Source: Bacteroidetes bacterium GWA2_32_17 (lineage in GTDB: Bacteria > Bacteroidota > Bacteroidia > Bacteroidales > GWA2-32-17). From it: a stretch of 42,218 nucleotides of DNA. The notes under the pieces were generated by a model. The model saw nothing but the letters and a program-made list of their open reading frames with translations, was not told where the DNA came from and did no database searches. Shown in pieces: positions 1 to 42,218 of the stretch (positions are counted from its first letter, which is position 1; every line of letters starts with the position of its first letter). The DNA lies in contig MENF01000034.1 of NCBI GenBank assembly GCA_001769035.1, forward strand, positions 1 through 42,218, read 5' to 3'. A program made the translations under genes and the position numbers.

Positions 1-698
1 ATAGCTAATTTATCTTTTTTTAATGCTGCTTTATAAATTAACTTTGGGGTTAGTTCGCTATTACTAAAATTTCTTAACAGGGATTTAATTTTTGATTTTT
101 TTAGAATTTCAATAGCAGTATTTTTAATTCCGTTTGCCGAGACATAAGCTTCTAAACAACCCTTTTTGCCGCAACCGCAAAGTCGTCCATTTGGGATATG
201 CAAAGTGTGTCCAAACTCACCTGCAAGACCTTTATGTCCATATATTAATTTACCATTTGAAACAAATCCGCTACCTAATCCTGTGCCAATTGTTATAAAG
301 ATAAAATCTTTAAATGTTTTAGCTGCACCAAACGTCATTTCGCCAATTGTTGCCACATTTGCATCATTATCTAAATAAACCGGCAGATTAAAATATTTTT
401 GAAACATGTTAGAAAGTCGCACTTTTTTATTCCAATTTAAATTTGGTGCAAACTCAACACAACCTGTATAATAATTGCCATTTGGTGCGCCAATCCCAAC
501 CCCTTTAAGTTTTTCGTTTTCTTTAAGTTTTGGCTTAATTTCGAGCCATTTATCGTAAATTACTTTTGCTAAATCGTTTGGGTTTGAATAATTTTTAGTT
601 TTAAATGAATTTTGAAAAAATATATTTCCTTTTTCGTCAACTAAACCAAACACAGTATTTGTACCACCAATATCAATACCTAAAGCTAATTCTTTCAT
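1..698 (-). CDS. ROK family sugar kinase (glucokinase-like), partial
   Basis: Reading the minus strand from ATG at 698 gives a protein starting MKELALGIDIGGTNTVFGLV, the ATP-binding phosphate-1 motif of ROK kinases. It continues through a sugar-binding region and the ROK zinc motif GHTLHIPNGRLCGCGKKGCLE (His plus the CxCGxxGCxE cysteines) near residues 165-190. The 3' end is cut by the window start after about 232 codons; a full ROK kinase is about 290-320 residues. It probably phosphorylates cytoplasmic glucose or mannose with ATP. It is the last visible gene of a minus-strand sugar locus with a FucP-like symporter, a GH92 mannosidase and a LacI regulator, so a kinase for the released hexose fits. 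The exact sugar is not readable from sequence. Confidence 0.9.
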   Translation of the reverse strand, partial: MKELALGIDIGGTNTVFGLVDEKGNIFFQNSFKTKNYSNPNDLAKVIYDKWLEIKPKLKENEKLKGVGIGAPNGNYYTGCVEFAPNLNWNKKVRLSNMFQKYFNLPVYLDNDANVATIGEMTFGAAKTFKDFIFITIGTGLGSGFVSNGKLIYGHKGLAGEFGHTLHIPNGRLCGCGKKGCLEAYVSANGIKNTAIEILKKSKIKSLLRNFSNSELTPKLIYKAALKKDKLA

Positions 699-731
699 AA
701 ATTTATGTTTTTATCGTTTAAAAAGTTTATG

Positions 732-829
732 GTCATACAATTGTTATACATTAGTCATACAATAGTCATACAATAGTCATACAATTGTTATATATTAGTT
801 ATACATGGTCATTCAATAGTTATTAAATT
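732..829. repeat. 11-bp tandem array, consensus GTCATACAATA
   Basis: About nine head-to-tail 11-bp units lie between the ROK kinase and the symporter. Units at 732, 743, 754, 765, 776, 787, 798 and 808 vary around GTCATACAATA or GTTATACATTA. The units at 754-764 and 765-775 are identical. Related units recur at about 16240 and, in two orientations, at 25989-26100, so this is a dispersed family. No ORF crosses it. Confidence 0.8.
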
Positions 830-957
830 GTTTTTTGTTCATTGTTCTATGTTATTAAGTTATTTGTTATTAAGTTATTTAGTTATTAACTTAATAATTA
901 TTAACTCAATAACCTATAATTCAATTTATTTCTATTTATTTCTGATTTTTCATTTGA

Positions 958-2385
958 TTATTGTTTATAGTTAATTCCTTGTTTTTTCAAAATGCCATTT
1001 ACTTTAAATGCATAAAAAGCTAAATATGCAAAACAAGCTACACCAACTAAATAACTCCATTGAATTCCTAAAATGTTATCCGCAGAAACATATCCCTGAA
1101 CTAAACTAATTACACCACCTCCCATAATCATCATTATTAAAAAACTTGAACCGGTGTTTGTATGTTTTCCTAAACCTGCAATTGCTAAAGTAAAAATACA
1201 AGGCCATAAAGTACTACAGAATAATCCAACACTAATAAATGCATAAACGCTAACCATTCCATCACTTAACATTCCTATAAATAATGCAGTTATGCCTAAT
1301 AACGAAAATAAAAACAATTGACGGGCAGGATTTCCTTTACTTAAAATATCTGCAACAATTAATGCAATTATTACAAAAGCATAAATGTAAAATGGTGTAA
1401 GAGCATGATTTGCAATTTTATTAACAACGAGAAAAACTCCAAATGCAATATAAGGCATTAAAAACCTCATAATTTCTTTAATACTTCCTTTTAAATTAAA
1501 TGCCCCAACTGATGAAGTCCATCGCCCTATCATTAAACTTGCCCAGAAAAGAGAAATAAAAGGTGCTATTTTGTCGGTTGTTAAACCGATGTGTTGTCGC
1601 ATAAATTCGGGCAAATTGCTGGCTGTTGATACTTCTACTCCAACATATACAAATATTCCGAGCATTCCTAAAACCAATTGAGGATATTTTAATGCAGATT
1701 TTCTATCATTTCCTGAATTAGTATTAACTAAAGTTTCATCATTAATTGAAGGTAATTTATTTGGAATTGAAGAAAATTTAAAAACAATAGCTACTATAAT
1801 AAACGCAGCACCAAGAATTAAATAAGGAATTTTAATGCTTGATATATCGGCAACTTTAACACCTGTTGTGGCAACAGTTCCAAATATTGCAAAGCTAACT
1901 AACAATGGTCCAATTGTAGTTCCCACATTGTTTACTCCACCAGCCAGACTTAATCGCTGCGAACCTTTTTTAGGGTCACCCATATTAATAGCAAGCGGGT
2001 TTGCTGCAATTTGTTGTAACGAAAATCCTAATCCAACTATAAATAAACCTGAAATCATTAATGAAAACGAAGCGGTTTGTGCTGCCGGATAAAATAACAA
2101 TGTGCCAATAGCTGAAATTACTAATCCCAGCGAAATTCCATTTTTATATCCAATTATATTTAATATATCACTTTTAGCAGATTTTGATATTAAGAAATAA
2201 ATTAATGAACCGACAGTATAGGCAACATAAAATGCAAAAGAAACCATTTGCGATTGCCATTGCAAAAGATGTAATTTCTCTTTAAATACAGGAATTAAAA
2301 TATCATTGCTTGCTGCAACAAATCCCCAGAAAAAGAAAACAGATATTAAAGTAATTAATGTTGAAGTTTTAGTAGAATTTTCCAT
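958..2385 (-). CDS. FucP-family sugar:H+ symporter (MFS)
   Basis: A 475-residue inner-membrane protein with about 12 hydrophobic helices. The N-terminus has the FucP/GluP-type signature FFFWGFVAASNDILIPVFK, including the conserved Asp of the fucose permease family. A second family motif, AANPLAINMG followed by RLSLAGGVNNVGTTIGPLL, is at about residues 128-163. It should import a monosaccharide (fucose, glucose, galactose or mannose class) with protons. It sits between the EamA gene (4-bp gap) and the ROK kinase, and downstream of a GH92 mannosidase, so a mannose- or glucose-type substrate is the likeliest. A central hydrophilic loop around residue 215-232 matches the usual MFS domain linker. 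The length is normal for the family. Confidence 0.88.
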   Translation of the reverse strand: MENSTKTSTLITLISVFFFWGFVAASNDILIPVFKEKLHLLQWQSQMVSFAFYVAYTVGSLIYFLISKSAKSDILNIIGYKNGISLGLVISAIGTLLFYPAAQTASFSLMISGLFIVGLGFSLQQIAANPLAINMGDPKKGSQRLSLAGGVNNVGTTIGPLLVSFAIFGTVATTGVKVADISSIKIPYLILGAAFIIVAIVFKFSSIPNKLPSINDETLVNTNSGNDRKSALKYPQLVLGMLGIFVYVGVEVSTASNLPEFMRQHIGLTTDKIAPFISLFWASLMIGRWTSSVGAFNLKGSIKEIMRFLMPYIAFGVFLVVNKIANHALTPFYIYAFVIIALIVADILSKGNPARQLFLFSLLGITALFIGMLSDGMVSVYAFISVGLFCSTLWPCIFTLAIAGLGKHTNTGSSFLIMMIMGGGVISLVQGYVSADNILGIQWSYLVGVACFAYLAFYAFKVNGILKKQGINYKQ

Positions 2386-2389
2386 AAAA

Positions 2390-3292
2390 TCAGATTATTT
2401 TTTTTAAAGATAGTTTTTTATAAGAATAATATTGATAAACCTGAACTAAAATTATTCCTGTTAAAATTAATGCACAACCAAAAATTGCTCTCAAACTCAT
2501 TTGTTCATTTAACAATAACCAACCACCAATAGCGGCAAAAAGCGATTCGGCAGACAATATTAACGATGCTGAGGAAGGATGAATATGTTTTTGTCCAACA
2601 ACTTGCAAAGTAAATGCAACCCCAACAGATAATATCCCACCATACAGCAATGGTATCCAAGCAAGAATAATTGAATTAAAATTAATTTCTTCGAATAAAA
2701 ACGCTGTAAAAAAACTTAAAGTTCCACAAACAAGAAACTGTTGTAATGCAAGGGTTATTGGGTTTATTTGTTTAGTTAAATGCCCAATTAATAATACATG
2801 AATTGCCCAAAGTATAGCACTTAAAAAAACCCATATATCGCCATCAGAAATTGTAAAATCTTTTTTAACACTTAACAAATAAAAACCAGCAATAGCAAGC
2901 GAGGCGGCAGGCCAAATAACTTTTGGAACAAATTGTTTTAACATTATTCCAAATATAGGTACAAAAATAACATATAAACCTGTTATAAAACCAGCATTTC
3001 CAGCAGTTGTATTTATCATTCCAATTTGCTGAGATGATGAAGCAAAAAAAAGTACGATTCCTAAAATTAAACCGAATAAATAATTTTTATTTTGATTTGC
3101 TGAGTTATCATGATTTGACTTAAAAACAATAACAACAGGTACAAGTATTAAACTTCCTATAATAAAACGTATGCCATTATACAGAAATGGTCCAATAAAT
3201 TCCATTCCTACTTTTTGTGCTACAAAAGCAAAACCCCAAATTATAGCTGCAAGAACTAATAATATTGATGAAAGTAATCTTTTATTTTTCAT
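2390..3292 (-). CDS. EamA/DMT family transporter
   Basis: A 300-residue protein with about ten transmembrane helices in two EamA repeats. The first repeat opens with AAIIWGFAFVAQKVGMEFIGP and the second contains the usual SASLILSAESLFAAIGGWLLLNE signature near residues 240-262. Members of the drug/metabolite transporter superfamily mostly export amino acids or metabolites; the substrate here cannot be told from sequence. The gene overlaps the small upstream ORF by 11 bases and is 4 bases from the symporter gene, so the three are probably cotranscribed. Confidence 0.87.
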   Translation of the reverse strand: MKNKRLLSSILLVLAAIIWGFAFVAQKVGMEFIGPFLYNGIRFIIGSLILVPVVIVFKSNHDNSANQNKNYLFGLILGIVLFFASSSQQIGMINTTAGNAGFITGLYVIFVPIFGIMLKQFVPKVIWPAASLAIAGFYLLSVKKDFTISDGDIWVFLSAILWAIHVLLIGHLTKQINPITLALQQFLVCGTLSFFTAFLFEEINFNSIILAWIPLLYGGILSVGVAFTLQVVGQKHIHPSSASLILSAESLFAAIGGWLLLNEQMSLRAIFGCALILTGIILVQVYQYYSYKKLSLKKII

Positions 3293-3485
3293 CTTTGTTT
3301 AAACAAATAAATTTTGAAAACAACAACGAATTATTAAATAAAGTTTCAATTTTTTCTTCAACATAAAAAGGTTGAGATGATGTTAAAAGTCTTAAATTAC
3401 TGATAGAACACGATTTTAGTTCTTCAACCATTGGACAACCAAAAAGCATACAACTTAATTTGGTTTCGTATTTAATTTTATTCAT
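3282..3485 (-). CDS. small cysteine-containing hypothetical protein
   Basis: A 67-residue ORF starting MNKIKYETKLSCMLFGCPMVEELKSC. It has four cysteines, three of them within residues 12-26, and no signal peptide or clear membrane segment. It overlaps the start of the EamA gene by 11 bases in another frame, which suggests translational coupling. I do not recognise the family. The overlap, the ATG start and the position at the head of a tight gene pair argue for a real gene, but there is no domain evidence. Confidence 0.5.
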   Translation of the reverse strand: MNKIKYETKLSCMLFGCPMVEELKSCSISNLRLLTSSQPFYVEEKIETLFNNSLLFSKFICLNKDEK

Positions 3486-3598
3486 CTGTTTATATTTTAG
3501 TTAAATCTCATTTTTATCTATTTATATTTTGACTAGCCACCCGACATATCGCGAAATCCAGTATATGTGCAGGATTTGGTATTAAATTGAATACACGA

Positions 3599-3626
3599 CC
3601 TGACAGGAACTTCGTAACCTGTCAGG
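3599..3626. repeat. CCTGACAGG inverted repeat over the GH92 stop codon
   Basis: Two perfect 9-bp arms, CCTGACAGG (3599-3607) and CCTGTCAGG (3618-3626), flank a 10-base loop. The GH92 stop codon (3622-3624) lies inside the right arm. There is no T-run on the downstream side, so it looks more like a dispersed palindrome than an intrinsic terminator. Confidence 0.7.
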
Positions 3627-6591
3627 AGGTGTATCTAAAAAATATTTCATCAATAAAGAAAAACGCAGGATTACCAGCTCCTGGATGCCATTCGGGAAGG
3701 TTACCAGGTTTGTGAACTACAACTTTAATATATCTTGCATTTAACTTATTAATTTCGAATATAAAATCTTTTTTCATTGCTCCCCATTTATTTCGGGGAA
3801 TATCATTTTTAACAACAGATACCTGTTTAAAATCTTTTCCATTTGAAGAAACCCAAAATTCTACTTTTGGTGGAAAAAGAATCCAAGGACTAACATCTTG
3901 TAAAAAACCTGCACCAATTTTTGATAAAGCTCTGGTTTTTCCTAAATCAATAATTGCGGTCAAATTAACATCCTGATAACCTTGCCAATCACCAGTTCTG
4001 AAATCCAACCCACCTCTAATTCCATCAATTAAAGCAATATCGCCACCTGCAGAATATTGAGTATTATATTGTGATGAAATTTTAATTTTAACACCATCTG
4101 GAAGTTTGTTAATAACAGTTCGCATTATTTTACTTTTATTGCCATATTTATCAATTGCTATTGCTTTTATTGTGGTTGTTTCATTTATTCCGAAAGGTAT
4201 AGAATATTCCATTGAAATCACAGAAGGTTCACTTCCGTCAATTGTATAAAATATTTTACAATCTGTTTTAATATCGTGTATATTAATAATTATTTTTTCT
4301 GAAAATGCACGTTTTCCATTTTGAATATATGGAACAGGAATAATGTTATTGTCGTTTATTGCTGATTCGGGACAATCTTTTTCGTTTACGCCCCATGTAG
4401 CTGATGGCTTTGCTCCCATCTCAAAAATTAATTCGTCGCCATTTAATAAATCTTTATGACTTATAAACGATTTGTTATATTTCTTGCCATTGAGTTTTAC
4501 CGATTGAATATAAAAATTATTTTCTGAAAGATTTTTTGCAATAACTGTAATTTTTTTCCCTTTGTTAAGGTTAATTACTGATTTCGAGAACATAGGTGTA
4601 CCAATAACATAAATATTAGAACCCGGTGTAACAGGATAAAATCCTATTGAAGAAAATATAAACCAAGCCGACATTTGTCCGCAATCCTCATTTCCGCATA
4701 GTCCATCATGAGAATTTTTATAGAAATTATTTTGAATTTCATGAACTATTTTTTGCGATTTCCATGGTTTACCTGCATAATTATAAAGATAAGCAATATG
4801 ATGACTCGGTTCGTTTCCATGAGCATATTGACCAATTAACCCTGTAATATCTACTTGCTCACGTCCAGAAGTTTTTGGAACAGCTAAAAACATTGAATCA
4901 AGTTTGTTTGAAAATGCCTCTTTACCACCATGAAGTTTCAATATACCATCAATATCTTGAGGAACATAAAAACTATATTGCCATGAATTTGCTTCGGTAT
5001 AATTATAATTTACTTCATTTGGCTTAAATGGCGAAAACCAAGTTCCATTCATTCGGGCACGCATAAAACCGGTAGAATCGTCGAAAACATTTTTGTAAAA
5101 TTGTGCTCTTTCAATAAAAGTATTGTAATCTTCGGTTTTGTTTAATGATTTTGCGAACATTGCAATACACCAATCATCATAAGCGTATTCGAGAGTTTTA
5201 GAAACACTTTCGCCTTCATCAGTTGCAAGAACGCAACCATTTTTAACATAAGAAATTAATCCGGGATTTTGTTGATTGGCACTGGCTTTCATTGCTTCCA
5301 ATGCTTTATTACCATCAAAATTCCTGATGCCTTTTGCCCATGCATCGTAAATTACTGATACAGCGTGATAACCGGGCATGCAGTTTGTTTCATTTGCAGA
5401 AAGTTCCCAAACAGGAAGTAATCCACCTTGTTCGTATTGTGCAAGAAATGTTTTAATAAAATCACTTGTTTTTTCGGGTTCAAGAATTGTCATTAATGGA
5501 TGTAGTGCACGGTATGTATCCCACAACGAAAAAACTGTATAATATGTATAGTTTTCAGCATTGTGAATTTTGTTATCGCGACCACGATATTTTCCATCAA
5601 CATCAGAGTACACGTTTGGACTTAAATAAGTATGATAAAGTGCCGAGTAAAAAATAGTTTTTTGTTCATTGTTACCTTCAACCTGAATTTTTGATAACAC
5701 ATTGTCCCAATCTTTAAAAGCATTTATTTTATATTCATTAAAGTCCCAAGATGTAGCTTCAGTTTCAAGATTTTTTCTTGCTCCTTCGATGCTGACACCT
5801 GAAATTGCAACTTTAATAACAATTTGCTCATTAGCATCAGTTCTAAAATTTACAAAAGCTTTAATATTTGTTCCGTTAGCTTCTGATTTTCCCTGAACTT
5901 TCAAATCGTCTTTAACAATTCCTTTGTTTAAATATGGTTTTGAGAATTTTGCAACAAAGTAAACATATTGGTCTTTAGCCCATGCTTCGGAACGCCTATA
6001 ACCCTCAATTTCATTATCACAAACAAAGTGAACATAAGAATCAATAACATTATCGCGATGAGTTAAATCAATAATAATATTAGCATTATCAGATTTTGGA
6101 AAAGTATAACAATGAATACCAACGCGGGTTGTTGCAGTTAGTTCAGCTTTAATTTTATCATCATCTAAAATAACAGAATAATAACCTGCCTGTGCAATTT
6201 CGTTTTTATGAGAAAATTTTGAGCAATATCCTGATAAAGGATCGTCAGGCGTTCCATTATAAACCTGAACTTTCCCAACTGTAGGCATAAAAAGAATATC
6301 GCCATAATCGGAGCAACCAGTTCCACTAAGATGTGTATGTGAAAATCCATAAATAACGCTATCGCTATAATGATAGCCGGAACAACCGTCCCATCCTTCC
6401 AATCGGGTATCGGGACTAAATTGTACCATTCCAAATGGTAAAGAAGCACCTGGGTATGTATGTCCGTGCCCTCCAGTTCCAATGAAAGGATTTACAAATT
6501 TTGAATTGCCTTGTTTATAAGGCATATTACATGAATAAAACTGTGTTATTAATAAAGTCAACAATAATATTGACTTGTAAAATGTTAACAT
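3622..6591 (-). CDS. GH92 alpha-mannosidase lipoprotein with CHB_HEX_C and F5/8C-like domains
   Basis: A secreted glycoside hydrolase family 92 exo-alpha-mannosidase of about 989 residues. After the signal peptide comes NPFIGTGGHGHTYPGASLPF, the hallmark GH92 N-terminal motif. It is followed by FSLWDTYRALHPL (about residue 354), HGNEPSHHIAYLYNYAG (about 584) and GLCGNEDCGQMSAWF (about 629), which belong to the catalytic (alpha/alpha)6 core of these Ca-dependent enzymes. A chitobiase-C-terminal-like segment (YTIDGSEPS, about 780) and a discoidin/F5-8C-like carbohydrate-binding domain (about 870-989) close the protein. I chose ATG 6591: it gives MLTFYKSILLLTLLITQFYSC, a lipoprotein-type signal. 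The frame stays open to an ATG at 6639, but the extra 16 residues are encoded across a 20-bp palindromic repeat. It trims mannosides outside the cell for the neighbouring symporter and kinase. Confidence 0.92.
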   Translation of the reverse strand: MLTFYKSILLLTLLITQFYSCNMPYKQGNSKFVNPFIGTGGHGHTYPGASLPFGMVQFSPDTRLEGWDGCSGYHYSDSVIYGFSHTHLSGTGCSDYGDILFMPTVGKVQVYNGTPDDPLSGYCSKFSHKNEIAQAGYYSVILDDDKIKAELTATTRVGIHCYTFPKSDNANIIIDLTHRDNVIDSYVHFVCDNEIEGYRRSEAWAKDQYVYFVAKFSKPYLNKGIVKDDLKVQGKSEANGTNIKAFVNFRTDANEQIVIKVAISGVSIEGARKNLETEATSWDFNEYKINAFKDWDNVLSKIQVEGNNEQKTIFYSALYHTYLSPNVYSDVDGKYRGRDNKIHNAENYTYYTVFSLWDTYRALHPLMTILEPEKTSDFIKTFLAQYEQGGLLPVWELSANETNCMPGYHAVSVIYDAWAKGIRNFDGNKALEAMKASANQQNPGLISYVKNGCVLATDEGESVSKTLEYAYDDWCIAMFAKSLNKTEDYNTFIERAQFYKNVFDDSTGFMRARMNGTWFSPFKPNEVNYNYTEANSWQYSFYVPQDIDGILKLHGGKEAFSNKLDSMFLAVPKTSGREQVDITGLIGQYAHGNEPSHHIAYLYNYAGKPWKSQKIVHEIQNNFYKNSHDGLCGNEDCGQMSAWFIFSSIGFYPVTPGSNIYVIGTPMFSKSVINLNKGKKITVIAKNLSENNFYIQSVKLNGKKYNKSFISHKDLLNGDELIFEMGAKPSATWGVNEKDCPESAINDNNIIPVPYIQNGKRAFSEKIIINIHDIKTDCKIFYTIDGSEPSVISMEYSIPFGINETTTIKAIAIDKYGNKSKIMRTVINKLPDGVKIKISSQYNTQYSAGGDIALIDGIRGGLDFRTGDWQGYQDVNLTAIIDLGKTRALSKIGAGFLQDVSPWILFPPKVEFWVSSNGKDFKQVSVVKNDIPRNKWGAMKKDFIFEINKLNARYIKVVVHKPGNLPEWHPGAGNPAFFFIDEIFFRYTS

Positions 6592-6600
6592 GACTTCTAA

Positions 6601-6620
6601 AATCCGATAGCTATCGGATT
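6601..6620. repeat. perfect 20-bp palindrome AATCCGATAGCTATCGGATT
   Basis: A perfect self-complementary 20-mer just upstream of the GH92 start. A sister copy with the core CCGATAGCTATCGG lies at 8072-8091 in the tRNA-Ser leader. Two copies in 1.5 kb, with flanks that differ by a compensated base pair, suggest a dispersed palindrome family. Confidence 0.8.
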
Positions 6621-6670
6621 GCTTTTTATTTGTTGCCATAAAATCACTTATAGATTATTCGCTTTGCTCA

Positions 6671-6714
6671 TGAGATCGCTTCGCTAAGTTCTTCGCTAAT
6701 CATTCAGAATGACA
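6671..6714 (-). repeat. 44-bp dispersed repeat, copy 1
   Basis: On the minus strand this reads TGTCATTCTGAATGATTAGC and onward. It matches 42 of 44 bases of a plus-strand copy at 23382-23425. It lies in the short spacer between the LacI-type regulator and the GH92 gene. Confidence 0.8.
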
Positions 6715-6759
6715 AAGAAAAAACCCGCCTCGAAAAATTTACACAATTTCTTTTTCATT

Positions 6760-7806
6760 TTAAGATAATTTTCGCACTGAATTTCTAATTACCATATTAG
6801 TTTGCAAACACTTATGAATCTTATCTATAGGTTCAATATTTTCTTTATTTTTAATACATTTCATTAAAATTTCTACAGCATTTCGGGCAATTGATAGAAT
6901 TGGTTGAATAACTGAAGTTATAGGTGGGTTGTATAATCGGAATAAATCAATGTCATCAAAACTAACAATTGACAAGTCGCGTGGAATTATTAAACCTAAG
7001 TCGCGAATAGCTTCGAGACAACCAATAGCAAGTTGGTTATTTGTTACAAAAATTGCAGTGGGCATTATTTTATCTGATTTCCATTGATTAATAATTTGCA
7101 TGGAGTTTCTATAAATATCTTCGCGTGGTATAACTTTTTGGTAGTAAGAATTTAATGGAATGGAATATTTTTTTAATGCATCTTTATATCCTTCAAGTCT
7201 ATCAACTTGAGTGCTTATATGTGCAGGTGAAATAACAAATGCTGCAATTCGTTTGTGTCCATTGTTAATAATGTGTTCAACGGCTTCAAACGAACCAAGT
7301 CTATTGTCAACTACAACTTTATGAGTATTAATATTATTATATGTTCGGTCTATTAAAACAAGAGGAAAGTTATTGTCTTCAAAATTTTTAATATGGTCAA
7401 TTGTATCAAAAGTTGACGAAAGAATAATTCCATCAACTTGCTTATCAACAAGAAGTTCTAAAAGTGTAAGTTCTTTTTTGGGATTTTCATCGGAACTGCA
7501 AATTATTAAATTAAAGCATGATTCGCTAACTGAGTCTTCGACATAACGGGCTAAACGAGCATAAAAAGGATTAGAAATGTCTGAAACAACTAACCCAATA
7601 GTATTTGACCTACCCATACGTAATCCTCGTGCAAATTGATTTGGCTTGTAATTCAATTCTTTAGCCAACTCCATAACCAAGTCCTGTGTTTTTTTGCTAA
7701 TTCCATTTTCATCGCCTTTGCCATTAAGCACCATCGAAACAAGAGTTTTAGATACGCCTAACTGATTTGCTATATCAGCTAATGAAATTTTTTTACTATT
7801 TATCAT
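6760..7806 (-). CDS. LacI family transcriptional regulator
   Basis: A 348-residue protein with an N-terminal LacI-type helix-turn-helix and hinge (residues about 5-60: ISLADIANQLGVSKTLVSMV, then LNYKPNQFARGLRMGRSNTIG). A periplasmic-binding-protein-like effector domain follows (about 62-345: LVVSDISNPFYARLARYVED, then LVDKQVDGIILSS). It most likely represses the adjacent mannosidase/symporter/kinase genes and responds to a sugar or sugar phosphate. A possible autoregulatory operator (7841-7854) and a -7 box (7823-7830) lie just upstream. The ATG at 7806 is the only sensible start; the leader would be about 10 nt. Confidence 0.92.
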   Translation of the reverse strand: MINSKKISLADIANQLGVSKTLVSMVLNGKGDENGISKKTQDLVMELAKELNYKPNQFARGLRMGRSNTIGLVVSDISNPFYARLARYVEDSVSESCFNLIICSSDENPKKELTLLELLVDKQVDGIILSSTFDTIDHIKNFEDNNFPLVLIDRTYNNINTHKVVVDNRLGSFEAVEHIINNGHKRIAAFVISPAHISTQVDRLEGYKDALKKYSIPLNSYYQKVIPREDIYRNSMQIINQWKSDKIMPTAIFVTNNQLAIGCLEAIRDLGLIIPRDLSIVSFDDIDLFRLYNPPITSVIQPILSIARNAVEILMKCIKNKENIEPIDKIHKCLQTNMVIRNSVRKLS

Positions 7807-7822
7807 TCAAAAGTTTTTTGTT

Positions 7823-7854
7823 CAAAAATAATAAATTTTTCTAAAACGGTTTAG
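7823..7854 (-). promoter_or_regulatory. candidate promoter and LacI-type operator of the regulator gene
   Basis: On the minus strand 7823-7830 reads TATTTTTG, matching the Bacteroidota -7 consensus TAnnTTTG. Just upstream, 7841-7854 reads CTAAAACGGTTTAG on the plus strand, an imperfect palindrome around a central CG as in LacI-family operators. A repressor bound there would block its own promoter. A weaker CG-centred relative lies at about 706-722, upstream of the ROK kinase. This is inference from pattern only. Confidence 0.4.
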
Positions 7855-7943
7855 TGTTTTAAAATATATTTTATAATAACAAATAACATTATATAAAATA
7901 TTCATATATGAATGTTAAAAAAATTAATAATAAAATTTAGAAA

Positions 7944-7980
7944 TTGTTTTTTTTCAATTACTCTAAAAAAGCTATCTTTG
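7944..7980 (+). promoter_or_regulatory. promoter for tRNA-Ser
   Basis: TATCTTTG at 7973-7980 fits the -7 box TAnnTTTG, with a TTG at 7944 upstream. The spacer is longer than the usual 19-21 bases, so the -33 element is uncertain. Transcription would begin near 7987 and carry a leader of about 120 nt before the tRNA. Confidence 0.5.
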
Positions 7981-8013
7981 CAGTTGAAATTGGAAAGTTT
8001 TAGATAGAATAGA

Positions 8014-8042
8014 AGTCACTCTTCGAGAATCTCAGAGTGACT
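8014..8042. repeat. inverted repeat in tRNA leader
   Basis: AGTCACTCT (8014-8022) and AGAGTGACT (8034-8042) are perfect 9-bp arms around an 11-base loop. It lies in the leader of tRNA-Ser, 30 bases before a 20-bp palindrome. Confidence 0.65.
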
Positions 8043-8071
8043 AGTGCAATGAAGTAAAATGGATGAGTGTC

Positions 8072-8091
8072 ATCCCGATAGCTATCGGGAT
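8072..8091. repeat. perfect 20-bp palindrome ATCCCGATAGCTATCGGGAT
   Basis: The second copy of the CCGATAGCTATCGG palindrome family (first copy 6601-6620), 18 bases upstream of the tRNA-Ser 5' end. Confidence 0.8.
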
Positions 8092-8109
8092 AAGCGATTG
8101 TAAATAAAT

Positions 8110-8197
8110 GGAGAGATGGCAGAGTGGTCTAATGCGGCGGTCTCGAAAACCGTTGTTCCTTTTTAAGGAACCGGGGGTTCGAATCCCCCTTTCTCCG
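8110..8197 (+). tRNA. tRNA-Ser (anticodon CGA)
   Basis: An 88-nt class II tRNA. The acceptor arm GGAGAGA (8110-8116) pairs with TTTCTCC (8190-8196) with one G-U, and the discriminator is G. The anticodon loop CTCGAAA gives anticodon CGA, reading UCG serine codons. A long variable arm (GTTCC...GGAAC) is typical of tRNA-Ser. The T arm is GGGGG-TTCGAAT-CCCCC. CCA is not encoded. An intrinsic terminator follows at 8222-8253. Confidence 0.96.
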
Positions 8198-8221
8198 CTG
8201 ATAAGAAAAGCAAAAAAAAGT

Positions 8222-8253
8222 AAAACCCTGATAATGAATTTATCAGGGTTTTT
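8222..8253 (+). terminator. intrinsic terminator after tRNA-Ser
   Basis: The 13-bp arms AAAACCCTGATAA (8222-8234) and TTATCAGGGTTTT (8240-8252) with a 5-base loop run into a T tract. It ends the tRNA transcript. Confidence 0.85.
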
Positions 8254-8354
8254 AGTTTCACAAAAATGCAACAAAAAATATCATTTTTTAGGATTAATAG
8301 ACTTTAAATGGTGATAATTTGAGTTTTTTATTTTTTTATGACCTCACCCTTAAT

Positions 8355-8373
8355 CCCTCTCCAAAGGAGAGGG
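8355..8373. terminator. short hairpin CCCTCTCC-AAA-GGAGAGGG
   Basis: Perfect 8-bp GC-rich arms with a 3-base loop, followed by an A-run on the right. Read on the minus strand that A-run is a T-run before the hairpin, so it is not a canonical terminator for the minus operon. It may act as a transcription barrier between the convergent tRNA and HTH genes, or be a dispersed repeat. Confidence 0.45.
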
Positions 8374-8427
8374 AAAAAATATTTAAAACTCAAATTATTC
8401 CCTTTTAAAGAATAACAAATTATAAAA

Positions 8428-8622
8428 CTATTTTTCCATGAATTTAGAAAATTTTTCGTCTATATGTTGAATAAACCATTTATCAATTACTGACTTTTTA
8501 AATCTCCATTCCTTACCTAATTTAGCTGCAGGTATTTTTCCTTCATTAGCCCATGTATATATAGTTTGTGGTTTAAATTTTAAATATTTTGCAACTTCTT
8601 CAAGTGTCATTATATCATCCAT
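8428..8622 (-). CDS. HTH_17 excisionase-like DNA-binding protein
   Basis: A 64-residue protein that is almost entirely a MerR/excisionase-type winged helix-turn-helix. It contains MTLEEVAKYLKFKPQTIYTW, then GKIPAAKLGKEWRF and KSVIDKWF, the standard HTH_17 layout. It probably binds DNA as a small regulator. It lies 3 bases downstream of the membrane protein gene and shares its promoter. Nothing nearby (no integrase or att site) suggests an actual excisionase role. Confidence 0.85.
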   Translation of the reverse strand: MDDIMTLEEVAKYLKFKPQTIYTWANEGKIPAAKLGKEWRFKKSVIDKWFIQHIDEKFSKFMEK

Positions 8623-8625
8623 AAT

Positions 8626-9411
8626 CTATTTCTTTATTAAATATAAAATGCTCGTTGTATCGTTTTTAATATCAGTTGTATCTGTTTGGTGAGTGGAATA
8701 TTTTACTGTATCTTGCTGTTGAATATCTTTATTTGATATTAAATGTTCGACCGAATAAATAACTGCAGTGTAAAAATTTCCTTCATATTTTCTGAACATT
8801 TTAAATTTTTCATTTTTATTACATAAAAATGGTCTTAAATTCCATGATAATTGTATTCCCACAAATGCAAGAATTATAATCCAGATTTTAAATACTGTAA
8901 CTCCTATTTGAGGATAAATCGTCTTTTTTTCGCAAGCATATTTTAATGCATCAACCATTAACCTTAAACCAAAAATACCTGCGAATATGAAAATTGCAAC
9001 ATGTAAAAGTTGTAAAAAATGATAATTGCCGCCGGTGAGTTGGAAGAAGATAACGATTGGAGCAAAGGATAGTATTATAACAGACGTTAATACTAATCCG
9101 CTTAAAACAATAATGAGCATTTGCCTCATACTCATTTTAGAACCTAATACCTGCTGAATAATAAAAAAGGATGGGAAGCAAATAATTATTGCAGAGAGAA
9201 AAAGTACAATTAATTTTATTCCTGCTACAATTGATTGAAGAAAGCTATGATAACTACCCATTACAAGACCATAGACAAATACAAAAGCACAGATAGTAAT
9301 GATTTGTTTAATTATTAGCCTGTTTGACTGCTTTTTATTTATTTCCTCGAAATAGGATTCTTTGTTTTGGAAAATATTAAATACTTCCATTAAGTTTATT
9401 GAATTTTTCAT
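8626..9411 (-). CDS. polytopic membrane protein of unknown function
   Basis: A 261-residue protein. A cytoplasmic-looking N-terminus (about 1-33) is followed by five hydrophobic segments at about 35-55, 62-90, 98-125, 130-155 and 170-190, then the motif QLSWNLRPFLCNKNEKF and a hydrophilic, Thr/Asp-rich tail. The family is not recognised with certainty. The 'SWNLRPF' block after the last helix resembles uncharacterised conserved membrane proteins loosely annotated as actin-binding WH2-like, a label I would not trust. It has its own promoter (9435-9465) and is followed by the HTH gene, so a regulated two-gene operon is likely. Confidence 0.7.
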   Translation of the reverse strand: MKNSINLMEVFNIFQNKESYFEEINKKQSNRLIIKQIITICAFVFVYGLVMGSYHSFLQSIVAGIKLIVLFLSAIIICFPSFFIIQQVLGSKMSMRQMLIIVLSGLVLTSVIILSFAPIVIFFQLTGGNYHFLQLLHVAIFIFAGIFGLRLMVDALKYACEKKTIYPQIGVTVFKIWIIILAFVGIQLSWNLRPFLCNKNEKFKMFRKYEGNFYTAVIYSVEHLISNKDIQQQDTVKYSTHQTDTTDIKNDTTSILYLIKK

Positions 9412-9434
9412 ACCAAATGATTTTATTTTTTTTG

Positions 9435-9465
9435 CAAATATAATAATTTATTTTTATGTTTGCAA
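9435..9465 (-). promoter_or_regulatory. Bacteroidota-type promoter of membrane protein/HTH operon
   Basis: On the minus strand TTG (9465-9463) is followed by 20 bases and then TATATTTG (9442-9435), a near-ideal -33/-7 pair for the primary sigma factor of Bacteroidota. It lies 24 bases before the start codon at 9411. Confidence 0.7.
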
Positions 9466-9668
9466 CTGTTTATTATTATTTGATATTGTTTATTGATTTA
9501 CACTACTTTTAAAACCTTATAGTGATAATAGAATTACAGAAAAGAAAAACTTTATTGTTTTTCACAGCACATCTCAAAAATATATACCGATACAGAATAA
9601 ATTTGTAAAAAAAATTCACATTTATTGCAATCGGCATAACACATTAAAAACACTATTTAATTTTGCGA

Positions 9669-12173
9669 CTATCTTCCCTTCTTAAAAGCGGCAGCATTAA
9701 AAGATTTAGAAACATCGGTTGGCGAAACATTCATCAAAGCAGATAGCCATATTTCTTCAGGAATAAGATTAAAAGGTTTGATGGTTGACAAAACACCAAG
9801 CACAACAAGATTTGCACTTTTACCAAAAATATCGCCTAAATCATATACTATTTTATTTGCATCAACTTTTATAACATTATATTGCTCAATTAACTTTTCA
9901 ATATCTTCCATTTTTGGATAATCTTCTTTTTTTACATTCAAAGGCAGTGCAATAAAATTATTGATTATTATACTTCCATCTTTTTTTAGTAAGTCGAGAA
10001 ATCCGGGTCGCAGAATTTCACTTATTTCCATAACAATAAGTGCATCAACAGAATGTGGCGCAAAAACAGGAGAAGAAACGTTACCACAGCCAAAAGTAGA
10101 AATTACAGAGCCGCCAAGTTGAGCCATTCCGTGTGTATCGCCCTTAACAATATTTGTATTAAAATAAGGTGTTTGCATTGCCATTTCCGAAAGCACTTTC
10201 CCAAAAAACAAATTGCCTTGCCCGCCAATTCCTCTTATTGCAACCCTTAATGATTCGGGAAGATTTTTAATTTCAATATTGTCTGTTTTTATTATTTCAG
10301 GAATGTTCAAAGATTGGGCTTTTATTTCTTTTGCTTTTACGGATTCGTCCATATATACAATTGCATCGAATGGGCAACGTTGCATACATACAGGTTTGTG
10401 TGAGCCGCAATTAGAACATAATGCAGTGAAATGTGGTAACTTATTTTCGTCCAATTCAATTCCGGGACACATATTACACAAACCACAATTTTTACATTGA
10501 GCGTAGTTGATTTCTACTTTCCTTATTTTGTCTTTTATTGGAATATCGTGAATACATGGACCTTCAAAAATTAAAGTAGAATAAGTGCCTTCTTCTGCAA
10601 GTTTTAGGGCTTTTAATAATTCATCTTCAACTTCTTTTAAGTTGTACGAATCAATAACAATAGTTCTTCCACCCTCCGCTTCTAACGCTCTTTTTAAACT
10701 AAATCTGTGAGGACGTCCTTCGAGATTAAGTTTTGAACTTGGTGCAGGTTGTCCGCCTGTCATAGCAGTTATGTAGTTATCAAGTATTACTTTAACTCCG
10801 GGAATATTTCTAAAAACAGAATTTCGGGTAGAATCCAAACCCGAATGACATTCGGTTGAATCTCCAATCACGCTAATTACCTGTCCTGCCATTTCGGGAT
10901 GCGAAAGAACAAAACCCTGACGCATAGAATCAGAAGCACCCATGCACGAAACGGTATCAATGCCATTGAGGAAATATAAAAGAGTAGAACAGCCAATATC
11001 GCCGAATGAAGCAAATATTTTTTTCTTTTTTTTCAGTTTGTTTATAGTGAGTGCAAATGCTTTGTACTGGCAACCAGGGCAAATAGCAGGTGGTCTGTTA
11101 ATTGGCTTTAATAAAGATACCTTTTTTTCTGTCTTAAACTGAAAAACATTATTTGTCGTTAAAAATTCCAATACATCATCGGGATTCCAGTTTGTTATTG
11201 TGTTATATTCATCTTTGCCAATTAATTTGATATTCAACAAGCTAATTTTTTCTTGCAGGAATTTGTCGCCATCTTCAATAATAAATAGTTTACCTTTAAT
11301 TTTTTTAGCAAACACTTTTATTTTATTTTCAGGAATTGGATTTGCTATTGCCAAAGAAAGAATAGAAGGATTTAATCCGGCAATTTTTAACGCTTCTTTT
11401 ACAATTATTTCGGCTTCTCCATTTACTATAACACCCCAGTCATCTGTTCCATAAGTTGTACACACAAGTTCAGAATTTTCGCTCCATTTCTTAATTCCAG
11501 GAATTCTTTCCTGAGTTACCTTGTTATAATTTGCTCTGGCTAATCCAGGTAAAAGCATCCATTCTTTTAAATTTTCAGGAAGAACTCGTGGTTCAACTTT
11601 TCGTGAATCTTTAGTAATAATTAAAGCTTCGGAGTGTGCAAGAATTCCAGAAACTAAGACAATAATTGGTGTGTTGAATTTTTTACTTAAGTCGGCAGCA
11701 GTCCATGCCATATTGTACATCTCTTGATGGTTGCGTGGTTCCAGAACAGGTAAGCGTGATGCCGCACAAAAATATCTGGCATCAATAACATGTTGAGTAC
11801 TTGATGGGACATAATCAGTAGCTGCATAAATCACTAAAGCACCAGCTTTTGCTGAAAAAAAAGCAGTTGTTGTAAGTGCATCCCCAGCATGAAAAACGCC
11901 TGGAATTTTCATAGTAACGATAGTATCATCACCGGCAATAGCATGCCCTAAGCCAACAGAAACTGCAACTGCTTCATTTACCGACCATCCAACTTTTATT
12001 TTATCCTGAACAGAAGCCAAGCATTTATCAATCACTTCAGTACTTGGGGTTCCGGGATATCCAGTTGCTGCACGATAACCTGCGTGAATAACACCAAGTG
12101 CGAGGGCAGTATTACCATCTACAATTAGTTTTGTATTTGCGGGAGAATTTACAATTTTATTAAAATCAGACAT
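9669..12173 (-). CDS. fused indolepyruvate:ferredoxin oxidoreductase (IorA-IorB)
   Basis: About 834 residues joining both IOR subunits in one chain. The alpha part has the pyrimidine-binding domain (ATGYPGTPSTEVIDKC near residue 36) and the TPP domain (PPAICPGCQYKAF, FGDIGCSTLLYF, then a GDSTECHSGLDS-type Mg/TPP motif). A double [4Fe-4S] ferredoxin domain follows (CKNCGLCNMCP and CSNCGSHKPVCMQRCPFDAI, about 555-605). The last ~190 residues are the gamma/IorB domain (IRGIGGQGNLFFGKVLSEMA). It decarboxylates arylpyruvates to arylacetyl-CoA and reduces ferredoxin. In this context the likely substrate is indolepyruvate, giving indoleacetyl-CoA, the CoA donor for the CoA-transferase encoded just upstream. 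I chose ATG 12173; an in-frame GTG at 12203 would add ten residues. Confidence 0.92.
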   Translation of the reverse strand: MSDFNKIVNSPANTKLIVDGNTALALGVIHAGYRAATGYPGTPSTEVIDKCLASVQDKIKVGWSVNEAVAVSVGLGHAIAGDDTIVTMKIPGVFHAGDALTTTAFFSAKAGALVIYAATDYVPSSTQHVIDARYFCAASRLPVLEPRNHQEMYNMAWTAADLSKKFNTPIIVLVSGILAHSEALIITKDSRKVEPRVLPENLKEWMLLPGLARANYNKVTQERIPGIKKWSENSELVCTTYGTDDWGVIVNGEAEIIVKEALKIAGLNPSILSLAIANPIPENKIKVFAKKIKGKLFIIEDGDKFLQEKISLLNIKLIGKDEYNTITNWNPDDVLEFLTTNNVFQFKTEKKVSLLKPINRPPAICPGCQYKAFALTINKLKKKKKIFASFGDIGCSTLLYFLNGIDTVSCMGASDSMRQGFVLSHPEMAGQVISVIGDSTECHSGLDSTRNSVFRNIPGVKVILDNYITAMTGGQPAPSSKLNLEGRPHRFSLKRALEAEGGRTIVIDSYNLKEVEDELLKALKLAEEGTYSTLIFEGPCIHDIPIKDKIRKVEINYAQCKNCGLCNMCPGIELDENKLPHFTALCSNCGSHKPVCMQRCPFDAIVYMDESVKAKEIKAQSLNIPEIIKTDNIEIKNLPESLRVAIRGIGGQGNLFFGKVLSEMAMQTPYFNTNIVKGDTHGMAQLGGSVISTFGCGNVSSPVFAPHSVDALIVMEISEILRPGFLDLLKKDGSIIINNFIALPLNVKKEDYPKMEDIEKLIEQYNVIKVDANKIVYDLGDIFGKSANLVVLGVLSTIKPFNLIPEEIWLSALMNVSPTDVSKSFNAAAFKKGR

Positions 12174-12197
12174 AATTGATTTAGGATTTATTATTTC

Positions 12198-12313
12198 GTT
12201 CACTGTTCACTGTTCTACGAATTACGAATTTACGAATTACGAATTAGCTGTTCATTATACTTTGTACTTAATACTTTGTTCATTGTTCACTACCTATTGT
12301 TCACTGTTTATTG
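12198..12313. repeat. ACGAATT / GTTCATTGTTC repeat mosaic, copy A
   Basis: The IOR/CoA-transferase spacer consists of ACGAATT-type tandem units (12214-12246) and the words GTTCACTGTTC and TTCATTATACTTTGTACTTA. The block 12247-12287 matches 15747-15788 with a single-base indel. No coding potential is seen. Confidence 0.75.
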
Positions 12314-13510
12314 TTATACTATTTTATTATTTAATAATTCTTTTATTTGTTCAATATTAAAGCCAGCTTCTTTATATATCTTTTCATTATGTTCGCCCAG
12401 TCGGGGAGCACAGTTTAATGTATAATCTATTTTGGTTAAAAAAGAAGAACTGACTGGTGCAGGAAACAATGAAACCTTATTCCCTGAAGGTAATTGTGTT
12501 TTCAGCATATTTTGTTTTACAAATTCAAGTTTTGCAACATCAGATGTTGAATTTACGGGCGAAACCGCTAATCCTAATTTTGAACAAACTTCAACAAACC
12601 CTGCAGTTGTGTAATTTTTTAATCCTTTTCGGATATCTTTATAAATAGCATTTTTATCATTATTGCGTCCCTGATTTGTTATTCTATTTGTTTTTGTTAA
12701 ATGTTCAAAACCATTAATTTTAGTAAGTTTATCCCATTGCGAATCGTTTCCTATGGCAAGATATATATGCCCATCTTTTGTAGGATAACAATTGCAAGGT
12801 ATAAAACTACGATGTTCATTTCCGCTACGAGTAAATATTTCGGATTCATTTTTAACAAATTCCAATTGGGGAAGTGCAGTAATTAACCATGATGCAGCAC
12901 ATTGTGCCATAGAAATATCAATTTTCTTTCCGTTTTCATTTTGTTCTAACATAGCAATTAATACTTGTGAAAATGCTTCATCGCCAGCTTTTAAGTCAAT
13001 AACAGGTAATCCGCAAAGCATAGGGTCTCTGTCAGGTTCACCTGTCAAAAACATGTATCCTAGCATTGCTTGCATGGCTGGATCATAACCGGCTCTATCG
13101 GGATACTCGGGACCCATCGCTGATATTCCACACCAAATAAGTTTTGGGTTAGCTTTTTTCAACGTTTCAAAATCAATTCCCAGTTGCAAGTACCTTAATG
13201 GCAAGGTATTGCACATAAACACATCCACTTCTAATTCACGAATAAGTTTTCTTAACAAATCCTGACCCTCTTTCTTTTTCAAGTTTAATGTTATAGCTTC
13301 TTTACCAATATTTGGCGGAATATAATATGAGTGTAAATCGTCAATTCCTGTATCTTCGCCTATATACCTGTTTGGGTCGCCACTCTTTGACTTTTCATTT
13401 TCAGCAGGGGATTCGATACGAATTACACGCCACCCTAATTGGACAAAACGTTGTGTAGCATAAGGAAGTGCAAGGGCTTGTTCTAAACTTAAAATTATTT
13501 TATTGTTCAT
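12314..13510 (-). CDS. class III (CaiB/BaiF) CoA-transferase, likely IaaL-like
   Basis: A 398-residue family III CoA-transferase. The nucleotide/CoA fold starts at residue 8 (LEQALALPYATQRFVQLGWR). Other family marks are NLKKKEGQDLLRKLI, GYDPAMQAMLGYMFLTGEP and LPVIDLKAGDEAFSQVL, in which Asp172 aligns with the catalytic aspartate that forms the acyl anhydride. Family members move CoA between carboxylic acids without ATP. In the Aromatoleum indoleacetate system a family III enzyme (IaaL) moves CoA from indoleacetyl-CoA to (2-aminophenyl)succinate. Here the gene sits between the IOR and the mutase, which fits that step. The specificity is inferred from context only. Confidence 0.85.
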   Translation of the reverse strand: MNNKIILSLEQALALPYATQRFVQLGWRVIRIESPAENEKSKSGDPNRYIGEDTGIDDLHSYYIPPNIGKEAITLNLKKKEGQDLLRKLIRELEVDVFMCNTLPLRYLQLGIDFETLKKANPKLIWCGISAMGPEYPDRAGYDPAMQAMLGYMFLTGEPDRDPMLCGLPVIDLKAGDEAFSQVLIAMLEQNENGKKIDISMAQCAASWLITALPQLEFVKNESEIFTRSGNEHRSFIPCNCYPTKDGHIYLAIGNDSQWDKLTKINGFEHLTKTNRITNQGRNNDKNAIYKDIRKGLKNYTTAGFVEVCSKLGLAVSPVNSTSDVAKLEFVKQNMLKTQLPSGNKVSLFPAPVSSSFLTKIDYTLNCAPRLGEHNEKIYKEAGFNIEQIKELLNNKIV

Positions 13511-13546
13511 TGTTATTTACGAAATACGAATTTTACGAATGTACGA
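13511..13546. repeat. ACGAAATACGAATTTTACGAAT repeat, copy B1
   Basis: The spacer between the CoA-transferase and the GxxExxY gene has the pattern TTTACGAAATACGAA-TTTTACGAATGTACGAAT. Close relatives are at 16281-16313 and 18065-18095. Confidence 0.75.
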
Positions 13547-13552
13547 ATCAAT

Positions 13553-13957
13553 TTACTTTAAATTAACTATTCTTTTATAATGTAAATTTCTCGGAGCAAA
13601 ATATGATAGAATTCCAAGTTTAAGATTATTAGAAACTAAATATTCGTAAACTTGGTCAATATGTGCTTTTACAAATCTGTTTCCTTTTTTTAATTCCAAA
13701 ACGATTTTATCTTCAATTATAAAATCAAAGAAACCGCTTCCAATTTTTTCACCTTTAAATTTGAGTGGATAATATTTTTGCTCAATGAATTTTAAACCTG
13801 CGTTCTTCAAAGCAATCGCAACAGCTTTTTGATAAATCTTTTCAGCGTGCCCATATCCAAGTTCATTATACACTTCAAACAATATCCCAATTATCTGATA
13901 ACATAACTCTGGATAAACTAAATCGGCTCTATGAATTATCGGCTCTTTCATTCCCAA
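13553..13957 (-). CDS. GxxExxY family protein (PD-(D/E)XK-like)
   Basis: A 134-residue protein of the GxxExxY family. The namesake motif is GHAEKIY (about residues 36-42). A nuclease-like core FFDFIIEDKIVLELKK (about 77-92) has the D...ExK spacing of the PD-(D/E)XK superfamily. The biochemical role of this family is unsettled. It is the only gene in the operon with no obvious metabolic job, and repeat DNA of the ACGAAT family lies on both sides (13511-13546 and, in opposite orientation, 13957-13979). It looks like an insertion between the CoA-transferase and mutase genes. The start could also be the Met two codons later. Confidence 0.85.
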   Translation of the reverse strand: MGMKEPIIHRADLVYPELCYQIIGILFEVYNELGYGHAEKIYQKAVAIALKNAGLKFIEQKYYPLKFKGEKIGSGFFDFIIEDKIVLELKKGNRFVKAHIDQVYEYLVSNNLKLGILSYFAPRNLHYKRIVNLK

Positions 13958-13977
13958 ATTCGTTTTAATTCGTAAAA

Positions 13978-15585
13978 TTAGAAAAAGATTGGTTCTTTAT
14001 ATTCTCCATAAACTTCTTTAAGCACTTGAATTATTTCACCAACGGTTGCATATTCTTTTACGGCAGCAATTATTGAAGGCATAAGGTTTTGAGCATTTTG
14101 TGCATCATTTCTAACAGTTGTTAGCAAATCTTTTACTTCATCATTATTTCGAGATTTTTTTATAGCGTGTAGCTTTGTGATTTGCTTGTTAGCAGCTTTT
14201 TCATTGTATTGATGAAAATCAACTGGTTTAACTTCTTCTTCTTTGGTATAAATATTTAAACCAACCTTTGCAACATCACCTCGTTGAATTCCCATTTCTC
14301 TGATATAAGCTTGTTTGGAAACAGATTCTTGGATTTTTCCTGTAGCTACGGCATTAATAATTCCTCCCCATTCATCAACCTTTTTCATTTCTTCTTTAAT
14401 CTCTTTTTCGAAACGGTCTGTCAGAGATTCAACATAATATGAGCCTCCAAGTGGATCAACCGTATCGCAGATACCCATTTCGTGAATAAGAATCTGCATT
14501 GTTCGAAGAGAAAGTTCAGCAGCTTTTTCGGTTGGAATTGTATAAGCCTCGTCGTAACTACAAAGTGCCATAGTTTGTGTACCTGAAAGAGCAGAAATCA
14601 GAGCATAATATGCACTTCTAATAATATTATTTTCTGGTTGTTCTTTAGTAAGACCACCACCTCCTCCACCAGCAATCATTCTTAACCAGCATGAGTTATC
14701 ATTTTTTGCTTTATATTCTTCACGAATAATTTTAGCCCATAACCTACGTCCTCCCCTGAATTTTGCAATTTGTTCAAACATATTACCATAAATATCAAAA
14801 TTGAATGAAAGGCGTGAAGCAAACTCGTCAATGTCGATTCCTCTCTGAATCGCACCATCGGAATAGGCTTTGGCAATACAGAAAGCATATGCCATTTCCT
14901 GAATAGGATTGGCGCCACTTTCTCTTATGTGGTATCCGCAAACACTGACAGGACTGTATTTAGGAATATTTTTAGCACAATACTCAATGGTATCGATTAC
15001 TAGTTTTACCGATTTATCTACAGGAAAAATCCATGTTCCGCGACCGATAAATTCTTTAAGAATGTCATTTTGTGCAGTACCTCTCAGGTTTTTAATATCG
15101 TATCCCCATTTCTCTGCAAGTGCGATATACATGGCTATAAGAACAATGGCAGAACCATTAATGGTAAGAGAAACAGTAATTTTGTTAAGGTCAATATTTT
15201 TAAATGCAATTTCAAAATCTTCAAGGGTATCAATGGTCATTCCAACTCTTCCGATTTCACCAAATGCTCGCTGGTCATCTGAATCCAAACCACATTGTGT
15301 TGGAAGGTCGAATGCAACATTTAAACCTGACTGACCATTGTTAAGAAGGAAATGAAACCGTTCATTGGTTTCCTCAGGAGTTGCAAATCCAGCATACTGA
15401 CGAATAGTAAAAGGACTATTGCGATACATCAATGAATGGATACCGCGTGTAAAAGGATATTGACCTGGAACTTCATTTTCAATTTCTTTACTAACATCTT
15501 TTTGAGTGTATAAAGGTTCAACCTCAATACCCGATTCAAGGTAAACTGGTTTAATTGTTGTTTTTGATTTTTCAGTAATTGACAT
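13978..15585 (-). CDS. methylmalonyl-CoA mutase-type acyl-CoA mutase, large subunit
   Basis: A 535-residue (beta/alpha)8 substrate-binding subunit without the B12 domain, as in two-subunit acyl-CoA mutases. Family motifs: YPFTRGIHSLMYR (42-54), FTIRQYAGFATPEETN (59-74), FDLPTQCGLDSD (92-103), GTAQNDILKEFIGRGTWIFP (169-188), SVCGYHIRESGA (214-225), DPLGGSYYVE. Against P. shermanii MCM, Gln197, Arg207 and His244 are kept as Gln172, Arg182 and His219, but Tyr89 is His50. The RTHSQTSGWSLT block is replaced by a Gly6 run (306-311). The kept Arg suggests a CoA ester with a free carboxylate; the changed pocket argues against plain methylmalonyl-CoA. Context suggests (2-aminophenyl)succinyl-CoA to (2-aminobenzyl)malonyl-CoA (IaaGH-like). 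Confidence 0.88.
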   Translation of the reverse strand: MSITEKSKTTIKPVYLESGIEVEPLYTQKDVSKEIENEVPGQYPFTRGIHSLMYRNSPFTIRQYAGFATPEETNERFHFLLNNGQSGLNVAFDLPTQCGLDSDDQRAFGEIGRVGMTIDTLEDFEIAFKNIDLNKITVSLTINGSAIVLIAMYIALAEKWGYDIKNLRGTAQNDILKEFIGRGTWIFPVDKSVKLVIDTIEYCAKNIPKYSPVSVCGYHIRESGANPIQEMAYAFCIAKAYSDGAIQRGIDIDEFASRLSFNFDIYGNMFEQIAKFRGGRRLWAKIIREEYKAKNDNSCWLRMIAGGGGGGLTKEQPENNIIRSAYYALISALSGTQTMALCSYDEAYTIPTEKAAELSLRTMQILIHEMGICDTVDPLGGSYYVESLTDRFEKEIKEEMKKVDEWGGIINAVATGKIQESVSKQAYIREMGIQRGDVAKVGLNIYTKEEEVKPVDFHQYNEKAANKQITKLHAIKKSRNNDEVKDLLTTVRNDAQNAQNLMPSIIAAVKEYATVGEIIQVLKEVYGEYKEPIFF

Positions 15586-15600
15586 ATTTTATTGTTTAAA

Positions 15601-15796
15601 AAAGTTTAGAGTTTAGAGTTTCGAGTTTTTAGTTCATCGTTCATTATACTTAATACTTTGTAATAATACCTTTGTTCACTGTTCTACGAATTACGAATAC
15701 TACGAATTACGAATTTACGAATTACGAATTTACGAATTACTAATTGGCTGTTCATTATACTTTGTACTTAATACCTTTGTTCATTGTTAAAAAAGT
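15601..15796. repeat. ACGAATT / TTCATTATACTTTG repeat mosaic, copy C
   Basis: The 211-base spacer between the two mutase subunit genes contains a GTTTAGAGTTTAGAGTTT stutter at 15603, ACGAATT tandem units at 15685-15740, and a 42-base block (15747-15788) almost identical to 12247-12287. No ORF or terminator is seen. Confidence 0.75.
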
Positions 15797-16189
15797 TTAT
15801 TGTTTATTGTTAGTAGCTGATAGGTTTTTAAAATAAGAAACTACCTCATCAACTTTAGTGCCTGTTGGAAAAACTGCATTTGGTCCAAGTTTTAATAGAG
15901 TTTCAACGTCTTGTGTAGGAATGTTTCCACCAACAACCCAAGGGATGTGTAATTTGTTAGCAATCATAACATCTTTTATTCTTTGGGTTATAATCGCATG
16001 TGTTCCTGATAAAATCGAAAGTCCTATAACGTCTACTTTATTATCAATAGCCATTTTAATAATTTCTTCGGGCGATTTTCTAAGTCCAGTATAAACAACT
16101 TCAAATCCTGCATCTTTTAAAGCATGAGCAAGCACTTTTACACCAACATCATGACCGTCGAGTCCGGGTTTAGATAAAAGTATTTTCAT
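15797..16189 (-). CDS. cobalamin-binding small subunit of acyl-CoA mutase
   Basis: A 130-residue Rossmann-like B12 domain with the base-off/His-on signature DxHxxG (Asp11-His13-Gly16 in LSKPGLDGHDVGVKVLA), the SxL motif (Ser58-Leu60) and Gly87-Gly88, all expected for adenosylcobalamin mutases. It pairs with the large subunit encoded just downstream to make the active holoenzyme; His13 would be the lower axial cobalt ligand. Its size matches the separate small subunits of isobutyryl-CoA- and IaaGH-type mutases. The reactivating G-protein chaperone (MeaB/ArgK type) is not in the window. Confidence 0.93.
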   Translation of the reverse strand: MKILLSKPGLDGHDVGVKVLAHALKDAGFEVVYTGLRKSPEEIIKMAIDNKVDVIGLSILSGTHAIITQRIKDVMIANKLHIPWVVGGNIPTQDVETLLKLGPNAVFPTGTKVDEVVSYFKNLSATNNKQ

Positions 16190-16219
16190 TTATTTATATT
16201 TTATTAATTAGTTCAAATT

Positions 16220-16440
16220 TAGTAATTTTATTGTTATAGAATAGTCATACATTGTTTATAGTTCATTGCTAAGTTGTTCTTTACGAAATACGAATTTTAC
16301 GAATGCACGAATTAACTATTCATAGTTCACTGTATAACTCCCCGCATTCTAAACTCCCGCAACAATTGGGGGACAAGCTCTAAAGGACACAACATTCATA
16401 TACTTTGTACTTTATACTTTGTTCATTTTTTTACGTTTAT
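16220..16440. repeat. mixed intergenic repeats
   Basis: The spacer upstream of the small mutase subunit has one GTCATACATTG unit (about 16250), an ACGAAATACGAATTTTACGAAT copy (16281-16313) and TACTTTGTACTTTATACTTTG (about 16400). It belongs to the same families as the other spacers of this operon. Confidence 0.6.
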
Positions 16441-16443
16441 TTC

Positions 16444-17568
16444 TTATTCTAATTCTTTAGCAATATTAATTTTTAAGATTTCTGAAGTTCCACCACCAAT
16501 TAAAGTAAAACGGGCATCTCTTAAATATCTTTGTAACGGATAATCGTTTGCATAACCATACGATGCAAGTACGCGTGATGCAATGTCGCAGATGGAATTG
16601 GCACATTCGGAAGCATATAATTTTGCAATCATGGCTTCTTTTCTGCGTGATTTGTTATCGTCGCTAAGTGAAGCTGCATAAAGTGTATAAAGCTTAGCTG
16701 TTTGGAGTTGAACATCCATCTCGGCAAATTTCATTTTAATTGCCTGAAATTTATAAATTGGCTGACCGAATTGTTTTCTTTCTTTTGCATATTTTAAAGC
16801 ATCTTCAAAAGCTGCAGTGGCAACGCCAATAGAAAGAGCAGCTGTCATAATCCTGATTTCAGCAAGAATCTCAGTTAAATATTTTGTTCCATCACCGAGT
16901 TTTCCTAAAAGGTAATTTATTGGAAGTTTTACATTATCAAAATAAACTTCACTTGTAACAGAACCCCTTACACCAAGTTTTTCAATAGTTTTCCCGATTT
17001 TAACTCCTTTTAATTTAGCAGGAACAAAAAAGATGGAAAGCCCTTCAGCGGTATCAGTTTTTGCCAATACGGTAAAAAAATCAGCAACGGGTGCAGATGT
17101 AATCCAGGTTTTCTGACCTTCGAGAATAAAACCATCATCCATAACTTGTGCTTTACTTTGTATTCCAAATAAATCACTACCAGCATTAGGTTCTGTCATG
17201 CAAATACCACCAATTTTATTTCCTTTCAATGCTTCGTTGAAATATGATTTTACTTCATCATCACCTAAACGAAAAAGGAAATACGTTGCCATTAAAGATT
17301 GCATGGTACATGCAGCTGCTAATGAAAGAGAACCGCGTGAAAGTTCGATTACAGCTAAAGTATAAGAAACAATATCCATATTTGTTCCACCTGCTTCTTC
17401 AGGATATCTCATTCCAAAAAAACCTAAATCGCCAACTTCTTTAAACAACTCTTGTGGAAACTCATGGTTCTCGTCAATAGCTTGTGCATTGGGTACTACC
17501 CTCCTATCAACAAAATCTTTAAAGGTTTGCTGAATTTGCTTTTGTATTTCAGATAATTCAAAGTTCAT
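16444..17568 (-). CDS. acyl-CoA dehydrogenase lacking the catalytic Glu (decarboxylating, IaaF-like)
   Basis: A 374-residue acyl-CoA dehydrogenase fold: FAD/substrate motifs CMTEPNAGSD (123-132) and GQKTWITSAPVADFF, then KERKQFGQPIYKFQAIKMKFA and GYANDYPLQRYLRDARF. The catalytic base normally sits in IYEGT (Glu376 of MCAD); here the sequence is IGGGT with Gly359. The alternative site of isovaleryl-/long-chain enzymes (Glu254, just before an Arg) is Ile238. Both catalytic positions are therefore empty. This fits decarboxylating benzylmalonyl-CoA dehydrogenase (IaaF), in which loss of the 2-carboxy group is reported to replace proton abstraction. Predicted reaction: (2-aminobenzyl)malonyl-CoA to aminocinnamoyl-CoA + CO2. 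Its position beside the mutase supports this. Confidence 0.88.
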   Translation of the reverse strand: MNFELSEIQKQIQQTFKDFVDRRVVPNAQAIDENHEFPQELFKEVGDLGFFGMRYPEEAGGTNMDIVSYTLAVIELSRGSLSLAAACTMQSLMATYFLFRLGDDEVKSYFNEALKGNKIGGICMTEPNAGSDLFGIQSKAQVMDDGFILEGQKTWITSAPVADFFTVLAKTDTAEGLSIFFVPAKLKGVKIGKTIEKLGVRGSVTSEVYFDNVKLPINYLLGKLGDGTKYLTEILAEIRIMTAALSIGVATAAFEDALKYAKERKQFGQPIYKFQAIKMKFAEMDVQLQTAKLYTLYAASLSDDNKSRRKEAMIAKLYASECANSICDIASRVLASYGYANDYPLQRYLRDARFTLIGGGTSEILKINIAKELE

Positions 17569-17580
17569 TTTACTTTGTAG

Positions 17581-17988
17581 TTAATCAGGAATGACTGCTG
17601 TAGTTTCTATTTCAATTAATGCCGGATGATCTAATAAATCAACAACGAATATCATGCTCATACATGGGTAATGATTTCCCATTATTTCTTTCCAAACCTT
17701 TCCTAAATCTCGTCTAGATTCAAGATACTGGTTTCTATCTTTGCAGAAACAAGTCATTTTAACAATATGCTCTGGTTTTCCGCCAGCTTTTGTAATAACT
17801 GCAATAATATTTTTTAATGCCTGTTCAAATTGTGGAATTAATTTATCGCTATTAAATTTTTCATTCGAATCCCAACCTACTTGACCACCTAGATAAAGAG
17901 TTCGGCCTTTTTGAGCAAGGATTCCATTAGAATATCCTTTTGGTGATGGCCAGCCATCGGGAAGAATTGTTTCGTGTTTATTGTTCAT
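17581..17988 (-). CDS. RidA/YjgF/UK114 family protein without the deaminase Arg
   Basis: A 135-residue chorismate-mutase-like RidA fold. It shows GYSNGILAQKGRTLYLGGQVGW at the N-terminus, the central QFEQALKNIIAVITKAGGKPEHIVKMTCF, and the family tail ALIEIETTAVIP. The arginine that binds the substrate carboxylate in RidA (Arg105 of E. coli, in PARSC) aligns with Met110 (PCMSM), so 2-aminoacrylate deaminase activity is unlikely. It is 12 bases upstream of the dehydrogenase gene and in the same operon. It may handle a ring-opening or imine intermediate, but that is a guess. Confidence 0.85.
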   Translation of the reverse strand: MNNKHETILPDGWPSPKGYSNGILAQKGRTLYLGGQVGWDSNEKFNSDKLIPQFEQALKNIIAVITKAGGKPEHIVKMTCFCKDRNQYLESRRDLGKVWKEIMGNHYPCMSMIFVVDLLDHPALIEIETTAVIPD

Positions 17989-18064
17989 TATTTAAAAAGT
18001 TCAAAGTTAAAAAAAAGTTTATTGTTATATGTTAAAAAAGTTCATTGTTCTATGTTTATTTTTC

Positions 18065-18095
18065 TTTACGAAATACGAATTATACGAATGTACAA
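18065..18095. repeat. ACGAAATACGAAT repeat, copy B3
   Basis: Third copy of the ACGAAATACGAATT-TACGAATGTAC family, in the RidA/hydantoinase B spacer. Confidence 0.65.
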
Positions 18096-18134
18096 ATAAA
18101 ATATTGTTTCATTGTTCTATGTTAAAAAATGTTT

Positions 18135-18195
18135 ACCCCGTTGGATATTTGTTTTTATTTTCACTCCGTTGTTCAATGGGATTATCCTACGGGGT
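18135..18195. repeat. inverted repeat ACCCCGTTGGATA / TATCCTACGGGGT
   Basis: 13-bp arms with one mismatch (18135-18147 and 18183-18195) enclose a 35-base loop that contains a further short stem, TCCGTTG/AATGGGA. It lies inside the operon between hydantoinase B and the RidA gene and has no T-run. It could be a processing or attenuation hairpin, or a dispersed repeat. Confidence 0.55.
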
Positions 18196-18230
18196 GAATT
18201 GTTCTATATTCATTGCCAACTGCTGACTGT

Positions 18231-19973
18231 TCATTGTTTTTTGGTTCTTAATTTATTTGTTTCAATTATATCAATTTCAAAACTTTCATTTTTAAAGATA
18301 ACGCCATATTCTTTAGCTGCCTGAGCTTTTGTAACTATTTCGTTTTGAACATCTTGTTGGACACTATTAACATCTCTTTCTTTTGGATTTCCATATCCTC
18401 CTCCTCCTCCTGCAATTTGTTTATAAACAGTTCCATCAGGGATACTTTCAATTAAATCTTTACTTAAAGGTGTATGAAGTTTTCCATCGGGATACTTTAA
18501 ATTAATACTGTTCAAAATACTTCCTTTTCCGCCAAATAAACCATAATTTGATTCTACATCACCATCTCCAAAAACCACCATTGTGGCATTGTCGCCACCC
18601 ATTTTAATAAAAGTTTCAACACCTAATCCACCTCTCCATTTTCCAACCCCGCCCGAATCAGTAAGAAATTCGTGTTTTAGTATCTGATGTGGCGTTTGTT
18701 GTTCGTACATTTCATAGTCCTGGTCGAGAAGTCCGCCCGAAGCATCAATCATTCCAATGTGGTCGTATCCGTCATCGCCTTGTAATGCACCGGAACCACC
18801 TTTTAATCCCATAAAGCAAATGTCAACGTATTTTTCGTTTGTTCGTGGGTGTTTCCCGGTAAAAAGAGAACAAAGCAAATGATTCCATCCGGCAGTAACC
18901 CTGTTGGGCATGGCAGGACCGAGTGCTTTAAAAATAGAATCGGCTATCTGTGGACATAAATGATTTCCGAAAGTAGTTGCTTTGGGATAAGACGCGTTTA
19001 GAATAGTTCCTTCGGGAACAATATAAGTTAATGGCTTTATCATTCCTTCGTTGTGAGAAATATCGGGATTAACCATTTGTAAAAAAGTAAGAGTAATTGC
19101 CGAACATGACGAAGTATATGTTCCGTTAACAAAGCCATTAGTCTGAGGAGAAGATTCTGAAAAATCGAATGTAATGCTCTCATCCTCAACAATAATTTTT
19201 GCTTTAATTTCGAATTCTGAACCCAAATGTTTGCCATCGTAATATACCTTACTGCTTCCATAATAAGTACCATTGGGAACAGATGAAATTTCCGAACGCA
19301 TCATCTTTTCAGTACTTCCGAATAATTCCAATTTATGAGCTTCAAAACATTCAATTCCATATTTAGAAATCAATGTATTTAACCTTCGTTCACCAAGCGT
19401 GCATGCACCAATCTGTGCTTTAATATCTTCCTGCACCATGATTAAGCGAATATTAGCAAAAATTAAATTCCATACATCCTGACGCAACACTCCTTTTTCG
19501 TATAATTTAACTGCAGGAATTCGCAATGCTTCCTGCCAAACCTCTGTTGCATTTGGGTTGTATCCACCCTGAACAGCACCACCAATATCTGCCTGATGTC
19601 CCTTCGCTGCTGACCAGCCCACTAAAACATCATTGCAAAATATAGGTTTAAAAATAGCAACATCGTTATTCTGATTACCCATCGAAAACACGTCGTTATG
19701 AATAATAACATCGCCCGGAAAAATATTTTTACCGTATTGATTAATAATAACTTTACAAACAGGACCTAAAGAAAAACTTAAGATTGGAAGATTTTCGGTT
19801 TGCTCAAGCATATTTCCTTCTGCATCATATAAACCTGTTACAAAATCTTTTGCTTCGCACAATATTGGTGAGCGTGTAGTTTTTGTAAGCGAAATGCTCA
19901 TTTCATCGGTAATTGACCGAAAGGCACGCTGAAAAATGGAAAGGAGAATGTTATCTATTTTTATTTCAGACAT
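18231..19973 (-). CDS. hyuB: hydantoinase/oxoprolinase subunit B
   Basis: A 580-residue HyuB family protein. Marks include FVTGLYDAEGNMLEQTENLP near residue 44, the metal-binding-type stretch GDVIIHNDVFSMGNQNNDV (about 102-120), GHQADIGGAVQGGYNP (about 140), a C-terminal GGLGVETFIKMGG block and the Gly-rich IAGGGGGYGNPKERD end. It forms a complex with HyuA, encoded 3 bases upstream. Together they hydrolyse a cyclic amide with ATP, as hydantoinase, 5-oxoprolinase and acetophenone carboxylase relatives do. In the proposed pathway the pair opens the lactam ring of 2-oxindole-3-acetate to give (2-aminophenyl)succinate. Confidence 0.92.
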   Translation of the reverse strand: MSEIKIDNILLSIFQRAFRSITDEMSISLTKTTRSPILCEAKDFVTGLYDAEGNMLEQTENLPILSFSLGPVCKVIINQYGKNIFPGDVIIHNDVFSMGNQNNDVAIFKPIFCNDVLVGWSAAKGHQADIGGAVQGGYNPNATEVWQEALRIPAVKLYEKGVLRQDVWNLIFANIRLIMVQEDIKAQIGACTLGERRLNTLISKYGIECFEAHKLELFGSTEKMMRSEISSVPNGTYYGSSKVYYDGKHLGSEFEIKAKIIVEDESITFDFSESSPQTNGFVNGTYTSSCSAITLTFLQMVNPDISHNEGMIKPLTYIVPEGTILNASYPKATTFGNHLCPQIADSIFKALGPAMPNRVTAGWNHLLCSLFTGKHPRTNEKYVDICFMGLKGGSGALQGDDGYDHIGMIDASGGLLDQDYEMYEQQTPHQILKHEFLTDSGGVGKWRGGLGVETFIKMGGDNATMVVFGDGDVESNYGLFGGKGSILNSINLKYPDGKLHTPLSKDLIESIPDGTVYKQIAGGGGGYGNPKERDVNSVQQDVQNEIVTKAQAAKEYGVIFKNESFEIDIIETNKLRTKKQ

Positions 19974-19976
19974 TAT

Positions 19977-22118
19977 TTAAACGTTATTTGATATTAGTTT
20001 TTGAGTTGAAATATTTTTTTCGAAGCCATTTGGCATAAGAAATTTATTATAAACAACAAAGCAGCCACCAATTCCTGTTTCGCAATTATAAGAGCCACCA
20101 ATAAAAATAGTTGTATTAATTTGCTCAATTAGAGCAGGACCTTCAATTTTAAAATTATTGAACAAAATATCACCATCATAAACTGGTACTTCTTGCATAG
20201 AATCAGTTTCAGGAATATAAGCTGGTCTTCTACATTTTAATGCTTGTTCAAGACTTTCGGCGCCTTTAATTTTATTTCCCGAAAGTGATTGTGGCTTTTC
20301 GGTAACACCCACTGCTCTTAATCTTACATTGATAATTTCTAGTTCTGTACCTTCATTTTTTAGTTCATAGCCATATTTACGGTTATGTTCTTTATGAAAT
20401 GCCTCAATAATTGAAGCGGTATTGAATTCGTTAATATCTTTCATTAATACTTCAAGTGGAACTTCGTGGAACTGCCCAACATAACGAATATCAAGTGATG
20501 GATTATATTCAATTTTTTCTTTGGAAATGCCTTCTTCAGTTAAAGTTCTAATTGCCTCATCTTTCATTTGAGCAAAAAAAGCAAGGAATTTCTTTTTATC
20601 TATTTTTGAGAATCGGGTCATGTACGAGCGAACATAATCGTGCTTAAGATCACCAAGAAGCATTCCTGCTGCGCAAAAAATAGAGGCAACATCGGGAACA
20701 ACGAACATAGGAATTTCCAATTCCCTGCATATTTCGCCTGCATGAATAGAACCGGCACCACCGGCACAGAGCATTAAAAATTCTCTGGGGTCGTAACCTC
20801 TTTCAACCGAAACCTGGCGAACACCCTGAGCCATATTCATATTTATTACACGATACATTCCGGCAGCCGTTTTCATGGCATCAAGACCAAGAGTTATACC
20901 TAATGTTTTTTTAGTAAGAACAATAGTTTTTTCTTTATTCAGAATATATTTTCCGCCGGCAAAAAAATTCGGGTCAAGATAACCGAGAATTAAATCGGCA
21001 TCGGTACATGCAGGTTCAATTCCATCTCTGTTATAAGAAATTGGACCGGGTAACGAGCCAGCACTTTTTGGTCCCATCTGAAGCAAATCTCCTTTATCAA
21101 TCCAGCCAATACTACCACCACCAGCTCCAATTGTAACAATATCTAATGTTGGTAATGCAATTCTGTGCCTATCAATACTTCCATCGGTACTTGTAACACA
21201 TTTTCGATTAACAACTAACGAAGCATCGAAACTTGTACCACCCATATCCATTGTTATACAATTATCGAAACCTAAAAGTTCAGCATAATAGGCACCGGCA
21301 ATAGGAGCTGCTGCGGGACCGGAAAGAACTGTAACAGCAGCAATTTTTCGAGCAACATCAGGTGTTACCACCCCGCCGTTCGACTGCATAATCATTAGTT
21401 TACCATTAAAGTTGATGTCATATAATTTACACAACAGTGCTTCGAGATATTTGGCGATAACAACACCAATATAAGCGTTGATGCAGGTTGTGCTGACTCT
21501 TTCGTAAAAACGCACGGAAGGAAGGACTTCATAAGAACCGGAAATAAACAAATTGGGTAAAGCTTTTCTTAAATATTCAGTTGCAATTTTTTCGTGCTCG
21601 TTATTAAGATAAGAATTTATAAAACAAATTGCAATTGCCTTTACTTCCTCTTTCTTAAGCTGTTCAATTATTTTGTCAAGTTCTGAAGTTTTTACAGGTA
21701 AAATTGAGTTACCTAAAGCATCAATTCTTTCATCAATGGTAAATCTTAGATGCCTGGGAACTAAAGGTTTTACATTCTTATAATGATTATTATACCGTTC
21801 TTCACGAATACCCCGGCGCATTTCCAAAGCATCTCTAAAACCTTTTGTGGTTATTAATGCAGTTTTTGCTCCGTTCATAGTAAGTAATGCATTAGTTGCA
21901 ACTGTAGTGCCGTGAACAATAGTGTCGATATCATTAATAAAAGAACTTAATTCAAGATTTAATTTTTGGGCAATTTCTTTTATTCCGGTAATAAAACCGA
22001 TGGAAGAATCCTGAGGCGTTGAAAGTGTTTTGTGAATTAATGAAGAGCCGTCGTTACCAACAAGAAAAAAATCTGTAAATGTTCCGCCTACATCAATGCC
22101 TAATTTGTATCCTTTCAT
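19977..22118 (-). CDS. hyuA: hydantoinase/oxoprolinase subunit A (ATP-binding)
   Basis: A 713-residue HyuA family ATPase subunit with two ASKHA phosphate loops: LGIDVGGTFTDFFLVG (residues 6-21) and CITMDMGGTSFDASLV (about 289-304). Between them is VHGTTVATNALLTMNGAKTA and then GFRDALEMRRG. The C-terminal region (from about 500) has the usual beta-rich domain with RYVGQFHEVPLEV. It activates the amide with ATP for hydrolysis by HyuB. Its 3-base spacing from hyuB implies tight co-translation. In this cluster, ATP spent here would be the main energy cost of ring opening. The substrate is inferred from context. Confidence 0.93.
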   Translation of the reverse strand: MKGYKLGIDVGGTFTDFFLVGNDGSSLIHKTLSTPQDSSIGFITGIKEIAQKLNLELSSFINDIDTIVHGTTVATNALLTMNGAKTALITTKGFRDALEMRRGIREERYNNHYKNVKPLVPRHLRFTIDERIDALGNSILPVKTSELDKIIEQLKKEEVKAIAICFINSYLNNEHEKIATEYLRKALPNLFISGSYEVLPSVRFYERVSTTCINAYIGVVIAKYLEALLCKLYDINFNGKLMIMQSNGGVVTPDVARKIAAVTVLSGPAAAPIAGAYYAELLGFDNCITMDMGGTSFDASLVVNRKCVTSTDGSIDRHRIALPTLDIVTIGAGGGSIGWIDKGDLLQMGPKSAGSLPGPISYNRDGIEPACTDADLILGYLDPNFFAGGKYILNKEKTIVLTKKTLGITLGLDAMKTAAGMYRVINMNMAQGVRQVSVERGYDPREFLMLCAGGAGSIHAGEICRELEIPMFVVPDVASIFCAAGMLLGDLKHDYVRSYMTRFSKIDKKKFLAFFAQMKDEAIRTLTEEGISKEKIEYNPSLDIRYVGQFHEVPLEVLMKDINEFNTASIIEAFHKEHNRKYGYELKNEGTELEIINVRLRAVGVTEKPQSLSGNKIKGAESLEQALKCRRPAYIPETDSMQEVPVYDGDILFNNFKIEGPALIEQINTTIFIGGSYNCETGIGGCFVVYNKFLMPNGFEKNISTQKLISNNV

Positions 22119-22145
22119 TAAATTTAACTTAATGTATTTCTAATA

Positions 22146-23156
22146 TTAATCCTTTATGCACCGTACAGAAAACCCATTACTCTTAGGGTTGTTGCTTCTG
22201 CTTACATTGCTGTAACCATAGTCCAAAGCACGAACCCAGGCAGTGCTTGCATCATTCGATGTAGAACTCCAATAGAAACCATAGACTCCTTTATCGTAGA
22301 ATACTCCTGTAGAAAATAAACGGTCGCCACCCGGAAGAGCTGTAAAACCTGTCTCGTTTGTGGCTCCTGTATTAGGACTTTGCCAATGTGTTGTTCCTGA
22401 TTCTTTAAGTTTACCGCCAGCAACGCCTTCACCTCCTAAATAGGTTGTCAATGTTGTCCAGTCGGCATCGGTAGGTACATGCCAACCGACGGGAGCTATA
22501 TTTCGGTTATCGTTTACAGCATACCAGTTATATAATCTGCCATAAGTTATTGAACTGTTAACACTGTTATTATAATTGCAGTAAGCACCAGTAACAGTGC
22601 CTGCCCATGCAGAATTAGATGTTATATTGGCAATAGTATCGCCATTACGGTATTTGGTTGTTTTAAGGTTCTCTATCATCCATACCTGTGTTCCAATAGT
22701 TACAGTATTATAAACATTGCCGTCAATATCAGTAACAGTATTTCCACTTCCCTGTAATGTTGTAAAAGAAACATTGCTGCCGTATCCTGTGCCATTGCTG
22801 TTAGTAGCATAAGCTCTTACATAATAAGTAGTGCTGTCGGTTAAGTTAGTAATGTTACTCGTAAAAATGCCTGTACCTGTTCCATTTGATGATTTACTAT
22901 CTGCAATTGTCGGATTTTGCAAAATACTCCAACAAACTCCTCTTGCCGTAACTGTTGCACCACCATCAGAAGTAATGTTGCCTCCGCATGAAGCAGAATT
23001 TTGTGAAATATTGCTTATTGCAGAAGTAGTAAGAACCGGAACTTGCCCTGTAGGAGTTGAATTGCTGTCATCCTTTTTTTTGCAACCATTTATAATAAAT
23101 AATAGTAACCCTATTGAAATTAACGGGTAAAATAAAATTCTGTTTTTCTTTCTCAT
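22146..23156 (-). CDS. FISUMP-domain lipoprotein with FN3-like domain
   Basis: A 336-residue secreted lipoprotein. The signal LLFIINGC ends at Cys25, followed by KKKDD. A fibronectin-III/Ig-like segment (about 40-135) has the Bacteroidota phrase GGNITSDGGATVTARGVCWS and TYYVRAYATNSNGTGYG. A Fibrobacter-succinogenes-major-paralogue (FISUMP) domain follows (about 140-336: DIDGNVYNTVTIGTQVWMIE, then APVGWHVPTDADW and the GFSVRCIKD end). Such proteins are surface proteins of unknown function. The gene starts the large minus-strand catabolic operon and ends 27 bases before hyuA. A link with the pathway is not obvious. Confidence 0.9.
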   Translation of the reverse strand: MRKKNRILFYPLISIGLLLFIINGCKKKDDSNSTPTGQVPVLTTSAISNISQNSASCGGNITSDGGATVTARGVCWSILQNPTIADSKSSNGTGTGIFTSNITNLTDSTTYYVRAYATNSNGTGYGSNVSFTTLQGSGNTVTDIDGNVYNTVTIGTQVWMIENLKTTKYRNGDTIANITSNSAWAGTVTGAYCNYNNSVNSSITYGRLYNWYAVNDNRNIAPVGWHVPTDADWTTLTTYLGGEGVAGGKLKESGTTHWQSPNTGATNETGFTALPGGDRLFSTGVFYDKGVYGFYWSSTSNDASTAWVRALDYGYSNVSRSNNPKSNGFSVRCIKD

Positions 23157-23241
23157 AATATTTATATTAATAATATTTTTATGATTATATCTGGATTTAA
23201 CATTAGCATATATTGAGAGATTTTTCTTTAACTTTCATGCC

Positions 23242-23249
23242 CAAAGGTA
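23242..23249 (-). promoter_or_regulatory. candidate -7 box for the large minus-strand operon
   Basis: On the minus strand 23249-23242 reads TACCTTTG, matching TAnnTTTG, about 85 bases before the lipoprotein start. No convincing -33 TTTG is seen at the right distance, so the call is tentative. Confidence 0.4.
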
Positions 23250-23349
23250 GAAAAAATATTTTATAAAAAAATAATAGTAACAATTCAGTGTCTATTAAAA
23301 GTACCTAAGATATTGGAAGGGAATAATTATTTTTAAGGTTGAGCGTAAG

Positions 23350-23591
23350 GGTGAGATTGAAAAAGATTGAGAAACAGGCAATGTCATTCTGAGTGATTAG
23401 CGAAGAACTTAGCGAAGCGATTTCACGAACACATTGAAAATAAAATTAAAAATGTGAGTAATCTATTCTTAAAATGCTATAGGAAAAGATTGAGAAGAAA
23501 GATTGAAAAAAAAAGATTGAATAGATTGAGAAGACAAGATTGAAGAACGTCTTCATCAATCTTATCAATCTTCTTCAATCTACATCAATCT
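23350..23591. repeat. AGATTGA ... TCAATCT inverted repeat array
   Basis: The 666-base gap between divergent operons (23157-23822) holds AGATTGA-type heptamers at about 23352, 23363, 23487, 23500, 23514, 23523 and 23537. These are followed by the reverse complement TCAATCT at 23556, 23565, 23575 and 23585. The block 23514-23591 can fold into a long imperfect hairpin centred near 23549. A 44-bp dispersed repeat is embedded at 23382-23425. The rest of the gap is AT-rich with no coding potential. Confidence 0.75.
23382..23425 (+). repeat. 44-bp dispersed repeat, copy 2
   Basis: Plus-strand copy beginning TGTCATTCTGAGTGATTAGC. It matches the minus-strand copy at 6671-6714 at 42 of 44 positions. 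Confidence 0.8.
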
Positions 23592-23647
23592 GAAAAACAT
23601 AATAAATTGAGTATCAATAAACTTAAAAATATAAACAAAAAAAAATA

Positions 23648-23677
23648 TTTTGAATTAAGAAAAAAAGTGTATATTTA
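23648..23677 (+). promoter_or_regulatory. candidate promoter for the 23823-25196 gene pair
   Basis: TTTTG (23648-23652), 17 bases, then TATATTTA (23670-23677), a near match to TTTG-N19/20-TAnnTTTG. Transcription would start near 23683, with a leader of about 140 nt. Confidence 0.45.
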
Positions 23678-23822
23678 CATCGTCAAACAATTAAATATTA
23701 AAAAGGAATTTAGTTCAAAACGGCACAAAACCCTAAATTTGAATTAATTTTATAAAAAATTATTTTAATTAAATTGTTTTGTGTATCAATTTTATGAAAC
23801 CTGACAATTAAAAATATTAGCA

Positions 23823-24608
23823 ATGTATATGAACGGAAAAATTTTATTTACAGTAATCTTATGTTTTTTATTAATAGGTAAATCGTATTCCCAAAACCAA
23901 TTCGATTCAGTTAGGTATTTTGGAATAGAAGTTGGAAACACATTTTTACCATTTAATATACCCGATTATAGCTTTATTAGAGCCGACAACTCTTCAAACA
24001 ATAACGATAATTCTGCAATAAATTTAACAGGCAGGTATAACGAATTTCAGTTTAGTATAAAAACTGAGACAAGAAGTTTAAAAAATAAATTAGGACTACT
24101 CTATGGCATCCGGCTTACATATATTACTAGCAGTCTTGGAAAGCAAGATATATGGTCTAAAAATGATAAATACTTTTATTTGCTTGTTAATCAAAGTAAT
24201 ACTAGCTCAGAAATTTTAAGAGTAAATGAAATAAATCAAAATTCGTATTTTATAGGAATTCCCTTAGAATTAAGATACTTTACTTCGCATAATCGTTTTT
24301 TTAGGTTTTATTTTAAAACATCTGTTGATTTAAGTTATAAATTTTTCACTAAGAATGATGTGATATTTTATAACGACAATATGGAAAGTTATACTACTGA
24401 TGTAATTAATAAATTTGCTAAACCAAGCCCATTTCATTGTAATATAAATTTTGGAGCAGGTATAAAATTGGGTAAAGAAGGTAAATTTAATATTAACATA
24501 GAGGCATTTGCAGTATCTTTTAACATTGTAAAAACAAACTCAAGCATAGTTAGAACTGGTATAGGAGGCGGGATGCAGGTTAATTTATTAATTCCGTTAA
24601 AATTTTAA
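23823..24608 (+). CDS. exported outer-membrane beta-barrel-like protein, unknown function
   Basis: 261 residues with a Sec signal peptide (KILFTVILCFLLIGKSYSQN, cleavage near residue 24). The rest consists of alternating amphipathic strands ending in Phe (GGGMQVNLLIPLKF), typical of small PorT/OmpA-like barrels of Bacteroidota; repeated GIRLTY, IPLELRYF and NINFGAGIKLG segments look like barrel strands. No specific family is recognised. It is 3 bases upstream of a lipoprotein gene, so the two are probably an operon. Met at 23829 is an alternative start. Confidence 0.75.
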   Translation: MYMNGKILFTVILCFLLIGKSYSQNQFDSVRYFGIEVGNTFLPFNIPDYSFIRADNSSNNNDNSAINLTGRYNEFQFSIKTETRSLKNKLGLLYGIRLTYITSSLGKQDIWSKNDKYFYLLVNQSNTSSEILRVNEINQNSYFIGIPLELRYFTSHNRFFRFYFKTSVDLSYKFFTKNDVIFYNDNMESYTTDVINKFAKPSPFHCNINFGAGIKLGKEGKFNINIEAFAVSFNIVKTNSSIVRTGIGGGMQVNLLIPLKF

Positions 24609-24611
24609 TTT

Positions 24612-25196
24612 ATGAAAATAAAGTATTTGTTTTTAATATTAATTATTATAATAAGTTGCAAAAAGGATAAAAATTTACGTGATTCTATTTTTATTGAAGA
24701 TGTTGAATCACCAGGATTACCCATTTATTCAGAATGGGGTTATAACACTTTTGGAGCATATTACGACAGGGAAGTTTTTATTTCAAACGATAAAAAAGTT
24801 CCACTTAAAATAATTGTAACAAATGATACTATGACTTTTAATTTTTTTGGACAATTAGGTAATACCTCGTATAACAATATGACAATGAAGTTTTATTTTA
24901 CGAATTTTTTACCAGTAAATTATGAAGATTTGTTACAGTTAAATGACACAATTATTAACCTTAATAATACCAATAAAATTTCAATTAATATTTATGGGTC
25001 AAATGTTAATGTAACCTTACTAAATGGATATTTTAAAGTTGATAAAGCACAGCTATTATTTGTTGATACTAAAGAAACAGAAGTAATATTATCAGGTCAT
25101 TTTGAATTTCAGGCTTTAATTAACAACGAACCAATTGCAATAAGTGACGGACGCTTTGATATAGGCGTTAATCAATCAAATTTCTTTAGTTATTAA
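24612..25196 (+). CDS. lipoprotein of unknown function
   Basis: 194 residues. The signal KIKYLFLILIIIISC ends at Cys17 followed by KKDKN, a clear lipoprotein signal. The mature part is beta-rich and contains GHFEFQALINNEPIAISDGRFDIGV near the end, a pattern common in Bacteroidota surface lipoproteins. No named family is recognised. It is likely translated together with the barrel-like protein 3 bases upstream. Confidence 0.75.
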   Translation: MKIKYLFLILIIIISCKKDKNLRDSIFIEDVESPGLPIYSEWGYNTFGAYYDREVFISNDKKVPLKIIVTNDTMTFNFFGQLGNTSYNNMTMKFYFTNFLPVNYEDLLQLNDTIINLNNTNKISINIYGSNVNVTLLNGYFKVDKAQLLFVDTKETEVILSGHFEFQALINNEPIAISDGRFDIGVNQSNFFSY

Positions 25197-25508
25197 GTAA
25201 TATTTAACTTGTAGATAGTTAATAGCCACGAGCTTCACATTGTGTATAAATATAAAAGTAAAACTGGGTTATAGCTCAACATTTTAAACTAAGACAGGGC
25301 TAAAGTCCAAAAAAAGTGTTTATATAATATACCGACATAAATATTATGGCTATTCATGTTGTTGATATACAGCATGAAATTACTTAACTTAATGACATTG
25401 CCCTAACAGAACTTTAATTAACTTCAGTTCTATTATTCAAAATAAAAAAAGATTTTAATTAGTAAAAAAAAATTAAATTTGTGATTATATTTTTCAATAA
25501 ATAATAAA
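25197..25508. other. intergenic region upstream of the molybdenum hydroxylase operon
   Basis: A 312-base AT-rich gap. It contains the dispersed-looking words GGGTTATAGCTCAAC (about 25265) and GGGCTAAAGTCCAAA (about 25306), and TTAACTTAATGACATTGCCC (25385-25404), which in reverse complement shares GGCAATGTCATT with 23378-23389. A TATATTTTTC stretch near 25487 is a weak -7 candidate for the operon at 25509. No ORF or RNA is supported. Confidence 0.4.
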
Positions 25509-25994
25509 ATGTACAATATGGTTGAAATAAATTTTATAATCAATGGAAGTAAAATGACTAAAAGAATTAAACCTTCTACGCTTTTAGTTGATTTTATTCG
25601 CGATGATTTAAAATTAAAAGGAACTAAAGTTGGCTGTATGGAAGGCGAATGTGGTGCATGTACCATAATAATTGATGGAACTGCAATTAACTCTTGTATG
25701 TATCTAGCAATAAACATTAATGGTAAAAATGTAACTACTATTGAAGGTCTTGGTACTGTTGAAAAGCCATTGGATTTAGTTCAGGAAAAAATGATTGCTC
25801 ATGGTGCCATTCAATGCGGATTTTGCACTTCGGGTGTAGTAATGACTACAAAAGCATTTAGCGAAAAATGTAAAAACGAAGATAAAATCCCAACACGTGA
25901 TGAAGTAAAAAAATCGCTTGAAGGACATTTGTGCCGTTGTACGGGCTATATTAAAATAATTGATGCAGCAGAAGCCGTTTATAAAAAACAATAG
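25509..25994 (+). CDS. [2Fe-2S] subunit of xanthine dehydrogenase-family hydroxylase
   Basis: A 161-residue small subunit with the plant-type [2Fe-2S] cluster (Cys43, Cys48, Cys51, Cys63 in GCMEGECGACTI...NSC) and the second, alpha-helical [2Fe-2S] cluster (Cys103, Cys106, Cys142, Cys144 in QCGFCTSG...LCRCTGY). It passes electrons from the molybdenum centre to FAD. It starts an operon with the Mo and FAD subunits and an aminotransferase. The proposed substrate is indoleacetate, hydroxylated at C2 with water as the oxygen source. Confidence 0.95.
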   Translation: MYNMVEINFIINGSKMTKRIKPSTLLVDFIRDDLKLKGTKVGCMEGECGACTIIIDGTAINSCMYLAININGKNVTTIEGLGTVEKPLDLVQEKMIAHGAIQCGFCTSGVVMTTKAFSEKCKNEDKIPTRDEVKKSLEGHLCRCTGYIKIIDAAEAVYKKQ

Positions 25995-26100
25995 TCATAC
26001 AATGGTCAAACAATAGTCATTCTATTGTATGCTCACGTATAACAACTGTATGACCATGAATGACAACTGAATGACTACTTGTATGACAACTGAATGACAA
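25989..26100. repeat. 11-bp phased repeat, two orientations
   Basis: The spacer between the small and large hydroxylase genes is made of 11-base units: AGTCATACAAT, GGTCAAACAAT and AGTCATTCTAT in one direction, then GTATAACAACT, GTATGACCATG, GTATGACAACT and GAATGACAAAG in the other. It is the same family as 732-829, arranged as an inverted pair. Confidence 0.75.
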
Positions 26101-26117
26101 AGTATAACTTTTTAAAT

Positions 26118-28442
26118 ATGGTAAAAGAATTAAAGATAATTGGAAAATCAACTCCAAAATTAGATGCCAAAGAACGTGTTACCGGTAAATCTGTTTATGG
26201 TCATGATATTGAATTACCGGGCATGTTGCATGGAATGATACTTCGTACAAAATATCCTTGTGCTAAAATTATTTCGATTGATGTATCTGAAGCAAAAGCA
26301 TTAGATGGTGTTATGTGCGTAATTACTGCCGCTGATGTTGATGTTAATCAAATCGGATACAAAAGAGACCATCCTATTTTTAAAAGCAAAACTGTTAATT
26401 GCAATCGTGATGAAATAGCTGCTGTTGCTGCTACAACAAAAGAAATTGCAAAAAAAGCTTTATCATTAATTAAAGTAGAATACGAAGTAAAAAAAGGAAT
26501 TTATAACCCTTTTGATGCTTTGAAAGAAGATGCTCCAAAGCTAAATGAATTTTCTCATGATAAATTTGGAAACAAAAATATTGGAGAATCATTTCATTAT
26601 GAGCATGGTAATATTGAAGATCAAAAGAAACTCAGCAAAGTTATAATCACTAAAAGATACGAAACTTCGCGTGTAACACATTGTTGTATGGCAACAAGTA
26701 ACATTACAGCCAGCTATTCAAAACTTGATGGACAACTAACTATATGGGCATCAACGCAAGTTCCTTTTTTGTATCAAAGAGATGTGGCTCATGCATTAAA
26801 AATGGAACCATCAAAAATTAGAATTATTCAACCAATTATTGGTGGTGGTTTTGGAAGTAAGTTAGACATGCTTCCTTTTGAGCCAATTTGTGCATTGCTC
26901 TCAATTAAAACAGGAAAACCTGTGCAACTATTGTACAGCAGAGAAGAAGAATTTATTGCATCTCCTACCCGTCAACCAATGATTATTGACCTTACCACAG
27001 GTGCCAACGAGAATGGAAAATTTACTTTTCGTGAAGTTAAAATAACAATGGATAATGGTGCATACACATCATGGGGTGCTACTACACCTTTTGTTATGAT
27101 GCAAACATATTCCTCATTATACCAGGTTCCTGCATGTTCATTCGATGCAAAAGCAATATACACAAATAATCCGTTTGCCGGCTCATTTAGAGGATATGGA
27201 AATCCTCAAGCTACATATTCTATTGAAACAAATATTGACCTGCTTGCAAAAGAACTTGGAATAGGTAAAGATGAAATAAGATTAATAAATGCAAATTATA
27301 AAGGTGAAATAACCGGACAAGGTTTAAATTTCAAAACTTGCGGAGCAATACCTGCCTTAAAAAAAGTTATTGAAGAAAGTAAATATTCACAAAGAATAAA
27401 ATCCCAAATCTCAAATTCCAAATCCCAAGAATCAGGAAGATATAAAAAAGGAATTGGCTTGGCTTCTATGTTACATGTTGGGGGTGGTGCAAAAATTTAT
27501 CGTTCAGATGGTTGTGGCACCAGATTAAAGATTGACCACTATGGATACCTTACTATAATAACTGGCTCTAACGAAATAGGACAAGGTTCGGAAACAGTGC
27601 TGGCAATGATTGCAGTTGAAGAACTTGGCATTCCAATTGAAAAAATAAAAGTTATTAATACCGATACTGACGTTAAACCATGGGATGTTGGTGTTCATGC
27701 ATCAAGAACCAGTTTTGTTGCAGGAAATTCTTTGCTCGGAGCAATAAAACTTATTAAAGAAAAACTTAATAAACAAGCTGCAAAACTTTTATGTATCGAA
27801 AATTCAGATTTTATTTATCAGAATGGTTCAATGTTTCATGATGACAAAGAAATAAAAATTGATAAAGTAGTTAGGGAAATGCACTTTGGTTTACCAAATG
27901 AATTGTGTGTTGTTGAATATTTTTATGAGCCACCTAGCAGTTTTCAGGATAAAGAATTTAAAGGCGATGTGTCCGGAAACTATGCTTTTGCATCGCAGGC
28001 AATAGAAGTGGAAGTTGATACTTTGACCGGAAAAGTAAAAGTGCTGAATGTTTTTGTTTCGCAGGATGTTGGGCGGGTACTTAACCCTTTGGCATTACAA
28101 GGTCAAATTGAGGGAGGTGTTGCAACCGGAATTGGTTTTGCACTTACCGAAGAAATGATTTACAAAAATGGAATGCTTCTCAATCCAAATTTTCATGGGT
28201 ATAAGTTGCTCACAAGTATGGATATGCCCGATGTTAATTTTTATCCGGTCGAAACTTATGATGATGCAGGTCCTTATGGTTCTAAAGGCGTTGGTGAAGC
28301 ACCGTTAATACCTACTGCAGCAGCCATTGCTAACGCAGTTGCTGATGCAATAGGAATTGAATTTTATTCGCTTCCTTTGTCTCCAGAAAAAATATTGAAA
28401 GCTTTAAAGGAAAAAACTATTAATAAAGTACTAAGTATTTAG
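26118..28442 (+). CDS. molybdenum-binding subunit of xanthine dehydrogenase-family hydroxylase
   Basis: About 774 residues. The N-terminus KSTPKLDAKERVTGKSVYGH opens the small a/b domain. Molybdopterin/substrate motifs are TQVPFLYQRDVAHAL, IIGGGFGSKLDMLPFEPICA, GSFRGYGNPQATYSIE and GSNEIGQGSETV; the catalytic Glu is in KGVGEAPLIPTAAAIANAV near the end. Family members hydroxylate N-heterocycles, aldehydes or aromatic rings. I chose ATG 26118 because the upstream in-frame ATG (26094) lies within the 11-bp repeat array. An unusual low-complexity run, KSQISNSKSQES (27400-27433), appears to come from an AAATCCCAAATC-type repeat in frame. The proposed reaction is indoleacetate to 2-oxindole-3-acetate. 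Confidence 0.94.
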   Translation: MVKELKIIGKSTPKLDAKERVTGKSVYGHDIELPGMLHGMILRTKYPCAKIISIDVSEAKALDGVMCVITAADVDVNQIGYKRDHPIFKSKTVNCNRDEIAAVAATTKEIAKKALSLIKVEYEVKKGIYNPFDALKEDAPKLNEFSHDKFGNKNIGESFHYEHGNIEDQKKLSKVIITKRYETSRVTHCCMATSNITASYSKLDGQLTIWASTQVPFLYQRDVAHALKMEPSKIRIIQPIIGGGFGSKLDMLPFEPICALLSIKTGKPVQLLYSREEEFIASPTRQPMIIDLTTGANENGKFTFREVKITMDNGAYTSWGATTPFVMMQTYSSLYQVPACSFDAKAIYTNNPFAGSFRGYGNPQATYSIETNIDLLAKELGIGKDEIRLINANYKGEITGQGLNFKTCGAIPALKKVIEESKYSQRIKSQISNSKSQESGRYKKGIGLASMLHVGGGAKIYRSDGCGTRLKIDHYGYLTIITGSNEIGQGSETVLAMIAVEELGIPIEKIKVINTDTDVKPWDVGVHASRTSFVAGNSLLGAIKLIKEKLNKQAAKLLCIENSDFIYQNGSMFHDDKEIKIDKVVREMHFGLPNELCVVEYFYEPPSSFQDKEFKGDVSGNYAFASQAIEVEVDTLTGKVKVLNVFVSQDVGRVLNPLALQGQIEGGVATGIGFALTEEMIYKNGMLLNPNFHGYKLLTSMDMPDVNFYPVETYDDAGPYGSKGVGEAPLIPTAAAIANAVADAIGIEFYSLPLSPEKILKALKEKTINKVLSI

Positions 28443-28480
28443 TACAAAGTAAAATGAAAAGTTAACAATAAATAATTTCT

Positions 28481-29347
28481 ATGTTAGATTTTGATGTAAT
28501 TAGTCCGAAAACAAGCCATGAATTATTTGAAGTTATCAGTAATTCACAAGATAAAAATTATAGATTTGGTGCAGGTTATACAGATTTAATTAATGATTTA
28601 AATAACAATTTGCAACAAAACCTTACTGTTATTAATTTAGCTAAACTAAATGATAATAATTTTAAAGCTATAAATATTAATGAAAATGGAGTACAAATTG
28701 GTGCTTTAGTTACTGCTACCCAGTTGTTGGAAAATAACATTATTCAAAATAATTATCCAGTATTATGGGAAGCAACAAACAGTGTCGCATCGGGGCAAAT
28801 TAGGGCTTCGGCAACAATCGGCGGAAATGTTTGTCAGGCATCACCGTCGGGCGATATGTCATGTGCTTTAGTTGCACTTAAAGCTGTTTGCGAAATTATT
28901 GATTCAAAAGGAAATATACGTGAAGAGAATATTTCTGATTTTTTTCGTGGAGTAAAAAAGACTTCTTTGAAGAAAAATGAAATATTAAGAAGTATTTTTG
29001 TTCCAATTAATATTTCCAAAAATATAAAATCGGGCTATATTAAAGTTGGAACACGTAATTCTATGGAAATTGCAATTGCTTCAATAGCTTACCATTTTCA
29101 AAAGGACGAACAAAATAATGTTATTGATGCAGGTTATGCAATTGGTGCAGTTGCTCCTACTATTGTTTTTACAAAAGATGCTTGCGATTTTATTTTAGGA
29201 AAAAACATTAATTCGCTAAACGAAACAGATGTAAAACAATTTGCAAACTTAATTAAAAAATATGCCAAGCCAATTTCTGATATCAGAGCGAGTGCGTGGT
29301 ACAGAGAAGAAGTGTTAATAAATTTATCAGAAACTATTTTAAAATGA
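28481..29347 (+). CDS. FAD-binding subunit of xanthine dehydrogenase-family hydroxylase
   Basis: A 288-residue CoxM/CutM-type FAD subunit. FAD motifs are YRFGAGYTDLI (about 27-37) and ASGQIRASATIGGNVCQASPSGDMSCAL (about 105-132), with the CO-dehydrogenase flavoprotein C-terminal domain from about 175. It takes electrons from the [2Fe-2S] subunit and passes them to an unknown acceptor. Its stop codon overlaps the aminotransferase start (ATGA at 29344-29347), linking the two by translation. Confidence 0.93.
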   Translation: MLDFDVISPKTSHELFEVISNSQDKNYRFGAGYTDLINDLNNNLQQNLTVINLAKLNDNNFKAININENGVQIGALVTATQLLENNIIQNNYPVLWEATNSVASGQIRASATIGGNVCQASPSGDMSCALVALKAVCEIIDSKGNIREENISDFFRGVKKTSLKKNEILRSIFVPINISKNIKSGYIKVGTRNSMEIAIASIAYHFQKDEQNNVIDAGYAIGAVAPTIVFTKDACDFILGKNINSLNETDVKQFANLIKKYAKPISDIRASAWYREEVLINLSETILK

Positions 29348-30399
29348 ATACAAAAACAGAAGAAACGCCATTATATGTAAATTTGAATTATAATAATGAA
29401 GTAATAAGATTAGCCCAAAACGAAAACCCTTATGGTGCATCACCAAAAGTTTTGGCAGCAATACAAAAAAATATAAAATCTGTATCGCTTTATCCTGATG
29501 TGATTTTAACTGAACTTAAAGAAAAATTGTCAATAAAAAACAATGTTTCACCAAATGAAATAATTGTAGCTCCGGGTTCCTGTGCATTAATTGACCAGTT
29601 AATTTCAAGATTAGTAAAAAGTGATGAGAATGTTGTTATTTCAAAACTTTCTTTTATCGCATATAAACTTTGTGCGAAAATATATAATCGCGAATGTCGC
29701 GAAGCCGAAATGGAAAATTATCATGTTAGCTTAAAAAATATCTTATCGTTAACTGATGTTAAAACAAAGTTGATTTTTATTGCTAACCCCAACAACCCAA
29801 CAGGTACCTTTTTCACAAAAACAGAACTCTTATCGTTTCTAAAAGAAATTCCACCAACAACTTATGTAGTATTAGATGATGCCTATAACGAATATGTTAC
29901 TGCACAAAATTTCCCTGATGTGTTAAGTATATATAAACAATATAAAAATATAATAATACTTCATTCTTTCTCAAAAATATATGGGTTAGCAGGTTTACGA
30001 ATTGGTTACGGTATTATACAAAAACCAATTATAGATGATTTTGAAGCAAACAGAGTTCCCTTTTCAGTTAATTCTATAGCAAATATTGCCGTATTAGCTG
30101 CATTAGATGATATTGAATATTTACAAAAATGTGCTTCTGAAAATACAAAAGAAAGAGAATTTCTGATTAATAAATTAAGAATGCTTGAGTATAATGTTAT
30201 TGAATCTCAAAGTAATTTTATATTCCTTTATTTTTCAACAACCGAAAAACGCGACAATGTTTATGATGTACTTTTTAAAAATAAAATAGTTGTCAGAAAA
30301 ATGGATACATTTGGCGATAATAAAGCATTTAGAATTAGTATCGGAAAGCCAGAGGAAAATAAAAAAATTGTTGAATGCTTAAAAAAGTATAATAAATAA
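29344..30399 (+). CDS. HisC-like class I/II aminotransferase (aromatic/tryptophan candidate)
   Basis: A 351-residue PLP aminotransferase of the HisC-like group. Motifs: IRLAQNENPYGASPKVLAAI at the N-terminus, NPNNPTGTFF (PLP-contacting Asn), VLDDAYNEY, the Schiff-base lysine in HSFSKIYGLAGLRIGYG, and the terminal Arg in FRISIG. Histidinol-phosphate transaminase is the classical member, but many homologues act on aromatic amino acids. It is fused by a 4-base overlap to the hydroxylase operon and no his genes are nearby, so a catabolic tryptophan or aromatic aminotransferase supplying the IOR is more likely. The reading frame stays open upstream to 29296, but ATG 29344 matches the family N-terminus. 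Confidence 0.88.
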   Translation: MNTKTEETPLYVNLNYNNEVIRLAQNENPYGASPKVLAAIQKNIKSVSLYPDVILTELKEKLSIKNNVSPNEIIVAPGSCALIDQLISRLVKSDENVVISKLSFIAYKLCAKIYNRECREAEMENYHVSLKNILSLTDVKTKLIFIANPNNPTGTFFTKTELLSFLKEIPPTTYVVLDDAYNEYVTAQNFPDVLSIYKQYKNIIILHSFSKIYGLAGLRIGYGIIQKPIIDDFEANRVPFSVNSIANIAVLAALDDIEYLQKCASENTKEREFLINKLRMLEYNVIESQSNFIFLYFSTTEKRDNVYDVLFKNKIVVRKMDTFGDNKAFRISIGKPEENKKIVECLKKYNK

Positions 30400-30511
30400 A
30401 AAAGTGGAAACCAGAAACCACTAAAAAAAACGGAGCCTGCCCACATAGGTTTTTTAATTACAGTGGCGTAACCGAAAAGCCATAAGAGTAGGAAAATAAA
30501 TAAATATAAAT

Positions 30512-31336
30512 ATGAAAAAAAACATTGTATTATTGATTATTACAGCTAGTCTGTTTTCTTTGCCGGTCTTTTCACAAAAAGATTCTTATGTTTCAGATTT
30601 CCATAAAGCTCACGAAGGGCAGATTTTGTTTTGTAAGGGCAGCATAAAAGACCTGCCTCCTGAACCTGTTATTATTGACGCTTTTAATACAAAAGATGAG
30701 ATTACTGCATGTGTTTTTTTAAAGCCAAATGATGATGGCTCTGTTAAGTTTAAAGGAAAAATAGTTGTAGATGGAGCAGAACCCGGATTTGAAATTGAAA
30801 ATCAGAAATATAAGTTTGCATTTGTTTTATATATTACTTCAAATAATTTTTCTACCGAATCGGCTGGTTTTAATAACTTTATTCTTTTCGACATGAAAGA
30901 CGGAAAACATAATGTAGTTGTTGAACTCTGGAATGAGAAAAAAGAAACCATTGCTAAAGGCGAGTTTTCTTTGGAAAAAGGAGGAGCAAGCGAAAAACCA
31001 ACGAAAAAATTCAGCAGTATTAAAGCAGGAATGGTTAATACAACTATTGAGCAACAGGCAGTTAAGGCAATAAACACAAAAGCCGCTAACGAAAACTGGA
31101 CTGAAAAATATACAAAAGCAAAAATTGTTTCCACCAACTGGGAAATAGAAAAAAATGAAATAACAGGGGCTATAATTTGCAGAAAAATATACATGAAATT
31201 ATTAGGACAGTGGCCCGATGGAAAATGTAATGCTGTTGATATGGGCTTTAGACAGGATTATGTTGGTGGTGGTAAATATTCGAGCACACTTATATACAAT
31301 AGCATCGGAGATATGACTCCTGTAATTTGCGAATAG
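30512..31336 (+). CDS. exported protein of unknown function
   Basis: 274 residues with a signal peptide (NIVLLIITASLFSLPVFSQK, cleavage near residue 21). The mature part looks like a beta-sandwich followed by a charged linker and a C-terminal GQWPDGKCNAVDMGFRQDYVGGGKY block. No known domain is recognised. It stands alone between the aminotransferase gene and a convergent rhodanese gene. It is probably periplasmic or surface-located. Confidence 0.7.
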   Translation: MKKNIVLLIITASLFSLPVFSQKDSYVSDFHKAHEGQILFCKGSIKDLPPEPVIIDAFNTKDEITACVFLKPNDDGSVKFKGKIVVDGAEPGFEIENQKYKFAFVLYITSNNFSTESAGFNNFILFDMKDGKHNVVVELWNEKKETIAKGEFSLEKGGASEKPTKKFSSIKAGMVNTTIEQQAVKAINTKAANENWTEKYTKAKIVSTNWEIEKNEITGAIICRKIYMKLLGQWPDGKCNAVDMGFRQDYVGGGKYSSTLIYNSIGDMTPVICE

Positions 31337-31376
31337 CTTAAAATAGCTTTTTTATGAGGTTTTTAAAAAGATTGTT

Positions 31377-32330
31377 TTACAAAAATATTTTTCGGGTAAA
31401 GTGAATATTGTTACTTGTAACAATATGTAATATATATATTCCTGATTTAATGTTTTTAATATAACAATTAACAATTGTTTCATTATTCGTTTTATCAATT
31501 AGCTTTTTTCCGTTAATATCATATAAGCATATATTTGAAATAATATCATTTGAGTTAGTTCGCAAATTTATATAATCATCTGATTTACTAATAATTATAT
31601 CATTATTTATTTCAATAAGTTTAATATTTGTTGGCAAAGCATTACCTTCAATATATAAGGTTTTGTTTCCACCGTTACTTTCAATTAAAACAATTATACT
31701 ATCATTTATTAAATCAGTTGGTTGATAGTAAATATAAAAACTATAATCACGTGCACCATATAAATTGATATTATTAAATGAAGAAGAAAATTCAGTTCCT
31801 AATAAACTTGTAGATGACGATATATTTAAAATAGAATTCTTGCAATTTGTTAAAGTTACTAAAATAGAATCTATACTACCAATATTGGTATTAAAAAAAT
31901 TAACACTATCAGTTAATAAACCCAACTTGGGAGCAACTATACTTGTAGTTGGAAATGATGCAGAATTCCATGCGTTAATACCGCCAAGTATATTATAAAC
32001 CGTTTTAAAATGTTTTGTTTGCATCATTGTGTAAACTTGACCGCTTCTACCACCGGATTGACAATGAATTAAATAAATTTTGCATTTATTTAAGCTATCA
32101 AGAATTAATGAAAAATTTGGATTATAAAAGTCAATATTTACTCCTCCTTCTATATGTGAAACGTATTCAGAAGCGGTTCTTACATCTAAAATTACAAAAA
32201 ACGGATTATTATTATATGCTAAAATCGAATCATGTGCTTGAGTTGCCGAAATATTTGCATATAAAGTATCAGTGTTTGCATAAGATTGTATCGAAAACAT
32301 TATGAATAAGCCAATAATTATATTTTTCAT
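31377..32330 (-). CDS. secreted rhodanese-domain protein with T9SS sorting tail
   Basis: 317 residues. It has a signal peptide (NIIIGLFIMFSIQSYAN), then a rhodanese domain (about 25-130: FFVILDVRTASEYVSHIEGGVNI with the active-site loop CQSGGRSG, Cys90-Gly97). A beta-sandwich of choice-of-anchor type follows (about 135-230), then a T9SS type A sorting domain (LYDINGKKLIDK ... SGIYILHIVTSNNIHFTRKIFL). Rhodaneses carry persulfide sulfur on the active Cys and are usually cytoplasmic or periplasmic. A T9SS tail predicts export across the outer membrane, which is unusual. A -7-like TAATTTTG lies upstream (32359-32352, minus strand). Confidence 0.87.
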   Translation of the reverse strand: MKNIIIGLFIMFSIQSYANTDTLYANISATQAHDSILAYNNNPFFVILDVRTASEYVSHIEGGVNIDFYNPNFSLILDSLNKCKIYLIHCQSGGRSGQVYTMMQTKHFKTVYNILGGINAWNSASFPTTSIVAPKLGLLTDSVNFFNTNIGSIDSILVTLTNCKNSILNISSSTSLLGTEFSSSFNNINLYGARDYSFYIYYQPTDLINDSIIVLIESNGGNKTLYIEGNALPTNIKLIEINNDIIISKSDDYINLRTNSNDIISNICLYDINGKKLIDKTNNETIVNCYIKNIKSGIYILHIVTSNNIHFTRKIFL

Positions 32331-32549
32331 TTTGCATTTATTTTAATATTTCAAAATTATAAAAAAATTAAACATGAGATTAAATAAAATTAGCAATAAA
32401 AATGTCGTAATATTACTATTTTTATACATATTATAAATTCTGTTGCAACTTTTATAAATAATTTGCGTCTTTTAATAAAATTTTAACGGTTTAGGTGAAT
32501 AACCTGCTTATTTTGTTTGTAACTTTATGTTTTATTAAAAATTAATTTT

Positions 32550-35500
32550 ATGAGAAAACTTTACGTATTTATATTACTTTTTGCTTGTTTATTTGCTTTA
32601 AACACAAGCATTGCACAAAATAAAAGTGAATTAATAAAAGCAAATAATTACCTTGCTCAAAAAGGTGAAGTTTATTTCAGTTTTAATATTAGCTCACCTT
32701 CAGAAATACTTATTTTAACAAATATAATTTCCATTGACAATGTTAAAAACAACAAGGTTTGGGCTTATGCAAACCGAAAAAACTTTCCGAAATTTTTAGA
32801 ACAAAATATTTCGTTTGAAGTGTTACCTCACCCGGGTGATGCTGTAGTTGAAATGTGGGACAATACTAAAGGAATATGGCAATTTGATACTTATCCAACT
32901 TATTCAGAATACGAAACAATGATGCAAACTTTTGCAACAAATTACCCAAATATTTGTAAATTAGACACAGTAGCTATTTTACCCAGTGGACATAAATTAT
33001 TAATTATAAAAATTACTGACAATCCTAGTATTGATGAAAATGAACCTGAATTTTTATATACCGGAACCATGCACGGTGACGAAACAACAGGTTATGTTTT
33101 ATTTTTACGATTAATTGATTATTTAACAACAAATTATGGCACCGACACCAGAGTTACAAATATAATTAACAATATGGAAATATGGATTTGTCCTTTAGCA
33201 AATCCCGATGGAACCTATTTTGGTGGCGATAATACTGTTACCGGTGCTATTCGAGAAAACGGAAGTTTTGTTGATTTAAACAGAAATTATCCTGACCCTA
33301 GAACAGGACAACATCCTGACGGTAACGCGTGGCAGCCCGAAACTGTTGCATGGATGAATTTTGCTGATGCACACGATTTTGTAATGTCGGCTAATACTCA
33401 TGGCGGTGCTTCGGTGGCTAATTATCCTTGGGATACATGGACTTCAGCTCAACGTACACATGCCGATGATAGCTGGTGGCAATTTGTATCAAAAGAATTT
33501 GCCGATACAGTTTTTGCTAATGGACCCGCCGGATATTTTAAAGATGTTACTTCTACCGGATATACCGAAGGCGGCGATTGGTATATAATTACCGGCGGCA
33601 GGCAAGATTATATGAATTATTTTAAACATTGCAGAGAAGAAACCATTGAACTATCAACTACAAAAACTGTTGCAGGAAATCTTTTACCAAATTACTGGGG
33701 ATATTTGTACCGTTCTTTCTTAAATTATATAGAACAATCTTTATATGGAGTTAGAGGAATTATTACTGATGCATGTACCGGCAATGCTATAAAAGCATTA
33801 GTAACTGTAAATTCTCACGATGTTGATAGTTCGCAGGTTTACAGTTCATTACCCATTGGAAATTATCACCGTCCAATAATTGCTGGAACATATTCTATTA
33901 CATATTCTGCTACTGGCTATCAACCTCAAACAATTACCGGAATTACAGTAGCAAATAAATCTACTGTTATTAGAGATGTTCAACTATCTCCCCTTCCTCC
34001 TGTTGCAAGTTTTACAGCCGACCATACTACCGGTTGTGTTCCGGATATTCAATTTACAAGCACATCGCAGGCACCTGCCGGCTCATCATATTTATGGGAT
34101 TTTGGCGACGGACAATCATCAACATTACAAAACCCTTTGCATTCTTATGTTTCGAGTGGAAATTATTCGGTTACTTTAACCGTAAGCAATAGTTGTTCCG
34201 GTAACGACCAAATAGTTATAACAAATTACATAATTTTAACTTTACCAACAGCACCAACTGCAACATCTATGCAAAATTGCGGACCAATTGATTTTACAAT
34301 TACTGCAACAGGTAACGGAACAATTAACTGGTACGATGCTCCATCTGCAGGAAATTTAGTACATACAGGAACAAGCTATCACACACCTACATTAACAACA
34401 ACTACTACGTATTATTTAGAAAGTGTTACAACTACAACAGGAGCTTCCCAGTATGCAGGAAAAGTTGACAATGTTGGAACAGGCGGTAATCATACAACTC
34501 CAAATTATGGTTTATATTTCGATGTTTTACAGGATATGAATTTAGTTTCAGCAAAAGTTTATTCATCTGCATTAGCTAACCGAACAATTGTAATTACCGA
34601 TGGAAATTCTAATGTTGTATTTAATCAAAGTATTAGCATACCAAATGGAGAAAGCAGAATTACATTAAACGCATTTTTACCCGCCGGAACTGGTTATTCT
34701 ATTATCTGCACAACTACACCAAATTTATACCGCGATGGCGGTGCAGGTGCCCCTGCTCTTCCCTACCCTTACACTTTATCAGGAGTTGTTAGTATTATCG
34801 GAAATCCGGCAAATAATACAGCATACTATTATTATTTTTACGATTGGGAAGTTCAAACACAATCAACTTGTACAAGTTCAAGAACTCCTGTTACAGCAAC
34901 TGTTAACCCTGTTCCAATTGCTGATGCAGGTTTTGATACAACAATTTGCAATGGTGCCCAAACAACTTTAACTGCAACTGGTGGTGTAAGTTATTTATGG
35001 TCAAATGGCTGGACATTTTCATCTAATCCCGTATCACCAACCGCTATTACCACATACTATGTTACTGTAACAAATGCCGAAGGTTGTACTGCAACCGATG
35101 CTGTTACAGTTACTGTACTTCCTGAGTTATTGGCAAATGCCGGAGTTGACCAAACTATTCCGAATAATTCGTCAACTTCATTATCGGGTTCAGCTTCAGG
35201 TGGAACTGACTCATATTCTTATCATTGGGAGCCAGCATCATTATTAGATAATCCTGATATTGCAAATCCAAACACTGTTTCTTTATCCTCAACAACTCAA
35301 TTTATTTTAAATATTACCGATTTGCAAGGATGTGTTGCATGGGACACAATTATAGTTGATGTTACTACTTCAGTTGATTTGAATAATATTTTATCAAATA
35401 TTAAAGTTTATCCAAACCCTTCAAACGGTTATATTACAATTGAAAATCCAAATAAATCTGAATTTATTATTATAGTAACTGATGTTATTGGCAAACCAAT

Positions 35501-35630
35501 AATTAAAAAAACATTATACAATAAAAATAATGAAATTAATTTAAGCTCACTTTCCGATGGAATGTATTTTATAACAATTAACAATGAAGATAAAATAAAT
35601 ACTATTACAATAATTATTTTAAAATATTGA
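32550..35630 (+). CDS. T9SS-secreted M14 zinc carboxypeptidase with PKD domain
   Basis: 1026 residues. A signal peptide (1-22) is followed by a propeptide-like region and an M14 carboxypeptidase domain (about 110-395). The zinc ligands are His175 and Glu178 (GTMHGDETT) and His284 (SANTHGGAS). The substrate-binding NRNYPDPRTG is at 244-253, and the catalytic Glu is Glu367 in CREETIELSTTK. A carboxypeptidase-regulatory-like beta domain (about 400-480), a PKD domain (about 485-560, SYLWDFGDGQSS) and further Ig/jelly-roll segments lead to a T9SS sorting tail (IKVYPNPSNGYITIENPNKS, about 955-1026). It is likely a cell-surface or secreted peptidase feeding amino acids to the cell, which would suit an amino-acid-fermenting organism. 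Confidence 0.93.
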   Translation: MRKLYVFILLFACLFALNTSIAQNKSELIKANNYLAQKGEVYFSFNISSPSEILILTNIISIDNVKNNKVWAYANRKNFPKFLEQNISFEVLPHPGDAVVEMWDNTKGIWQFDTYPTYSEYETMMQTFATNYPNICKLDTVAILPSGHKLLIIKITDNPSIDENEPEFLYTGTMHGDETTGYVLFLRLIDYLTTNYGTDTRVTNIINNMEIWICPLANPDGTYFGGDNTVTGAIRENGSFVDLNRNYPDPRTGQHPDGNAWQPETVAWMNFADAHDFVMSANTHGGASVANYPWDTWTSAQRTHADDSWWQFVSKEFADTVFANGPAGYFKDVTSTGYTEGGDWYIITGGRQDYMNYFKHCREETIELSTTKTVAGNLLPNYWGYLYRSFLNYIEQSLYGVRGIITDACTGNAIKALVTVNSHDVDSSQVYSSLPIGNYHRPIIAGTYSITYSATGYQPQTITGITVANKSTVIRDVQLSPLPPVASFTADHTTGCVPDIQFTSTSQAPAGSSYLWDFGDGQSSTLQNPLHSYVSSGNYSVTLTVSNSCSGNDQIVITNYIILTLPTAPTATSMQNCGPIDFTITATGNGTINWYDAPSAGNLVHTGTSYHTPTLTTTTTYYLESVTTTTGASQYAGKVDNVGTGGNHTTPNYGLYFDVLQDMNLVSAKVYSSALANRTIVITDGNSNVVFNQSISIPNGESRITLNAFLPAGTGYSIICTTTPNLYRDGGAGAPALPYPYTLSGVVSIIGNPANNTAYYYYFYDWEVQTQSTCTSSRTPVTATVNPVPIADAGFDTTICNGAQTTLTATGGVSYLWSNGWTFSSNPVSPTAITTYYVTVTNAEGCTATDAVTVTVLPELLANAGVDQTIPNNSSTSLSGSASGGTDSYSYHWEPASLLDNPDIANPNTVSLSSTTQFILNITDLQGCVAWDTIIVDVTTSVDLNNILSNIKVYPNPSNGYITIENPNKSEFIIIVTDVIGKPIIKKTLYNKNNEINLSSLSDGMYFITINNEDKINTITIIILKY

Positions 35631-35792
35631 AATAAATTATATGGATTTTAAAATTATTTTATTTTTGTATTGATTTTATAAAATATAATTTTAAATTATT
35701 AAACGATGACAAATGTTTACACTGATTACAAACGGTTTTATTTATGATAATAAAGAAGTTACAAACATTTTATAATTTAAGATATAGTAAAT

Positions 35793-35936
35793 AGTGCCTG
35801 TCCATAAAGTCAGTGTCTGATTCATAATGTTCGAGTTTGAGGCATACGAAGTTTTGAAAACCAAGGAGTTTACTGTAGTAAATGACTGTTTTCAAAACGA
35901 GTATAACGAAAAAATCGGACATTATGGACAGACACT
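35793..35936. repeat. 144-bp MITE-like hairpin element
   Basis: The ends AGTGCCTGTCCATAA (35793-35807) and TTATGGACAGACACT (35922-35936) are inverted with one mismatch. Inside are the inverted pairs CATAATGT (35823-35830) / ACATTATG (35919-35926), GTTTTGAAAAC (35851-35861) / GTTTTCAAAAC (35888-35898) and TTTAC / GTAAA at the tip, so nearly the whole unit folds into one hairpin. It has no coding capacity and is probably a non-autonomous palindromic element. It takes up most of the informative part of the 35631-36040 gap; the rest is AT-rich with no gene. Confidence 0.7.
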
Positions 35937-36016
35937 AAATATAACCCACATTAGTGGGGAGATATAACCGATAGTGGCAAACCAAAAAAAACAGAAACAA
36001 ATCCATAAATAATCAG

Positions 36017-36024
36017 TATCTTTG
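36017..36024 (+). promoter_or_regulatory. -7 box of the antitoxin gene
   Basis: TATCTTTG matches TAnnTTTG 16 bases before the antitoxin start codon. No good -33 element is seen upstream. Confidence 0.45.
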
Positions 36025-36040
36025 AACAAAAATTTAAACA

Positions 36041-36268
36041 ATGACACGAGAAACTTTAATCCAACGAACTTTAACTGTTCTTGCAAAACTTCCGCAAGAC
36101 AAAGCTAGTGAAATTGCCGACTTCGCTGACTACATTTTAAAAAAATACGATGACAGCATTCTACAAAAGGGAATAGAAACGCTAATCAGCGACTCTAAAA
36201 CTTTTGACTTTCTTAAAAATGAAGAAGACCTTTATTCACTTGCTGACCTGAAAGAAAGATACAAATGA
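36041..36268 (+). CDS. type II antitoxin-like protein (partner of truncated MazF)
   Basis: 75 residues: TRETLIQRTLTVLAKLPQDK, then ASEIADFADYILKKYDD and a C-terminal SDSKTFDFLKNEEDLYSLADLKERY tail. The layout, an N-terminal helical dimer/DNA-binding part and a C-terminal toxin-wrapping tail that ends where a MazF-type gene begins (ATGA overlap at 36265-36268), fits a small Bacteroidota antitoxin. It appears complete, although its partner is truncated. Confidence 0.75.
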   Translation: MTRETLIQRTLTVLAKLPQDKASEIADFADYILKKYDDSILQKGIETLISDSKTFDFLKNEEDLYSLADLKERYK

Positions 36269-36405
36269 AAAAAGGCGATATAATTCTTGTTCCATTCCCT
36301 TTTACTGACCTTTCTGGTAGCAAAAACCGCCCCGCTTTAGTAATTGCAGACAGCGAACTTGATGTTACAGTGGCGTTCATTTCAACCATTGATTCGCATT
36401 ATTAA
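36265..36405 (+). pseudogene. truncated PemK/MazF-type toxin
   Basis: 46 codons reading MKKGDIILVPFPFTDLSGSK then NRPALVIADSELDVTVAFIS, the N-terminal half of the MazF/PemK endoribonuclease fold (intact proteins are about 110 residues). The sequence leaves the family after TIDSHY and meets a stop at 36403. A terminator follows immediately. The C-terminal half with the remaining active-site and interface residues is missing, so the toxin should be inactive. Confidence 0.8.
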
Positions 36406-36440
36406 TAAAAAAGGATAATCAAATATGATTGCCCTTTTTT
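36406..36440 (+). terminator. intrinsic terminator after the toxin remnant
   Basis: AAAAAAGGATAATCA pairs with TGATTGCCCTTTTTT (13 of 15) around a short loop and runs into a T-rich tract. It separates the toxin remnant from the ncRNA promoter. Confidence 0.7.
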
Positions 36441-36460
36441 ATTTTTTTTGATAAAAATAT

Positions 36461-36490
36461 TTTGCATTTAAAAAAATAGTTATATATTTG
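36461..36490 (+). promoter_or_regulatory. strong Bacteroidota promoter for ncRNA
   Basis: TTTG (36461-36464), an 18-base spacer and TATATTTG (36483-36490) give close to the full consensus. There is no ORF in the next 500 bases, and a structured RNA begins within a few bases. Confidence 0.75.
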
Positions 36491-36495
36491 CATCG

Positions 36496-36705
36496 TAAAC
36501 ATGAAAATGTTAACATACGTTCTTTAAAATATTCGTAAAAAAGCGTTAATTGTTATTCTTGCTTAAGAAAACTGGTAATTTTTGTGGTATTACTGAATAA
36601 TAAGTGAACGCTCATGCCAAAGGCATGGGCTTGACTTATTTGTAATATCAGGTATACCAGTACCTCTTAAGCGAGTAATGTTATGTTCCATGCCCTTTTT
36701 TTTGT
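36496..36705 (+). ncRNA. structured ncRNA candidate, 6S-like long hairpin
   Basis: About 210 nt between a strong promoter and a C3T9 tract (36692-36703), with no ORF. Nested pairings in order are: CTTGCTTAAGA (36558-36568) with TCTTAAGCGAG (36665-36675); ACTGGTA (36571-36577) with TACCAGT (36655-36661); TATTAC (36588-36593) with GTAATA (36642-36647); AATAAGT (36598-36604) with ACTTATT (36634-36640); and a terminal CATGCC-AAA-GGCATG hairpin (36613-36627). A single long rod broken by internal loops, with a large asymmetric bubble, is the shape of 6S RNA. It may correspond to Bacteroidales 6S/Bacteroidales-1-type RNAs; I cannot check the covariance model. The transcript ends are estimates. Confidence 0.65.
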
Positions 36706-36987
36706 AAAATTTTTTAATTAAAAAAACGAAAAGCATGGTAACTTTTAACCTTCTCAAACTACTATTAAGTATATTTTTATAAAATTTCTTATATTTATGT
36801 ATCTGAATTTGTGATATTTATAAAATATGTTGAAAAATATTTATAAAAAAGTGGTTACCTTTTTAAAATATGTACTCTTATAGTTATGGAACATTTAATT
36901 ATTTAAAACTCATAAATATTAAAAAAAGAAATACTCAAAATAAATAAACAAATAATCATTATATTTACAAACCTTAAATTTTTAATC
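36706..36987. other. AT-rich leader before the propeller protein gene
   Basis: About 280 bases, very AT-rich. AGCATGG near 36732 echoes the ncRNA hairpin arm, but no gene, clear promoter or hairpin is supported. Confidence 0.4.
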
Positions 36988-39900
36988 ATGAAAAAAACAA
37001 TTACTAAAATCAAAAAAGTAAGCATTGCATTTTGCTTCTTTTTAAGTCTTATGACTTTTATTCAATCAGCTTTTTCGCAAGGCGAATTAAAAGTATTTGC
37101 CGACTGGTCAAGTACAGATGGTTCTCAAAACTTTTTTTATAAAAATGTTACCAAAACCGATGGAAGCAACAATGTTTATATAGTAGGAGCAACCATGAAT
37201 GGTAACTATAATTATGATATACTTACTGCCAAATACAATTCATCAGGAGTATTGCAATGGATACAGCAATATAACGGCGGTGCAGACGGACAGGATATTG
37301 GAGTGGGCTTATATGTTGATGGTAGCGGTAATGTATATATTACAGGAACAGTAACTACATCATCAACCGATGCCGATATTATTACCATTAAATACAACAG
37401 TAGTGGAACGCAGCAATGGCTATCAACTTATAACGGAACTGGGGGTACTTACGATTCTGGGGCTGACATTAAAGTTGATTCAAACGGTGATGTTTATATT
37501 ACTGGTAGCACCTATAATACAGTTCCTAATACAGATGCAATTACAATTAAATACAACAGTAGTGGGGTTCAACAATGGGCAACTCCTTATAATTATACTT
37601 CAAATTTAAACGATGTTGGAGGCAAAATCAGTATTGGTAGCACAACTGTTACTACATCGGGTATCGTACAAACAGGAACTTCTACATATAAATGGTGTAC
37701 TATGAATTTCAATAAAAGTACCGGTGCTTATACAACTGGAAGAATAAGTGCAAATACAAGTACTGGGATTGATCAGGTTAACGATATGGTAGAAGATGCA
37801 TCGGGTAATGTTTACATAGTTGGAGCAACACCAGTTTCAGGACAAGGTTACAATTATGATATTATAAAACTAACTTCTGCTCTTGCTCTATCGTGGGAAA
37901 TAACTTATAATAGTAGTAATCTTGATGATATTGCTAAAGGAATTAAAGTTGATGCTTCTGGTAATGTGTATGTTACTGGTTATACAACTTCTTCAACAGA
38001 AGGTAAAAATATTACCACAATAAAATATAACAGCAGCGGAACTCAACAATGGATACAAACATTTAACGATTCATTAGATGGAGATGATGAAGCAAGTGCT
38101 ATGGCTATTGATACTTCAGGAAATATTTATGTTTCAGGTTATATTTTTACGGAAATTGATAGTGCCGACTATTATACAATGAAATACGATGCAAGCGGTA
38201 ATGTAATCTGGACAATTCACAATGATAGTAAAAACCATTTGAATGATAAGGTTACAAATATTACTATTGATAATAATCAGGATATTATTGTAACCGGCGA
38301 AAGTGAAATTTCATTTGGTACTTATGAATATTATACTATAAAATATATTGAAAAAGATATTATTACACCCACCGATTATAATGGCGAAACTCCTGTCAAC
38401 AGCTTCTCATATTACAAAAATAGCGGGCAATTAATAAACACATCCGATACATTAGTTCCCGATATAAAGTATTATGCTAAAAACTTTTCGCCGGAATTTT
38501 ATATTAGAAAAAATAGTTATAGCTTTGTATTTGCACACGTTGATACAGTTGAAAGCACATCCGACACATTGCACCGTATTGATGTGTCATTTTCAAAATG
38601 TAATGCTAATGCAAAAACATATCCTTTAGAAGAAATTAATAGTTATGTGAATTACTTTTTAGCACATTGCTCCGATGGAGTTACCGAAATACGTGGTAAT
38701 AAACGATTAGTTACTACTGATTTATATCCAAATATTGATATGATGTACAGCAGTAACCAAAATGGAATAAAATACTATTTTATTGTTAAACAGGGCGGAA
38801 ACCCTACAGACATTATGATGGAATATGCAGGTGCAAGTTCATTTAATTTAAATGGTACTACAAACGAATTAACAATTAACAGCAGCATAGGAAGTATTAC
38901 TTACGAAAGACCAACTGTTTACCAATTGGAAGCCGACAATACAGTAGATACCATTACTGGTTGGACAGCCGACTGGCAAACAGACAGTACAAATAATTAT
39001 TATAAATTTAATATTGGAAGTTATAATACTTCTTTACCTTTAATAATTCAGGTTGATTTGGGGCATACACAACTTGCACAAACAAATAACGACTCTTATT
39101 GGTCAACTTTTTTGGGAGGGTCTGGCTCAGATGCTGGTATGGATATTAAAACAGACAAAAATAACAACCCATATATTATAGGTTATACAGAGAGTACAGA
39201 TTTTCCGGTAAATATTGGTTCTATGGTTGCACCGGCTTATGCTAATGCTTTTGTTGGAAAGTTCGACTCTCTCGCTGTCCTCAAATGGTTAACATATTAC
39301 GGAGGCAGTAGTCAGGATTATGGCACATCATTAAGCATATTCGAAAACAGCTCCGAAAAATATCTTTTCGCATGCGGTTATACATCATCAAGTAACAATT
39401 TTCCTATTTTTCCTGCATCTAATCCCAATGATGGTACATATTATGACAGCACATTATCAGGTAGTAGAGATGGATTTATTATTAAATTCGATGATGCTGG
39501 TTTTCCAATTAGAGCTGCATATTTTGGAGGATGTTCTGATGACGGGATTTTATCATCAGATGTTGATACAACTGGTGCACTTGTAATAACCGGGTATGTT
39601 TATAGTACACCTTCCTGCACCAATTTTCCATTAACAAATTTTGTTACTAATACATACTATCAAACATCTATTAATAGTAGCAGTTCTACTGTCTATTCAT
39701 TTATTGCAAAATTTAATCATTTATTTAAACAAAAATGGGGTACATATTTTGGAGGCAATATATCTGATAAAATTAATAGTGTTACTGTAAATAAATTAAA
39801 TGGCGACATTTTTGTAACTGGCGAAACAGCATCAACAGGTATTGTAGAAAATCAACCTTGTACAACTCCTGCTAATTTTGGTTTTCCGTTATGTAATTGT

Positions 39901-40989
39901 ACTAACTCGTATTTAGATTCTACTAATGTTGCACAGAGTGACGCTTTTATTGCCCAGTTTAATGCAACGGGTAATCTTTTATGGTCAACTTTTGTTGGAG
40001 GTGCTCAACAAGATAAAGGAACCGGAGTAGCAGTTAATTCAAGCGGAGATATTTATATTACCGGTTATACATATTCTAAAACTGGCGATACAACTTGTTT
40101 TGTACCTCAAACTGCCGGTTTTCCATTATGTAATCCTTACCAGGCGGTTCCCGGTAATGATACTAATTGGTATGTTGCAGATATTTTTATTACTAAATTT
40201 GACAGCAGCCATCAACTAACTTGGTCAACACTTTATGGTGGCAGTACTGACGAATCCGGCTCATCAATATATACTATGAAATATAATCCCAATATCACAA
40301 TAGATAATTATGATAACTTGTATATTACAGGTAACAGTCAAAAAATTGGACTTAATAATAATTTTCCAGTACAAACAAATACAGATATAGTAGTAAATCA
40401 AAGTCAGAATGCAGGTACTTTAGCAAGTGCAACAATTGATGCATTTATTATTTGGTTTAATTCCCAAAACCAGCTTCTCTGGGCTAGTTTATATGGAGGT
40501 AATGATAATAGTTCTTATTCGGCAGGCAACGATAAAGCTATGGCAATTGCAGTCTCTTCAGATAGAATGCTTTATATAACGGGTATTACAAATAGTTATT
40601 ATTTCCCATTAGCTAAACCTGTAACCCCTAACGGTGAAATACCTTATTACCAGTATATAATAGGTGGGTATGATGATGCGTTTATTACAAGAATAGATTT
40701 AAATAATGCACAAATCGGAATAAAAGAAAATAAATATTATAAAGAAAGTTTTATTATTTACCCAAACCCCGCTTATAATATTATTAACATTAAATCTGTT
40801 GAAGAAATTAATAAAATAAAAGATATTAAATTGTATAATAGTTTTGGTCAGGTTTTTAAAATAGAAAACCTTAGAAAAACTGATTCAAATAATTTAACAA
40901 TTAATGTTTCCGGTTTAACTTCAGGTTTTTATTTGTTATCAATTACTACAAATAAAACTCAATTTGTTTGTAAATTTGTTAAGTATTAA
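36988..40989 (+). CDS. T9SS-secreted SBBP-repeat beta-propeller protein
   Basis: 1333 residues. A signal peptide (about 1-31, ending SAFSQG) is followed by at least six propeller-like repeats of about 45-55 residues with the pattern IKYNSSGTQQW ... DASGNVYVTGYT (about 40-450). A central non-repeat beta domain with YKNSGQLINTSDTLVPDIKY resembles the domain that usually precedes SBBP repeats (about 465-700). A second SBBP series follows (WSTFLGGSGSDAGMDIKTDK, then WSTFVGGAQQDKGTGVAVNS, about 705-1245), then a T9SS type A tail (FIIYPNPAYNIINIKSVEEI, about 1255-1333). The function is unknown; surface adhesion or binding is plausible. Its tail DNA is duplicated in the next gene. Confidence 0.9.
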   Translation: MKKTITKIKKVSIAFCFFLSLMTFIQSAFSQGELKVFADWSSTDGSQNFFYKNVTKTDGSNNVYIVGATMNGNYNYDILTAKYNSSGVLQWIQQYNGGADGQDIGVGLYVDGSGNVYITGTVTTSSTDADIITIKYNSSGTQQWLSTYNGTGGTYDSGADIKVDSNGDVYITGSTYNTVPNTDAITIKYNSSGVQQWATPYNYTSNLNDVGGKISIGSTTVTTSGIVQTGTSTYKWCTMNFNKSTGAYTTGRISANTSTGIDQVNDMVEDASGNVYIVGATPVSGQGYNYDIIKLTSALALSWEITYNSSNLDDIAKGIKVDASGNVYVTGYTTSSTEGKNITTIKYNSSGTQQWIQTFNDSLDGDDEASAMAIDTSGNIYVSGYIFTEIDSADYYTMKYDASGNVIWTIHNDSKNHLNDKVTNITIDNNQDIIVTGESEISFGTYEYYTIKYIEKDIITPTDYNGETPVNSFSYYKNSGQLINTSDTLVPDIKYYAKNFSPEFYIRKNSYSFVFAHVDTVESTSDTLHRIDVSFSKCNANAKTYPLEEINSYVNYFLAHCSDGVTEIRGNKRLVTTDLYPNIDMMYSSNQNGIKYYFIVKQGGNPTDIMMEYAGASSFNLNGTTNELTINSSIGSITYERPTVYQLEADNTVDTITGWTADWQTDSTNNYYKFNIGSYNTSLPLIIQVDLGHTQLAQTNNDSYWSTFLGGSGSDAGMDIKTDKNNNPYIIGYTESTDFPVNIGSMVAPAYANAFVGKFDSLAVLKWLTYYGGSSQDYGTSLSIFENSSEKYLFACGYTSSSNNFPIFPASNPNDGTYYDSTLSGSRDGFIIKFDDAGFPIRAAYFGGCSDDGILSSDVDTTGALVITGYVYSTPSCTNFPLTNFVTNTYYQTSINSSSSTVYSFIAKFNHLFKQKWGTYFGGNISDKINSVTVNKLNGDIFVTGETASTGIVENQPCTTPANFGFPLCNCTNSYLDSTNVAQSDAFIAQFNATGNLLWSTFVGGAQQDKGTGVAVNSSGDIYITGYTYSKTGDTTCFVPQTAGFPLCNPYQAVPGNDTNWYVADIFITKFDSSHQLTWSTLYGGSTDESGSSIYTMKYNPNITIDNYDNLYITGNSQKIGLNNNFPVQTNTDIVVNQSQNAGTLASATIDAFIIWFNSQNQLLWASLYGGNDNSSYSAGNDKAMAIAVSSDRMLYITGITNSYYFPLAKPVTPNGEIPYYQYIIGGYDDAFITRIDLNNAQIGIKENKYYKESFIIYPNPAYNIINIKSVEEINKIKDIKLYNSFGQVFKIENLRKTDSNNLTINVSGLTSGFYLLSITTNKTQFVCKFVKY
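40765..40838 (+). repeat. 74-bp identical T9SS tail DNA, copy 1
   Basis: Identical base for base to 42145-42218, including synonymous positions, inside the sorting-tail coding sequence of the propeller protein. Confidence 0.9.
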
Positions 40990-41007
40990 TTTCATAAATA
41001 AATAATT

Positions 41008-42218
41008 ATGAAAAAACTAATTATAACAGTTATAGTATTAATTACAATAAATTATTCTGGTTTTTCTCAGAATTGGAGTCCTTTAGGTTTTGGGTTAGAT
41101 GGTGAAGTACGTTGTTTTTATCCCGATACTGCACGTAATATTCTCTGGGTTGGTGGTGGGTTCTGGAAAGCTAATCATAATAAGGCTATGACAATTGCAA
41201 ATTGGGACTCAGTTAATTGGGACACTTTGCCAAACTCCCTACCCGGTTATATAACATTAGCAATTATAAATTACGATTCTTCACTCTTTGTTGGTGGTTA
41301 TGATGGCTGTTTTATTTTTAAAAACAATCAATGGATAAACAATCCTTTTTTTAATGGGTATTCACTTTCTGATGGATATGTAACAGGTTTTGAAATAGTA
41401 AATAATAAACTTTATGCTATTGGTTGGTTTAATCACATTAATGGAATCACTGCACATGGTATAGCTATGTATGATGGTTTTAATTGGCAATCTGTTAATA
41501 ATTTCCCAGTGTATAATCCGGGTAACAACCCTAATGAAATAACTACAATTAAATACTATAAAGGTAAACTGTATATAGCAGGTCAATATGCTGATAGTTT
41601 AAGTGGTGGTTACCCGGTATTTGCAAGTTATTTGGATAGTAGTGGCTGGCATACTATTGGAGGTGTTTTACATGGCAGTTTTATAAATATTAATGCAATG
41701 TGCATATATAAAAATAATTTATACTTTGCAGGTTCTTTTTTAAAATCTAATGGTAATTTAGGAGATAATATTGTAATGTATGATGGTGTTAATTTTCATG
41801 AAGTTGGTACTGGTTTGCAGGGAGGGCAGGTTTATGATTTAATTATTTATGATAATTATTTAATTGCAGGTGGGTTATTTACTAACGCAGGTAATATTAA
41901 TACTAAATATCTTGCAAAATGGGATGGTTCAAAATGGTGTAGTTTCGGTTCTGATTTTGACAGACCTATAATAAAGTTAGGTGTGTTTAGAAATGAACTT
42001 TATGTTGGTTGTGGATTTACTGTTGATGGAGATTCCGTAAATTATATTGCCAAATGGATTGGTGGCTCTTATATTGATACTTGTAGCCAGATTTATGGTT
42101 CAGTTTACGAAATGGTAAATGAAAGTGGTATTAATATTTCCCCCAACCCCGCTTATAATATTATTAACATTAAATCTGTTGAAGAAATTAATAAAATAAA
42201 AGATATTAAATTGTATAA
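41008..42218 (+). CDS. T9SS-secreted propeller-like protein, partial at window end
   Basis: Open from ATG 41008 to the last base (over 400 codons). A signal peptide (KKLIITVIVLITINYSGFSQ) is followed by repeats of propeller type: NILWVGGGFWKANHNKAMTI, KLYAIGWFNHINGITAHGIAMYDG, NLYFAGSFLKSNG, YLIAGGLFTNAGNINTKYLAKWDG and ELYVGCGFTVDGDSVNYIAKWIGG. This is the layout of Bacteroidota surface proteins with Kelch-like blades. The visible end is the start of a T9SS sorting tail (INISPNPAYNIINIKSVEEI) whose DNA is identical to that of the previous gene. The last ~60 codons lie beyond the window. Confidence 0.85.
   Translation, partial: MKKLIITVIVLITINYSGFSQNWSPLGFGLDGEVRCFYPDTARNILWVGGGFWKANHNKAMTIANWDSVNWDTLPNSLPGYITLAIINYDSSLFVGGYDGCFIFKNNQWINNPFFNGYSLSDGYVTGFEIVNNKLYAIGWFNHINGITAHGIAMYDGFNWQSVNNFPVYNPGNNPNEITTIKYYKGKLYIAGQYADSLSGGYPVFASYLDSSGWHTIGGVLHGSFININAMCIYKNNLYFAGSFLKSNGNLGDNIVMYDGVNFHEVGTGLQGGQVYDLIIYDNYLIAGGLFTNAGNINTKYLAKWDGSKWCSFGSDFDRPIIKLGVFRNELYVGCGFTVDGDSVNYIAKWIGGSYIDTCSQIYGSVYEMVNESGINISPNPAYNIINIKSVEEINKIKDIKLY
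42145..42218 (+). repeat. 74-bp identical T9SS tail DNA, copy 2
   Basis: Second copy of the block at 40765-40838. The match runs off the window end, so its full length is unknown. Confidence 0.9.

Follow-up and report, generated by a model that had tools for sequence, protein, structure and literature searches.

Introduction

IaaF is an acyl-CoA dehydrogenase of the bacterial degradation of indole compounds. The enzyme of Aromatoleum aromaticum converts benzylmalonyl-CoA to cinnamoyl-CoA by oxidation and decarboxylation (PMC8360864). That paper describes the motif GGG instead of YEG in all members of the IaaF subclass, and proposes that loss of CO2 from C2 replaces proton abstraction, the three glycines providing a small apolar cavity. 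It also reports that IaaF accepts a few alkylmalonyl-CoA compounds, with low activity. Both the GGG motif and the idea of CO2 loss were thus already published for this family in 2021 (PMC8360864). IaaF does not use ETF, and reduces oxygen in vitro.

Further motifs without a glutamate are described in the same paper for the butyrobetainyl-CoA (SGG) and pimelyl-CoA (YGG) subfamilies, and 3-sulfinopropionyl-CoA desulfinases are described as eliminating sulfite rather than CO2 (PMC8360864). Isovaleryl-CoA dehydrogenase resembles the protein studied here in lacking the glutamate at the MCAD position (GAG), but has a glutamate in helix G, at position 238 of our protein, and has kept proton abstraction (PMC5798300 and PMC12369846). 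Glutaryl-CoA dehydrogenase shares oxidative decarboxylation with IaaF, but has the glutamate of YEG and a carboxylate-binding arginine in helix E (PMC8360864 and PMC5798300), where our protein has Gly359 and Ala84.

Here we analyse a dehydrogenase gene in a stretch of 42,218 nucleotides (contig MENF01000034.1; hereafter the window) from Bacteroidetes bacterium GWA2_32_17. Very probably, we are dealing with the iaaF gene (benzylmalonyl-CoA dehydrogenase) of a member of the Bacteroidota, orthologous to that of Aromatoleum, and its product would decarboxylate (2-aminobenzyl)malonyl-CoA without a protein base. To our knowledge, no IaaF member from the Bacteroidota has been assayed.

The window dehydrogenase and its gene cluster

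The dehydrogenase is encoded among the following genes, annotated with Pfam and NCBIfam models:

9669..12203, minus strand: indolepyruvate ferredoxin oxidoreductase-like protein, alpha and beta in one chain (TIGR03336 at 359.6 bits, cut-off 650.9, and beta-subunit models, all below cut-off)
12314..13510, minus strand: family III CoA-transferase, IaaL-like (PF02515)
13553..13957, minus strand: GxxExxY protein (TIGR04256, above cut-off)
13978..15585, minus strand: acyl-CoA mutase large subunit of the IaaGH type, MutL (PF01642 and TIGR00641, above cut-off)
15797..16189, minus strand: B12-binding small subunit of the acyl-CoA mutase of the IaaGH type, MutS (PF02310 and TIGR00640, above cut-off)
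16444..17568, minus strand: IaaF-like acyl-CoA dehydrogenase, 374 amino acids, ATG start, with IGGGT (glycines 358-360) and Ile238
17581..17988, minus strand: Rid family protein (PF01042 above, TIGR00004 below cut-off)
18231..19973, minus strand: hydantoinase B/caprolactamase beta-like protein, HydB, candidate ATP-dependent ring hydrolase (PF02538 above, NF050157 below cut-off)
19977..22118, minus strand: hydantoinase A/caprolactamase alpha-like protein, HydA (PF01968 and PF05378 above, NF050156 below cut-off)
25509..25994, plus strand: Mo hydroxylase 2Fe-2S subunit (xanthine dehydrogenase-type models, below cut-off)
26094..28442, plus strand: Mo hydroxylase molybdopterin subunit (PF02738, PF20256)
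28481..29347, plus strand: Mo hydroxylase FAD subunit (xanthine dehydrogenase-type models, below cut-off)
29296..30399, plus strand: HisC-like aminotransferase (TIGR01141, histidinol-phosphate transaminase, above cut-off)

We take the hydantoinase/caprolactamase-like pair to be the ring hydrolase of the iaa gene set, and the Mo hydroxylase presumably catalyses a step of the iaa-type pathway. The gene for the GxxExxY protein is inserted in the cluster, and its product probably stands outside the pathway. Genes of the GxxExxY type were found within or near the cluster at differing places in several lineages (the window, L006, L020, L021 and L023).

The hydrolase pair, mutase, CoA-transferase and Mo hydroxylase also accompany iaaF in Aromatoleum. 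Compared with the Aromatoleum cluster, the window adds the indolepyruvate oxidoreductase-like gene, and its Mo hydroxylase genes lie on the opposite strand. Domain annotation with Pfam and NCBIfam recognised no ETF gene in the window cluster; two EtfA genes occur elsewhere in this genome, beside other dehydrogenases. Likewise, the window cluster contains no acyl-CoA ligase (IaaB), and the Aromatoleum ligase gave a single partial match in the window's genome (157 residues, 38% identity). Promoter- and terminator-like sites in 9400-24000 showed no excess over shuffled sequences. By eye, repeated AT-rich words such as cgaattacgaatttacgaatt were seen in the intergenic regions 12200-12310, 15600-15795 and 16200-16440. 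The window also carries a tRNA-Ser gene with anticodon cga at 8110-8198.

In the window dehydrogenase, Pfam recognised the N-terminal, the middle and the C-terminal domain of the family. Its sequence alone had earlier been read as lacking the catalytic glutamate at both known positions, and the alignments confirmed this. In the alignment with rat SCAD (1jqi), Gly359 of IGGGT faces the glutamate of IYEGT. In a BLASTP alignment with L091, an isovaleryl-CoA dehydrogenase by its best PDB matches, Ile238 faces the glutamate of LDYER, and GGG faces GAG. Assignment to the MCAD/SCAD type was therefore rejected for lack of the YEG glutamate, and assignment to the isovaleryl-CoA/long-chain type for lack of the helix G glutamate at position 238. 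The four other dehydrogenases detected in this genome (E 1e-5) have the motifs GEG, YEG, YEG and YEG.

A structural superposition had also been suggested in the sequence-only reading. What it yielded is a match of the predicted model to the acyl-CoA dehydrogenase fold: the AlphaFold model (pLDDT 96) aligned with human SCAD over 373 residues, with a Z score of 55 and an rmsd of 1.5. A model based on four sequences reached a pLDDT of only 58 and was set aside. None of the NCBIfam models reached its cut-off for the window dehydrogenase; the best was acryloyl-CoA reductase, at 318.6 bits against a cut-off of 640. Between the window and L009, amino-acid identity was 91% and dN was 0.07, with synonymous sites saturated so that dS was not computable. 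Judged from this comparison, the gene looks maintained.

Both glutamates are absent throughout the clade

The loci L009-L088 are the best 80 of 512 confirmed relatives from a scan of named genomes, in which both search patterns covered neither of the glutamate motifs. A search at E 1e-90 matched three of 60 near-relative genomes, including the window's own, and added L006 and L007. The same search matched two of 395 genomes of the phylum, again including the window's own, and added L008. In total, 83 clade sequences were compared, i.e. the window and 82 of the 83 loci L006-L088. L079, whose sequence ends before the motif, was left out, and L001 (the window itself) and L089 (the same as L047) were dropped as repeats. 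The record titles of the relatives listed include Bacteroidetes, Proteobacteria, Planctomycetota, Myxococcales, KSB1 and Krumholzibacteriia.

Gly358-Gly359-Gly360 and Ile238 were present in 83 of 83 clade sequences, drawn largely from the best 80 of 512 relatives, and in this same set Gln90 and Thr242 were likewise invariant. These sequences are not independent, because they were collected by similarity to the window and have a single common ancestor. Hence, their agreement represents one change kept by selection rather than 83 separate changes.

For comparison, we used 59 other dehydrogenase-like genes, of which the window's genome contributed four, Aromatoleum toluvorans 27 and a set of ten genomes 28. 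For L105, L111, L112, L114, L115, L116 and L140, the gene central to the locus was counted. An acidic residue was found at position 359 in 46 of the 59 proteins, and a glutamate at position 238 instead in seven, all of them from a single source genome (G454, Aromatoleum). Four others (L111, L114, L115 and L144) are gapped in one of these columns, and two (L105 and L116) clearly lack both glutamates. Without the seven loci for which the central gene was used, and thus without L105 and L116, the remaining subset of 52 comprised 44 proteins with an acid at 359, seven with Glu238, one with a gap and none without both. Within this sample, open loss at both glutamate sites is therefore rare, although it also occurs outside the GGG clade.

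The two exceptions (L105:1465-2598 and L116:1444-2580, both from Aromatoleum toluvorans) are divergent and also lack the near-constant Arg239, which is present in 55 of the 59 comparison proteins. L105 is 25% identical to the window protein; L116 is 19% identical over part of its length, in a pairwise match that stops short of both motifs. In its Aromatoleum genome, L105 adjoins the dehydrogenase-like gene L114. This arrangement is reminiscent of two-subunit dehydrogenases in which one partner is inactive, and L105 might be such an inactive subunit.

In a tree of 76 sequences, 31 GGG proteins, including the window protein and the Aromatoleum congeners L047 and L050, formed one group separate from 45 other dehydrogenases (support 100/99). 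The trees excluded L105, L111, L114, L116 and L140, sequences shorter than 340 or longer than 430 residues, and near-duplicates of sequences that were kept; the tree for topology tests additionally excluded L161, L144 and eight long-branch sequences. Identity between the window protein and its orthologues in four Aromatoleum species (L047, L050, L052 and L066) is 55%, a figure that refers to congeners of A. aromaticum and not to the A. aromaticum sequence itself. These congeners share with the window protein the clade, GGG in place of YEG, and Ile238. Within the window's own genus, the GGG enzyme of genome G002 is merely 47% identical to that of the window. The sole plasmid-borne relative at E 1e-80 lies on a Massilia putida plasmid (NZ_CP019037.1, 34288-35373), with 41.7% identity over 95%.

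Conservation of the cluster in related loci

Many of the cluster genes recur in the flanks of the related loci. Among the best 80 of 512 relatives, HydB was matched in 72 flanks, MutS in 71, MutL in 70, HydA in 67, the CoA-transferase in 51 and Rid in 24. The 2Fe-2S and molybdopterin subunits of the Mo hydroxylase were matched in 49 and 41 of these 80 loci, and the FAD subunit showed about 30% identity in Aromatoleum-type loci. Matches of MutL and MutS were counted at E 1e-8, so that ordinary methylmalonyl-CoA mutases could be among these counts. The indolepyruvate oxidoreductase-like gene was matched in 21 of the same best 80 of 512 loci, often weakly (71% identity in L009). At least two of HydA, HydB, MutS and MutL were matched in 77 of these 80 flanks, and all four in 60.

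The association also holds at short range. A match to HydA, HydB, MutS, MutL or Rid lay within 1.5 kb in 78 of the 83 clade loci, which include the best 80 of 512 relatives. The same test gave one of 57 at other dehydrogenase loci, with a match to Rid only; these 57 are the members of the 59 comparison dehydrogenases that could be placed by tblastn match.

The flanks of L033, L037 and L073 contain none of the four genes, and their genomes carry a HydB relative at 77, 77 and 66% identity, respectively. The GGG dehydrogenase at L033:9908-11131 has no searched iaa gene within 10 kb. In L087, the mutase genes are 6 kb away and the closest HydB in its genome is 32% identical, and the hydrolase pair of L030 is merely 30-36% identical to that of the window.

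The locus of Aromatoleum evansii (L050) has the same genes as the window, with 63% identity for MutL and 50% for the CoA-transferase, plus an acyl-CoA ligase-like gene and a weakly binding-protein-like gene, both of which fit the published description of the A. aromaticum iaa cluster. Two loci carry a thiolase-type pair between iaaF and the gene for the B12 subunit (L009:11125-13679 and L013:11125-13661), consisting of an HMG-CoA synthase-like protein with a BbsA-like tail and a thiolase. This pair is absent at the corresponding place in the window (16190-16443), and a search of the window's genome gave no more than remote relatives, which lie on contigs C65 and C7. L013, from a Saprospiraceae genome, also has a TrpB-like gene (8146-9510) inside its iaa-type cluster.

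A possible entry from tryptophan

The indolepyruvate oxidoreductase-like protein is a candidate source of indoleacetyl-CoA. In L013, a larger form of this protein is fused to a GltD-like part. The HisC-like product is possibly a tryptophan aminotransferase, and together the two genes suggest that tryptophan enters by way of indolepyruvate and indoleacetyl-CoA. PMC13290082 concerns gut acetogens in which oxidoreductases of this type form indoleacetate, and may bear on a tryptophan-fed route. Our literature search, with most subscription journals outside its scope, gave no recognised report of an iaa cluster or a tryptophan-fed route in the Bacteroidota.

Two clade loci combine a divergent GGG dehydrogenase with an EtfA-like neighbour: L006 (features 734-1861 and 2306-3259) and, from the same genus as the window, L007 (features 1492-2619, 567-980 and 2943-4016; Pfam check on L007). 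Their dehydrogenases are 46-47% identical to that of the window. The mutase small subunit of L007 is 81% identical to its counterpart in the window, and HydB of that genome 87%. In view of this difference in identity, iaaF of L007 looks exchanged for an ETF-linked form. The layout of both loci resembles the iaa operons of strict anaerobes, for which ETF genes are reported in PMC8360864.

Specificity of the missing base

The sequence-only reading had taken the missing base as an independent pointer to a malonyl-type, decarboxylating substrate. Its literature premise, that loss of the carboxy group has been proposed to replace proton abstraction in benzylmalonyl-CoA dehydrogenase, agrees with PMC8360864. 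A malonyl-type, decarboxylating substrate is well supported by the clade and the gene cluster. The missing base itself is neither an independent nor a specific pointer. It is not independent because GGG is a known trait of the IaaF subclass (PMC8360864).

Nor is the missing base specific to decarboxylation, because the desulfinases combine GGG or AGG with Gln238, and because both glutamates are missing in L105 and L116 as well. When 274 genomes were searched with the desulfinase model NF042439, the result was three sequences above cut-off and one partial sequence below it (L158-L161). All four have IGGGT and a glutamine at position 238, and the solved desulfinase 5af7 has AGG and the same glutamine. 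3-Sulfinopropionyl-CoA desulfinases (5af7/5ahs; NF042439) are thus like the window protein in having neither glutamate, in their GGG or AGG motif and in their fold, but differ in Gln238, in an arginine at column 85 and in sulfite as the leaving group. The arginine of desulfinases matters for their substrate. In our trees, the GGG proteins of IaaF and of the desulfinases fell into separate groups, and a common clade was not rejected (p-AU 0.324).

The double absence therefore shows only that no glutamate at the known sites takes the C2 proton. The substrate assignment comes from the clade plus the cluster, not from the motif.

Proposed mechanism and alternative explanations

The window protein has GGG for YEG, sits in the isolated IaaF branch (100/99) and is encoded among iaa-type genes. 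We read it as IaaF because of this clade, the iaa-like gene cluster and the published biochemistry of IaaF (PMC8360864). Under this reading, the neighbouring B12 mutase would make the substrate (2-aminobenzyl)malonyl-CoA, of which the 2-carboxylate would occupy the place of the glutamate side chain, in the cavity of Gly358-Gly359-Gly360. Departure of CO2 from C2 would give the same enolate as removal of a proton, a hydride would pass from C3 to FAD, and the product would be 2-aminocinnamoyl-CoA. No protein base would be required, and its absence would prevent unwanted deprotonation at C2, as proposed by Schuhle et al. (2021). For the window protein, we infer the cavity that holds the carboxylate, the enolate and the transfer of hydride; as judged from its amino-acid sequence, the protein fits every part of the IaaF proposal that sequence can address.

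Two arginines of related enzymes bear on this site. The arginine of glutaryl-CoA dehydrogenase (column 84) is replaced by alanine in 82 and by glycine in one of the 83 clade sequences, drawn largely from the best 80 of 512 relatives, and the desulfinase arginine (column 85) is an alanine in the window. With both absent, neither would hold the carboxylate, which is consistent with an apolar site favouring loss of CO2. L004, a glutaryl-CoA dehydrogenase by its PDB matches, has both Glu359 and Arg84. Assignment of the window protein to glutaryl-CoA dehydrogenase was rejected, as Gly359 and Ala84 mean that both marks are absent.

The enzyme might perform the same chemistry on an alkyl- or arylmalonyl-CoA other than (2-aminobenzyl)malonyl-CoA. 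IaaF takes a few alkylmalonyl-CoA compounds at low activity (PMC8360864), and the window protein differs by 45% from the Aromatoleum proteins. However, the ring-hydrolase pair, the mutase, the CoA-transferase and the Mo hydroxylase all accompany the window gene, and the cluster adds the indolepyruvate oxidoreductase-like gene, so that we consider another substrate improbable. Quite improbable is an ordinary alpha,beta-dehydrogenase in which another acid, most likely Glu237, acts as the base. This residue is present in 81 of the 83 clade sequences, drawn largely from the best 80 of 512 relatives, and the position is acidic in three of the 52 others; among the 12 positions with an acidic residue in 95% or more of the clade, it alone is rare outside. 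L105, which falls outside the count of 52, also has Glu237 and no acid at 359. Yet position 237 is a lysine in L073 and an aspartate in L086. Furthermore, Glu237 is not a mark of base replacement, because in L107, L110 and L113 it coexists with an intact TEG or YEG, in which Glu359 is kept. It lies one residue before the glutamate position of isovaleryl-CoA dehydrogenase, in helix 227-263 of the predicted model, and from the helix phase its side chain would be turned about 100 degrees away. A role of Glu237 as base thus seems unlikely from the sequence comparisons, and the gene cluster gives no hint of fatty acid oxidation.

It is very improbable that the protein is a base-less member of the same fold that releases some other group, as a desulfinase does, even though L158-L161 share IGGGT and have no glutamate at 238, and the topology test leaves room for a clade shared with IaaF (p-AU 0.324). 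The desulfinase assignment was rejected: the window protein scores 222.8 bits against a cut-off of 600 for NF042439, has Ile238 instead of glutamine, and has Ala85 in place of the arginine. The mutase and ring-hydrolase neighbours point elsewhere, and within the window the only sulfur-related domain to be recognised, a rhodanese-like one, lies 14 kb away (31377-32330). The best NCBIfam model, acryloyl-CoA reductase, although below its cut-off, and the presence of the caffeyl-CoA reductase CarC among the best PDB matches would fit an enoyl-CoA reductase that runs the reaction of the family in reverse with ETF. With no ETF gene recognised in the cluster, and with a clade and cluster that are those of IaaF, we regard such a reductase as extremely improbable.

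Implications

The window dehydrogenase provides a clear further example of IaaF in another bacterial group, and a modest extension of the family to the Bacteroidota. New in our analysis are the count of the double glutamate absence against other dehydrogenases, the occurrence in more phyla and the neighbouring indolepyruvate oxidoreductase. GGG alone is unfit for annotating a decarboxylase. As a tentative generalisation, loss of glutamate at both sites together with GGG or AGG may mark members of the fold that never take the C2 proton but release a different group (CO2 for IaaF, sulfite for desulfinases), so that the motif would predict the class of chemistry and not the substrate; equally tentatively, as part of the same proposal, the Bacteroidota enzyme may serve a route fed by tryptophan, with indoleacetyl-CoA made directly by indolepyruvate oxidoreductase, rather than the scavenging of free auxin. 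Dehydrogenation driven by loss of CO2, which has been described but little studied, is probably spread over several phyla, and the clade offers a natural set of enzymes for testing the proposed mechanism.
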